Shown one piece after another: positions 1 through 51,296 of a DNA stretch of 51,296 nucleotides. Below the pieces are notes generated by a model. That model saw only the letters and a list, made by a program, of their open reading frames with translations. It did not search any database and was not told the origin of the DNA. The stretch is from Tatumella ptyseos ATCC 33301 (GTDB lineage Bacteria; Pseudomonadota; Gammaproteobacteria; Enterobacterales; Enterobacteriaceae), in NCBI RefSeq assembly GCF_000735525.1, contig NZ_JMPR01000034.1:1-51296 (forward strand), written 5' to 3'. The position numbers and the translations under genes were made by a program. Position 1 is the first letter of the stretch. Every line of letters starts with the position of its first letter.

Positions 1-194
1 AGATCCTTTGCATCCATATCTATAATTGTAAGTTATTATTTGTCTGAAATTCTGCCTGGTGTGTTGTGAGTAAAAGAAAATCGATGAGGTTCATTCTAAA
101 TGACATGCAGGAATAAGTTATCCAGTGTTTTGATGATGAGACAGGTTTAACAGGCAATAAACAAATTACGATTTCAATAGGAAATTTCAAGGCG

Positions 195-244
195 GAGTCC
201 ACCCGGGGTGATTCATTGACATCCTGGGTGGAACTCTTATTAAC
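195..244 (+). promoter_or_regulatory. candidate promoter with inverted repeat upstream of hydrolase
   Basis: A TTGACA -35 box lies at 216-221 with a weak TATTAA-like -10 at 238-243. It is straddled by an imperfect inverted repeat, GAGTCCACCC (195-204) and GGGTGGAACTC (226-236). The repeat overlaps the -35 box, as expected of a repressor operator. The regulator is unknown. Confidence 0.35.
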
Positions 245-270
245 TAATTTAATTAGGCTTGGTGTGAACT

Positions 271-969
271 ATGAAGAATATAATATTTATACATGGCGCA
301 TGGCATGGTGGATGGTGCTGGAAAAAAATTGAACCTTATTTTTCAGACGATGAATATAATGTTTTATTTTTTGATATTCATTCATCAAAAAATCCGGATG
401 ACGATATGAGCTTTGAGGGAAGCATTAATCTTCTGAAGGAAAAAATAGAAAAAATGACTGGCGATGTTATTCTTGTTGCTCACTCAATGGGAGGGATGTA
501 CGCCACTCAAGTATCTGAATACTTTGTCAACAAAATAAGTAAGATTATATATGTAAGTGGTTTTATCCCAAAAGATAATCAGTCGTGTTTAGATCTTGCG
601 TTAAATGATGTTGGGATCGTTAAGTTCGGGCTGATATTTAACGATGCTAAAACACTAGTCACTGTTGATGAGAAAATTATACGGCCTGCATTTTACAATG
701 ATGTGTCAGAAGATGATTATGCATTTTGCCGGGAAAATATCAAACCACAGAACTTTTCCCATTACACCACTAAAGTAAAACTGGCAAGTGATAATTCAAA
801 AAAAACAACCAGGATATTTATTCGATGTATGAGAGACATGGCAATAACCCCAGGATTCCAGACAATTATGGCGTTGGAAAATGGTTGCGATATTTATGAT
901 TTGGATTCCGGGCACTCACCATTTTTATCTAAAGTTAATGAGTTTGTTGATTTAATTAAGAAGTTTTAA
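271..969 (+). CDS. alpha/beta hydrolase, EstC/methylesterase-like
   Basis: This 232-aa protein is an alpha/beta hydrolase of the EstC / plant methylesterase-hydroxynitrile lyase type. The oxyanion-hole motif HGAWHGGWCW is at residues 8-17. The nucleophile elbow AHSMGG puts the catalytic Ser at S72. The family's R-D pair is R188-D189 (MRDMAI) and the catalytic His is H215 in SGHSPF, so the triad looks complete. No signal peptide or membrane segment is seen, so it is probably cytoplasmic. The substrate cannot be told from sequence; family members hydrolyse small esters. The Shine-Dalgarno is weak (GGTG). The gene is markedly AT-rich compared with the rest of the window, which suggests recent acquisition, and it lies outside the tRNA-Asn island next to an IS remnant. 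Confidence 0.85.
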   Translation: MKNIIFIHGAWHGGWCWKKIEPYFSDDEYNVLFFDIHSSKNPDDDMSFEGSINLLKEKIEKMTGDVILVAHSMGGMYATQVSEYFVNKISKIIYVSGFIPKDNQSCLDLALNDVGIVKFGLIFNDAKTLVTVDEKIIRPAFYNDVSEDDYAFCRENIKPQNFSHYTTKVKLASDNSKKTTRIFIRCMRDMAITPGFQTIMALENGCDIYDLDSGHSPFLSKVNEFVDLIKKF

Positions 970-1151
970 TTTATGGTCGGGGTGAATTTACTGCTACCCA
1001 TTAAATTCGGGAGGTTATTATTGTGATAAATGAAAATCTGCTATGTTCTTACGGATTTTATCGGGTAAGTAGGCACTATTAAAAAAAGCAGGTGGCGGTA
1101 AGTTTATTATTTTCTTTTGCTGAAAGAGAAGTAAGACTTTTGGCTTAATGA

Positions 1152-1415
1152 GATATTGTTGAATAAATCGAACTTCTGCTGATCTGAAGGATTAGATCAC
1201 ACATCATGCAGGAATACAGGTCGGCCCCTGGCAAAGCAGAAGTTCAATATCACCAACCGGCGAAACTACAATCAAGCTCTTATTAACATTGATGCCATCA
1301 TTTTGTGGCTGGGTGATAACGTGATTCAGGCATGGTGTAAGCAGGCAGTTCCGGTACCGTATGTGCCCTGAATAAAATGACGAAGACAGATGTGCCAGAA
1401 AGCATGAGTGATAGG
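1152..1415 (+). mobile_element. IS903-type (IS5 family) insertion sequence remnant with internal deletion
   Basis: A left-end-like inverted repeat (ATTGTTGAATAAATC, 1155-1169) is followed by the start of an IS903-type transposase. From 1228 it reads AKQKFNIT..YNQALIN..WLGDNVIQAW. At about 1365 the frame changes and the sequence jumps to the last residues of the same transposase (ALNKMTKTDVPES, 1365-1403). Most of the transposase and the right inverted repeat are therefore missing. The element is dead and abuts the displaced tRNA-Asn terminator. Confidence 0.75.
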
Positions 1416-1437
1416 ATTCGCAGAGAGGCAGAAAAGC

Positions 1438-1471
1438 AAAAAACCCGCCTAAGTTTCCTTAAGCGGGTTTC
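1438..1471 (-). terminator. tRNA-Asn terminator, displaced by the island
   Basis: On the minus strand the hairpin AAACCCGC-TTAAG / CTTA-GCGGGTTT is followed by TTTTTTGC, an intrinsic terminator. It sits directly after the copy of the tRNA-Asn 3' end at 1473-1494. It was therefore most likely the native terminator of the tRNA gene, now about 18.4 kb away at the far end of the island. Confidence 0.75.
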
Positions 1472-1472
1472 T

Positions 1473-1494
1473 GAAATTTGGCTCCTCTGACTGG
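1473..1494 (-). other. att site, distal end of tRNA-Asn island (22-bp direct repeat)
   Basis: These 22 bases are identical to 19822-19843. They comprise the last bases of tRNA-Asn including the CCA end, plus six bases after it (core on the plus strand: TTTGGCTCCTCTGACTGG). They mark the distal junction of the integrated element; identity is lost immediately beyond. Confidence 0.85.
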
Positions 1495-1554
1495 GATCGC
1501 CTTTGTCATTAAATGATTGTTTATCAAGCTAAAACAAAAATTTTAGTTTGTCAA

Positions 1555-1575
1555 GACCACCAAGTTGACCACCAA
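1555..1575 (+). promoter_or_regulatory. candidate integrase arm-type sites (left end)
   Basis: GACCACCAA occurs twice here (1555-1563 and 1567-1575) and once at the integrase end (19709-19717). Short direct repeats near both att cores are typical of arm-type sites bound by P4-type integrases. This is a positional inference. Confidence 0.35.
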
Positions 1576-1656
1576 TTATTGGTCTAACTTTTCCTTCATG
1601 TAATCAAGTCGAGTACTATAGCTATCATACTTAAATATGAAGCAAGTGAGCGAGCT

Positions 1657-4600
1657 ATGCCTAGCGTATTTCAGATAGATCAAACAATTATAAAATCACT
1701 TGATGACAAAATAGCTCGTGAATTGATAGCAAGGCTGTGTCGTGCTGAGCTCCGAAAGCAATCACTTCCTGATTCCTGTGTTACTTGGGGTGGTGATCAA
1801 CGGGCTAAAGATGGTGGTGTTGATGTCAGGGTTGATTGTGCGACCACGTTAATTTCTCCTAATTTTATCAAAGCAAGTCAGACCATATTTCAGGTTAAAG
1901 CCGAAAAGTTTCCTCCAGCAAAAATTACGAAAGAAATGGCGCCTTGTGGAGATATTCGCGCTATTTTCCATGAAATTAGTCAGGTTTCAGGTGCTTATGT
2001 CATTGTCTCAACGAAAGATGATATTTCGGATGAAGGATTGCGAACGCGTAGAAACGCAATTCAGGAATGTTTAGCACAGCATGGGTTTATCTCATCTGTT
2101 ACGTTTGATTTTTATGATAGCCGCCGAGTCGCTGATTGGGTTGAAGAACATCCGTCGGTAATGACATGGCTGCGATACTGTATCAATCAGCCGCTGCGTG
2201 GATGGCGTCCTTATGGGCCGTGGGCGTATGACGAAGAAAACGTTGAAGCTGAATATTTGCTTGATGATAAAACCCGCGTATTTATGCCTGATAAAGATGA
2301 AGGTAGTAATGTTTCCGAAACGATTTCGACATTGCGTAATCAATTGGGCAGCTATGGAACTGCCTCGATTCGAATCGTTGGATTATCGGGCGTGGGTAAA
2401 ACAAGGCTTGTTCAGGCGCTTTTTGATACGAGAGTATGTCCGGATACAGTTTGTCCCCACAGAGATCATGTCGTTTATACCGATTTAGGGGATGAGCCAA
2501 ATCCAGCGCCACAAATTATGCTGGAACAATTAGTGGGTATCGATTCTGGTACCATTGTTATAGTGGATAACTGCGGTATTGTGACACATAACAAGCTTAC
2601 TGGTTATCTCAAGAACAAAACGGTCAATATTAAACTTATTACAATTGAATATGACATTCAGGACGATATACCAGAAAAAACATCATGCTATAGACTGGAA
2701 GGTACGACACCGGAGGTTATTTTTAGTCTTTTAAAGAAAAAATTTCCTCAGCTCTCAACTAATGATATCGAACGGATTGTTGATTTTTCTGATGGTAATG
2801 CTCGTGTTGCTTTTGCTTTGGCATCTACTGTTGAATCTGGAAACGACTTATCCCAGCTACGAGAAAGGGAACTATTCGAAAGACTTTTTCGGCAAAAGAA
2901 TGACCATGATGATAGCTTGCTGAGATGTGCTGAAGCTGCCAGTATTCTGTATTCATTTGATGGCGAGGATTTATCAAATAACGGCGAACTGGCTAAGTTG
3001 GCAGGACTGGCCGAGGTAAGTCCGTTAACGTTTTCAAGACACATGGTTGAACTGAAACGTAGAGGTTTATTACAATCGCGGGCGGAATGGCGAGCGCTTT
3101 TACCTCATGCCGTGGCGAATAGATTGGTAGTGCGGGTTTTGGAAACGGTTCCTGCTGAACATTTGATTCAGGTATTCATAGAACAGGGCAGTAAGCGTAT
3201 TGCACGATCGTTTACCCGACGACTTTCATTTCTGCATAATTGTCAGGAAGCCGTGAAAATAGCGGAAAAGATGCTGTCAGCTTCTGGCTATCTTGGTGAT
3301 TTTTCAAAACTCGGGTCTTATGAGGAACAGATGGTTGCGAATTTGGCTCCAGTTAATCCGTCTGTCACCCTTGATGTAATTTCCCGGCTGTGTGATGAGT
3401 CAACTTCAGAGACTCATGAGGACAGTTCCAGAGAATATTTTGCACGTTTGGCCAAGTCTATTGCGTATGAAACTCTATATTTTAATGATGCTGTTTTGAT
3501 ACTAAAAAAGCTTTACCTCTCTGAGTTAAACGAGAAAAAAAAGAAAGAAATAAGAGAAATAATATCATCACTTTTTTTCTGTCATTTATCAGGAACAGAA
3601 GTTGGACCGATTGAACGCCTAGGTGTTGTGAATAATTTTCTGAGTAGTACCAATAAAGCTGAGTATGAGTTGGGTATCGATTTGTTGATCACCGGTCTAA
3701 AAACGCAGGGCTTTAATGCTCATTACAGTTTCAGTTTTGGCGCCAGAAGTCGAGATTACGGTTGGTCCCCTAAGTCTGAAAAAGATTTTGTATTATGGTT
3801 TTGTACTTGGTTTGAACGGGCGCTCTCAATTGGCGAGCAAATTTCCGTTGACGGAAAAAGAGTTAGAGAGGAGATCAGCAAATCTTTACGTGTCGTATGG
3901 GGTGTATCCAAAATTGAAACTATGCTAATCCATCTGGCAGAAAAATTTCGAATAATTGATGGTTGGCCGGAAGCGTGGCTACTATCAAAAGTGTTATTAA
4001 AAAATGGGAACAATACATGGTCTGATGAATCGTTAGAAAATCTGAAAAAATTCGAGATGATTCTCAGGCCTGATGACCTTATATCTGAAGTCAGAGCCAG
4101 AATTATCGCCAGAGGGGGGATGGTCGAACACCTTGAAGAGGGAATGAACAACCTTTCCTATGAAGAAAAACGAATTTTATGTACCAAGAACACAGAGCTT
4201 TTAGGTTTAAGGTTAGCTGAGGATAAGGCTATCTTAAAACAGCTACTGCCCGAATTATGCGAACATAATAAAAGCGGTTTATATGATTTTGGGCTAGGAA
4301 TTGGAAAGTCTGGCTGTGATGTTGATTGGATATTACAGGAAATAAGAGTTTATTTAGCCAATGACAATAATGGGCAGGTTAACTTAAGCCTATTAAAAGG
4401 GATTATTAATAACTGGAAAGCTCGGGCTATGTTTGAAGTTGAGGGATTTCTAGACAGCGCCGTCTATGATTCAGTATGGAACAAACGATTTGTTGAAATT
4501 CAAGGAGTGACATTTCTTAATGCAAATGCATTTAAACGTTTATGCTATATATTAGAATTGGGTGAGTGTCCATCGTACCAATTTTCATATCTTGTAAATG

Positions 4601-5499
4601 TGGGGGCTGATAATTATTTCACTGTAGCACAAATTGAGATAATACTTCGTAAGTTATGTTTAAAGCAAGACAATGCTGGCACTATTTCAGCTTTAAATAT
4701 TTTATTTATTATAGTTCATAATGCAAAAAAACATGACCCAAAATATAAGCTTGAACTGGTGATATCCATAGGTAATTTTTTATCGTGCATGGACTGGGGG
4801 AAAGTTGACCGGGATGACGCCATGATGTCTCATGACGTTTGTGAAATGCTCCATTTTTTCTTAACTGATAAAAATTCAGAAAGTTTCATTGCTGATATAT
4901 TGAATAGAATGATGTCTACTATATCAAGTTGCTGGTATCGTTTTGATGAAACGCTAAAAAACGCAATAAGAACGTTCTTTAAACATTACCCAGCATTGTC
5001 ATTAGATATAATATGTAAGCCTGATGAAGATGGACTGTATGGCATTGCAAGCGAACTCACTTCAGCATCTTTGATAGAAAGAGAACAAGGCGGTGCTCTG
5101 GAGTCAGTCTCGGCTAAAATTCTTATTGAATGGTGCAATAAAGATAAACATCCTGAATCCCGTCTGGAATTTGTTGCTGATGGATGTAAGTTAATTGAAT
5201 CACACAAGGATGGTGATAGATATATATCTGAAACAGCCATCAAGATCCTGGAATTTTCTTCAAATAAATCTAAAATAATATCGTGCTTTATTGGGCGTTT
5301 TTTCCCCAGTTCATGGTCTGGGTCATTGGCAAATATTTTGGAGTCATACTTACCATTACTTGACGATTTTGTCATTGCAGGTGATGAAATCACTAACTCA
5401 GCAGTTGAAGAAGCAAAAAATAAATTAATAACATGGGTGGCTTTAGAAAGGCGTAGTGAATACGAGAGAAACAACAGCCAGAATCTTAGCTTTGAATAA
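1657..5499 (+). CDS. PD-(D/E)XK nuclease - STAND NTPase, Avs-like defence protein
   Basis: This 1280-aa protein has three regions. Residues 1-~180 look like a restriction-endonuclease fold, with GGVDV (D56) and QVK (Q79, K81) as the D...(E/Q)xK signature. Residues ~235-400 form a P-loop NTPase with Walker A GLSGVGKT (242-249) and Walker B IVIVDN (D304). The remaining ~880 residues are predominantly helical, like HEAT/TPR repeats. This order (nuclease, STAND NTPase, repeat sensor) is that of Avs/AVAST proteins, which detect phage proteins and activate an effector domain. I cannot assign an Avs subtype from sequence alone. A weak SD (AGTGAG) precedes the ATG. The gene is AT-rich, is the first of the island, and converges on the minus-strand operon with only 13 bp between stops. 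Confidence 0.75.
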   Translation: MPSVFQIDQTIIKSLDDKIARELIARLCRAELRKQSLPDSCVTWGGDQRAKDGGVDVRVDCATTLISPNFIKASQTIFQVKAEKFPPAKITKEMAPCGDIRAIFHEISQVSGAYVIVSTKDDISDEGLRTRRNAIQECLAQHGFISSVTFDFYDSRRVADWVEEHPSVMTWLRYCINQPLRGWRPYGPWAYDEENVEAEYLLDDKTRVFMPDKDEGSNVSETISTLRNQLGSYGTASIRIVGLSGVGKTRLVQALFDTRVCPDTVCPHRDHVVYTDLGDEPNPAPQIMLEQLVGIDSGTIVIVDNCGIVTHNKLTGYLKNKTVNIKLITIEYDIQDDIPEKTSCYRLEGTTPEVIFSLLKKKFPQLSTNDIERIVDFSDGNARVAFALASTVESGNDLSQLRERELFERLFRQKNDHDDSLLRCAEAASILYSFDGEDLSNNGELAKLAGLAEVSPLTFSRHMVELKRRGLLQSRAEWRALLPHAVANRLVVRVLETVPAEHLIQVFIEQGSKRIARSFTRRLSFLHNCQEAVKIAEKMLSASGYLGDFSKLGSYEEQMVANLAPVNPSVTLDVISRLCDESTSETHEDSSREYFARLAKSIAYETLYFNDAVLILKKLYLSELNEKKKKEIREIISSLFFCHLSGTEVGPIERLGVVNNFLSSTNKAEYELGIDLLITGLKTQGFNAHYSFSFGARSRDYGWSPKSEKDFVLWFCTWFERALSIGEQISVDGKRVREEISKSLRVVWGVSKIETMLIHLAEKFRIIDGWPEAWLLSKVLLKNGNNTWSDESLENLKKFEMILRPDDLISEVRARIIARGGMVEHLEEGMNNLSYEEKRILCTKNTELLGLRLAEDKAILKQLLPELCEHNKSGLYDFGLGIGKSGCDVDWILQEIRVYLANDNNGQVNLSLLKGIINNWKARAMFEVEGFLDSAVYDSVWNKRFVEIQGVTFLNANAFKRLCYILELGECPSYQFSYLVNVGADNYFTVAQIEIILRKLCLKQDNAGTISALNILFIIVHNAKKHDPKYKLELVISIGNFLSCMDWGKVDRDDAMMSHDVCEMLHFFLTDKNSESFIADILNRMMSTISSCWYRFDETLKNAIRTFFKHYPALSLDIICKPDEDGLYGIASELTSASLIEREQGGALESVSAKILIEWCNKDKHPESRLEFVADGCKLIESHKDGDRYISETAIKILEFSSNKSKIISCFIGRFFPSSWSGSLANILESYLPLLDDFVIAGDEITNSAVEEAKNKLITWVALERRSEYERNNSQNLSFE

Positions 5500-5512
5500 T
5501 AAAGCGCGCATA

Positions 5513-6112
5513 TTATTTACCACAGGGCAACTTTTCTTGTTCCGTCGGTGACCAGCATAAGTTGAGGTAGTGACATGTCTGACAACAGACTCTTTCATCA
5601 ATTTGTAAAATATGACATTTGCTGTTTCTACGATCGTACACAACTTGATGAGCGCAATGATGTATTTCCTTATCGGTAAAGATAACTTTAAGATCGGTAG
5701 AGCGAATACTAATAGCGGAAATCTCAATGGCACAATTCTCAGAATGGCATTGTTCCCATGAATGAAAACGGCATGAATCTATCAATGGGCTATTACGAAG
5801 ATAATGATTTTCGGTCCCTGTAACTACCAACCATTCAGTATGATAGTTTTTTATGTTTTTGACCATCAAAGGGAAATTATTTGTAGTCGAAGATGCTGAT
5901 GGAAAGCCCGGAAAATCTTCAACAGAGGAAACCGTTAGTCTGCGGCCTAACTCTTCTTCGCAGGTAGTATGAAGTTCCTGAAAGCAAGCTGTAATAGAAT
6001 CTAAATGCGTCGTGAGATCGCCTGCATCTGTAGCGCAATTTTGGGTGTATTCGAGCGTGTAATGCTCCCCGTGTAATGCTCCCCTTTGTTTGCTACAACA
6101 GCTAAAACGCCA
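5513..6112 (-). pseudogene. displaced 3' part of the HsdR_N-like nuclease gene (frameshifted)
   Basis: An open frame runs from 6112 to a stop at 5513 without a convincing start of its own. If one copy of the 14-bp tandem repeat at 6057-6084 is removed, the upstream nuclease gene reads straight into this frame (GEHYT then LEYTQNC) and gains about 170 residues. This part is rich in Cys and His, with pairs such as CHSENC, HHC, CCQTC and NLC, suggesting a zinc-binding C-terminal domain. It is probably untranslated unless the duplication reverts or ribosomes shift frame. An alternative is a separate small protein from TTG 5869 (118 aa) or the ATG codon just after it, but no SD supports that. Confidence 0.7.
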
Positions 6113-6954
6113 TCATGGCGTTGCAGAATGAGTACCGGATAAATCAATACTTGTGGTTTTACTCTAAAAAGTCGGCTGCCTGTTTCTTCGTAATGAACGT
6201 GTAGGCCATAAAATGCAGAGTTCAATGAATTAATATCAACATATTCTTTTATTTGCGCAGGGCGCAAAGGAAACGGAATTTCTTGTGCCAGTACTGAACA
6301 GTGTAAAAGATTAAACAAAGCATCGACATCGCTTTTGTATGTTTCCAGCTTGAAAACTTTAATATCGCTTGTACTTACTCTGCCATCAACAAACGTTAGA
6401 ACAGGGTTTGTAAATACTACCGTCCATTGCCCACTGGAGAGAACAGCACAAGGGGGGTTATGCTCGTATTCCTTTTTCATGGTACACACGTAACCCATGA
6501 TCTGTTTCAGATAGTCATGCCATTGTTTTGTAACAGGTGATTCATCTTCAGGCTTATCATCCAGAATATGGCGGATTGCGGCGGCAATAAGATCGTCGTC
6601 CGTGGCTCTCGTTTCGGGATTACGGGCGGAAACAAAAGGTTTATCCCAGGCTTTTGCTTCAAAAATCATTAAAGGTGCTTTTGTTTCTTCCTTTAAGCCA
6701 AGGTAATCCATAAAGCGTGTCGTTTCGGCCTTTATTCTGGCTTCTTCCGCCACATTACCTTTTGCACCCAGACGCCAACCCAGAATTGTCAATAGACGAT
6801 CGAAGAACAGGATGCGCGTATGATGTTCAAGCAGCGTTTTCTTGCTCTCTTTCGAATAGGGATCAAGATCCTCATTTTCAAGAGACTGTGTCATATCCTC
6901 AATTAATGTGGATAGATCTCCACGAAACTGATTACGCAATTGATGTTCGTTCAC
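6001..6954 (-). CDS. HsdR_N-like PD-(D/E)XK nuclease domain protein, truncated by frameshift
   Basis: Third gene of the operon, 317 aa from a GTG at 6954. It resembles the N-terminal nuclease domain of type I restriction HsdR subunits: a helical start, LLTILGW, then a D (RFMDYLG, D83) and EAK (IFEAKAW, E99 and K101) forming the PD-(D/E)XK core. The GTG overlaps the upstream stop as GTGA, the usual sign of translational coupling, with a weak GGA ahead. A TTG at 7002 would add 16 residues but overlaps the neighbour by 52 bp and is less likely. The gene ends early because of a 14-bp tandem duplication at 6057-6084. Without it the protein would be about 475 aa. The nuclease core itself is intact, so the short form might retain activity. 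Confidence 0.75.
   Translation of the reverse strand: MNEHQLRNQFRGDLSTLIEDMTQSLENEDLDPYSKESKKTLLEHHTRILFFDRLLTILGWRLGAKGNVAEEARIKAETTRFMDYLGLKEETKAPLMIFEAKAWDKPFVSARNPETRATDDDLIAAAIRHILDDKPEDESPVTKQWHDYLKQIMGYVCTMKKEYEHNPPCAVLSSGQWTVVFTNPVLTFVDGRVSTSDIKVFKLETYKSDVDALFNLLHCSVLAQEIPFPLRPAQIKEYVDINSLNSAFYGLHVHYEETGSRLFRVKPQVLIYPVLILQRHDGVLAVVANKGEHYTGSITRSNTPKIALQMQAISRRI
6057..6084. repeat. 14-bp tandem duplication causing a frameshift
   Basis: GTGTAATGCTCCCC is present twice head to tail (6057-6070 and 6071-6084). Fourteen is not a multiple of three, so the duplication shifts the minus-strand nuclease gene into a frame that stops at 6001. Removing one unit joins the gene to the open frame down to 5513. 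Exact short tandem duplications can revert by slippage. Confidence 0.9.
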
Positions 6955-9900
6955 TGAATCAATTCCGGCAGCCGGTAAAGCAGGCGTCTGGCTGCGGGCC
7001 AACCGGCTGCCAGAAAAATATCCAGACTCTCTATCAAACGAGCTCGTCTGTTCTCATCTTCAAAGATGGTTTTATGATCGGCAAGAAACACGCCCATCAT
7101 TTTTACCAATTGTTCCATTCCCAGCGTTTCGTTCTGGAAACCGGATTTTTCTGCATGACTTAACGCATGAGCCATCAGATCGAAACATTTGGCAGGATCG
7201 ACAGGAACAAGCGTTTCAAGCAACTCCAGAAGATAATAAACAGTATGTGGCGAGCTGCAATCACCAATACGGCGCATGTGTAATTCAGTTTCGTTCAGAA
7301 ATTGCTTAAGTTCTTCATATTCTAATGATGTCTTGTCAGAATTATGCTTCCCTTCACAAGCGAAACGAAGTTGTAGACATGCCCTGTCTATAATCGCAAA
7401 GCAGTGTTTTACGTTTTCCCTTTCGGCCTCTGTCAGGTCAGTATGGGGGGAGTATTGTTCCAGTTTTTTACCAGCAGCATCAATAATGCTATAGGCCATA
7501 TCCAGCGCCCGATGCCTGACTTCTGTATCCTTCAGTTTACTTTGTCTGGCAAGGCCAAAAACAAATCCTTCTCTTAATGTAAACAGGACTTGATTAAGCT
7601 CATCATGATAAACGGTGGGTTCGGTAATCCAGCCCTGGAGAATATGGTACGATTCTCTGACTTCATGGACTCCCCAGAGAATTGCCAAATCGCCGCTGAC
7701 CAGAGTACGAATACGTTTCTGGCGTTCGGGATGGTCATTAAAACGCCCCAATAGCTTCTGAATAAGGCAGAAAGAACGGGTTGGCTCGGTATGTAACAGA
7801 TTTCTTATTCCATCCCCAACCGTATGCTCTATTACACCGGTATTGGTTTCCTGCTCCAGCCGTTCACTCAGGTAACGCCATACGCTATCCCGATCGACAT
7901 CCCACAGCCGTAGCAGCCGTACTGATGCCTGTAATCGAACGGCCGGATGAGGATCAATCAACATTCTTTCAATATCTGGTTTCAGTCGCTCATACAGATC
8001 GGGGCGTAATGGAACAACATCGAGAATAATCTGTGCAGCATCAATCCTCGGTACAGGTGAGCCCCAGCTAACACTATCTTCAAAGTTTTCTTCTGTATCT
8101 TCATTCAGGATTGGATCAGTTGCACAGGAAGCGAGATGTACTAAATCTAAAAAATGAGATGTCAGTTTATCAGCCCGATCGTCGTCTAGCGGAGGCAGCA
8201 ATTTCTGTTCAACAGCAGCAGCGCAGGCCCGGACAATGACATCCTCAGCGGTTGTACGCACATAGGTATGGGCGTGTTCCAGATTGAGCTGCTCATGAAG
8301 CGGTTCGAGAATGCTAAAAACATCCTCCAGCGATAATTCGGATGAAAGCGTGTTATTCGTTGTTAAACCCAACGCAGTTTTAGCGGTTTTGACCGCGTTG
8401 ATAAGAGTGATGTTGTCCGGTTCGTTCCGATCCAGACCATCGATAAAATCGTAAGGTATATCGGTGCTGACTGTAACGGGGGAAATGTTGAAAAGCCTCT
8501 TATTACCAGCTGTTTCACCATCCCTTGGGGTGTTCTTCAGGAAATTTCTGGCTTGTACAGTCTGAAGATTCTCTGAACCAATTGTACTGAAAAGGCGGTA
8601 CAACAAACTGGTTTTTGCTTTCTCAGGGTAAACATAATCAGAGAGGTCATACTGAAAGGCGGAATTTTCCAGTTCTCGCCGCTCATGCTCTGAACGATGC
8701 GTAATTCCCATAGCGACCAGATCGATAGCGTCTTTACGGGTATCTTCATTTTGGATAAATGCTTCTTGTGCAGCAACAGGCCAGAGAAAATCAATCAGGC
8801 CATCATTGCGTCTATTTGCAGCCAGAAAGATTCTGGCCCAGAAAATTGCCAGCGAAGCTTTTTCACAGATAAGTCTTGCCAGAACGAGCGCGTCGGGTTC
8901 GGGCGCGCTTTGCAAGCGCTGAAATAATTTTTTAACCAGTACCTCTCCGTCATGAGCATGTTTACCATCAGGATCGTGCGCCCAGATATAGCTGCGATCG
9001 GCCTTAAGGTAAATATCATGCCCAAGAACGGGCACATGCATCACAGGTGTATCTAAGGGATGACGTCGAGCAACATACCCGCTTATTGCGCGCACTGCGG
9101 CATCCACAGCTAGACTAGGATATTGTTCGAGAAAACGGGAGAAATATTCTCCAAGTGAATAACGAGCCGATTCATAATCTTGTCGGGCATTTGACCTCAG
9201 AGGCAGGATTCGGCTGTTTCCCAGCGTTGTTTCCCGTTCTTCTGTGACATCATGGGTATAGACAAACTCGAATACGTTAACTACAAACTCAGGCGCACAA
9301 TCTCCGATTTTCTTAATGTTGTAACAGAGCACGGGGATCTCTTCTGAACCAAAGCGTTGGAGACGTTCGGAAGAAATAAGCTGCTCCAGTAAATGGCAGG
9401 ATGCCTGCACATCGGTATTGATAGTATCTGTAACGAGAAGAATAGCGCTTCTGACAAAATAATCTGGTTCACTCAGCGCAAGGGCGTAGGAAAACACAGC
9501 GCGACTGGCTGTCCCCAGCATATTGCATAAGGGTTTATCGGTAACTCGCTTGATAAGCGGGTACAACAGAAAGCGTAATGTTTCTGCGACCTTATGTACC
9601 TGGGGCGTCAGCGCTGCTACCAGATATACCCATGGAAGAGCTACAACCTCTTTTTCATCTTCAAAACGTATTGCCAGCGCTCCGCAGATATGACTGAGCG
9701 TGGTTATCATCTTCTCATCATCGGCAGCCACTCGTTCAGCAAGCCAGAGCAGGTCATGTTGAGCAGTGGGATAATCTGCCGCAATCCGACCCGCCGAACT
9801 ACGAATGATAGGATCGCCATCTTTGTCGTTGACCAGATAACTCACTGCCTGCCAGAAACGGTAATGGTTATTGTCATAACTCCAGATTTCCTGAAGTACA

Positions 9901-11807
9901 AAACCGAGCGCCGGGGATAGCATTAGCCCCAGTGCCTGTTGTTTGTGGAAACGTAATGTCCCCGCAATTAGCGTTTCTGGATCGAATGATGTCTGGGCCG
10001 CAGCGTAGTCAAACAAAAGGTGATGGCGAAACTGTATCCGACGGTCATTTTGTTCCCGAATCAACACCCCTTCGCGGCAGAGTGTATCGATCATGTCGGC
10101 ATCCGTGTCCGCAAGCAGGGATGAAACACTGAGTGAACGCGCATTAATCATGGCATCCACTAATGTTTTTATATTTCGTGTGGCCTTAAGCCCATGAGCC
10201 TCAACGCGACGTTGCCAGTACAGTTTTAAGAGTTCTGACTGAGACGAAATATCCGTCAACCTGACACCCGTCTCTTGGGAAACCAGTTCTGCCAGTAGTC
10301 TGGTATTAAACGGGACTTTCGCTAGATCCCGCAGTTTTTTAGAAGCGCCCTCAAGGGACGTAGCCAGAGATGGAGATTTTTCCAGTAGTTGGAGAAATTC
10401 ATCATCTGACCAACGTGGGATAACGATGTGGCGAACTGAAGAGAACAGAGTATCAGCACGTTTAGCAACAGGAGGGGTACCTTTAAACAAATCACGAAGT
10501 TTTACCCCCATGCGCAGATCAAAGCTGCGTATAGAAGCAACCACTCGCCATCTGCCACCCCAAGCTAACACTTGCTCAATGAGTGGGCGAAAAACGGCCT
10601 CTCCCTTGCCCCCTCTGGTGGCATCCAGCGCATCTATAATCAGCCAGCTCTGATATGAACCATCCCACGCCTGAAGCACGTCGGTCAAACTATGTTCAAG
10701 CCTGAGTTCATGGGTTAGGTGCCCGAGTGACTCAACGGAATAGCGATCAACGGCCAGTTCCAGTACATCATCTCCCCGTTCGCGTAGGCTGCGGGCCAGT
10801 GCATTCAGCACTCCGCTTTTACCCGCTCCGGGTTCACCAATAATTAATAGCGAACCTGACTGTACGGCTTGCTCAACTTCATTCTGACACTCCCTGCGGA
10901 GGGTAACGGGCTGGCCTGACTGACTTTCAATGGCCTCATATTGATTAAGGGAAGCAGCAATCTCCTGAGAATGCTGTTGAAGTCGGGCAATATCATCCTT
11001 GTAGCGAGGAGGTGCTGCGAGTTCGATCCCTTTCCCTGCTAGCTCGTTGCGAAAAGTTGACAGATCGCCGCCATCACGGCTGGACATCATTTTTCCGCAA
11101 ATTTCGGTAAGAACACTTAATGCTGCCGTTGCCTGTGTGCCTTTAGCAAGGATCTGAGTAAGCCGTGAACAGGCGAGTAAAGCCATGTTTTCAACATCAA
11201 TCACCAAAACAATAACCAGGCGGCAAAGTTCAGATACAAGGTGAGGCGGTAGGGGCGCGGAGGTTATGCTATTCCAGGCTGTGGAAATACAGCGTTCAAA
11301 AATGTTATACGCCTGTACCTGCTTTTGATTCATCGCTCCGCTGCCGTGCTGAGAAAAAAGAGATAAGGCAGCAGGAAGAACGTCGCGAATTGAAGCCGAA
11401 GCTTTGGTACTGACGGCTAATACCAGACGGTCTTTATCCGGATCGAGAGGTCGATTCCAATCCAGAGAGCCATTGCCATCCCGGCAGGTTAGCCACTGTC
11501 GGACAAACTGTTCCACAGTCCGATAAAAAGGCTTTTTTTCATCATCTGAAAGCGACAGCGTTGTTTTCGCCTGAATGGCGATAAAACCACTTACGGATGT
11601 AGCCACCAGTATATCGTCAACGGGCGCTTCGGTTTCAAAGCGCAACCAGACGGGAGATGCCTCGCCCAGTCCTAATCGTGCATCCAGTCTGCTACCAGAC
11701 AGGAGCTGAGCGGCAAAGTGAGCCCCCAACTGCTGCTGAAATAAAATACCACTACTGGTTGCTGCTCCACCGCCATTTGCGGGACCGTTCAGATTGATGT
11801 CAGACAA
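6951..11807 (-). CDS. large P-loop (STAND-type) NTPase with N-terminal nuclease-like domain
   Basis: Second gene of the operon, 1618 aa. Residues 1-~160 resemble the DUF4297/Cap4-type PD-(D/E)XK domain: GILFQQQ near residue 20, VDDILV (D64/D65) and IQAK (Q79, K81). Walker A is GEPGAGKS (324-331) and Walker B is SWLIIDALDA (D392). About 1,100 residues of helical, HEAT-like sequence follow. The start is a TTG preceded by AAGGTGA at ideal spacing; an in-frame stop lies just upstream, so no earlier start is possible. The stop overlaps the GTG of the next gene. The combination suggests an NTP-driven sensor or scaffold controlling nuclease action in a defence complex. I do not recognise it as a named system. 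The 227-bp gap to the upstream gene shows no gene. Confidence 0.75.
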   Translation of the reverse strand: MSDINLNGPANGGGAATSSGILFQQQLGAHFAAQLLSGSRLDARLGLGEASPVWLRFETEAPVDDILVATSVSGFIAIQAKTTLSLSDDEKKPFYRTVEQFVRQWLTCRDGNGSLDWNRPLDPDKDRLVLAVSTKASASIRDVLPAALSLFSQHGSGAMNQKQVQAYNIFERCISTAWNSITSAPLPPHLVSELCRLVIVLVIDVENMALLACSRLTQILAKGTQATAALSVLTEICGKMMSSRDGGDLSTFRNELAGKGIELAAPPRYKDDIARLQQHSQEIAASLNQYEAIESQSGQPVTLRRECQNEVEQAVQSGSLLIIGEPGAGKSGVLNALARSLRERGDDVLELAVDRYSVESLGHLTHELRLEHSLTDVLQAWDGSYQSWLIIDALDATRGGKGEAVFRPLIEQVLAWGGRWRVVASIRSFDLRMGVKLRDLFKGTPPVAKRADTLFSSVRHIVIPRWSDDEFLQLLEKSPSLATSLEGASKKLRDLAKVPFNTRLLAELVSQETGVRLTDISSQSELLKLYWQRRVEAHGLKATRNIKTLVDAMINARSLSVSSLLADTDADMIDTLCREGVLIREQNDRRIQFRHHLLFDYAAAQTSFDPETLIAGTLRFHKQQALGLMLSPALGFVLQEIWSYDNNHYRFWQAVSYLVNDKDGDPIIRSSAGRIAADYPTAQHDLLWLAERVAADDEKMITTLSHICGALAIRFEDEKEVVALPWVYLVAALTPQVHKVAETLRFLLYPLIKRVTDKPLCNMLGTASRAVFSYALALSEPDYFVRSAILLVTDTINTDVQASCHLLEQLISSERLQRFGSEEIPVLCYNIKKIGDCAPEFVVNVFEFVYTHDVTEERETTLGNSRILPLRSNARQDYESARYSLGEYFSRFLEQYPSLAVDAAVRAISGYVARRHPLDTPVMHVPVLGHDIYLKADRSYIWAHDPDGKHAHDGEVLVKKLFQRLQSAPEPDALVLARLICEKASLAIFWARIFLAANRRNDGLIDFLWPVAAQEAFIQNEDTRKDAIDLVAMGITHRSEHERRELENSAFQYDLSDYVYPEKAKTSLLYRLFSTIGSENLQTVQARNFLKNTPRDGETAGNKRLFNISPVTVSTDIPYDFIDGLDRNEPDNITLINAVKTAKTALGLTTNNTLSSELSLEDVFSILEPLHEQLNLEHAHTYVRTTAEDVIVRACAAAVEQKLLPPLDDDRADKLTSHFLDLVHLASCATDPILNEDTEENFEDSVSWGSPVPRIDAAQIILDVVPLRPDLYERLKPDIERMLIDPHPAVRLQASVRLLRLWDVDRDSVWRYLSERLEQETNTGVIEHTVGDGIRNLLHTEPTRSFCLIQKLLGRFNDHPERQKRIRTLVSGDLAILWGVHEVRESYHILQGWITEPTVYHDELNQVLFTLREGFVFGLARQSKLKDTEVRHRALDMAYSIIDAAGKKLEQYSPHTDLTEAERENVKHCFAIIDRACLQLRFACEGKHNSDKTSLEYEELKQFLNETELHMRRIGDCSSPHTVYYLLELLETLVPVDPAKCFDLMAHALSHAEKSGFQNETLGMEQLVKMMGVFLADHKTIFEDENRRARLIESLDIFLAAGWPAARRLLYRLPELIQ

Positions 11808-12034
11808 GTTTCACCTTCATATAATGAATGCTGTGCTTTAGCACTATTCTACCTGTTCTTACGGATTATTTTACGGATGGTTTATTAGTAAAACAAAGCG
11901 ATAAAAAACTCTGAGAAGGATAGTTAGCATCGTTTGCTACCCTAATCCAGAAAACCAGCCGTTGCGGAAAGCCTAATCGAGCAACACGAAACCATGGCAG
12001 AGTGGCTATGGATAAAGCGTATTGGCAGGATAGT

Positions 12035-13990
12035 TTATAACCGCCTCTGACAGCGCCGCAAAAAACGTCCTTCTGACACCCTATCCACAAAGGGGCGCAG
12101 CAACATTGCAACCTTCATCGCTTCCACTTCGTTAATATGGCAGTCACCATCGCGAAAGAGCGCCATCATGCCACGAAGCAGATAATCATACAGGGACGAA
12201 TTTTTTTCATGAACCGGACTTTCCATCCGATACTTTTGCAATGCTGTTACCACGGACTCATGGTCTTCCTGCGAAGCGCCGACGCTACTACGGATATAAC
12301 CCCAGTAATTGACGGTAGTCTTGTTTAACAAATAGAGAAAAGCGTCGCAAAGTTGCTCAAACTCATTAGCCTTAAAGTATACCCGGCGAGTATAGATATT
12401 AAAAAAATCCTGTAGTTCAGTCAGCAACGTTAGCAAACTCTGTTTGCTGTCTATCTGTTCAACAGAGATATTACTTTCCGGTTGGTAGTTTGAATAAATA
12501 TCATCGGATGTATAGGGAATATGGCGGGGGGAGCGAAATGGCAGGCGTTGCCAGCCTCTGCGTTCTGGGAAGTAATTAGCACAGTACCAGCTATCTGCCA
12601 CAGGGATTAATTTCTCCATCAGCCAGCGATATGTTGTCAGTGCATCCCAGTAATTACGAGGTCCGATGGCGTCCTCTTCCCTATTATCAAGATTATAGCG
12701 ACTGGGAGGTTGCCAGATTAGCGCTACGCGATGATTAGTCAGGCGATGACAATTGGGATCGCGGCTGGCTAATAGCGTGACGTGATGCCCTTCATTCATA
12801 ATCTCATCTTTATGCCGAGTGAAAACCATAATACGCTCACGCACAGGGTTAAATATCGACCACTCGCCTTCGGTATCCAGATAGTCATGATGTTGACAAA
12901 AGATGTCGATGCGACCCCATAGCCAGAAAGGAATGGTGATGAGATGAATATTATCGCCGAGTGGCGTACTGTTTGAAAAATCAACAGTCCGGCAAATCCG
13001 ATCAATTTTTTCCATACGCTGTTTGTAGCATTTCCAGAATTTGTCAAAAGCCTCACAGAGCGAGCGGGTTTCATTTAGGGTAAGCAGAAGACGACAGTTT
13101 CCAATGTCGCAATAATAATTCTCGCCATGAGATTCTTTTAAAACCCATGGTCTGACTCCCGCCTCCGGTGGGCTACCGACCCCTTCGAAGGCTGAATTTA
13201 GCAGGTTACTCGGACTCATTGTCAGCAATACATGGCTATAGCGGCCATTTCGAAAATCAATAAAACAGGAAAGGGGGTTCCCTTTCAGGTTAGGTAAAAA
13301 CGCCTGAATAAACACATGATCATTCTGAAGCGTATAGGTATCACCAGTAATGTGTTCATATGGATGTGTGTAATTTCGCCAGGCAGAAGATTCGTTATAG
13401 TCCCACACACCATAGTTTTTGATATTTAACAGTGCTCGTTCGCCATAAAACAGAGCCACCCAGCTCTCGTGACAAAAGCGATACAACAGATCTGGACAAT
13501 AAGGATTTTTCAGCCAGTCGTGGATCAATTCCGTATCAAGTAGGCGATGTACTATATTCTGATCCTTAAAAAGAGCCTCTTGTTTTTTGTATTCCGCAAT
13601 TAACTTCGCTGACGCTTTCTCACTGAGGAAAATGTAAAACTCATTGATATTCACCTGCCATTTTTCCCGATGTTCATTAAAGCGCTCGACAGTGGAAATA
13701 TATTGACTTTTTGTTAATTTTTTATAACGTTTCACTTCGTATAACGAATAAATGTCCTGATTGCCGTGCTGACGATGCGTAAAAATATCCGCCCCAAATT
13801 GTGATTGGCCGGAAAGGCCAATCGTCATGGCATCAACTATCTCGCCGTCTTCGATTTTCAGCCGTTTTTTGATGAGCTCACAACAAAATAGTTCAAACGT
13901 TTTCTGTTCCATAAGCTCCAGTGGTAAATAAGCATCTGCTTTCCCTACTGGCGGCCCCAGCTTTACAATCTGTTGTTCTGTAATATTCAA
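12035..13990 (-). CDS. Mrr-like restriction endonuclease-fold protein, 651 aa
   Basis: First gene of the three-gene operon. The N-terminus reads like an Mrr-type nuclease: FELFCCELIKKRL (residues 32-44), GLSGQSQFGADIF with D68, then YEVKRYKKLT with E85 and K87, i.e. D...ExK. The remaining ~500 residues match nothing I recognise and are rich in Trp, Tyr and His. They might recognise a ligand or bind the partner NTPase. Translation starts at a TTG with a strong GGAGGG Shine-Dalgarno six bases upstream. No transmembrane segment is visible. Taken with the next two genes it makes a locus whose three products all begin with nuclease-like domains. Confidence 0.75.
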   Translation of the reverse strand: MNITEQQIVKLGPPVGKADAYLPLELMEQKTFELFCCELIKKRLKIEDGEIVDAMTIGLSGQSQFGADIFTHRQHGNQDIYSLYEVKRYKKLTKSQYISTVERFNEHREKWQVNINEFYIFLSEKASAKLIAEYKKQEALFKDQNIVHRLLDTELIHDWLKNPYCPDLLYRFCHESWVALFYGERALLNIKNYGVWDYNESSAWRNYTHPYEHITGDTYTLQNDHVFIQAFLPNLKGNPLSCFIDFRNGRYSHVLLTMSPSNLLNSAFEGVGSPPEAGVRPWVLKESHGENYYCDIGNCRLLLTLNETRSLCEAFDKFWKCYKQRMEKIDRICRTVDFSNSTPLGDNIHLITIPFWLWGRIDIFCQHHDYLDTEGEWSIFNPVRERIMVFTRHKDEIMNEGHHVTLLASRDPNCHRLTNHRVALIWQPPSRYNLDNREEDAIGPRNYWDALTTYRWLMEKLIPVADSWYCANYFPERRGWQRLPFRSPRHIPYTSDDIYSNYQPESNISVEQIDSKQSLLTLLTELQDFFNIYTRRVYFKANEFEQLCDAFLYLLNKTTVNYWGYIRSSVGASQEDHESVVTALQKYRMESPVHEKNSSLYDYLLRGMMALFRDGDCHINEVEAMKVAMLLRPFVDRVSEGRFLRRCQRRL

Positions 13991-14081
13991 CGGACTCCCT
14001 CCGAAAAATTGGTGAAGATGATACTTTCGCGACCAATGCTATATTTATAACAATCTGCGATCTGTATTCCACCACTTCCTA

Positions 14082-14264
14082 TTGCTGTTTTCGATAGAAA
14101 GCGGTACCTTTTACTCGTACCTGCAAAATCAGGTGCCGGGATTGGAACCCCGAAATGTTACAGGCGACATACGACGCGCCCGCGTCTTTTTTATGTCGTG
14201 CGCTCGGCTATACCTCAATGGTGGGCTGGGCGGGGGCACCGTAAGGTGCGCCGGTTGCCTGTAA
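14082..14264 (+). CDS. possible Ash-family phage protein
   Basis: A 60-aa open frame whose middle (GLEPRNVTGDIRRARVFF) resembles the core of Ash proteins (phage P4 Ash family, PRNTT..RARVFF). Ash-like frames typically lie in the P4 immunity/leader region, as here. It overlaps the immunity-RNA target sequences, so the reading frame may be incidental. No convincing SD is seen. Confidence 0.35.
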   Translation: MLFSIESGTFYSYLQNQVPGLEPRNVTGDIRRARVFFMSCARLYLNGGLGGGTVRCAGCL

Positions 14265-14342
14265 CGCCGGTAGTTCCAACCCCGTTCAGTCCACCACCAT
14301 GAGATTGGAACCTCTGGTGGTGGGTTTTAAACCCGTTACAGG
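14138..14342 (+). promoter_or_regulatory. P4-type immunity region (seqA / cI-seqB / seqC arrangement)
   Basis: Three related blocks occur: GGGATTGGAAC..GTTACAGGCGAC (14138-14167); its near reverse complement GTTGCCTGTAAC..GTTCCAACCCC (14254-14283); and GATTGGAACC..GTTACAGG (14303-14342). In phage P4 a short antisense RNA (CI, containing seqB) pairs with seqA upstream and seqC downstream to terminate transcription of the replication operon. The sense-antisense-sense layout matches. The CI-like transcript would centre on 14250-14290. Its exact ends are not deducible. Confidence 0.6.
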
Positions 14343-14353
14343 AGGCCGCCTCT

Positions 14354-14815
14354 ATGGCTACGATCCCCACCCAGATTCACCCGTTACTTTCCGTTCCCTT
14401 TAACGCTGACACCGATTTCACCGTTTTAGCCGATCACTGCGAAAAGCTCGCTGAAGCGCAGGCGGAATGCCTCGACCCGGCGCTGAGAATGGCGCTCTGC
14501 GGACGGCTTGCTGCTGTGCTCACGCTATTGAAGCCGGGTCTGCGCGACCCAATCCCTCCGCACCTGAAAGACAGCCTGACCGTCGATACGCTGCCCACGT
14601 CTTTCCCCCGTTTCGCGCCCGACACGGATACGCTCTGCGACTACTGTTCAGCTCTGACGCAGCTCCTGCTGTGCCGTATGTATTCGCCGCAGGAGGAGGA
14701 ACAACTGCGCTGGCTGCTGACCGAACTGCTGGAATACTTTGCCGCAGAAATGAAAGCCCCACGCTGGGTGCGCACGGCTGAGGGCGTGAAGTTTATTGAG
14801 GACGTGGTGGCATGA
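14354..14815 (+). CDS. P4-like satellite hypothetical protein, 153 aa
   Basis: A small soluble protein directly downstream of the immunity region. GGAGG (14341-14345) is eight bases before the ATG. It has a Cys-containing helical sequence (HCEKLAEAQAECLD near 27-40, LCDYCSALTQLLLC near 93-106) and a KAPRWVRTAEGV tail. Similar proteins of unknown function occur at this position in P4-like islands. It is GC-rich like the satellite core and unlike the cargo genes. Its stop overlaps the next start (ATGA), so the two genes are translationally coupled. It occupies the place where P4 genes controlled by the immunity RNA begin. Confidence 0.65.
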   Translation: MATIPTQIHPLLSVPFNADTDFTVLADHCEKLAEAQAECLDPALRMALCGRLAAVLTLLKPGLRDPIPPHLKDSLTVDTLPTSFPRFAPDTDTLCDYCSALTQLLLCRMYSPQEEEQLRWLLTELLEYFAAEMKAPRWVRTAEGVKFIEDVVA

Positions 14816-15018
14816 TGGCAACCGGGCTGGCACGGCACGGATATTATTTCCGCGCTGAAAAAGCAGAGAGCCTCAATGGCGGCGGTTTCCCGCAAGGCTG
14901 GACTGGCACCTCCTCGCTGGTAAACGCGCTTATCCGCCACTGGCGCAAAGTTGAAAAGCTGATAGCTAAAGCGCAGGGCATCGCGCCAGAGCAAATCTCG
15001 CTTTCGCGCTATCGCTGA
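14812..15018 (+). CDS. small P4-like satellite protein, 68 aa
   Basis: It starts at ATG 14812 (or 14815), overlapping the previous stop by ATGA. It is a basic protein with a Gly-rich start (GGGFPQGWTGTSS) and a helical tail (NALIRHWRKVEKLIAKAQG). Function unknown. It is co-transcribed with the 153-aa gene and followed by a hairpin. Confidence 0.6.
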   Translation: MMATGLARHGYYFRAEKAESLNGGGFPQGWTGTSSLVNALIRHWRKVEKLIAKAQGIAPEQISLSRYR

Positions 15019-15027
15019 TATCTCCCC

Positions 15028-15064
15028 GGCGCAGATTTGATACGGAAGCTGCGCCGCATTTTGT
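15028..15064 (+). terminator. hairpin/terminator after the satellite operon
   Basis: GGCGCAG (15028-15034) pairs with CTGCGCC (15049-15055), followed by a T-rich stretch (GCATTTTGTTT). Stem of 7 bp with a 14-base loop; a moderate intrinsic terminator. Confidence 0.45.
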
Positions 15065-15144
15065 TTATCTGATTCGAAATAATCCTTTGAACCGCAAAAA
15101 TAGTTATCTCTAATCTTCAGACTTTACCGTGAAGTAAGCTCCCG

Positions 15145-15210
15145 CCTGCACAAAATGCTTCATGACCTTAGAGAAGCACCTGATGTATCAGGACGGTCGC
15201 CTTTTACCGG
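15145..15210 (+). repeat. imperfect direct repeat, left copy, flanking toxin-antitoxin module
   Basis: This ~65-bp block (TGCTTCATGACC..AGAAGCACCTGAT..TCAGGACGGT..TTTTACCGG) recurs in similar form at 16107-16180. Both copies contain a small hairpin of the form CCTGA-N4-TCAGG. The toxin-antitoxin genes lie between them. Confidence 0.6.
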
Positions 15211-15333
15211 CAATGTCGCCTTTGAAAACTGCCGGCTCCATCTCTGGAAGGGGTAAGGCTTTCTTCACGCTTCGTTATACCAAGGAGATTACAATGAATC
15301 TGACTGAAAAATGTACACGGCCAGCTGTTGATG

Positions 15334-15349
15334 TTATATTTAAATATAA
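15334..15349. promoter_or_regulatory. palindromic operator upstream of antitoxin
   Basis: TTATATTTAAATATAA is a perfect 16-bp palindrome 16 bp before the antitoxin ATG and overlaps TATAAT-like -10 sequences. Autorepression by the antitoxin or toxin-antitoxin complex through such palindromes is usual for MazE/ChpS-type operons. Confidence 0.5.
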
Positions 15350-15365
15350 TATTCGGAGGTTTTCT

Positions 15366-15623
15366 ATGTATACCACTCGCCTGAAAAAAGTCGGCGGCTC
15401 TGTCATGCTGGCAGTCCCTCCCGCCGTGCTGAAAACGCTGGCGCTGTCGACGGACAGCGAAGTAGGCATGACCATTGATAATGGCTGCCTGATTATTGAA
15501 CCGCAAAAACGGCCTCGTTATTCGCTTGATGAACTGCTGGCGCAGTGCGATCCGCACGCCGAAATGAGCGAAGAGGATCGGGAATGGATTGATGCACCAG
15601 CGGTGGGCAAGGAGATCCTGTAA
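15366..15623 (+). CDS. ChpS/PemI-like antitoxin (MazE/AbrB-type)
   Basis: 85-aa antitoxin starting at ATG 15366 with GGAGG seven bases upstream; upstream in-frame codons are not preferred. The N-terminus (TTRLKKVGGSVMLAVPP) is the swapped-hairpin AbrB/MazE DNA-binding fold. The C-terminal half has RYSLDELLAQCD, nearly identical to E. coli ChpS, which binds and inhibits the toxin. Its TAA is immediately followed by the toxin ATG, so the two are translationally linked. It probably autoregulates through the palindrome at 15334-15349. The module may stabilise the island or act in phage defence. Confidence 0.85.
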   Translation: MYTTRLKKVGGSVMLAVPPAVLKTLALSTDSEVGMTIDNGCLIIEPQKRPRYSLDELLAQCDPHAEMSEEDREWIDAPAVGKEIL

Positions 15624-15956
15624 ATGGACAGAGGGGAAATCTGGCTCGTTTCACTTGATCCTGTTGCAGGTCATGAACAAAGTGGAAAACGTCCGGTACT
15701 CATCGTTTCACCGGCTTCCTTCAATAAGCTGACCCGGCTACCCGTTGTTGTCCCCGTGACCAGCGGCGGAAACTTTGCCCGCGCAGCTGGTTTTGCCGTT
15801 TCACTGGACGGGGCGGGAACAAAAACAGCGGGTATTATCCGCTGTGACCAGCCCAGAACAATTGATATGGCTGCCCGCAACGGCAAACGGCTGGAACAGA
15901 TACCTGACAGTATCGTGAATGAAGTGCTGGCCCGGCTGGAAGCTATTTTGAACTGA
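15624..15956 (+). CDS. ChpB/PemK (MazF-family) endoribonuclease toxin
   Basis: 110-aa toxin of the CcdB/MazF fold. It has RGEIWLVSLDP with the conserved Arg, then GHEQSGKRPVLIVS, and VVVPVTSGGNFARAAGF, closely matching E. coli ChpB and PemK. These toxins cleave mRNA at short motifs. It starts directly after the antitoxin stop (TAA ATG). Length is normal for the family and the active-site region appears complete, so the toxin is probably functional. A strong terminator follows. Confidence 0.9.
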   Translation: MDRGEIWLVSLDPVAGHEQSGKRPVLIVSPASFNKLTRLPVVVPVTSGGNFARAAGFAVSLDGAGTKTAGIIRCDQPRTIDMAARNGKRLEQIPDSIVNEVLARLEAILN

Positions 15957-15977
15957 TGCTTTTTATGTAACCTGAAC

Positions 15978-16011
15978 GAGGGCGCTGTCACACAGAGCGC
16001 CCTCATTTTTT
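15978..16011 (+). terminator. intrinsic terminator of the toxin-antitoxin operon
   Basis: GAGGGCGCT (15978-15986) pairs with AGCGCCCTC (15996-16004), followed by ATTTTTT. A strong Rho-independent terminator 21 bases after the toxin stop. Confidence 0.9.
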
Positions 16012-16106
16012 ATAACGGCAAGTGATCAAAAAATTCTTTTACAGCCAGAAACAGTTTCTCCTTTCCGCGCCAGCGGTACGGGCATATCTTTTCCCCCGCA
16101 ACACCT

Positions 16107-16180
16107 GCCTGCGGGCAGACCCACGCTTCACAACCTGAAAGAAGCGCCTGATTCGTCAGGACGGTTGAACCCTTTACCGG
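16107..16180 (+). repeat. imperfect direct repeat, right copy, flanking toxin-antitoxin module
   Basis: The right copy of the block at 15145-15210 (CGCTTCACAACC..AGAAGCGCCTGAT..TCAGGACGGT..CTTTACCGG). It lies about 970 bp from the left copy. Confidence 0.6.
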
Positions 16181-16527
16181 TGCAAACCTCTGCAAACACC
16201 GGGTCGCGGACCACCGCGACGGAGGCCGGAGTTTATACACGATACCGCTTTTACTGCGCCAGAATGCTGGCCCTGTCTGCACCCTGCCGGAGATTCTCCC
16301 GGCCTGCGGCCTGCATTTGCCGAAGGCATTTGCTGCCGCGTGGCCGTAAAGCTGCACCAGATATCTATTTTTTAGCACTGTACCAGACCAGTGCGTCACT
16401 CTGCCCGCGCGGAGCGGGAGAGTGACGCACGCAACCCTTTCGATCTGCACCAGAGAAATCAACTGCACCAGCCCATAACGGGATTCTGACGCGCCTTTTC
16501 AGGCCATTTCTTAACCACAAGGAGAAC

Positions 16528-16596
16528 ATGAACCGGTATCAGAGGGGGATCTGGACGATCCGGGGGATAACCCGCGCAAGCGGGCGGCTGCTTTGA
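16528..16596 (+). CDS. possible 22-aa leader peptide
   Basis: AAGGAG lies three bases before an ATG that opens a 22-codon frame rich in Arg and Gly (starts MNRYQRGIWT). It may be a leader or a chance frame; no family is recognised. Confidence 0.25.
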   Translation: MNRYQRGIWTIRGITRASGRLL

Positions 16597-16764
16597 AAGC
16601 ACAACCGATGCCCCATCACACCTCAACAGCCGTCGCCCCGGCGCTCAGATACCGTTCGCAGCCCCGACTAAAAAATCAGGGGCTATGGCCTACGCGCCGG
16701 GGAAGCTGTATCAGTTCTGGGTTTTTGGGTGACAAATTTGCGGCAATCATGAAAGGGGGAATAT

Positions 16765-17652
16765 ATGGGAATGCTGGAGCGGGAAATGACGCGGTGGGCG
16801 AGGCAGGCGGGTGGCAGTCACAAGACGGTTCACGACCGCATCGCGCTGGCGCAGCGGTTTTGTGAGCGTCTGGTGATGGCGCAGAATATTCAGATACGCC
16901 GGGTGGAGCACCTTAAGGCACGGCATATTGAGGGCTATGTCCGGGAGCGGCTGGCGCAGGGCATCTCAAAGCGCTCCCTGCAAAACGAGATGGCGGCGGT
17001 GCGCTGTATTCTGCGGCAGGCCGGGCGGGTAAAACTGGCTGACGGCGACCGGATAAGCAACCGGGCGCTGGGTCTTGCAGGCGCATCGCGCAATGGCACA
17101 AGGCGGGCCATCCCGCCGGAGAATTACCGTCAGGCGCTGGAAACGGCCCGCACGAAAGATGCGGGGCTGGCGGCGGCGATGGAGCTGGCAAGGCTGATGG
17201 GCCTGCGCTCGCAGGAGGCGGTACAGAGTGCGCAGTCGCTGAAAACGTGGAAGCAGGCGCTTGAGCGCGGGGAATCCCGCTTAACCGTGGTGTTCGGCAC
17301 CAAAGGCGGACGACCCCGCGAGACGATAATTCTTGATGCAGGCGTAATTAAAAAAGCGCTGGATACGGCGCTGACTGTGGCAGAAAATCATTATGACAGG
17401 CTGATTGATAAGCCCGACCTGAAAAGCGCGATGAAATACTGGCACAGCCAGGCGTCGGGTCTTGGCTTAACTGGCGTATATTCCCCGCACTCACTGCGCT
17501 ATGCCTGGGCACAGGATGCCATTCGTCATTATCTGGCGCAGGGATTCAGCGGGAAAGAGGCGCTGGCAATGACGGCAATGGATTTGGGGCACGGCGACGG
17601 GCGCGGACGGTATGTGGCGCAGGTGTACGGGCGAAAGGCAGGTGCTGACTGA
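16765..17652 (+). CDS. second tyrosine recombinase (integrase-domain protein, SAM_2/Integrase_1 type)
   Basis: 295-aa tyrosine recombinase of the type with an N-terminal SAM-like domain (residues ~10-85) and an Integrase_1 catalytic domain. Catalytic residues visible are R148 (GLRSQE), K180 (GTKGGRPRET), H242 and R245 (SPHSLRYAW), H276 (LGHGDGRGRY) and Y283 or Y288. The ATG is preceded by AAAGGGGGA. This is not the P4-type integrase found beside the tRNA. It belongs to a family common in enterobacterial islands and conjugative elements and may resolve or excise a sub-element. It ends at the start of the hairpin array. Confidence 0.8.
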   Translation: MGMLEREMTRWARQAGGSHKTVHDRIALAQRFCERLVMAQNIQIRRVEHLKARHIEGYVRERLAQGISKRSLQNEMAAVRCILRQAGRVKLADGDRISNRALGLAGASRNGTRRAIPPENYRQALETARTKDAGLAAAMELARLMGLRSQEAVQSAQSLKTWKQALERGESRLTVVFGTKGGRPRETIILDAGVIKKALDTALTVAENHYDRLIDKPDLKSAMKYWHSQASGLGLTGVYSPHSLRYAWAQDAIRHYLAQGFSGKEALAMTAMDLGHGDGRGRYVAQVYGRKAGAD

Positions 17653-17680
17653 TAGCCTCAGGCTTGCAATATATCTGTTA

Positions 17681-18312
17681 TTCATCGGTTTTTGCCCAAA
17701 ATTATTTGCCCTCAAATAATTTTGGGTATTTTTCTATCAATCTCAGGTTATTAATCGGTTTTCGTACAAAAAATTTTGTGGGCAAAATTTTTTGTATGCT
17801 TTTCTATCAATGCTGACATGATTAATAATCACCGACTATTAAATTTTTATTATCTGTTATAAATCAATTGATTAAGTGTTAATAAAATATTTTTGATAGC
17901 CATCATATTATAAAATGCCCTTTATCCATCGTTATCCACCGAAAAAATTTCTACGTAGAAATTTTTTGTACGGTTTCCTCTCAATAACCGTACTTCCGAA
18001 CGGTATGGTCTATTAATCAGCTTCTACTGATGATTGCGCCAGTCAAAAGAAAAAGGCCGGAAAGGATAAGGGGCGACTAAGGGTAACAGCGCCAGACCGG
18101 AAAGGGCCAAAGGGCTTAAAAGGCTGTAACTGGCGGAGATAGATATATATCCGGCAATATCTGGCGCAGGCTGCCTGGCAGCGATTGCAAGAAATTATTT
18201 ACCGTAAGTAATTCTCGATATTTAACAATTGATTTATAAAGTATTGATAGGTTTTGGTACAAAATTATTCTACCCAGAATAATTTTGTACGCTTTCCGAT
18301 TAATAACCAAAA
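17681..18312. repeat. array of four AT-rich long hairpins
   Basis: Four related inverted repeats: H1 CCCAAAATTATTTG/CAAATAATTTTGGG (17695-17726, loop CCCT); H2 TACAAAAAATTTTG/CAAAATTTTTTGTA (17765-17796, loop TGGG); H3 AAAAAATTTCTAC/GTAGAAATTTTTT (17942-17967, no loop); H4 GTACAAAATTATTCT/AGAATAATTTTGTAC (18257-18290, loop ACCC). Flanks are also shared: GGTTTT before and TTTCT/C-TATCAAT or similar after. They could be replication iterons, protein-binding sites or structured RNAs. No gene lies in 17653-18403. Confidence 0.75.
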
Positions 18313-18338
18313 AATTTAAGGTAAATCCTTTCAATGCA

Positions 18339-18373
18339 AAAAGCAGATCCGTATTCAATCAGGATCTGCTTTT
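18339..18373. terminator. bidirectional terminator after the integrase
   Basis: AAAAGCAGATCC (18339-18350) pairs with GGATCTGCTTTT (18362-18373), with A and T tracts on both sides, so it can work in both directions. It lies 30 bp past the integrase stop. Confidence 0.85.
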
Positions 18374-18403
18374 CCATTATCAAAAAATTACGCAATGACT
18401 GGC

Positions 18404-19666
18404 TCAGGCTGCCTTATGCTGCCGCGCATAAATATACGGCGCAATGTACCCTTTGCTGCTCGAATCCAGATAATCCGACCACCACTGCATCATGGCTTTA
18501 CGGGCGTCGAGGTGTTCAGCGCGGTGGATATACTCCGCCCGCACGCTGTTGCGCTCCTGATGGCTCATCTGTCGCTCAACGGCGTCCCGGGACCAGAGTT
18601 CAGACTCCACCAGTGCGCTACAGGCCATTGCCCGGAAACCATGTCCACATACTTCTGTTTTTGTGTCGTACCCCATCAGACGCAGCGCCCGGTTGACGGT
18701 GTTTTCACTCATCGGCTTGTATGGGTTATGGTCGCCGGGGAACACCAGTTCCTGATGACCGGATATCTCCTGAATCTGCTTCAGAATGGCAATCGCCTGC
18801 CGGGAAAGCGGCACGATATGCGGGGTACGCATTTTTGCACCACGGCCAGAAAACCGGACTTTCTCAATCGCTTCGCGGGTGGCGGGAATAGTCCAGATTT
18901 TGTTTCTGAAATCAATTTCGCCCCAGCGGGCAAAGCGTAGTTCGCTGGAGCGGATAAACAGGTGGAGAGTCAGCACCACCGCCAGCCTTGTCAACTGCCG
19001 TCCCTGCTGATAATCGCCAATACGCTCAAACAATTCGGGCAGGCGCTCCAGCGGCAGGGCGGGATAATGATTTTTAACCGGCGGTGCGGTGACGCCTTCC
19101 AGATGCAGCGCCGGATTGTTTTCAATGAGCCCCTGCTGAACGGCGTAACGCATGATGTTGCAGAGCTGCTGCCGGGTACGGGACGCGACTTCCAGAAAGC
19201 CTTTTTCCTCGATAACTTTCAGCAACGCGGTGAAGTGTTGCGTTTTCAGTGAGGTTACAGGCAGATGACCAATCGACGGAAAAATATGGTTGTTCATACT
19301 GGCAAGAATGCGCTCTGCATAATCCGCCGACCATTTTTTGTTGGTCTTGTGCCATGCCAGCGCCACGGCTTTAAAACATTTTTCCGGGGATACGGCAGCT
19401 TTCTCCGTGATGCGCTGCTGCGCCGGATTGATATTCTGCGCCAGCAGCTTGCGGACACCATCGCGCTGTTGCCGTGCCTCCGCGAGAGAAATCAGCGGAT
19501 AGGCACCCAGACTGACACGGGACTCTTTGCCGTTGAAGCGATACTTGAGATACCAGATACGTGAACCGCCGGGATTGACCAGCAGATACAGACCGTGTGA
19601 ATCAGACAGTTTTACGGGTTTAGAAGAGGGTTTTAAATTGCGGATTTTTGAATCGTTTAAAGACAT
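18404..19666 (-). CDS. P4-type tyrosine integrase of the island
   Basis: 420-aa integrase of the P4 family. It has the characteristic N-terminal DUF4102-like domain (KIRNLKPSSKPVKLSDSHGLYLLV, RVSLGAYPLISLAEARQQRD), a core-binding domain, and a catalytic domain with R239 (FIRSSELRFARW), H342 and R345 (GHGFRAMA), H369 (QMSHQERN) and Y379 (AEYIHRAEHLDARKAMM). The start at ATG 19666 is chosen because it begins MSLNDSKIRNLK as family members do. The open frame extends 17 codons further up without support. It lies beside the 3' end of tRNA-Asn, its target, and catalyses integration and excision. The catalytic residues are intact. Confidence 0.93.
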   Translation of the reverse strand: MSLNDSKIRNLKPSSKPVKLSDSHGLYLLVNPGGSRIWYLKYRFNGKESRVSLGAYPLISLAEARQQRDGVRKLLAQNINPAQQRITEKAAVSPEKCFKAVALAWHKTNKKWSADYAERILASMNNHIFPSIGHLPVTSLKTQHFTALLKVIEEKGFLEVASRTRQQLCNIMRYAVQQGLIENNPALHLEGVTAPPVKNHYPALPLERLPELFERIGDYQQGRQLTRLAVVLTLHLFIRSSELRFARWGEIDFRNKIWTIPATREAIEKVRFSGRGAKMRTPHIVPLSRQAIAILKQIQEISGHQELVFPGDHNPYKPMSENTVNRALRLMGYDTKTEVCGHGFRAMACSALVESELWSRDAVERQMSHQERNSVRAEYIHRAEHLDARKAMMQWWSDYLDSSSKGYIAPYIYARQHKAA

Positions 19667-19707
19667 TTGGGGGTCACTCCAGAATCGAACTAAACTGACC
19701 CCAGATC

Positions 19708-19717
19708 TGACCACCAA
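19708..19717 (-). promoter_or_regulatory. candidate integrase arm-type site (right end)
   Basis: TGACCACCAA matches 1566-1575 at the other end of the island; a related TGACCCCA lies 12 bases away. Inferred arm-type site. Confidence 0.3.
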
Positions 19718-19821
19718 ATTAACCGGATGCGGAGGGAAAAACAGATACGCATCGGGAAAGATTTTTGCGCTAACTTATTGAATCATAACTAAATAAAGAC
19801 TCATAAGGAAGCGTAAGAATC

Positions 19822-19843
19822 GAAATTTGGCTCCTCTGACTGG
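19822..19843 (-). other. att site, integrase-proximal end of tRNA-Asn island
   Basis: A 22-bp sequence identical to 1473-1494, overlapping the last 16 bases of tRNA-Asn. The island supplies a perfect replacement for the tRNA 3' end, leaving the gene intact. Confidence 0.85.
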
Positions 19844-19903
19844 ACTCGAACCAGTGACATACGGATTAACAGTCCGCCGTTCTACCGACTGAACTACAGA
19901 GGA
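19828..19903 (-). tRNA. tRNA-Asn(GUU)
   Basis: 76-nt tRNA with encoded CCA. The minus strand begins TCCTCTGTAGTTCAGTCGG, has the anticodon loop ACTGTTAAT (GTT), a T loop GGTTCGAGTCC, and ends GGAGCCA. It is essentially identical to E. coli asnT/U/V/W. It serves as integration target for the P4-like island. Confidence 0.97.
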
Positions 19904-19924
19904 ATTGTCGTGAAGACGGGGCGA

Positions 19925-19953
19925 ATATTAACGGGCCAAGAGGGGCTTGTCAA
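19925..19953 (-). promoter_or_regulatory. tRNA-Asn promoter
   Basis: On the minus strand: consensus -35 TTGACA (19953-19948), 17-bp spacer, -10 TAATAT (19930-19925), then a GC-rich discriminator (TCGCCCCG) typical of stringently controlled stable-RNA promoters. No gene is seen between here and 20270. Confidence 0.85.
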
Positions 19954-20269
19954 AGCACTTTCGCCCCCTTTGCGTCCGTATGCCGAAGATTTCACCAGAG
20001 AGGCCGTAGAACAGTCCATTTGTGTTTTTACTGTGCAGCACGGCGCAGGCTTGCCGGTAGGCCAGTGGGGGGAGGATGTCCCTGCACGGTTTACCGTGGA
20101 TAGTTGTCACCAGTTAAAGGAGAGCGGTCGCCCGGATCAGGCTAACCGTACCGGTGATGCGACGACTCACCGGTCAGGAGATGTGCACAGGCGTAATTTA
20201 CCAGTGAGGACTTTCAGAGACGGCGCAGTGTCCACTGCGCGGCCTCTGGCGAACCTGCACGTCCCTGGC

Positions 20270-20644
20270 TCAGAGGGCTTGCTGAGCGTAGGCACAAAGT
20301 TTATTACCGTACGGGTCCCGCAAATAAGCGATAAATTTACCATCTTTACGCAGGTGGGGTGCACTTTCGGCCGATTTTCCGCCGGATTTAACGCCTGCCT
20401 GGTGCCAGGCCTGTACATCTTCTGCACTGCTTAGCAGGAACCCGATCGTCCCGCCATTGGCCGGGGTTGCCGGTTGACCGTTTATCGGCAAGGTTACGAT
20501 AAACCGCTGGCCTCCCTTCCGGTAAAAGGGACGATTAAGGGCGTCAATACCGGCATCATCAATCCCGGTAAAACGAAAAATAGCATCATAAAATTTTTTA
20601 GATAGCTGAAGATCATCAGAACCCACGACCACATGACTGAACAT
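20270..20644 (-). CDS. VOC family (glyoxalase/bleomycin-resistance fold) protein
   Basis: 124-aa protein with a VOC fold: FSHVVVGSDDLQLSKKFYDAIF at the start (beta strand, metal-ligand His4, helix), a central glycine-rich strand region, and the closing RDPYGNKLCAYAQ motif typical of glyoxalase-like dioxygenase/lyase proteins. The ATG at 20644 has AGGAGA eight bases upstream; the longer open frame upstream lacks support. Substrate is unknown. Single gene, transcribed towards the tRNA. Confidence 0.85.
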   Translation of the reverse strand: MFSHVVVGSDDLQLSKKFYDAIFRFTGIDDAGIDALNRPFYRKGGQRFIVTLPINGQPATPANGGTIGFLLSSAEDVQAWHQAGVKSGGKSAESAPHLRKDGKFIAYLRDPYGNKLCAYAQQAL

Positions 20645-20835
20645 AATTTTTGTCTCCTGAAGTGTCAGATCCGTTTTTTCACTGATTGCCGGACCGCGGC
20701 TGTCCGCAATATTTCCGGCGGAACCTTTGTTCACCGCCTGCTGCGTCCGTATTGCGTGCCTGGCCACACAGGGTACACTGTCACGCCTGCATTGTCAGGC
20801 CATAATGAATGACTTCCCCGGCAGGCAGAGACCCG

Positions 20836-21336
20836 TTACAGGGATAAATCTTCAGGGGCAGGGTTACCGTCCACCTGTTGTGCCATATGGATATAGCGCA
20901 GCCCTTTTTTTTCGAACGGTGCAGAGCAGGGCGAAAATCCCCGTTTCCGGTAGAAATCTGCAGCACTCAGTCTGGCATCCAGTTCAAAGCGCCGAGCGCC
21001 TTCCTGTATCAGCAGTGCGATCACCCGGTTCAGTAACGCACTGCCGGCACCCTGGTGTTGCCATTCCGGCAGGGTGGCAAATTTACGTATCTGCCAGCAA
21101 TGTTCCTGCTGACGAAAAACAGACAGGCAGCAGATGAGGGTCCCTGCACGGGTGATCCCGAAATGGCGGGCAGAGTCATCCCCCGGCACGCGGGAAAAGG
21201 ACAGAGGTTTATCCGGCCAGAGCACCCGTTGTCTGAGTGCCAGGCAGTGTATATAGCTGACCGGACCCAGGGTGGTCGTGCTGTCAGAGAACGAAAATTC
21301 ACCGGTCCCGTTTTCGGCCCGGGGGGGTATTAACAT
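20836..21336 (-). CDS. GNAT family N-acetyltransferase
   Basis: 166-aa acetyltransferase. The acetyl-CoA binding motif A is QIRKFATLPEWQHQGAGSAL (R/Q-x-x-G-x-G/A type), and the closing LSAADFYRKRGF segment (motif B) is characteristic of the family and resembles ElaA. AAAGGAG precedes the ATG. Substrate is unknown. A separate transcription unit from the VOC gene, about 190 bp away. Confidence 0.85.
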   Translation of the reverse strand: MLIPPRAENGTGEFSFSDSTTTLGPVSYIHCLALRQRVLWPDKPLSFSRVPGDDSARHFGITRAGTLICCLSVFRQQEHCWQIRKFATLPEWQHQGAGSALLNRVIALLIQEGARRFELDARLSAADFYRKRGFSPCSAPFEKKGLRYIHMAQQVDGNPAPEDLSL

Positions 21337-21708
21337 CTGCCGGCTCCTTTCTGGCGCGGTATCACCGTCATGTAGCAGAGATTTCTGCTGTGTACAGGCT
21401 GATCAGTTGATACCGGGCGGGTTGCTGATAGCTTTTAATATCAGTGCTGACGCCGGAAGTAAACAGGGGATCACGCACCCTCAGGTTAACCAGAACGGTG
21501 AGGGACAGACAACGGTGTTGAGATGCCGGACGATAGGGGTGTATGAGGGGGCAAGGTACGCCCGATCAACGGTGTCTCCGGCTGGCTGCCTTTACCACGG
21601 TGCGGCACAGGGGGAACTCTCACCGTCAGGCAGGGCAGAGCGGCGACTGAGGGCGGGCCTTACCGGGGGCGCGGCGGTTACACCCGGTAAAGCCCGTCAT
21701 AACGAAGG
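21337..21708. other. intergenic stretch, one hairpin
   Basis: No gene recognised. GGGCCTTACCGGG (21655-21667) can pair with CCCGGTAAAGCCC (21683-21695) after the 103-aa gene, but no T-run follows, so it is only a possible terminator. Confidence 0.4.
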
Positions 21709-22020
21709 TCAGCCGGATTTTTCGCTGATACCCGCCATAAACTGCGAACAATTCGAGCCCACAGCCGCGGCATTGATTTGCTGCTGATCCAGCCGGAAAG
21801 CATTCATTACCAGTGAACCCTGCAGTTTTTGGGCGGTTAACTGACCCAGCGTACGTACCTGCTCAGGTGCCAGCATATGGTTATCCACGGCAACATTCAG
21901 TACCGAGCATGTGGAGTTAATAATATTATATCGGGCAACCGTGGCATTATTCACAGAGAATCCCACCACGCCGCCAATCACAATCAGCCCGGTCCACAGT
22001 AATATTTTTTTTACTTTCAT
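21709..22020 (-). CDS. small exported or membrane-anchored protein, 103 aa
   Basis: The N-terminus KVKKILLWTGLIVIGGVVGFSV is a signal anchor or signal peptide of about 20 residues. The rest is soluble and Gln/Asn-rich with two Cys that could form a disulphide in the periplasm (STCSVLN, SNCSQFM). GAGG lies upstream of ATG 22020. I do not recognise the family; function unknown. Confidence 0.65.
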   Translation of the reverse strand: MKVKKILLWTGLIVIGGVVGFSVNNATVARYNIINSTCSVLNVAVDNHMLAPEQVRTLGQLTAQKLQGSLVMNAFRLDQQQINAAAVGSNCSQFMAGISEKSG

Positions 22021-22175
22021 TGTTATTGCCTCTTCGTCGATAAGCTGACAATGTTACCTAAGATCTGTGCGGAGGTAATAAAAAATCTTATTTCTTTCCA
22101 CTACCTCGCGGAATTTTCATTGTCTTCAGACAGCGATACCGGCGGCTATTGAGTATGACGGAGTACGGAGGAAAA

Positions 22176-22394
22176 ATGCTGATTTATAGTGTCTTCGGAC
22201 GATATATCGGTGTGCGCCGTGAACAGAATCGCTGGCAGGTGTTTCGTATCGATATGACAGAGCGTAAATATTCAAGGCTGCGGGAGTGTGTTATTCCGGA
22301 CACCCTGACGGAAGATGAAATCCCCCGCTGGCTGGACGATATATTCCATGAGTCAGCCACGGAAAAGTATCCGGAGATTATTCGTATTGAATGA
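22176..22394 (+). CDS. small soluble protein, 72 aa
   Basis: It starts at ATG 22176 right after GGAGGAAAA; the in-frame ATG further up is less likely. The product (MLIYSVFGRYIGV.., RWQVFRIDMTERKYSRLRECVIPDTL, PRWLDDIFHESAT) resembles short proteins of unknown function found in enterobacteria (possibly the DUF7661 type). No membrane segment. It converges on the metal ABC transporter operon. Confidence 0.65.
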   Translation: MLIYSVFGRYIGVRREQNRWQVFRIDMTERKYSRLRECVIPDTLTEDEIPRWLDDIFHESATEKYPEIIRIE

Positions 22395-22464
22395 ATCTGG
22401 TGTCAGCCATCCTGTCCGTGATGAAACGGGAGAGACAGGCCAGAGCCCTGGCCCGGCAGGCGGA

Positions 22465-23295
22465 TCACCGGCCGGCGGGTGACGCCTCCTGTGGCGGCAG
22501 GGTGTGTGTTGTCTGACGTCGCCCCGAATATATCCGTTCAGCGAGGTACAGTAATGCACCCAGCGTACCGACAAAAAAACCGGGCGGCCAGTCAGTAAAC
22601 CAGGAGAGAGCTATCGCACTCCATACGATGGTCAGAGCGACGGCTACCGACAGCAGTAATGCGGGGAACGGGCGGCGGCTCAGTGAGCGTGCAATTGCCG
22701 GGGGTGCAATCATCAGGCTGAACACCAGTAACGATCCGACAACCGGTACCGCGATGCTGGTGGTCAATGCCAGCAACGTGAGAAACCCCAATTCGGTACT
22801 GCGCAGCGGAATACCGCGAACCGCCGCCAGCTCTGCGGAAAATGAACTGAGCAGTAAACGACGGAATAACAGAGCGACCAGTAATACGGTAATGACGGCT
22901 GAAATGACCAGCGGGATCAGTTGCGAACGACTGATGCCCAGTAAATCGCCAAATAACAGTGAATAGACTGCCCGTGAATAACGCCCGCTCAGACTAAGCA
23001 GGAGAGTGCCTGCCCCCAGTAACGTCACCAGGCAAAGCGCGGTCGCGACTTCATGACGGTGCTGGCGGCTGAAGACATTGATCCCCAGAGCGCCGATCGA
23101 GGCAAAAAGCAGAACGCCATAAAAAGGATTAATACCCAGTAATACCGCAGCAGCGGCTCCGGGGAAGGCACCCATCGGCAGGGCATGGGCGGTAAAAGAT
23201 GCACCGCGCAGGATGACAAAAAATCCGACCATGCCGCAGACAATGGCGACCAGCGTCGCCGCTGTCCAGCTGGTAAACATAAAACCGCTAAACAT
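22465..23295 (-). CDS. metal ABC transporter permease (second, ABC-3 family)
   Basis: 276-aa integral membrane protein of the ABC-3 (ZnuB/SitCD) permease family with about eight hydrophobic segments. The family motifs SFTAHALPMGAFPGAAAAVLLG and AVPVVGSLLVFSLMIAPPAIA are present. The start at ATG 23295 overlaps the previous gene's end by 8 bp and follows GGAAGAG. A longer open frame upstream is an artefact of the overlap. Last gene of the importer operon. Two different permeases imply a heterodimeric channel, as in SitC-SitD. Confidence 0.88.
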   Translation of the reverse strand: MFSGFMFTSWTAATLVAIVCGMVGFFVILRGASFTAHALPMGAFPGAAAAVLLGINPFYGVLLFASIGALGINVFSRQHRHEVATALCLVTLLGAGTLLLSLSGRYSRAVYSLLFGDLLGISRSQLIPLVISAVITVLLVALLFRRLLLSSFSAELAAVRGIPLRSTELGFLTLLALTTSIAVPVVGSLLVFSLMIAPPAIARSLSRRPFPALLLSVAVALTIVWSAIALSWFTDWPPGFFVGTLGALLYLAERIYSGRRQTTHTLPPQEASPAGR

Positions 23296-24187
23296 GTTTT
23301 CTCTTCCTGAATCGCTGCCGGTCCGAACCGGCTTGCGGCACAATGGCCCGGGCGAGAATGCCGCTGAACCCCCAGGCAATAAAAATGAGACTGACGATAA
23401 AGAAGCTGACCGGCCAGCCCTGACTGTGAGGCCAATAGAAGCTTTCATACGCCAGCCATACGCCCAGCCAGACGGCTGACAGCCCGGTAATAGCGGAAAG
23501 TACGACGGCCGACAGCGGTGAGCGGGCAAATTTAAGAGCGATCGCGGCCGGACCAATCAGTAAAGCCGTGGATAAAATGGCTCCGACGGTCATCGACGAT
23601 AAGGCAACCGCCAGCGCCAGCGCTGACAATTGCAATACGCCGATCAGTCTGACATTGATGCCGCGGATCCTCGCCAGATCGGGGTCAATGGCACACAGTA
23701 ATACCGGTCGCCAGATAAGCGACAGCAGCAGTAGCGCACATCCTGCAGTCAGCAGTATCCAGGGGATAACCGATGCCGGTAATGTCCAAATGGAGCCGAA
23801 CATCACCGATAGCGTTGCGCCGGAAGCATTCTGTTTTTTGACGGCAAACCAGAGAAACAGCGCCGAACAGCCCAGCCCGGCACCGAGAACAATACCGGTG
23901 GAAAGGCTTCGTTCCCGTTGGCGGCGTGTCGCACTCAGCTCGATACCTGCAGCCCCTGCCAGAGCCATCAGAATAAAACCGGTCAGCGCATTTATGCCGA
24001 GTAAGAAGGAGGCCGCGCCGCCGGCACTACTGATGTCAGATAAGGCATGCCCGGCAAAGGCATGGCCGCGCATTAACGCAAATACGCCGGTGACCCCGCA
24101 GACGATGGCGGCTCCCCCGCCAACGGTCAGTGCAGTCTGTACAGGAGCACTGCTGAAAAATCCGTGACTGATAAATAAGGAAAACAT
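23288..24187 (-). CDS. metal ABC transporter permease (first, ABC-3 family)
   Basis: 299-aa ABC-3 family permease, eight or nine hydrophobic segments. It has MRGHAFAGHALSDISSAGGAASFLLG near residue 40 and AILSTALLIGPAAIA near residue 210, both diagnostic of zinc/manganese permeases. An AAGGA lies nine bases before ATG 24187. It overlaps the second permease and follows the ATPase gene by 12 bp, in one operon. Confidence 0.88.
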   Translation of the reverse strand: MFSLFISHGFFSSAPVQTALTVGGGAAIVCGVTGVFALMRGHAFAGHALSDISSAGGAASFLLGINALTGFILMALAGAAGIELSATRRQRERSLSTGIVLGAGLGCSALFLWFAVKKQNASGATLSVMFGSIWTLPASVIPWILLTAGCALLLLSLIWRPVLLCAIDPDLARIRGINVRLIGVLQLSALALAVALSSMTVGAILSTALLIGPAAIALKFARSPLSAVVLSAITGLSAVWLGVWLAYESFYWPHSQGWPVSFFIVSLIFIAWGFSGILARAIVPQAGSDRQRFRKRKHV

Positions 24188-24199
24188 CTGCGTCGTCCT

Positions 24200-25024
24200 T
24201 CAGGGAACAGAAATAACATGTGGTGGCTGACATTCATCCGTTTCAGCCATGCCGGGATCGCCGGCCACCACCAGAATACGGCCGTGTACCCGGATAACAT
24301 CGATATGATAGCCGTAGAGCTGACTCAGCACGCCGGTACGGATAACCTCGCCGGTCGGGCCACTGGCCGCCCGGCCGTTAGCCAGATACACCACCCGGTC
24401 CATGGCAGGCAATAGCGGGTTGATATCATGGGCAGAGAGCAGCACAGACACCTGTTGCTCACGGGCCAGTCGTCTGAGCAGACCGACGATCTCAGCCGCT
24501 GCGGCCATGTCCAGATTCGACAGAGGCTCATCCAGTAACAGCAGGTTCGGGCGACGGATCAGTGCATGCGCAATTAACACCCGCTGTTGCTGCCCGCCGG
24601 AGAGACGGCCGATACGCTGGCCTGCAAAAGGCAGCGCATCCACCGCATCCAGCATTTCATCGATACGCTGCCGGTAACGGCGGGGGCGTAAGCTAAAGCC
24701 CGGGCGGTGACCGTCCAGACCAAGCGCAACGACATCGCGGGCTGTCAGCGGAATATCCGGATCCAGGATATTCTTCTGTGGGACATAACCGACCGCAGCC
24801 AGCCCCTGCCGGACATTACCGCCGTTAAGTGTGATTTCCCCGGCTGAAAAATCCTGTAAACCCAGCAGGGCGCGAAACAGTGTGGTTTTTCCGCAGCCAT
24901 TGGCCCCGATAAGGCCACAGAATTCTCCGTGGCCGATATCAAAACTGACATCCTGAAGTACCCGATGGCCGGGGTAGTTAACCCCCAACTGACGGACACG
25001 TAACACCGGTGATTCGGTCATCAT
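24200..25024 (-). CDS. metal ABC transporter ATP-binding protein
   Basis: 274-aa ABC ATPase. Walker A GANGCGKT (40-47), Q-loop in VGYVPQKN, signature LSGGQQQRV, Walker B LLLLDEP, D-loop SNLD and switch His in SAHD are all intact. It drives metal import with the two downstream permeases. ATG 25024 (or 25021) lies one base after the stop of the binding-protein gene, with GGTGA just upstream; coupled translation is likely. A TTG further up is not preferred. Confidence 0.9.
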   Translation of the reverse strand: MMTESPVLRVRQLGVNYPGHRVLQDVSFDIGHGEFCGLIGANGCGKTTLFRALLGLQDFSAGEITLNGGNVRQGLAAVGYVPQKNILDPDIPLTARDVVALGLDGHRPGFSLRPRRYRQRIDEMLDAVDALPFAGQRIGRLSGGQQQRVLIAHALIRRPNLLLLDEPLSNLDMAAAAEIVGLLRRLAREQQVSVLLSAHDINPLLPAMDRVVYLANGRAASGPTGEVIRTGVLSQLYGYHIDVIRVHGRILVVAGDPGMAETDECQPPHVISVP

Positions 25025-25025
25025 T

Positions 25026-26024
25026 TCACCGTTTACCGGCAATCAGCGATTCAGTCGATACCTGATCACTCACTGCGTGACGTAATGCACTGATTTCAGC
25101 CAGCATCCATGACTGATAGTGATAGCCGGGTTCCGGCATGGTTTCATAAACCCCTGCCACCGGAATATGATTTTTCCGCGCCAGCGCCAGGAAATGACTG
25201 GTGACCGGGTCTGTCACCTGCTGGTTATAGACAAAGACCCGCACCTTACGTTGTGCCAGCAATTCATTCTGTTCACTGACTAGCTGTGGCGCGGGGTCGA
25301 TATCATTCATAATGCCGTATTCCAGAGCTTCAGGGGTGAGAATTTTCGCGCCCATGGCTTTCAGCAGATAGTCCGCCACCGGCTCAGTCACTGCCACAGG
25401 CGTGTCAGGGAAATCGTTCTTAAAGGCCGTTATTGCTGCATTGACCGGTTCCATGGACTGACGGAATTTACCGGCATTTTCCCGGAATTCTGCCGCATGT
25501 TCCGGCATTTTACTCGCCAGCTGGTCGGCAATCGCATCGGCGACCGCAGGCATGGTCTGAGGATCGTACCATAAATGCGGGTTGGCGGTATTCTCAGGTA
25601 ACTTCAGCAGGGAGTGAACATTGATCACGTTACGCTTTGCATTGGGTGATGCGGCAATCAGTTTGTCTGCCCAGTCATCATAACCGGCTCCGTTTTCGAC
25701 AATCAGGGTGGCATGAGCTATCTGGCGGGCGATGCCCGGGCTGGCTTCAAAAGCGTGCGGGTCGGTATTCGGGTCTGAAATCAGCGACGTCACTTCCACA
25801 TATTTCCCGCCGATCTGACTGATAATATCGGCATACTGATTTTCGATACCGATGGCATGGATATGGGAGGGCGAGTTTTCTGCTGCCAGGCTTAACGAGC
25901 TGACACTCAGCAGAGCCGTCATTGCGGCCAGGACTCCCGCGGCTTTGATTCGGGGAGAAAGGCCGCGCGGAGTTGCGTTCTGTACGGTCAGTGCGTGTGT
26001 TGCTGATTTTCTGTTGATATGCAT
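25026..26024 (-). CDS. periplasmic zinc/manganese-binding protein of ABC importer
   Basis: 332-aa cluster A-I substrate-binding protein (ZnuA/SitA/TroA fold). It has a long signal sequence (hydrophobic AAGVLAAMTALLSVSSLSLA, cut near residue 48), metal-ligand histidines H54 or H56 (SHIHAI), H90 (TDPHAFE) and H150 (ANPHLWYDP), and a late acidic D (VTDPVTSHF). It lacks the His-rich loop of ZnuA. Zinc is favoured because a near-perfect Zur operator lies upstream. ATG 26024 is preferred over 26036 because the latter has SD sequence touching the start codon. First gene of the four-gene importer operon. Confidence 0.88.
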   Translation of the reverse strand: MHINRKSATHALTVQNATPRGLSPRIKAAGVLAAMTALLSVSSLSLAAENSPSHIHAIGIENQYADIISQIGGKYVEVTSLISDPNTDPHAFEASPGIARQIAHATLIVENGAGYDDWADKLIAASPNAKRNVINVHSLLKLPENTANPHLWYDPQTMPAVADAIADQLASKMPEHAAEFRENAGKFRQSMEPVNAAITAFKNDFPDTPVAVTEPVADYLLKAMGAKILTPEALEYGIMNDIDPAPQLVSEQNELLAQRKVRVFVYNQQVTDPVTSHFLALARKNHIPVAGVYETMPEPGYHYQSWMLAEISALRHAVSDQVSTESLIAGKR

Positions 26025-26058
26025 CAGGATCCCCATCCTCAGAGTGTGGCTATAATGT

Positions 26059-26079
26059 AATGTTATAATATAACAACTT
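26059..26079 (-). promoter_or_regulatory. Zur box upstream of zinc-type importer
   Basis: The perfect palindrome TGTTATAATATAACA (26061-26075), preceded by AA, matches the enterobacterial Zur consensus AATGTTATAATATAACATT closely. It lies 37 bp upstream of the binding-protein start. It predicts repression by zinc-loaded Zur and supports zinc as substrate. The overlapping TATAATAT could serve as the -10 element. Confidence 0.85.
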
Positions 26080-26342
26080 TAATTCGGGGTAATGCTATAC
26101 CTTCTGAAAAGAATGTCAAGCGTTTGACGCTGGCGTGATAATAAATTTGTACCGCCCGGTCACGGAAACGGGGAAAGTCTGCGGCTGTAGTCGTCCGGGG
26201 CAGGAATGTCAGTGGCCCTGAGAGGGGGACCATCAGCAAGGATATATCTGACAGGATCAACCTGTGATCGGCGTAAACAGCAGCAAGTGAGGAGCTGCTC
26301 TCTCAGGCGAGACCACCCGGGAGAGCAGGACCACAGCCGGGG

Positions 26343-27665
26343 TCAGGCGCGGCGGGGTTTCATAAAAATAGCGACCAGCAGGGAAATCAGACATCCTGCC
26401 ATCAGATACAGCGCCACGCTGTGCCAGGCTCCGTCTGACCAGGTCACCAGTGCCGCGGCGATAAATGGCGTGAAGCCTCCGCCGACCACGCTGGCAACCT
26501 GGTATCCGACACCGGCACCGCTGTAACGATAGCGGGCACCAAACATTTCGGTAAACATTGGCTGCTGAACACAAACCACCATATCGTGGGCAATATTTGC
26601 CAGCATCAGCGAAAAGAAGAGAATTCCTGCCATAGAACGGCTTTCTAACGCCATAAAAAACGGAATGGCACTGAAGGTACCGATCAGCGCACCGGCAATA
26701 TAAATGCGTCTTCTGCCATAGGTATCGGCAAGCCAGGCAAAGCAGGGGATAGTGACGCAACTGACCGCCCCCACCAGCAGACCGATATTCAGGAACAATT
26801 CGCGCGATAATCCCAGATTCTGGGTGGAATAGCTCAGGGCAAAGGTGGTCACAATATACATGGTCAGTAATTCGCACAACCTGAGCGCGATGATCTGCAG
26901 GAAGGCTCCCGGGTGACGAAGCATCGCCTGGATCACCGGCAGACCGGCCGGGGATTCCGGTACCGTCGTCTGCTGTTGTGCCGCCTTTTCGAATTCTTCT
27001 GATTCATGCATCCCACAGCGTATCCAGAGCGCGATAGCCACCAGCAATACGCTGAAAATAAACGGCAGACGCCATCCCCAGCTCAGGAATTGCTGGTCAG
27101 TGGTGAAGTGGTTTATCAGCGACACCAGCCCGGTCGACAGTAGCAGTCCGACGCCGTAACCCACCTGGACTCCGCTGCTGTAAAAGGCTTTTTTCTTTTC
27201 CGGGGCACTTTCGACAGACAGCAGAGCCGCGCCGCCCCATTCACCGCCGACCGCAAAGCCCTGAACGGCCCGCAATACTACCAGCAGCACAGGAGCCAGC
27301 CAGCCTATCTGGTCAAATGTCGGGAGCAGGCCAATGGCTGCGGTTGCGCATCCCATGATCCACACGGTCAGCATCAGCATACGCTTACGGCCCAGGCGAT
27401 CGCCGAAATGGCCGAAGATAATGCCTCCCAGCGGGCGGAACAGAAAGCCCACACCAAAGGTAGCAAACGCCGCCAGCGTTCCCATGGCGGGGCTTATCTG
27501 TGGAAAAAATTCATGATTAAACACCAGAGCTGCAGTGATGCCATATAACAGGAAGTCATACCAGTCGACGACGGCACCGGCAAAACTTCCCCAGGCTGCC
27601 CGCTTCGCCCGGGACAGGGCAGTGATATTAACCCCCGGGGTATCTGATGTAAGTGTTGAGTCCAT
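26343..27665 (-). CDS. shiA: shikimate transporter ShiA (MHS-type MFS)
   Basis: 440-aa, 12-helix major facilitator of the metabolite:H+ symporter family, collinear with E. coli ShiA throughout. It shares GSFAGAVVDWYDFLLYGITAALVFN at 27-51, the motif GHFGDRLGRKRML between helices 2 and 3, and GEWGGAALLSVESAP. ShiA imports shikimate and dehydroshikimate across the inner membrane. AGGACA precedes ATG 27665. In E. coli shiA also lies near Asn tRNA genes, so this is conserved chromosomal backbone. A GC-rich hairpin (CTGCTCTC/GAGAGCAG, 26295-26328) follows it. Confidence 0.93.
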   Translation of the reverse strand: MDSTLTSDTPGVNITALSRAKRAAWGSFAGAVVDWYDFLLYGITAALVFNHEFFPQISPAMGTLAAFATFGVGFLFRPLGGIIFGHFGDRLGRKRMLMLTVWIMGCATAAIGLLPTFDQIGWLAPVLLVVLRAVQGFAVGGEWGGAALLSVESAPEKKKAFYSSGVQVGYGVGLLLSTGLVSLINHFTTDQQFLSWGWRLPFIFSVLLVAIALWIRCGMHESEEFEKAAQQQTTVPESPAGLPVIQAMLRHPGAFLQIIALRLCELLTMYIVTTFALSYSTQNLGLSRELFLNIGLLVGAVSCVTIPCFAWLADTYGRRRIYIAGALIGTFSAIPFFMALESRSMAGILFFSLMLANIAHDMVVCVQQPMFTEMFGARYRYSGAGVGYQVASVVGGGFTPFIAAALVTWSDGAWHSVALYLMAGCLISLLVAIFMKPRRA

Positions 27666-28039
27666 AATTGTCCTGCCAGAAATTAGTTTTTATTATCACA
27701 CAGGCATGTCATTGACCGTGACCTTCTGAGATCACAGGGGCCGGATGGCATGCAGGGGTAAGAGACTAGCGCGACAAGCGGCCGGTGAAAACAGTTTTAC
27801 CTGTGATTCAGGCAGAAAATATAAAATAAAGTTATAACGGCCTGCAAAAAGGCGTTATCCCGTAAGGGGAAGTGAGATCCGCTGGCCGGAAAACGCAAAG
27901 GTGCCTGAAACACAGGACGGATAGCTGGCAGGAGGGTGATTGTTACATTAAAAGTGACAGAAGCGCAGGCTCAAACGGTAAAGTTGTCATATGCTTAACG
28001 CAGTACAGGAGTGTAATGGTCAGACAGAGGAGCAGCAGG
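27666..28039. other. intergenic region between shiA and yedJ
   Basis: The divergent promoters of shiA and yedJ must lie here. I see no gene, strong promoter consensus or terminator. Confidence 0.4.
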
Positions 28040-28744
28040 ATGAAAAAATTAAGTGACTGGCAATCAGCGTTTGACCAATGGTTTCGGCTTAACTGGGATC
28101 ATGAAGACAAAGCCCATGATCTGGCTCATTTACAACGGGTGTGGGCCAGTGCCCGTAAAATTATGCAGGACACTGACGCTGACCCGCTGGTGGTACTGAC
28201 GGCCTGCTATTTCCATGATGTGGTGAATTTACCGAAAAATCATCCTGAACGGCATCTGGCCTCCGGCTACGCGGCGCGTGAGACCCTGAGAGTACTGGCT
28301 GCTGATTTTCCGGATTTCCCGCAGTCCTTGTATGCTGCCGTCAGTCATGCGGTGGAAGCCCACAGTTTCAGTGCCGGCATTCCGGCCCGGTCCCTCGAAG
28401 CAGAAATTGTTCAGGACGCGGACAGACTGGAATCGCTGGGGGCCATCGGGCTGGCCCGGGTCTTTTATACCTCCGGTGCTCTGGGTCGCCCGTTGTTCGA
28501 TAGTCAGGATCCGTTCGCCCGTGAGCGCCCGCTGGACGATACCCGCTGGGCACTGGATCACTTCCAGACTAAATTACTGGGGTTACCGGCGACCATGCAT
28601 ACGGAGGCCGGCAAAGCGCTGGCAGAATACCATGCCTCATTTCTGGTGGAGTATATGGCCCGTCTGAGCGATGAACTGTTTCCCGACCAACAGCCGGGCG
28701 GGGAAATCCGTCGGGAGTTTATGGACCGCTTAAAACCGTCCTGA
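28040..28744 (+). CDS. yedJ: HD-domain phosphohydrolase YedJ
   Basis: 234-aa HD-superfamily protein matching E. coli YedJ (231 aa). Metal-binding residues are [11 protein letters not shown], the HD pair in CYFHDVV, H in AVEAHSFSA, and D in [19 protein letters not shown]. The conserved [26 protein letters not shown] tail is also present. Family members hydrolyse phosphate esters or nucleotides; the precise substrate is unknown. The start at 28040 follows AGGAG and matches the family; upstream codons in the open frame are not supported. Confidence 0.92.
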
Positions 28745-29053
28745 AAAACACGTCAGCCCCGGGTAACGGCCCGGGGCATAAAGCCAGCCGCAGTTCACGT
28801 AGCACTACAAGGTACCTCCCGCTTCAGCCGCCGACAGCCGGTTATTACCGGACAATACGTTCAGACAGCGATGGCCCGCCGGATGTGCGTTGCCGGTCAT
28901 CTTATAGTGAGCGGATTATCCTCGCAGGTTCCGGCCATCCGGCGAAATCACAAATGCGTACCCGGCGATAAAATCGCCGGCCGGAGTTTGCGTGACCCCT
29001 TAACAATTGAGTAAAGTGGCGAACGATAATCTACACTCACTCTCAGGACTTCA
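28745..29053. other. intergenic region with a hairpin and a REP-like inverted repeat
   Basis: GCCCCGGG/CCCGGGGC (28756-28777) forms a strong hairpin just after yedJ, without a T-run. GCCGGATG (28878-28885) and CATCCGGC (28936-28943) form an inverted pair resembling REP sequences. No gene seen. Confidence 0.45.
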
Positions 29054-29335
29054 ATGATGGCCAGTATTAAACTGACAGTCAGACGACTTTATGCATTACA
29101 GGATGAGCGAATGGTGAGCACCCGTGCCACAGCCAGCATCTATGTCGGTGAACAGTTAATTGCCACCGAGGAGATCAGTGGCCTGACGGAGAGCGCTGTC
29201 AGCAAATATATCCATCATAAGTTACCTGCCGGTCAGCCGGTCAGGGTTGAGTGGCAGACAACAGGCATTGCCGATATGACAGTCAGTGAAGTCGATTTGT
29301 GTCCCTGTTGCCGGCACGATCGCCCTGAGTTCTGA
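29054..29335 (+). CDS. small protein with C-terminal CPCC motif, 93 aa
   Basis: Short beta-rich soluble protein (IKLTVRRLYALQDERMVSTRATASIYVGEQLIATEEISGL then VRVEWQTTG) ending in LCPCCRHDRPEF, a possible metal-binding or redox site. AGGA lies upstream of ATG 29054. No named family recognised. It lies upstream of yedI in the same direction. Confidence 0.6.
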   Translation: MMASIKLTVRRLYALQDERMVSTRATASIYVGEQLIATEEISGLTESAVSKYIHHKLPAGQPVRVEWQTTGIADMTVSEVDLCPCCRHDRPEF

Positions 29336-29411
29336 GTAACAACATAACCCTGACGGCCGGTACCGATACACTATTGATCCTCACCGATAGCAGATAATAA
29401 AGGAACATCCC

Positions 29412-30326
29412 TTGGCCGGAACCAGTTTACTTGCATTACTTGATGATATTTCTACCTTGCTGGACGATATTTCCGTGATGGGTAAAGTCGCGGCAAAAAA
29501 AACCGCCGGGGTACTGGGGGACGATCTGTCGCTCAATGCTCAGCAGGTGGCCGGTGTGAAAGCGAACCGCGAGCTCCCGGTCGTCTGGGGCGTTGCGAAA
29601 GGCTCCTTTCTTAATAAAGTGATCCTGGTTCCGCTGGCGCTGGTGATCTCCGCATTTGCCGCCTGGCTGATTACTCCCTTACTCATGCTGGGAGGTGCTT
29701 ATCTGAGTTATGAAGGGGTAGAGAAAGTCCTGCACTGGCTCACCGCAGATAAGCAACGTAAAAGCCCTGAAGAACGCCAAAAACGTTTAGAAACGCTGAG
29801 CCAGCAGGATGCGGTCAGTTATGAGAAAGACAAAATCAAAGGAGCGATCCGGACGGATTTTATCCTGTCTGCTGAGATTGTAGCGCTGACTCTGGGGATT
29901 GTTGCTGAAGCCCCCCTGCTGAACCGGGTCCTGATACTGGCAGGGATTGCGATACTGGTGACGGTCGGGGTCTACGGTATTGTGGCGTTGATTGTCAAAA
30001 TTGATGACCTGGGATACTGGCTGGAAAAGAAACACTCTGTGGTTGCCCGTAAAACGGGCGCGGGATTACTGTTCCTGGCCCCTCTGTTGATGAAGGTGCT
30101 GTCAGTCGTCGGGACGCTGGCAATGTTTCTGGTCGGCGGGGGGATTGTTATCCATGGTATCTCCCGGCTGCATCATGTGATCAGCGGAATAACCCGTCAT
30201 ACCGATGGCTTCCTGCAGACTTTCCTGAGCGATATTCTGGCCCCCCTGATTGTCGGTGCTATCATTGGGTCGATTGTGCTTTTACTGGTAAAACTGTTTG
30301 GAAAAATCACCGGTAAGCAGGTATAA
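29412..30326 (+). CDS. yedI: inner membrane protein YedI (DUF808)
   Basis: 304-aa polytopic membrane protein, close homologue of E. coli YedI (DUF808). The N-terminus [45 protein letters not shown] is nearly identical. [22 protein letters not shown] and several hydrophobic segments follow. The molecular function is unknown. The start codon is TTG at 29412 with AGGA upstream, which gives the conserved MAG start. Confidence 0.93.
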
Positions 30327-30355
30327 CTGCGCTCAGCAATCAGTACAGGAGAATA

Positions 30356-30490
30356 ATGATGAGTGACGATATTTTTGAATTTGACATTGATGCACAACTG
30401 GCCGACGCTGAAGCCAAAGCTCAGGAAAAAGCCAGCGCGATCCCTGTCAGTTCTGAAGATGAAGGCGACTGTGAAAGCTGTAAAATCTGA
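30356..30490 (+). CDS. small acidic protein with C-terminal CESC motif, 43-44 aa
   Basis: Short gene just after yedI. AGGAGA stands 4 to 8 bases before ATG ATG (30356/30359). The product is acidic (DDIFEFDIDAQLADAEAKAQ) and ends SSEDEGDCESCKI, a CxxC pair at the tail. Good SD, coding-like composition and a terminator right after it argue it is real. Function unknown; it may form an operon with yedI. Confidence 0.6.
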   Translation: MMSDDIFEFDIDAQLADAEAKAQEKASAIPVSSEDEGDCESCKI

Positions 30491-30523
30491 CGCCGGAAGG
30501 CGCTGAATAATTGTGCTATTCTC

Positions 30524-30558
30524 AAACAGGACACCCTTCCGGTTGTCCTGTTTTGTTT
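30524..30558 (+). terminator. intrinsic terminator before dsrB
   Basis: AAACAGGACA (30524-30533) pairs with TGTCCTGTTT (30544-30553), followed by TTTTGTTT. Terminates the yedI / small-acidic-protein unit. Confidence 0.85.
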
Positions 30559-30604
30559 CCGATCACCGGAAAAGGCAGGGGTTATGCTGAGAGAGGAGAA
30601 AACA

Positions 30605-30805
30605 ATGCAGGTTGATGAGTGGGTCAGTGTTAAAACGGCCGGCGGCTCACCGCGGACAGGGAAGATCCTGGCGGCAGAAACGTTCAATGAAGGGATAATG
30701 TATCTGGTGGCGCTGGAGGAATATCCGCGAGGTATCTGGTTTTTTAATGAAAACAATACAGAGGAAGGTATTTTTGTTCAGCCGATACAGGCTCCTGCAG
30801 GTTAA
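30605..30805 (+). CDS. dsrB: DsrB protein
   Basis: 66-aa protein clearly homologous to E. coli DsrB (62 aa): [12 protein letters not shown].., [33 protein letters not shown]. Function is unknown. It neighbours rcsA in E. coli too and is convergent with it here. ATG 30605 is preceded by GGAGA. A hairpin (CCGGTGCC/GGCACCGG, 30809-30832) separates it from rcsA. Confidence 0.93.
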
Positions 30806-30839
30806 TTACCGGTGCCTGCGGACGGGCACCGGCCTGCAT

Positions 30840-31469
30840 TCAGTAGCTGGTGTTTAGCCCGTCTGTCAGGGTTTCGCTGATTTTTATCAACTGATGGATC
30901 ACCAGCTTATTTCGTGTATTGATTTTCTTCTTAATATTCCCTTTGTGTGACGAGATAGTCTTCACTTTTATCTGCATCCGATCTGAAATCTGCAGCGTAT
31001 CGCAGCCTGACATCCACATCCGTAACATCTCGGTTTCTGCCCGGCTCAGTGCAACGGGTTTAATTTCCTGCTTTCTCAGTCTGCGCTGGTTGTTTTTTAC
31101 GCAATTCAGGTGGGGGAGAAGCAGACGATCAAGATTATCGCGCTCCAGCGATTTAGAGGTGATAATAATATTTTCCCGCAGGTACAGATAACCATTAAAG
31201 TGCCCGTTCGGTAGCGTCAGGAATATAAAGAACAGGGTATCCGGATGGCGGGCGATAACCTCTTCCACCTCCCGGTTCTCCGGACAAAAATTATCCACAC
31301 ACTGACCGGAAATAAAGACGAAGGAGGGTGCCTGTTGTTCAAAAAGAGCACTGAATTGTTGCGGCGTGTCTATTCCGCTATAGCACTGGCTATCGATACG
31401 ATGCGAAACCAGATATTCCCTCAACCCCTGTCGGGTAAAGTAACAAGGGTCAATGATAACACTTGACAT
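30840..31469 (-). CDS. rcsA: transcriptional regulator RcsA of capsule synthesis
   Basis: 209-aa LuxR/FixJ-type regulator. The C-terminal HTH (ALSRAETEMLRMWMSG..QISDRMQIKVKTISSHKGNIKKKINTRNK, ~residues 136-190) matches E. coli RcsA, and the N-terminal receiver-like domain lacks a phosphorylation site, as in RcsA. RcsA pairs with phosphorylated RcsB to activate exopolysaccharide genes and its own promoter, and is normally kept scarce by Lon. ATG 31469 is preceded by AGGAAGA; the open frame begins 8 codons higher without support. Confidence 0.93.
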   Translation of the reverse strand: MSSVIIDPCYFTRQGLREYLVSHRIDSQCYSGIDTPQQFSALFEQQAPSFVFISGQCVDNFCPENREVEEVIARHPDTLFFIFLTLPNGHFNGYLYLRENIIITSKSLERDNLDRLLLPHLNCVKNNQRRLRKQEIKPVALSRAETEMLRMWMSGCDTLQISDRMQIKVKTISSHKGNIKKKINTRNKLVIHQLIKISETLTDGLNTSY

Positions 31470-31512
31470 ACTGATTCTTCCTGCCTGGATCAATTATCGT
31501 TTCATGACACGC

Positions 31513-31526
31513 TAAGAGATTACTGA
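31513..31526. promoter_or_regulatory. weak RcsAB-box candidate upstream of rcsA
   Basis: TAAGAGATTACTGA, about 44 bp upstream of rcsA, partly fits the RcsAB consensus TaAGaatatTCctA. The match is imperfect; it is flagged mainly because rcsA is autoregulated in related bacteria. Confidence 0.25.
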
Positions 31527-32312
31527 TATTTATCCTATCTGTCTTCTCCGCTGAAGGTCGTTACAGAATATCCGGTGTTAAAATGTAAAACGCAAAATTT
31601 ATTGCCAGATTTGTCGCAAATTGATGGTCATAATAACGTCACCTGCAAGGCAGTTATCTGATTATAAGGGGGTAATCTGCGACATCACCGGCTTTTATAT
31701 ATTGATAACGCCTTATTTTTACAGAGGATATCAGTCCCTGAAGTCGATCACCAGTGATTATAGTGAGAACCAGGTCAACTGACTGAATGGGAGGTTGTTC
31801 AACATTCTATTGGCGTGGGCTCTACGGGGCAATGACTCAGGAGTGCTCGCTCAGTAAGAGACCCGCGGATGCAGTCAGTCCGGAGAGGCTGGTCTTCCTG
31901 TCTGCCTGGCTGGTCAGTTTCAGCACGGGATGGATTTTATTTTTTAACTGCTGAGGAGCTTTTTATTTATTCAGGACGGATATCTGTATATTAATCACCT
32001 TGAGGGGTGTTCTCTATGGTGTGTACTTTAGTATGTCCGGGAAACGTCTTTTGAAAATATCAGCCTGCTGTTCCGGGAATATAATAATTGCCGTCTGTCG
32101 GGCCCCTTTCCCGGTTAAACGCTATGGTCGGGGATGGCTCTACAAGAGTGCAGGTGACTGACGCTGTGGGCGTTCCCGACAGTCTCTCCCGGACGCTGCT
32201 GATAAAAGACTTTTAATCGGTCACGGAACAATATTATATTTATCCACCTTGATGACTATTTCAATGTAACAATGATGCTCCCCCGGTACGGGTATGTTAA
32301 ACAGGAGTTTAT
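31527..32312. other. long intergenic region upstream of rcsA
   Basis: About 790 bp, AT-rich in part. No coding frame with a good SD, terminator hairpin with T-run or RNA family was recognised. Large rcsA upstream regions are common. Confidence 0.4.
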
Positions 32313-32786
32313 TTGAAAATTATTCTTATGGATCTTGATGGGGTCATCTGCGATAGCAGCCATCGGGCACACCTGGTGCCGCCGGCAGACAGACGGCAGT
32401 GTAACGAGGCATGGCACCCGTTTGTGGCAGAATGTGTGAACGATGCGCCCATTAATGCAGGTCTTGAAATGCTGAACGCATTACTCAGTAGCACTCCCGT
32501 TTTTATTATCACCAGCAGACAGCAAAACTTCAGTCAGCAGACCCATCAGTGGCTGAAGGGAAGGGTTTCCGGGGCATTGTATCCTGAAATCATTTATCGT
32601 GCGGATCATGACCACCGCCCCCCGGCAGAGTATAAGCGCCATGTTCTGCGCAAGTTGATTGCGCAGGGATACGAGATCCTTTTTGCGATTGATGATGATC
32701 CACAGATTGTTGAAATGTATCAACAGGAAAACATTGCTACTTTCCAGCCTGTTACCCGTTGTGTGTCCGTCATTCCGGCAACATAG
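32313..32786 (+). CDS. HAD-family phosphatase, polynucleotide-kinase-phosphatase-like
   Basis: 157-aa HAD-superfamily protein. Motif I is MDLDGVICD (nucleophile and acid/base Asp), motif II the TS of FIITSRQQ, motif III K in YKRHVLRKL, motif IV DDDPQIVEMY. The layout resembles the 3'-phosphatase domain of T4-type polynucleotide kinase, often phage-borne, so a nucleic-acid end or nucleotide phosphatase is plausible. TTG 32313 is the likely start with AGGAG six bases upstream; an in-frame ATG five codons later would cut into motif I. Confidence 0.8.
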   Translation: MKIILMDLDGVICDSSHRAHLVPPADRRQCNEAWHPFVAECVNDAPINAGLEMLNALLSSTPVFIITSRQQNFSQQTHQWLKGRVSGALYPEIIYRADHDHRPPAEYKRHVLRKLIAQGYEILFAIDDDPQIVEMYQQENIATFQPVTRCVSVIPAT

Positions 32787-32934
32787 CCGCAGCAGACTCG
32801 CGTCAGAGATCCGTGGCTGATGCCGGTGTAACTTCCCGTAAGTCATAACCCAGGTATCGTGCTAAGGCGTATTACAGGACAGCTCCGGACGCGGCAGCGG
32901 CTGGCAGAGAGCAGGGGATGATCCTGTCATCGCC

Positions 32935-33270
32935 TCAGTCATAGTAAGCAGGAATCGATACCTTTTGCTTTTTCTGTCGTGCATGACAGGTGACAACTGA
33001 CTCTCCTGCTGATGCCGATGGTAGTGCACAGCGCTCATGACCAAAGACCCTGGCATACTCCAGCAGTTTTTGCCGGTATAGCTGCAATTCTGCAGAGCCG
33101 GCCGGTGTTATCGCACGCTCAGTTGGCGGGCGCGTCTGCCGGTTCATAGACAGGGAAGGGAGCGGACGATGCAAAAGCTCTGTACTTTTACTGGCATCGC
33201 TTTGCAGTGCCGCACGGCGTTGGCGTCGCCTGCCTGCGGCAGACCCGTTGAAGGGAGTTTTGCGTGTCAC
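32935..33270 (-). CDS. basic hypothetical protein, 111 aa
   Basis: It opens with GTG 33270, five bases after a consensus AGGAGGT Shine-Dalgarno, which argues strongly for translation. The product is Arg/Lys/Ser-rich (AAGRRRQRRAAL; QLYRQKLLEYARVFG; CHARQKKQKV) with no recognised domain. A candidate operator of the neighbouring repressor lies 137 bp upstream, so it may belong to its regulon. Likely prophage-derived. Confidence 0.5.
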   Translation of the reverse strand: MTRKTPFNGSAAGRRRQRRAALQSDASKSTELLHRPLPSLSMNRQTRPPTERAITPAGSAELQLYRQKLLEYARVFGHERCALPSASAGESVVTCHARQKKQKVSIPAYYD

Positions 33271-33406
33271 TGTGACCTCCTGAAGCTGATGACGCGTATT
33301 GCAGTTGAGCCCGCCAATCTTACAGATGTACTGCCTGCAGTAAGCCCCGGCGGCGTAATGTTCCCGGTTTATTCAGTGGGTACGAAAGCCCGTAACAGGT
33401 AATAAG

Positions 33407-33420
33407 TTAAGTACTCTTAA
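33407..33420. promoter_or_regulatory. operator-like palindrome TTAAG-N4-CTTAA
   Basis: TTAAGTACTCTTAA has the same arms and spacing as the site at the repressor start (34190-34203). A TTAAGTTAAG direct repeat follows at 33441-33450. Candidate repressor binding site. Confidence 0.45.
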
Positions 33421-33537
33421 ATAATAAAGCAATGATTTATTTAAGTTAAGGAAGGTTTTTGTGTGCGGGATGTTCAGGGATCTTAAGATCAAGGAAAGAG
33501 CCCGTCAGGTGGCGGGCGTGTCAGTACTGCGGGATTT

Positions 33538-34188
33538 TTATCTCCGTCGCCGGTATTTCCGGTGTTCCATCATGGTACCGACAATCCGGATTTCCGAGGA
33601 ATCAGAACGAAGTATCGGATAATCATCATTCAGCGGAACCAGTTCAAACACTTCATTGCCACCGATGATCCCGCGGGGGCGATACTTTTTAAATAAGGCT
33701 TCGTCTTCACCGTTTTTTGCGACAACAAAATCCCCCGGCAGCGGGAAAACATTGGGGTCAATAACCACCGCATCCCCTTCACTGAATTCAGGCTCCATAG
33801 AGCAGCCTTTGATGATCAGGGTGAATGCGGAAGACGATAAGTCCAGATTCGTCTGCAAGTACTCTATATTACCCTCCAGGTTCCTTATCGTCGACTCAGG
33901 CGTCCATTCTCCCGCCTGTACGTAGCTGATCACAGGAATATGTCTGATATCAGCATGCGCAGGCTCGACATTAGAGGCGGAATTTTCTCCATAAAGAAGA
34001 AATTCAGGCACACAGCCCAGTGCCTGGGATAGCGCAATCAGGTTCTCACCTTTGGGACTGGTTTTATCATCCTCCCATTGCGAGATAGCACCGCCTTTCA
34101 CCCCGATTTTGCTACCGAGGGCGGCCTGAGTGAGTCGGAGCTCTTTTCTGCGCTTACGGATACGCATGCCGATGGTTTCATTTTTCAT
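33538..34188 (-). CDS. CI/LexA-type repressor (XRE HTH + S24 peptidase)
   Basis: 216-aa phage-type repressor. The HTH is at ~7-62 (MRIRKRRKELRLTQAALGSKIGV..ISQWEDDKTSP). The self-cleavage site is probably A92-G93 (YVQAGEW). The S24 catalytic Ser is S130 (KGCSMEPEF) and Lys K167 (ALFKKYR), so RecA-stimulated self-cleavage should be possible and its regulon inducible by DNA damage. ATG 34188 has a weak SD. It is flanked by TTAAG-type palindromes at both ends, consistent with autoregulation. Confidence 0.88.
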   Translation of the reverse strand: MKNETIGMRIRKRRKELRLTQAALGSKIGVKGGAISQWEDDKTSPKGENLIALSQALGCVPEFLLYGENSASNVEPAHADIRHIPVISYVQAGEWTPESTIRNLEGNIEYLQTNLDLSSSAFTLIIKGCSMEPEFSEGDAVVIDPNVFPLPGDFVVAKNGEDEALFKKYRPRGIIGGNEVFELVPLNDDYPILRSDSSEIRIVGTMMEHRKYRRRR

Positions 34189-34189
34189 A

Positions 34190-34238
34190 TTAAGTTATCT
34201 TAAATTATCTTGACTTAAGATTCCTTCATCTTTACATT
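34190..34238 (+). promoter_or_regulatory. repressor operator and rightward promoter
   Basis: The palindrome TTAAGTTATCTTAA (34190-34203) sits at the repressor start. A rightward promoter TTGACT (34210-34215), N17, TACATT (34233-34238) follows, with a CTTAAG (34214-34219) overlapping its -35 box. This is the layout of a phage repressor controlling a divergent early promoter. Confidence 0.55.
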
Positions 34239-34278
34239 TAAAGAAAACTTAAATAAAAGTTATCCGGGAGCCAGAGTG

Positions 34279-34527
34279 ATGCAATGCGGACACATTGTAA
34301 CCTGGCCGGCCGTCTCTGACATCACTGAACCCGATGATCCTGCGGACGGGAATGATTGGAAAGATCACATACCGGATGAATTTGCTCTTTAACAACGGCT
34401 TTTGCCTGCGTCGCTGAAAAGCGAATTTCTGAACGCCCTGAATCGGACTTTTGATCCTGCTTTACAAGTATCGTTGCAGAAGCTTATACCTGGTCTGCCG
34501 GTATTATTTGAAGGTGAGGACGCTTAG
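34279..34527 (+). pseudogene. gene in cro position interrupted by an in-frame TAA
   Basis: From ATG 34279 (GGGAG upstream) the frame encodes 37 residues (MQCGHIVTWP..DEFAL), meets TAA at 34390, then continues in frame for 44 more coding-like residues (QRLLPASLKSEFLNALNRTF..) to TAG 34527. It probably was one 82-aa protein. Alternatively only the 37-aa product is made. Confidence 0.4.
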
Positions 34528-34642
34528 GCTGATAAAGGTAAGTCGCATAATACTTTTATAGCTCTTTGTTATCAGAGGAATTATTTATCCGGCGTGGATT
34601 GTCTTTAAATTCAACAAATCAATAAGTTGGAATTATTTAAGG

Positions 34643-34797
34643 TTGACCCGAACTTCATTTGACGGTAGATATAAGGGCCCGGCGATCACACCCAGAATAT
34701 ACTGAGCGGATCAGCGGGGGATGTCTCCCAAATTCAGCGAATTACCGGGTGCATCAGTTTGCTAATATTATCCACCCCGCGACAGCGGGGTTTTTTT
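34643..34797 (+). ncRNA. candidate small RNA with promoter and terminator
   Basis: A promoter TTGACC (34643-34648), N17, TAGATA (34666-34671) predicts a start near 34678. A strong terminator CCCCGC-GACA-GCGGGG followed by T7 ends at 34797. The ~120-nt transcript has no convincing ORF (14 codons at best) and contains an internal hairpin (GGGGGATGTCTCCC). It may be a phage-derived regulatory RNA or a leftover leader. Confidence 0.45.
34775..34797 (+). terminator. strong intrinsic terminator in prophage remnant
   Basis: CCCCGC (34775-34780), loop GACA, GCGGGG (34785-34790), then seven T. Confidence 0.92.
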
Positions 34798-35144
34798 ATC
34801 TCTGCCATTTCCCTGTTCTGCAAATCTTCCCCCTTTAACCTCTGCCTGATGGAGGGGTCCTCTTGACGAAATAACGGGGGATGAAACTGATTGTGCCCTT
34901 ACAAACCCCTGATGTGATCCGTCAGAGCGGATCTGACTTCCTGGCAGCGACGAAATTACCTTTGCGATGGGGCTGACTGACTGCCGGCAATAATCCGTGG
35001 GTGCGGTGAGGCATATGACAGAAGATGGCAGGGATGAATTCCGGACAGTCAACAGAGGCCATAAAAGCCGGTAACACGATAATCAGGCGATCACTTAAAG
35101 CCCGCAGCATTCACCCATCTTCGTAAGACGAAACCCGACCCCCG

Positions 35145-35171
35145 AAACCACCGCTATGCCGGTGGTTTTTT
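35145..35171 (+). terminator. intrinsic terminator upstream of ogr-like gene
   Basis: AACCACCG (35146-35153) pairs with CGGTGGTT (35160-35167), followed by TTTTTT. Typical of the region before ogr in P2-like phages. The stretch 34798-35144 shows no gene. Confidence 0.85.
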
Positions 35172-35194
35172 ACTTTATAAATAAGGAGATAATG

Positions 35195-35398
35195 ATGATG
35201 CGTTGTCCCGTTTGCCAGCATAATTCGCATACGCGAACCAGCCGTTATCTGACAGAAACGGCAAAAGAAATCTACTACCAGTGCCGGAATATAGAATGTT
35301 CATGCACATTTAAAACCATTGAAAGTCTGGATAAATTGATCACTGCGCCGGATATTTCGACTTCAGCATCGGGTTCACGGCCACCGGGCTATGAATGA
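35195..35398 (+). CDS. Ogr/Delta-like zinc-finger transcription activator
   Basis: 67-aa protein of the P2 Ogr / P4 Delta family, which activates phage late promoters through the RNA polymerase alpha subunit. The zinc ligands are present as CPVC near the N-terminus and CRNIEC about 25 residues later, with the conserved HTRTSRYLTETAKEIYYQC between and CTFKT after. Three ATGs in a row follow AAGGAG; 35195 gives the MMRCP start and best spacing. Short for the family (72-80 aa), with a different C-terminal tail. It is orphaned here, with no late genes nearby. Confidence 0.88.
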   Translation: MMRCPVCQHNSHTRTSRYLTETAKEIYYQCRNIECSCTFKTIESLDKLITAPDISTSASGSRPPGYE

Positions 35399-35788
35399 GG
35401 CGACAGAAAGGAGAAATATCAGCGGTCTTAAATGATACGGTATGGGTGAGATGCGGGAAGAAGAGCGGTTGAGAAAGAGGGAGATTTCGTGGATTCTGAT
35501 GATACTTTCCCGGCCGGGCGGGAGATTATTCCGTCGAACTTTATTTCGATTCTTCTCTGCCCGCAGATGAAAATACAGGAAATGAGAGAAATCATCACAC
35601 GATGGAATGATATTTTCCGTAATGAGATAATAATTGACCTGTTTTTGAAGGATTTTTAGCTTACTTTCCTGTCTAATGTGTTTATTAGTGGTTTTTGCAT
35701 AAACTGTCTTTATTAAAAGCAAGTTTTTAATTATTATCCATGTCGAAATTAGAAGAATCTTAAATTTGTTATTTTTTTTGGGGAAGAT
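35399..35788. other. AT-rich intergenic region
   Basis: No gene supported on either strand. A minus-strand open frame of 115 codons (35375-35722) has no SD and unlikely composition. Confidence 0.4.
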
Positions 35789-35971
35789 ATGTTACAGCTT
35801 AAAGATGTTCATGGTAAGCCATTTATAATCAACAAGTTAAAAGTGATTAAGATTGAAGGTTTCGGTAATAAAACCAGAATTTTCATCGAAGGGCAGCCTT
35901 TGCCAGTGATAACCAATTATAATTTTACTGAACTTTCAGAAATGATGTTAAGCAGTGGCGGAGTTAATTAA
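35789..35971 (+). CDS. small hypothetical protein, 60 aa
   Basis: It starts at ATG 35789 with GGGGAAG upstream. The sequence (MLQLKDVHGKPFIINKLKVIKIEGFG..TRIFIEGQPLPVITNYNFTELSEMM) alternates strands like short FlbD-type flagellar or regulatory proteins, but no family can be claimed. Strongly AT-rich, so probably acquired; single gene. Confidence 0.55.
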   Translation: MLQLKDVHGKPFIINKLKVIKIEGFGNKTRIFIEGQPLPVITNYNFTELSEMMLSSGGVN

Positions 35972-36421
35972 ATTTTTTCTGGTGGAAAAGACACCACCTG
36001 AGAGAGTTAACACAATCCTGTTGTTGTTTACGGGGTGAAAAATCTTTGACCGGTTAACACCGGTGTACGGCTTATATTTCTTTTTTCTGAAGCAGGAATA
36101 CTGTCTGCAATTGTTCAGGTATTAACGGATGACTGCCTGAACATTCACTATCAAATTCTTCCGGTAGTTATTCTACGGATTAAGTATAAAGCCCCTTCCG
36201 GTGGTCGAAATGCGATCATCCGGCATTATCTTTCTGCAACCCATGAGTTCCTCCTGAAGACAAATCCATGGAGTATCAGTACATAGAGTGTGTTCATTTA
36301 GCAGCTCAACCATTCAGGCGGATCTTAATATTTACGATAAAGACAGGGGGTAATTCAGGAAACTCCTGCCGTGAATATACACGACAGGAGGTGGCAGTAT
36401 TACATCATTAAGCTGTGCCGA
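35972..36421. other. intergenic region downstream of proX
   Basis: About 450 bp. No gene, convincing terminator or repeat seen. Confidence 0.4.
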
Positions 36422-37417
36422 TTAATGATCAGCCGCTTTTTCTGCTGCAGCAATCCAGGAGTTAAACTCTGTCTGGTGTGCTTTAATCCATCCATCAACC
36501 TGCGCGGACACATCCGCACTGGAACTTTCACCATTATGCATGCTCATATTCTGCTGACTGATATCCTGTAAGGGGATTTTCATCAGGCTGAAGAGTTTCT
36601 TCGCAGCCGGATTTTTATCTGCCCAGGCTTTATTGACCAGAATATTTTCAACGTTTACATTGAATCCGTAGTTTTTGCCATTCGGCAGACGGGTATCTGT
36701 ATTTGGCTGGCCGGCAGGGGCGGCAGAGAAGGGTACTGTCAGCCAGACGACATCTTTACCAGGTTTCAGAATATAACTCACCCAGTATGGCGTCCAGGTA
36801 TAATACAGGATAGGTTTCCCGGCTTTATAGCGTGAAATAACGTTAGCAATCATCGCCGAATAGCTGCCCTGATCCTGTTCTACCGTATTGCTCAGGCCAT
36901 AGGCTTTGATCTGGGCATCAATCACTTTGCCGCAAGACCATCCTGCCTCACAACCGGTCAGCGAGGCTTTACCGTCACCGGTATCATCAAACAAGCGGGC
37001 AATTTTAGGATCTTTTAATTGCGAGATATCGGTGATGTGATATTTTTCTGCCGTTTTCTTATCAATCAGATATCCCTGGGCTGCGCCGGTAATATAAGGA
37101 CCTGCACGGAAAAAGCTTTTGTCTCCTCCGGCGGAGTTATACATATCAGACTGCAACGGCTCCCAGTCGACGGTCAGGAAAGTCGCATCACCTCTGGCCA
37201 CAGAGGCATAAGCAACACTATAGTCCACTTCCTGAGTGGGCTTAACATCATAGCCTAGTTTAGCTAGCGCGCGATTAGCTAACTCAGTCTGGAATGACTC
37301 TTCTGCCAGCGGACTTTTTACCGCCTGAACGGAAATGCCTTTACCCGGAAGATCCTGTGCAGTTGCGGTTCCGCATAGAGAGAAAATTAATGCAGGGAGA
37401 ATTATTTTTTTATTCAC
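36422..37417 (-). CDS. proX: glycine betaine/proline-betaine-binding protein ProX
   Basis: 331-aa periplasmic binding protein, same length and sequence pattern as E. coli ProX. The signal peptide is residues 1-20 (cut ATA-QD). The three tryptophans of the betaine-binding cage are W85, W160 and W208, exactly the E. coli mature W65, W140 and W188 plus 20. A disulphide-forming pair C156/C162 is conserved. It should deliver glycine betaine to a ProVW transporter under osmotic stress, but no proV or proW is adjacent. GTG 37417 is the start, with AGGAG six bases upstream. Confidence 0.95.
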
Positions 37418-38063
37418 ATGTGGCTCCTGTTGTTCTGATCTTTTTTACGCTAACAATCCCTGGCGCGGAAATCAAATTTAATTACCGATGGACTATAATG
37501 CCGATAAATATTCTATTTTCTGTGGGAAATACATGATATCCGCCAGCGTGACGGAATATATAAATCCTCTGCGGCACGATGAATAATTTCGTGTAAAATT
37601 CCTCTGCTTATTGTCACCTGCTAAAGTATTGCAGCCAGGAATATCGTTTGAATATCATACGGGCTATATCCTGTTATTTTTACATCAAACAGGGCGCAAT
37701 TTTCTCCGGAAAACGCGTAGCGGCGGGGGATGTAGTGGAATAGGTGTCATTACAGTTCGGGGGATATTTCTGGCATATTTTCCGGAATTGAAGTTTATCC
37801 ATTGCGTGGGAAATATCACCGGCATGTCAGGAGCGAATAACCTATATGGGGAAAGGCTTACGCCTTGAAATGTGCTGAATTATGCCAGGTGACTAATATC
37901 TGGCAGAATAATACTGCAAAGAGATGGCAAGCAACGGGTGTATTATTCTGCGGATCAATAAATACAGCAGAGCATGCTGCCTGTATCTGTAAATTCGCAG
38001 GCGATTTATGTTGCTATAAGGGGAGCAGACAGAGGGGTGGTGGCAGGATGGCACGACACAGGG
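37418..38063. other. intergenic region upstream of proX
   Basis: About 650 bp. Open frames on the plus strand lack SD and family resemblance. It must contain the proX promoter, which I cannot place. Confidence 0.4.
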
Positions 38064-38168
38064 TTATCCCCAAATCATGGCAGCCCAGCGCAACATCAGC
38101 AGACCCAGGCAGATGAAGACCAAAACCAGTACCATTTTTCCGTATTTTTTACTTCGGTTATTTGCCAT
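38064..38168 (-). CDS. 34-aa single-pass membrane protein
   Basis: Starts at ATG 38168. A basic N-terminus (MANNRSKKYGK) is followed by one hydrophobic helix (MVLVLVFICLGLLMLRWAAM) and a short end. A GAG lies four bases upstream and the reading is typical of enterobacterial small membrane proteins (YmiA/DUF2633-like size). Function unknown. Confidence 0.6.
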   Translation of the reverse strand: MANNRSKKYGKMVLVLVFICLGLLMLRWAAMIWG

Positions 38169-38290
38169 GCAGCTCAATCCCCGGCGGTCAGTTTTATACT
38201 GATATTTACAGTAGCAGAAGCGCCTTTAACAGACAATCAACAGAGTACAGGGGGAATGCATTCCCCCCGTGTTTTAATACTGCTGATCAC

Positions 38291-38614
38291 TCAGAGTTCA
38301 TTTTTGATCAGGAACTCTTCCCAGCTCATTCCCAGAGCCTCAGCATGACTTTTCAGATAATTCTCAATCGCCGTTGCAGCCACTTCTTTATCCGGCTCGG
38401 CAAGCTGGATCGAAAAAATCATCCCATCCAGTTTTTTCTGACGCAGAAATGCGGCGTATATACGTTCGGCCTGTAGTGCACGATAAGCTTCAGGCTCCAT
38501 ACCCGCTTGTTTTGCTTCTTCTTCTGTTATTTCGTTCAGGGCCTGATTAAAATCAGGATGCGCCGAGAAAAACATATCTCGGGCAATCACATAATACTGT
38601 TCGGGCGTTTTCAT
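38291..38614 (-). CDS. DUF6388 family protein
   Basis: 107-aa acidic helical protein (MKTPEQYYVIARDMFFSAHPDFNQALNEITEEEAKQ.., AERIYAAFLRQKKLDGMIFSIQLAEPD..). It resembles DUF6388 proteins of enterobacteria and pseudomonads, of unknown function. ATG 38614 follows AAGAAG; the longer open frame adds 8 unsupported residues. Soluble, single gene. Confidence 0.75.
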   Translation of the reverse strand: MKTPEQYYVIARDMFFSAHPDFNQALNEITEEEAKQAGMEPEAYRALQAERIYAAFLRQKKLDGMIFSIQLAEPDKEVAATAIENYLKSHAEALGMSWEEFLIKNEL

Positions 38615-38798
38615 AGCATTCTTCTTATCAACCAACATAGCGTAATTGTATCTGCTCCGCAGACTAATGTCAGGGCAAACTGTGGTAACCTGGCGGGATT
38701 TACTGCGGGATATTTGCTCCTCAGGGGCTGCAATAGCATGAGGACTCTATATAATGTCCGGGGAACAGGTTCCGGTGACGGGTTAACAGAGAAAGTAT

Positions 38799-39272
38799 AT
38801 GAAAAGATGGATGTTATTACCTTTGCTGGCATTAGCTGGCTGTGCGCAGATTGATAATTACCCGCAGGCCGCTAAAGTTCCGGCTCCGGCCGGGATGGCT
38901 GGAGTCTGGCAGAGTGACGGACCACAATCAGCGCTGGTCAGCCCTCAGGCGATGGCTTCTTTACTCATCAGTCCGCAAGGGGATACCCTGGATTGCCGCC
39001 AGTGGCAGCGGGTCATTGCCAAGCCAGGAAAGTTGTCTCAGATTGATGATGAACTGGTGAATATTAATCGCCAGTTACGGGTCATGTCAGTCACGGTGGA
39101 AAACGGGGTAATGCACTACGATGGCCTGACGCTGAAAAAAGTCAGTCAGCCGACCGAAGAGTGCCGCAAAGCCTTGTCCGAGTCCAGGGATCACCCGCAG
39201 CAACAGGTTATTCAGGATATTCAGCCAGCCCTCATGCAAAATCACTTTGCGGATGGCAGTACGGCGGGTTGA
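38799..39272 (+). CDS. yedD: lipoprotein YedD
   Basis: 157-aa outer-membrane-type lipoprotein with lipobox LALAGC (Cys15). The body matches E. coli YedD: NYPQAAKVPAPAGMAGVWQSDGPQSALVSPQAM, GDTLDCRQWQRVIAKPGKL and PTEECRKAL. It is about 20 residues longer at the C-terminus than the E. coli protein (137 aa). It is anchored in the envelope; molecular role unknown. Confidence 0.92.
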   Translation: MKRWMLLPLLALAGCAQIDNYPQAAKVPAPAGMAGVWQSDGPQSALVSPQAMASLLISPQGDTLDCRQWQRVIAKPGKLSQIDDELVNINRQLRVMSVTVENGVMHYDGLTLKKVSQPTEECRKALSESRDHPQQQVIQDIQPALMQNHFADGSTAG

Positions 39273-39513
39273 ATGATGTGACCTGCCTGATCCCAATGGC
39301 AGGTCAGTTAAACCAATACGTTCACCCGGACACCCCTCTCACGCTTCGCGGTGACACCCCCGCGCAGATCCCGGGTTCCCATGCTATGTCCGGATATCTC
39401 TCTGCAGGCATCACCACGGCAAGATGAACACTGCGGGCCGAATAGACATAAGCCTTGCAGGGATGACCGTGTGACGCCGCCTGAAACGATTGGCCGGGAG
39501 AACCACTACCGTT

Positions 39514-39539
39514 CTGCGGCCCGATCTGCCGGGCCACAG
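39514..39539 (-). terminator. hairpin downstream of putA
   Basis: CTGCGGCCCG (39514-39523) pairs with CGGGCCACAG (39530-39539) with one mismatch. No T-run; possible Rho-assisted terminator. Confidence 0.4.
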
Positions 39540-39546
39540 ACAGGCA

Positions 39547-42500
39547 TCAGCCGATGGTCATCAGGCTGGCGTTACCTCCGGCCGCCGCCGTATTAACGCT
39601 CACCGAACGTTCAATCAGCAACCGTTCGCTTAACAGAGAAGTCTCTCCGCGTGCAAACCCCTGCACTGATACGATAGGGCCGTTACGTAACGCGACCTGA
39701 CGACATAGCAGACTCAACTGGTCAGCATCTCCATGGAAAATGACCGCGTCATAATTATCATCGATTGCTGATGAACTGAGGTCCACCTGTCGCTGTACCT
39801 CTGCCGGTAAAGAACCAAGCCACTGACGGTGATTTTCATCGTCAGGCCAAAGAACCCGGCAGCCGGTACAGAGGGCCAGAGCCAGCTGACACAGTGCATC
39901 TTCAGAGGTATCCGCCAGACACAAGACCCGCTCCCGGGGGAGCAGGGTATAGCTGTTACGTTCTCCGGTCGGACCGGTTAATATTTTGACGCGCTGGCTC
40001 TGATTCTCTTCCGCAAAACGGCGACACTGTTCCGTCAGACGTGTGTTTTCCAGGGTCTGAGCGTATGAGCTCAGTGCGACAAACGGTTCCGGCAGAGTCA
40101 TATCCGAATCAGGCAGCAGCGAGGGTATCTGTGACAGCGTCACTTTTATGGCGTCATTCGGTCGTGAGGATAGTAACCGGTACAGGTACAGAGGGCCGCC
40201 GGCTTTCGGACCGGTACCGGAGAGGCCTTCACCGCCGAACGGTTGCACACCAACGACGGCACCCACCATATTACGGTTAACATAGAGGTTACCGGCATGG
40301 ATCCCGCCAGTGACCTGGTGGATAGTCTCGTCAATACGGGTGTGAACCCCAAAGGTCAGTCCGTAGCCGGAACTGTTAATGCTTTCCAGCACTTTCGCCA
40401 GGCCGTTACGGGGATAGCGCACCACATGTAATACCGGGCCGAAAATCTCCTGCTTCAGGTCAGCAGGCGAATCGATTTCTATTAAGGCCGGGATAACGAA
40501 ATGTCCCTGGCTCAGGCGGGCCGCTTTCTCGCCCTCCGGGTGGGTAATACGCGAAACGCTAAAGCCTTTCTCCGCCATCGCGGAGATGTGCTCCTCAATC
40601 ATCCTGCGGGCATCATCGTCGATCACCGGGCCGATATCCGTGGACAGATATTCCGGATTCCCGATCCGGTACTCTGCCATCGCGCCACGCAGCATCGTCA
40701 GGGTATGGTCAGCCACATCCTCCTGAAGACACAGCAGTCGCAGTGCGGAGCAACGCTGGCCGGCACTGTCGAAGGCGGAAGCTACCACATCAAGCACCAC
40801 CTGTTCTGTCAGTGCCGAAGAGTCGACTACCATAGCATTCATTCCGCCGGTTTCAGCAATCAGTGGCACCGGCTGACCTGACGGGTCAAGACGCCCGGCA
40901 AGATTACGTTGCAACAATGCTGCCACAGCAGTAGAGCCGGTGAAGATCACCCCACGGATCGCTTGATCTGCAACCAGTTGTGCGCCGACACTCTCTCCGG
41001 CCCCCGGTAATAACTGCAGTACACCGCGCGGAACCCCGGCCTCGTGCAGGATCCGCACAGCCTCCATGGCAATCAATGGCGTCTGTTCGGCAGGTTTTGC
41101 CAGTACAGCATTACCGGCGGCGAGCGCGGCGGCGATCTGCCCGGTAAAAATGGCCAGCGGGAAGTTCCACGGACTGATACAGACCACCGTACCCAGCGGG
41201 CGGTGCGTTTCATTATCAAAATTCTCGCGTACAGCAGCAGCGTAATAGCGCAGGAAGTCCACCGCTTCGCGAATTTCGGCAATCGCGTTCGGGTAAGACT
41301 TTCCGGCTTCACGGATCAGCAGTCCCATCAGGATTTGCATCTGTCCTTCCATACGGACGGCAGCATCCTCCAGGATCGCCGCTCTTTCCTGCGGCGGAGT
41401 GGCAAACCAGATAGAGGAGGCCCGGGTACTGGCCGCAATCGCTGCAGTAACTTCCTGTGAGGTTGCCTCACGTACGCTACCTACGACATCCCGGGGGGCA
41501 GCCGGGTTGACGACCGGCAGCACAGGGTGTTCTCCGGAGCCCGGCGGCGCATCGATCAGTGGCTCAGCCAGCCAGTGGCGGGAGGCGCTGTTGAGTAAGG
41601 CACTGGATAACGAGGCCAGCCGGTGTTCGTTCGCCAGATCCAGACCTTCTGAGTTCTTACGTGTGTCACCGTATAAATCCCGGGGTAACGGGATTTTCGG
41701 ATGAGGCAGACCTGCGACACCTTCTTCTGCGGCCAGCGTATCGGTAGCAAGTACCGGGTCAATAATCAAATCCTCCAGCGACAGGCTCTTATCGGCAATA
41801 CGGTTAACAAACGAAGTGTTTGCCCCGTTTTCCAGTAACCGGCGTACCAGATAGGCCAGCAGTGTTTCATGTGTTCCGACCGGGGCATAAATACGGCAGG
41901 GGCGATTCAGTTTGCCTTCTGACAACGGACCGACGACCTGTTCGTATAACGGCTCGCCCATCCCATGCAAACACTGGAATTCATACTGACCGGGATAATA
42001 GTTATTCCCGGCTAACTGATAGATAGCCGCCAGACTCTGGGCATTATGGGTCGCGAATTGCGGGTAAATCAGATTCGGGACAGACAGCAATTTGCGGGCA
42101 CAGGCCAGGTAGGAGACATCGGTATAGACTTTACGGGTATAGACCGGATAACCTTCCAGCCCCTCAGTCTGAGCACGTTTAATTTCGCTATCCCAATATG
42201 CCCCTTTGACCAGACGGATCATCAGTCGGCGGTGGCTGCGACGGGCAAGATCAATCAGTGAATCCACCACAAACGGGCAACGTTTCTGATAGGCCTGGAT
42301 AACGAAACCAATGCCATTCCATCCTTCCAGTGCGGGCTCGAAACAGAGTTTTTCCAGCAAATCGAGTGACAGTTCCAGCCGGTCAGCTTCTTCTGCATCA
42401 ATATTAATACCGATATCGTATTCACGGGCCAGCAACGTCAGTGATTTCAGCACCGGATACAGCTCATCCATGACACGGTCATACTGTGCGCGCTGGTAAC

Positions 42501-43500
42501 GCGGGTGCAGGGCTGAAAGCTTGATAGAAATTCCCGGACCTTCATAAATCCCGCGGCCATTTGAGGCTTTACCGATGGCATGGATCGCCTGCTGATAAGA
42601 AAGCAGATAAGCCTCGGCGTCTTTACGGGTCAGAGCCGCTTCACCCAGCATGTCATAAGAGTAACGGAAGCCTTTATCTTCAAGACGCCGTGCATTAGCC
42701 AGAGCTTCAGAGATAGTCTCACCGGTGACGAACTGTTCACCCATCAGACGCATTGCCATATCCACCCCTTTGCGGATCACCGGTTCACCGCTTTTACTGA
42801 TAATACGGTTTAGTGATCGTGACAGGCTGGCTTCGTTATGGGTAGCGACCAGTTTTCCGGTGACCAGTAGCCCCCAGGTAGCGGCATTGACAAATAACGA
42901 GGCGCTGCGCCCGAGATGTGATTGCCAGTTACCGTGGCTGATTTTGTCGCGGATCAGTGCATCCCGGGTGGGTTTATCGGGGATCCTTAATAGCGCCTCA
43001 GCGAGACACATCAGTGCGACACCCTCCTGAGAAGACAAAGAGAACTCCTGCAACAGCCCCTGAACCATCCCGGCACGGCCGCCGCTGGATTTTTGCTGGC
43101 GAAGGTTTTCGGCGAGCTTATGTGCCAGCTGATGGGTTTTTTCTGACAGCGCTGGTGTCAGGCGTGCCTGTTCCAGGATCATCGGGACTGCATCGGTTTC
43201 CGGCCTGCGCCATGCAGCAGTGATCGCTGCACGGATCACTGACTGAGGGAGTACCTGTTCGGCAAAATCCAGGAAAGGTTGCACCGGTTCGTTTTTCTCC
43301 GTGGTTTTATCCGGTTCATTACCGGTGCCGGAGAGTTCAGAAAAGAACGGGGTCTGGCCGGATTCTATCGCTTCCAGCAGGTTGAATATGGCCTGACGGA
43401 TCAGCCAGTGTGGCGTCCGGTCTATTTTACTCGCGGCTTTTTTCAGACGTTCCCGTGTTTCTTCATCCAGTTTAACACCCATCGTGGTGGTCGTTGCCAT
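39547..43500 (-). CDS. putA: bifunctional PutA: proline dehydrogenase / P5C dehydrogenase / repressor
   Basis: 1317-aa trifunctional PutA, full length for enterobacteria. Residues 1-~48 form the ribbon-helix-helix repressor domain (MGVKLDEETRERLKKAASKIDRTPHWLIRQAIF). The FAD proline dehydrogenase barrel spans about 260-610 (GRGIYEGPGISIKLSALHPRY; DAEEADRLELSLDL; RLVKGAYWD). The aldehyde dehydrogenase spans about 650-1110 (NFPLAIFTGQIAAALAAGNAVLAKPAEQTPL; catalytic Cys in SAGQRCSALRL), then the C-terminal domain. It oxidises proline to glutamate at the inner membrane and represses put genes when proline is absent. GGAG precedes ATG 43500. Divergent from putP. Confidence 0.97.
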   Translation of the reverse strand: MATTTTMGVKLDEETRERLKKAASKIDRTPHWLIRQAIFNLLEAIESGQTPFFSELSGTGNEPDKTTEKNEPVQPFLDFAEQVLPQSVIRAAITAAWRRPETDAVPMILEQARLTPALSEKTHQLAHKLAENLRQQKSSGGRAGMVQGLLQEFSLSSQEGVALMCLAEALLRIPDKPTRDALIRDKISHGNWQSHLGRSASLFVNAATWGLLVTGKLVATHNEASLSRSLNRIISKSGEPVIRKGVDMAMRLMGEQFVTGETISEALANARRLEDKGFRYSYDMLGEAALTRKDAEAYLLSYQQAIHAIGKASNGRGIYEGPGISIKLSALHPRYQRAQYDRVMDELYPVLKSLTLLAREYDIGINIDAEEADRLELSLDLLEKLCFEPALEGWNGIGFVIQAYQKRCPFVVDSLIDLARRSHRRLMIRLVKGAYWDSEIKRAQTEGLEGYPVYTRKVYTDVSYLACARKLLSVPNLIYPQFATHNAQSLAAIYQLAGNNYYPGQYEFQCLHGMGEPLYEQVVGPLSEGKLNRPCRIYAPVGTHETLLAYLVRRLLENGANTSFVNRIADKSLSLEDLIIDPVLATDTLAAEEGVAGLPHPKIPLPRDLYGDTRKNSEGLDLANEHRLASLSSALLNSASRHWLAEPLIDAPPGSGEHPVLPVVNPAAPRDVVGSVREATSQEVTAAIAASTRASSIWFATPPQERAAILEDAAVRMEGQMQILMGLLIREAGKSYPNAIAEIREAVDFLRYYAAAVRENFDNETHRPLGTVVCISPWNFPLAIFTGQIAAALAAGNAVLAKPAEQTPLIAMEAVRILHEAGVPRGVLQLLPGAGESVGAQLVADQAIRGVIFTGSTAVAALLQRNLAGRLDPSGQPVPLIAETGGMNAMVVDSSALTEQVVLDVVASAFDSAGQRCSALRLLCLQEDVADHTLTMLRGAMAEYRIGNPEYLSTDIGPVIDDDARRMIEEHISAMAEKGFSVSRITHPEGEKAARLSQGHFVIPALIEIDSPADLKQEIFGPVLHVVRYPRNGLAKVLESINSSGYGLTFGVHTRIDETIHQVTGGIHAGNLYVNRNMVGAVVGVQPFGGEGLSGTGPKAGGPLYLYRLLSSRPNDAIKVTLSQIPSLLPDSDMTLPEPFVALSSYAQTLENTRLTEQCRRFAEENQSQRVKILTGPTGERNSYTLLPRERVLCLADTSEDALCQLALALCTGCRVLWPDDENHRQWLGSLPAEVQRQVDLSSSAIDDNYDAVIFHGDADQLSLLCRQVALRNGPIVSVQGFARGETSLLSERLLIERSVSVNTAAAGGNASLMTIG

Positions 43501-43530
43501 ACAGTTCTCCGTCAGTGATTAACAGGCAAG

Positions 43531-43570
43531 GTTGCACCTCAATATCACCCATGTTGCAACCTGTTGCAAC
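43531..43570. promoter_or_regulatory. PutA operators (GTTGCA repeats) in put control region
   Basis: GTTGCA occurs at 43531-43536, 43553-43558 and 43563-43568, the last two as GTTGCAAC. GTTGCA is the known DNA target of PutA's ribbon-helix-helix domain. All three cluster within 70 bp of the putA start. None is evident near the putP start in the remaining ~330 bp. Confidence 0.8.
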
Positions 43571-43905
43571 TATGAAAAACTTATGAAACTAAAAAGTGTT
43601 ACCCGGCGCAACTCTGGCATAGCTCCGGAAAGAGATTTTGAATTATTTGCGACATATTTCCCCATAATTATTCACCCTGTGGCATGCCGGATGCATAAAA
43701 TACGGGTGGAAAACATGATCCGTCGCAGGTTGTTGAAAAAAAGAGGATGCATCAAGGGATTTTAAATGTTACTTCACTGTTAAAATCAGGGCGAAGAAAA
43801 AACAGGCGTAATGAACGGTTTCTGTGCGTGTAATGGACCTGCATATGACTTTTACGTGCTATTCAGCAGGAATTAGCCTGATAATAATAGAAAATGGAGA
43901 TAAAC

Positions 43906-45390
43906 ATGACAGTCAGTACCCCTTTGTTAGTAACATTTATTATTTATATCTTTGGTATGCTTTTGATCGGCTTTTTTGCCTGGCGTTCAACGAAAAACTT
44001 TGATGACTATATCCTTGGTGGTCGTAGTTTAGGGAGCCTCGTCACGGCACTTTCTGCAGGTGCTTCGGATATGAGCGGCTGGTTGCTGATGGGGCTACCG
44101 GGTGCGATTTTTCTTTCCGGTATTTCGGAAAGCTGGATTGCCATCGGGCTTATCATCGGTGCCTGGCTGAACTGGAAAATTATTGCCGGCAGACTTCGGG
44201 TACATACCGAGCATCATAATAATGCGCTGACTCTGCCCGACTATTTCACCAGTCGCTTTGAAGACCGCAGTAAACTCTTACGGGTTATCTCTGCGGTGAT
44301 CATTCTGGTCTTTTTCACTATCTATTGTGCTTCCGGAATTGTGGCGGGTGCGCGGCTTTTTGAAAGTACCTTTGGTATGAGCTATGAAACCGCGCTCTGG
44401 GCCGGAGCTGCTGCGACCATTATTTATACCTTCCTGGGTGGGTTTCTGGCGGTCAGCTGGACCGATACGGTTCAGGCCAGCCTGATGATCTTCGCGCTTC
44501 TTCTGACCCCGCTGATCGTTATTTTTGCCGTTGGCGGTATTCCGCAAGCGATGACGGTAATTGAGCATCATGGCCCTGGTTTTACCGATATTGTTAACCG
44601 GATGGATGTGATTGCCATTGTATCTATGCTGGGCTGGGGACTGGGTTATTTCGGGCAGCCACATATTCTGGCACGGTTTATGGCCGCAGATTCACATCGC
44701 TCTATGGTGGCCGCCCGTCGTATCGGCATGACGTGGATGATACTGTGTCTGGCGGGCGCCGTATCCGTAGGTTTCTTCGGCATTGCTTATTTTGATAATC
44801 ATCCTGAACTCGCGGGCGAGGTGAATAAAAACGGAGAAAGGATCTTTATTGAACTGACCAAAATTCTGTTCAATCCCTGGATTGCCGGGGTTTTGCTGTC
44901 AGCTATTCTTGCGGCAGTGATGTCGACACTAAGTTGTCAGTTACTGGTTTGCTCAAGTGCTCTGACCGAAGATTTCTATCGCGCATTCTTTCGCAAAAAT
45001 GCCGGACAACAGGAACGCGTCTGGATTGGCCGACTGATGGTATTACTGGTGGCTGTCATTGCGATCCTGCTGGCCCGTGATCCTGATAATAAAGTTCTGG
45101 GCCTGGTGAGTTATGCCTGGGCCGGATTTGGTGCAGCCTTTGGCCCGGTGATCCTGATGAGCCTTTGCTGGAAGCGAATGAGCCGGAACGGTGCTCTGGC
45201 GGGGATGATCGTCGGGGCCTCAACGGTCATTTTCTGGAAACAGTATAACTTCTTTGGTCTGTACGAAATTATTCCGGGCTTTATCGCCGGCTTATTGGCT
45301 ATCGTCGTATTCAGCTTTATCGGCAAAAAACCTTCCGAAGCTGCGTTACAGCGTTTTGAGAATGCACGCCAGGAATTCCTTAGCGACTGA
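43906..45390 (+). CDS. putP: sodium/proline symporter PutP
   Basis: 494-aa sodium:solute symporter with about 13 transmembrane helices, collinear with E. coli PutP. It has WRSTKNFDDYILGGRSLGSLVTALSAGASDMSGWLLMGLPGA in helices 1-2 (Na+ site region with the conserved D) and GWGLGYFGQPHILARFMAADS. It imports proline for PutA. The start at 43906 is chosen because the GGAG at 43895-43898 then serves as SD; an in-frame ATG at 43894 overlaps that SD. Confidence 0.95.
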   Translation: MTVSTPLLVTFIIYIFGMLLIGFFAWRSTKNFDDYILGGRSLGSLVTALSAGASDMSGWLLMGLPGAIFLSGISESWIAIGLIIGAWLNWKIIAGRLRVHTEHHNNALTLPDYFTSRFEDRSKLLRVISAVIILVFFTIYCASGIVAGARLFESTFGMSYETALWAGAAATIIYTFLGGFLAVSWTDTVQASLMIFALLLTPLIVIFAVGGIPQAMTVIEHHGPGFTDIVNRMDVIAIVSMLGWGLGYFGQPHILARFMAADSHRSMVAARRIGMTWMILCLAGAVSVGFFGIAYFDNHPELAGEVNKNGERIFIELTKILFNPWIAGVLLSAILAAVMSTLSCQLLVCSSALTEDFYRAFFRKNAGQQERVWIGRLMVLLVAVIAILLARDPDNKVLGLVSYAWAGFGAAFGPVILMSLCWKRMSRNGALAGMIVGASTVIFWKQYNFFGLYEIIPGFIAGLLAIVVFSFIGKKPSEAALQRFENARQEFLSD

Positions 45391-46343
45391 GGCGCGATTA
45401 GCCGTCCGGGGGCTGTATCCGGAGGACGATGACAGAGGACGTTCCCGATACCCTGTGAGAAAAACTCGCAGGCTTTGCTTTGCAAGCGGCCCCCTGTAAA
45501 TCCTTATGTGGTTACTCTCGTGTCTGAGTGATGAAAGGGGGTGGGGCAGCTCCTGGTGTCATCTTCTCATTGTCATCTGTTTATCACTCTGCGGGAGGCT
45601 CGCAGAATATTCTTATCAGCGGTGGCACGTTGAGCAGGGAATATGATTGAGTGATTATCTGCGGTGATATCAACGTCAGCCGGGGGATAAAGCCCATGAA
45701 GTACCACTCCGGCATGCAGATATAGTGTGCTTTCTGGCAGCCTATATTTTTTCTTGTTATCGGCATGTTGATTTAAAATTTTCTGTTCTGCCGGTCCAGT
45801 CACTCTTTGTATACCGGTTAGACAGAACCACTGTAGCTGCCGGTTATTCTTCGGTCCCTGTTTTTTTTCATAGCACTATTTGGGGTTGTATGAAAAATAG
45901 CCATAAATAATGCATCTGTTTGTTATAAAAAGATAATGATATCCGATGGCATCGATGTTCAGGCAGAATGAAAAATATCTAATCAGAAATTAAGTAAAAA
46001 TATTGTTGCATTCCCCGGGGAGCTGGTACAAGTTATTCATTGAGAGTTTCAGTATTACGAAGTTTCTCCGGAGTGTGTGTATGAATGGTGACTGTCGTTA
46101 TTACATCAGCAACATTTCACTCGCGTCGCCAGACGTGAAGAGGCAGCACACTCAAAAATCCTTTTTCTTACTCAGCTTAATTTCATTACTTCATGTCTCT
46201 TTTACCGGTACACGTTTTTTTAACGAGGTACTGTTCTCAATGGCTGTTCGTGGCTCAGAAGGAAGCCTGTAAACCTCTAAAGCGTTCACGTATACGCGCC
46301 TGATATTCAGGCCGGAAAATGAAACCAACTGTAAGGTGCCAAC
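45391..46343. other. long intergenic region between putP and phoH
   Basis: About 950 bp with no convincing gene. Weak open frames (45573-45803 minus; 46003-46272 plus) have no good SD. A partial hairpin (CGTCC..GGACG near 45411) may end putP. phoH promoters should lie near the right end; no clear Pho box was found. Confidence 0.45.
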
Positions 46344-47132
46344 ATGGGAAGACAGAAAGCAGTGATTAAAGCGCGTCGTGAAGCGCGCCGTGTGATCCGT
46401 AATGATTCACGCAGTCATCGTCAGCGTGAAGAAGAATCGGTGACCTCGCTGGTACAAATGGGTGGCATGGATTCGATTGGCATGGCCCGTGATAGTCGTG
46501 ACCGTTCTGTGATTGCAGCACGTAACGAGGCACAGGCAAATTATCTTTCAGCCATTGAACACAAACAGCTTATATTCGCCACCGGTGAAGCCGGGTGCGG
46601 TAAAACCTGGATCAGTGCAGCGAAAGCCGCAGAAGCCTTGTCTAATAAAGATGTCGAGAGGATCATTGTTACACGGCCGGTCCTGCAGGCCGATGAGGAT
46701 CTGGGCTTCCTGCCTGGTGATATTTCTGAGAAATTCGCCCCGTATTTTCGTCCGGTTTATGATGTGCTGGTAAAACGCCTGGGCGCGTCCTTCATGCAAT
46801 ATTGTCTGCGCCCGGAAATCGGTAAAGTTGAGATTGCACCTTTTGCGTACATGCGCGGGCGGACGTTCGAGAATGCGTTTGTGATTCTTGATGAAGCCCA
46901 GAACGTCACCGCGGCTCAGATGAAGATGTTTCTGACCCGCCTGGGCGAAAATGTCACTGTTATCGTCAACGGCGATATTACCCAGTGTGATTTACCCCGG
47001 GGAGTCACATCCGGCCTGGCGGATGCATTACAGCGCTTTGAGGAAGATGAGCTGGTCGGCTTGATCCGTTTCGATAAACAGGATTGCGTCCGTTCAGAGC
47101 TGTGCCAGCGGACTTTAGAGGCCTATAGCTAA
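46344..47132 (+). CDS. phoH: PhoH, phosphate-starvation-inducible ATPase
   Basis: 262-aa P-loop ATPase almost identical in pattern to E. coli PhoH. The N-terminus is basic (MGRQKAVIKARREARR..). Walker A is GEAGCGKT (81-88), a VTRPVLQADEDLGFLPGD stretch follows, and Walker B VILDEAQN is near residue 180. Related to the N-terminal domain of superfamily I helicases; its role may be in RNA metabolism. AAGGTG precedes ATG 46344. It lies near putP in E. coli too. Strong terminator downstream. Confidence 0.95.
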   Translation: MGRQKAVIKARREARRVIRNDSRSHRQREEESVTSLVQMGGMDSIGMARDSRDRSVIAARNEAQANYLSAIEHKQLIFATGEAGCGKTWISAAKAAEALSNKDVERIIVTRPVLQADEDLGFLPGDISEKFAPYFRPVYDVLVKRLGASFMQYCLRPEIGKVEIAPFAYMRGRTFENAFVILDEAQNVTAAQMKMFLTRLGENVTVIVNGDITQCDLPRGVTSGLADALQRFEEDELVGLIRFDKQDCVRSELCQRTLEAYS

Positions 47133-47189
47133 GCTAATCCGGCCAGGTTACCGGCGGTGAAGACTGCCGGCAGAGAAAGTTAATTTCAG

Positions 47190-47224
47190 AGAGGTCGCCG
47201 CGTGATTGCTGCGACCTCTTTTTT
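47190..47224 (+). terminator. phoH terminator
   Basis: AGAGGTCGC (47190-47198) pairs with GCGACCTCT (47211-47219), followed by TTTTTT. Confidence 0.92.
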
Positions 47225-47438
47225 GTCTCCCTTGCTTACGCCACAGACTGAGCACTGCACTGATCCTCTGCCCGTTCCCGGCCCTGTCTCTGCGTTTTTT
47301 CGTGTTATACACACCCTTTTGTTGGCTGTCACGGGGCACAACACTCACTGCTGGTGGCCCGATGGCTGGCGACTTACTGTCAGGACTCACCTTATTTCTG
47401 ACCCCTCAGGGTCGCGATTAAGCAGGAGTCTTTTGATA

Positions 47439-48056
47439 ATGCAAACAGAACAATTTGCCGCTGCCGCCGGCATCAGTGGGGACCTGGCATCACGTTGGCT
47501 TGAGCCAGTGACCGGGGCGATGGAACGTTTTTCGATTATCCGTCCCATCGATCAGGCCATGTTTATTGCTCAGACCGCCCATGAATCCGGAGGATTCACC
47601 ACACTGACGGAATGTTTTAACTATACCCCGGAGGCGTTACAACAACTCTTTTCATCTTATTTTACCCCGCAGCAGGCTATGGCCCTGGGCCGCACCGCAG
47701 CGCATTCTGCTCAGCAACCACAAATTGCAGAGCAATTATATGGACAGCGGCTGGGCAACCTGACACCGGCAGAAGGCTGGATTTACCGCGGCAGGGGGCT
47801 GATTCAGATCACCGGTCGGGAGAATTATTTACGCTGTGCCTCCGGTATTGGCTTGCCGTTGCTCAGCCACCCGGACCTGCTGGCGACCGATACGCCCGCC
47901 GCACTTTCCGCCGCCTGGTTTTTCGCATCACAGGGATGTCTGGCTTGTTCCGGGGATCTGGTGAAAGTAACGGAAATCATCAACGGTGGCAGGAATGGTC
48001 TTACCGACAGAGCAGAGCGCCTGCAGACCGCACTGACCGCATTGCAGCAGGCATAA
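47439..48056 (+). CDS. phage-type endolysin, glycoside hydrolase family 19
   Basis: 205-aa GH19 (chitinase-like) lysozyme. The catalytic-domain motifs are FIAQTAHESGGFTTLTE (catalytic Glu near residue 50), YGQRLGN, YRGRGLIQITGRENY and the closing VTEIINGGRNGL. It hydrolyses peptidoglycan glycan strands. No signal peptide is visible, so it would need a holin or another exit route. ATG 47439 follows AGGAG by ten bases; a TTG two codons earlier has closer spacing. It is followed without a gap by the spanin genes. Confidence 0.9.
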   Translation: MQTEQFAAAAGISGDLASRWLEPVTGAMERFSIIRPIDQAMFIAQTAHESGGFTTLTECFNYTPEALQQLFSSYFTPQQAMALGRTAAHSAQQPQIAEQLYGQRLGNLTPAEGWIYRGRGLIQITGRENYLRCASGIGLPLLSHPDLLATDTPAALSAAWFFASQGCLACSGDLVKVTEIINGGRNGLTDRAERLQTALTALQQA

Positions 48057-48602
48057 ATGATGAAAATGAAATCCATTCTGGCCATTGTGATCGGCATTTT
48101 CTGGTTACTGACGGTTGTCATAAGCGCAGTGACTGCTTACCGCTATAAAAGCGCTGTCACCGCACAACATCAGGCAGAGAAAGAACAGCAGTATCAGGCA
48201 CAGGTTATCAGAATACAGAATAACCAGTGGCAGCGACTGAACGAACTTTCTGAAAAAGCTCTGCAAACGAATTTACGCGCAAGTACGCAAAGTGAGGAAA
48301 ATATTAATGAATTCCGGACTGTTCTCCGTCGCCAGAAAACCTGTGATATTCCTGTGCCTGATGACATTGCTCAGCGGTTGTACCGTTACACGCAAGATTT
48401 ACGTGCCGGCACAGTGCCAGCCACTGCCGGCAGCGCTGCTGCAACCCGTGCCGGTTCCCTTACCCCCGGACATCTGAGCTATTGTCAGGCCGTATTGTGG
48501 ATCTACCCTCTGCTGAATGCGATTAATAACGCAAACCATCAGCTACAGGCCATTTCACAGGCAGATAAACTCCGGGGCCGGGGCACGGCCGGGCAGCAGT
48601 AA
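48057..48602 (+). CDS. Rz-like inner-membrane spanin
   Basis: 181-aa protein with an N-terminal transmembrane helix (ILAIVIGIFWLLTVVISAVTAY) followed by a periplasmic helical, coiled-coil-like stretch rich in Gln and Glu (AQHQAEKEQQYQAQVIRIQNNQ). This is the usual shape of Rz/LysB i-spanins, which join with Rz1 to fuse the inner and outer membranes at lysis. It starts directly after the endolysin stop (TAA ATG). It fully contains the Rz1-like gene in another frame. Confidence 0.82.
   Translation: MMKMKSILAIVIGIFWLLTVVISAVTAYRYKSAVTAQHQAEKEQQYQAQVIRIQNNQWQRLNELSEKALQTNLRASTQSEENINEFRTVLRRQKTCDIPVPDDIAQRLYRYTQDLRAGTVPATAGSAAATRAGSLTPGHLSYCQAVLWIYPLLNAINNANHQLQAISQADKLRGRGTAGQQ
48307..48477 (+). 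CDS. nested Rz1-like outer-membrane spanin lipoprotein
   Basis: 56-aa lipoprotein encoded entirely inside the Rz gene in another frame. Signal VIFLCLMTLLSGC has lipobox LLSGC. The mature part is short and Pro-rich (VPAQCQPLPAALLQPVPVPLPP), the hallmark of Rz1. AGG lies nine bases before ATG 48307; a GTG at 48292 is an alternative. This nested pair confirms a genuine phage-type lysis cassette. Confidence 0.85.
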   Translation: MNSGLFSVARKPVIFLCLMTLLSGCTVTRKIYVPAQCQPLPAALLQPVPVPLPPDI

Positions 48603-48700
48603 CGTCTGATACGGTGCAGCTAAACTGTGCTATCCAGGCCGGAAAACAAGAGTGTTCTATACTGAAGAGTCAGCCATCACATTCAGCAGAGGAAAATGTC

Positions 48701-49555
48701 ATGCTACAGAAGACTGTACTTATCACCGGTGCCGGCAGCGGATTCGGTAAAGAAAGCGCATTATTGCTTGCCAAAGCCGGGTATCAGGTGATTGCTGCCA
48801 CTGAAACTGTTGCACAAATTCAGCCTCTGAAAGAGACTGCCCGTCAGCAGGGTCTGGACTTACGGGTGGAGAAACTGGACATTACTGACGAGAATGATCG
48901 TCTGCTCGCGGCCAGTTGGCCGGTCGATATTCTGCTTAATAATGCCGGTATATCGGAAGGCGGGGCGGTGGTTGATCTGCCTGAAGAACAGCTTCGTCGT
49001 CAGTTTGAAGTCAATGTTTTCGGGAGCATTCTTCTGACTCAGCAGTTTGCACGGCAGTTTATCGACCGGAAAGAGGGAAAAATTGTTTTCGTTTCATCGG
49101 TCGCAGGGATCACCACAGATCCGTTTGCCGGGGCTTATTCAGCCAGTAAACATGCGCTGGAAGCTTTTGCCGAAGCGTTGCATAAAGAATTGCGTGAATT
49201 TGGTGTGCAGGTTGCGACGGTAAACCCGGGCCCGATTCTGACCGGGTTCAATGACCGTATGTTTGAAGCGTGGCAACACTGGTGGCCGGAAGATAAAGAA
49301 GATACGGTATTCGACTATTCACAAATTGCATTCCCGCATGAACAGTATCAGCCACATCAGGTATCTGAACTGATTGTAAAAGTGGTGACCGGTGAGGAAA
49401 CACATTACCGGAATGTTGTTCCGCAAGAGATCACAGAAGATACACGTCGCCAGATGGATGAAATATGGGATCGTAAAGTGACGGATAAGGCTGAGCGGGA
49501 TCCGCTGGTACAAAAAGCCTATGAACTACAGCCGGAAACTCCCAACGGGAAATAA
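48701..49555 (+). CDS. short-chain dehydrogenase/reductase
   Basis: 284-aa classical SDR. Rossmann motif TGAGSGFG (9-16), D60 in KLDITD for NAD(P) binding, NNAG (80-83), catalytic S132 or S133 (FVSSVAG), Y146 and K150 (YSASK), and the PGPILTGF segment. Substrate is not deducible. ATG 48701 follows AGAGGA by eight bases; the upstream open frame is unsupported. A hairpin without T-run (CCGTATCCTG/CAGGATACGG, 49575-49603) follows. Confidence 0.9.
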   Translation: MLQKTVLITGAGSGFGKESALLLAKAGYQVIAATETVAQIQPLKETARQQGLDLRVEKLDITDENDRLLAASWPVDILLNNAGISEGGAVVDLPEEQLRRQFEVNVFGSILLTQQFARQFIDRKEGKIVFVSSVAGITTDPFAGAYSASKHALEAFAEALHKELREFGVQVATVNPGPILTGFNDRMFEAWQHWWPEDKEDTVFDYSQIAFPHEQYQPHQVSELIVKVVTGEETHYRNVVPQEITEDTRRQMDEIWDRKVTDKAERDPLVQKAYELQPETPNGK

Positions 49556-49626
49556 TCTCCGGCGACAGGAAGGACCGTATCCTGTGCAAATCGCAGGATA
49601 CGGCCAGTGATGTGATAACCGAACGT

Positions 49627-49749
49627 TTAACGACGTTTGTTTCCGCGGGAGAAGCGGGTTTTACGCCTGTCCCGCAGATAGGAGACAAACAGTACGCCGG
49701 CAATGATTAACAGCAGTATGGCGATCCCCGGAAGCAGATAGTTCATCAT
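49627..49749 (-). CDS. 40-aa single-pass membrane protein with basic tail
   Basis: Starts at ATG 49749 or 49746. One helix (LLPGIAILLLIIAGVLFVSYL) is followed by a strongly basic end (RDRRKTRFSRGNKRR), placing the tail in the cytoplasm. AAAGG lies upstream. Function unknown. Confidence 0.6.
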   Translation of the reverse strand: MMNYLLPGIAILLLIIAGVLFVSYLRDRRKTRFSRGNKRR

Positions 49750-50145
49750 AATAATGTGCCTTTAGTGTCAGAAAGTGAAATTTTCGGCATTTAAATCAAA
49801 GGAATGAGACATAACTACCTGATGACACAATATTTTCTTTACTGTCGGCTGTCTGTGAGGGGTTGTCTTAATTTCACATCCTGCCGGGGGGAGCACATAC
49901 AGATGTTTTCACCCGATCCTGCTGCGGGAGCAGGTTTACACCCCATTGCAGCAGAGGGGGAGGAAACTTTTTCGTGTGTGAAATTCAGCGTATTCCGGGT
50001 ATTTCCGCGGGCATAAAAAGAGGCAGAGACTGAGGAACGGTAATGGTTCATGGCATCAGGACACCGTCTGTCATTTGTCTGTTGTGCTTCGGGGGGATAT
50101 CGCGGTCTGTTGCCGGTAAAATTCTCTGACTGTAGGAGGCCATTG
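49750..50145. other. intergenic region upstream of the esterase
   Basis: No gene recognised. A small perfect hairpin CCTGCT-GCGGG-AGCAGG is present at 49918-49934. Confidence 0.4.
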
Positions 50146-51078
50146 ATGCATCGTCGTACTTTCCTGGCGTGTGTCGCCGCCGGAGTGTTCAGCGGCCGAC
50201 AAAGCCTGAGTGTAGTGGCTGAGGCGGCCCCCGTGCAGTCACCCCCAGCGGAAGTGATACCGCTGTGGGCGGGGATACCTCCGGGAGGAGGAGGCCCAGG
50301 CGGGCCGGTAAAAGTTTCCGGGGATGGTGCGCTGAGCCATATTGCCCGCCCCGTACTGAGTGTTTATTTACCGGCTAATCCCAATGGTTATGCGGTACTG
50401 ATTGCTGCCGGGGGGGGTTATAAACGGATAGAAATGCGTAAAGAAGCTTTACCCGCAGCGGCATGGCTTACCGCCCGCGGTTTTAGGGCCTATGTACTGA
50501 CGTATCGCCTGCCTGATGAAAATTGGAGGGAGGGTACTCTGGTGGCCTTGCAGGATGCGCAACGGGCATTACGTATTATCAGGCAACGGGAGAAGCACCT
50601 GAGTGTACTGGGGTTTTCTGCCGGTGCTCATTTACTGGGATTAGCCGTGACCCGCAGTAATTTTGTCAGTTACCCTCCGACAGATGCTCTTGATACTCTG
50701 CCCGCAAAGGCTGACCGGGCAGCATTAATTTACCCGGTGATCACACTTGAACCTCCCTATACGCATACTTCAACACACCGTATCCTGGCCGGTACAGGGG
50801 CTTCTCTGCAGCAGGATGCACAGTGGTCAGTACAGAATTTTGTGACAGCGCAGTCACCTCCATTTTTCCTGGTGCAGGCGAAAGATGATCCGGTGTCTGA
50901 CCCTGAAAATACCCTGATTCTGCAGGCTGCCTGTCAGCGGGAACATGTGCCGGTTGAGTTATTTCGTTATTCCCGCGGCGGACATGGTTTCGGTATGGGA
51001 AAACCCGGCACACCGACGGTGAGGTGGCCAGCGCATTATGCGAATTGGCTGACGGCATGGCAACGTGCTGTAAGTTAA
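50146..51078 (+). CDS. exported alpha/beta hydrolase, acetyl-xylan-esterase-like
   Basis: 310-aa esterase with an N-terminal signal (MHRRTFLACVAAGVFSG, Arg-rich, possibly Tat-like; cut near AEA). The oxyanion-hole motif GGGY is at 89-92, nucleophile elbow GFSAG with S158, an Asp in KDDPVSDPENT and His in GGHGFG complete the triad. The overall pattern resembles BD-FAE / acetylxylan esterases that deacetylate plant polysaccharides. GGAGG lies eight bases before ATG 50146. Single gene. Confidence 0.88.
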   Translation: MHRRTFLACVAAGVFSGRQSLSVVAEAAPVQSPPAEVIPLWAGIPPGGGGPGGPVKVSGDGALSHIARPVLSVYLPANPNGYAVLIAAGGGYKRIEMRKEALPAAAWLTARGFRAYVLTYRLPDENWREGTLVALQDAQRALRIIRQREKHLSVLGFSAGAHLLGLAVTRSNFVSYPPTDALDTLPAKADRAALIYPVITLEPPYTHTSTHRILAGTGASLQQDAQWSVQNFVTAQSPPFFLVQAKDDPVSDPENTLILQAACQREHVPVELFRYSRGGHGFGMGKPGTPTVRWPAHYANWLTAWQRAVS

Positions 51079-51296
51079 AGGGGAGGGAGGAGGATTTTAT
51101 TATCAGCACGGTGAATATTCCGTTCGCTTTGTAATAAGGCTTGCTGCCTGTAATCCGCCGTGGGCGACCGGGCAAAGGGCGCCTGGCCGCGCCCTCTGCA
51201 CTCCCTGCCTTGCGACAAGCCTGCCCGCCGCTGCGCGGTACCTTCACTTATTCATGTGTCCTTTACGGACCGGTCATGATTCGCTCCTGCTCAGCA

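Follow-up and report, generated by a model that had tools for sequence, protein, structure and literature searches.

Three genes with nuclease-type motifs on a tRNA-Asn island

The window (the whole stretch of 51,296 nucleotides that was analysed, from Tatumella ptyseos ATCC 33301) contains three coding regions on the same (minus) strand, as the preliminary description had it, transcribed in the order X, A, B. Gene X (12035..13990) encodes 651 amino acids, with an Mrr-like N-terminal PD-(D/E)XK motif identified by motif alignment and a C-terminal part without a match. A gap of 227 bases, with no overlap, separates it from A (6951..11807), whose 1618 amino acids comprise an N-terminal nuclease-like motif, a STAND-like P-loop NTPase and HEAT-like repeats. 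B follows in two pieces, the first with an HsdR_N-like motif and a likely GTG start (6001..6954) and the second, in another frame, with a Cys/His-rich C-terminal end (5513..5869).

The three genes lie on an 18.4-kb island at tRNA-Asn (19828..19903, minus strand), the likely integration site. Matching 22-base direct repeats mark its ends, one lying over the 3' end of the tRNA gene (19822..19843, minus strand; likely att) and the second copy, 100% identical over 22 bases, at the opposite end (1473..1494, minus strand). For the 16-base core of the repeat, two matches at two or fewer mismatches were obtained in 0 of 100 shuffles. Between the repeats are PD-Lambda-4_A, B, A, X, a MazF-like pair, a second integrase-like frame and, beside the tRNA gene, an open frame (18404..19717, minus strand) that has no PADLOC match and that we take, from its sequence, to be a P4-type tyrosine integrase. 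The comparison with P4-like satellites covered this integrase frame and the end repeats. The earlier picture of an integrase island at a tRNA gene, in a defence neighbourhood, is supported. The gene on the plus strand next to B (1657..5499) encodes a P-loop protein that had been thought Avs-like and is instead PD-Lambda-4_A (PDLC03991, 781.2 bits); the one PD-Lambda-4_B model that was searched in the genome (PDLC03992) gave no match. tRNA-Asn lies within about 9 kb of X in the window, in genome G698, in Limnobaculum and in Enterobacter sp. EA-1. Given these four X loci near tRNA-Asn, the island repeats and the mixed content, the site fits a hotspot with cassette exchange.

A and B match the candidate system PDC-M54

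Based on PADLOC profiles, A is PDC-M54A (PDLC04702, 2568.8 bits), with profile positions 1-1621 covering residues 1-1618, a full-length match. Directly downstream, the open frame at 7002-6001 matches positions 1-303 of PDC-M54B (PDLC04706, 457.5 bits) and the frame of 5869-5513 matches positions 359-475 (182.6 bits). The consecutive PADLOC accessions contain PDC-M54A and PDC-M54B models and no others before PDC-M55A; to judge by them, PDC-M54 comprises two genes. Judged by these profiles, A-B is a further member of this catalogued candidate system, damaged in B. It resembles PDC-M54 in the full-length A, in the two ordered pieces of B and in the overlap of the genes, and differs in the interruption of B and in the extra upstream gene X of this lineage. 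Thus two of the three genes have a named entry, and the preliminary view of a trio matching no named system holds in this respect only for X, which is unmatched in PADLOC. According to part of the text of PMC12988326, PDCs are candidates found by 'guilt-by-embedding', with validation pending for most of the core set. A full-text literature search, with bioRxiv preprints outside its scope, returned no paper naming PDC-M54.

The nuclease-type motif of A is strongly conserved. Residues E58, D64, D65 and Q79-x-K81 are invariant in 10/10 aligned rows (24-49% identity to the window), as are the Walker A motif GEPGxGK (324-330) and D392/D395. Pfam searches with 10 A members gave weak AAA, nSTAND3 and HEAT-type matches (E 0.05), and these matches, together with the invariant Walker A, agree with the earlier assignment of A as a STAND-like P-loop NTPase. 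The suggested DUF4297/Cap4-like N-terminus found no such backing, as the 25 families listed, out of 26 matched by the 10 A members at E 0.05, do not include Cap4_nuclease/DUF4297 (PF14130).

We compared A with several known proteins. In a profile search, A matched PDB 9n00 chain A ('AAA family ATPase', 1523 aa; E 2.9e-13) in four colinear stretches, namely the VDD..QxK motif (0.1 bit), the NTPase, an NTPase extension and a DPHPAVR-type repeat (12.1 bits). The likeness thus lies in the colinear NTPase and a repeat, at low similarity, and the match of the nuclease motif on its own is negligible. A single-sequence PDB search with A gave only two matches, both to designed proteins (E 0.021 and 0.085), and a literature search for the system behind 9n00 found no name. 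Avs proteins have a nuclease-type N-terminus, a STAND NTPase and C-terminal repeats, a layout that A shares with these Avs/AVAST STAND proteins. We rejected A as a member of Avs on the basis of its weak scores against Avs4, both in PADLOC (8.6 bits, E 0.058) and in NCBIfam (11.3 bits, cut-off 1500 bits). In HerA-DUF4297 systems, the HerA ATPase is a separate protein. Such systems, the subject of PMC11291478, resemble A in that a nuclease works with an ATPase, and they differ in that A has no Cap4_nuclease match among the Pfam families listed.

B is interrupted in this strain

The break in B lies somewhere between about 6050 and 5870, beyond which the profile continues in another frame. Its first piece most likely starts at GTG 6954 and not at TTG 7002, because the TGA stop of A overlaps this GTG as GTGA (a 4-base overlap) and the residues that follow match the start of B in G698. 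The same GTGA overlap occurs in 8/8 loci examined among the 9 loci with A and B (EA-1 was left out), which suggests that A and B are translationally coupled. By profile, eight A loci are without B. Six of them count, since L064 and L065 have a contig end or a broken A frame, and these six distant loci have enough downstream sequence and no recognisable B, so that B may not be essential.

One-frame copies of B are present in G698, two Rhizobium plasmids, a Sphingobium plasmid, two IMG/VR contigs and G1009. Intact natural A-B operons include those of Rhizobium pRLG202 and Sphingobium pYGP1. In 7/7 homologues from other genomes, the motif residues E44, E72, D84 and E100-x-K102 are invariant, together with eight cysteines and three histidines near the end of the protein (C384, H387, H419, H420, C421, C434, C444, C445, C448, C454 and C465), a Cys/His end that probably binds zinc. 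The motif residues of the proposed HsdR_N-like domain are therefore kept. The family itself is unsupported by profiles: B scores 12.2 bits against HSDR_N (PF04313), below the curated cut-off of 25.1 (Pfam E 0.16), none of the 7 homologues matches HSDR_N at E 0.05, and hhalign gives E 0.83.

Since B is interrupted, the A-B system is probably impaired in this strain. The broken B and a PD-Lambda-4_A for which PDLC03992 found no partner in the genome would also be expected if the region were a decaying island without a working system. We consider such wholesale decay very unlikely, because both X and A have open, conserved reading frames (Ka/Ks about 0.13-0.14, although this was measured between genomes and not within this strain), and the island still has its end repeats and an integrase frame.

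X: an uncatalogued gene with an Mrr-like motif

In X, the residues Q64-x-G66-x-D68...E85-x-K87 are invariant in 9/9 rows spanning 21-87% identity to the window, and the Pseudomonas luteola protein, only 22% identical, retains Q64, G66, D68, E85 and K87. The GxD..(E/Q)xK catalytic motif of Mrr is thus present in all nine. The Ka/Ks of X is 0.127-0.138 between the window, G698 and Limnobaculum, and X is under purifying selection between these three genomes. At the level of motifs, the earlier statement that X, A and B all carry nuclease-type motifs stands, with the residues invariant across divergent homologues; statements about the fold of any of the three draw on motifs and weak profile matches.

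Searches with X returned nothing from PADLOC or NCBIfam at E 1, nothing from PHROGs at E 0.01 and no Pfam family at its cut-off. Mrr_cat (PF04471) was absent from the Pfam matches of the window copy at E 1, and at E 0.05 or better it matched 1/9 of the X members (E 2.4e-4; window copy excluded). Compared with the sequences in the PDB, X and B found chance-level matches only. We built an Mrr profile from the Mrr proteins of three genomes (the Tatumella genome, G1088 and G445), and hhalign placed the GxD and (E/Q)xK of X in register with it at E 6.4e-4 and a probability of 11%. In controls against this profile, E was 0.66-0.74 for C-terminal or middle parts of the three proteins and 0.82 for the A N-terminus, but 0.019 for the B N-terminus. 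This similarity is suggestive and no proof. X resembles Mrr-type restriction endonucleases (PF04471) in the motif, which is in register with that of Mrr proteins, and differs from them in its long C-terminal part without a match.

X and A-B are distributed independently

A scan of genome contigs for X returned 63 stretches that matched the pattern, of which 10 are relatives. With the window, G698 and a P. luteola plasmid, these make 13 X loci. A or B is found in the flanks of X at three of them (window, G698 and Enterobacter sp. EA-1), and X is without A and B at the other 10. Conversely, X lies beside A and B in 3/9 loci with both genes and was not seen in the other six, although in one of these (L060) the sequence reaches only about 500 bases beyond the start of A, too little for a verdict. 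The six are two Rhizobium plasmids, a Sphingobium plasmid, two IMG/VR contigs and G1009. In G1009, A and B lie about 1 kb downstream of Gabija genes.

DNA homology between the window and Limnobaculum, whose X is 87% identical, runs from about 110 bases before X to the stop codon of X, and three other genes then follow. The surroundings of the remaining X loci vary. In L048, X is immediately preceded by GajA-GajB and followed by a helicase/DUF2290 pair; Avs3a is near X in L049, TniB/TniQ and a STAND-like gene in L051, and TnsB/TniB/TniQ about 3 kb away in L053. Near X there is also a cytosine methylase in L052, accompanied by an integrase-like protein just under the Pfam cut-off, and a PLD-like gene in L050, likewise just under the cut-off. 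Inspection of the list of open frames revealed no defence gene in L046 and L047.

Both genes are rare in the whole-genome samples. With the Tatumella genome counted in each case, A (E 1e-40) occurs in 2/394 genomes of the order sample and 5/398 of the phylum sample, and X in 2/394 (single protein, E 1e-3) and 1/398 (alignment, E 1e-20). One profile search lists 179 of 369 genomes; among the matches listed, only the Tatumella genome and G155 match most of the profile, and we dropped the other genomes, whose matches are short and mostly around the P-loop. Of 15 plasmid records with A, 7 were taken in. Phage records contained no A at E 1e-5, and E. coli genomes contained no near copy of 5513-14000. 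Scans of viral contigs with X, B and a distant A alignment found no relatives; the distant alignment missed two A loci found by a single-protein scan, so its silence on viral contigs means little.

Based on this distribution (3/13 X loci, 3/9 loci with A and B) and on the 227-base gap, we reject a single three-gene X-A-B operon. The proposal that the three form an undescribed operon is therefore not supported: a search for the trio elsewhere mostly found its parts separately, and A-B is PDC-M54. X, A and B are probably not one new three-part system. As judged from its motif and its loci, X appears to be an uncatalogued Mrr-like gene with a distribution of its own.

A narrower form of the idea is that one lineage has a variant of PDC-M54 to which X belongs as a third component, with three nucleases acting around one STAND sensor. 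Gene order is the same and spacing similar in the window, G698 and EA-1, and PD-(D/E)XK-type motifs occur in all three genes. We regard this as distinctly unlikely, since X occurs without A and B in most of its loci and was not seen at most loci with both genes (L060 being short), the closest X outside the trio, that of Limnobaculum, is followed by other genes, and X and A do not overlap. The trio loci are moreover related to one another (DNA identity to the window is 95% in EA-1 and 80% in G698) and all lie near tRNA-Asn, so that shared descent can explain the X-A-B order. In EA-1 (L045), X, A and B are broken into many frames and the homology stops inside B, and the integrity of that locus therefore says nothing. 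The common order in the three genomes makes a local functional link between X and A-B possible. That X was recruited as a third PDC-M54 subunit in one enterobacterial lineage, giving a STAND-gated complex in which three different PD-(D/E)XK nucleases would each perhaps have their own DNA form to cut, has a slim chance of being right.

It also seems unlikely that X is a general accessory nuclease serving different sensor systems wherever it has landed. Such a role would account for its positions beside Gabija, Avs3a, a STAND-like gene, PDC-M54 and the unknown three-gene set of Limnobaculum. However, no defence gene was noticed among the open frames of L046 and L047, transposon genes lie near X in L053, and sharing a defence island needs no functional link.

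Probable reading: a candidate nuclease-STAND pair beside an independent gene

The reading that we favour, at a probability of roughly 0.6, is that a nuclease-STAND pair already known as a candidate, its B gene broken here, lies next to an independent, uncatalogued Mrr-like gene, X. The tRNA-Asn island would then carry two independent defence-type cassettes, A-B and X. In the first, A would act as a sensor of the STAND type, with an infection signal being recognised by its C-terminal repeats. It would oligomerise via the NTPase and switch on the PD-(D/E)XK-type nuclease at its own N-terminus. B, presumably made by coupled translation, would be a second nuclease with a Cys/His end, and DNA cutting would either halt the phage or cause the cell to die. 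X would be a separate gene for an Mrr-like PD-(D/E)XK endonuclease, with an upstream region of its own. It is probably a restriction-type gene that works alone, and it may restrict foreign or modified DNA.

The preliminary description was largely right at the level of sequence, and its interpretation as an undescribed trio is unsupported. In place of the supposed new trio there are now two questions that can be taken separately. One is whether the candidate PDC-M54, a STAND-type protein with a coupled nuclease that has a Cys/His end, is a defence system. The other concerns the uncatalogued X family, whose members sit on islands and close to Tn7-like transposon genes, and asks whether X works alone as a restriction gene. 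Intact natural copies exist for both PDC-M54 and X.

Gene neighbourhoods of X, A and B

Beyond the genes for the Mrr-like protein (X), the STAND-like ATPase (A, PDC-M54A) and PDC-M54B (B) in the window, the T. ptyseos genome encodes an Mrr_cat protein and an HSDR_N protein near each other on contig C4 (134330-139341). Each exceeds its Pfam cut-off, and the site is apart from that of X, A and B. The window also holds PD-Lambda-4_A (1657-5499), but the genome has no match to PDLC03992, a model for PD-Lambda-4_B; the gene may have lost its partner or belong to a variant with one gene.

The island also carries a pair of small genes with PHROG matches (window 15162-15956), one frame matching phrog_4324 (function unknown) and the other a MazF-like growth inhibitor (phrog_1936), and a second integrase-like frame of 295 aa (window 16765-17652; phrog_1, E 4.4e-9).

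A solved relative of the A protein (window 6951-11807) is found in PDB entries 9n00, 9n01 and 9yix. At L038 and L039, two of the A loci in which no B was recognised, a HEPN-domain or abortive-infection-family gene adjoins A (11001-12584 and 10827-11315, respectively). These genes are perhaps alternative partners.

In Limnobaculum (locus L044), X is followed by three genes encoding proteins of 642, 622 and 1173 aa (12086-19680), without a PADLOC match at E 0.01 or a Pfam match above cut-off; they may represent an uncatalogued set. TniB/TniQ genes lie upstream of X in Duganella (L051) and TnsB/TniB/TniQ genes approximately 3 kb past X in Ralstonia (L053). At these two loci, X is possibly transposon cargo.
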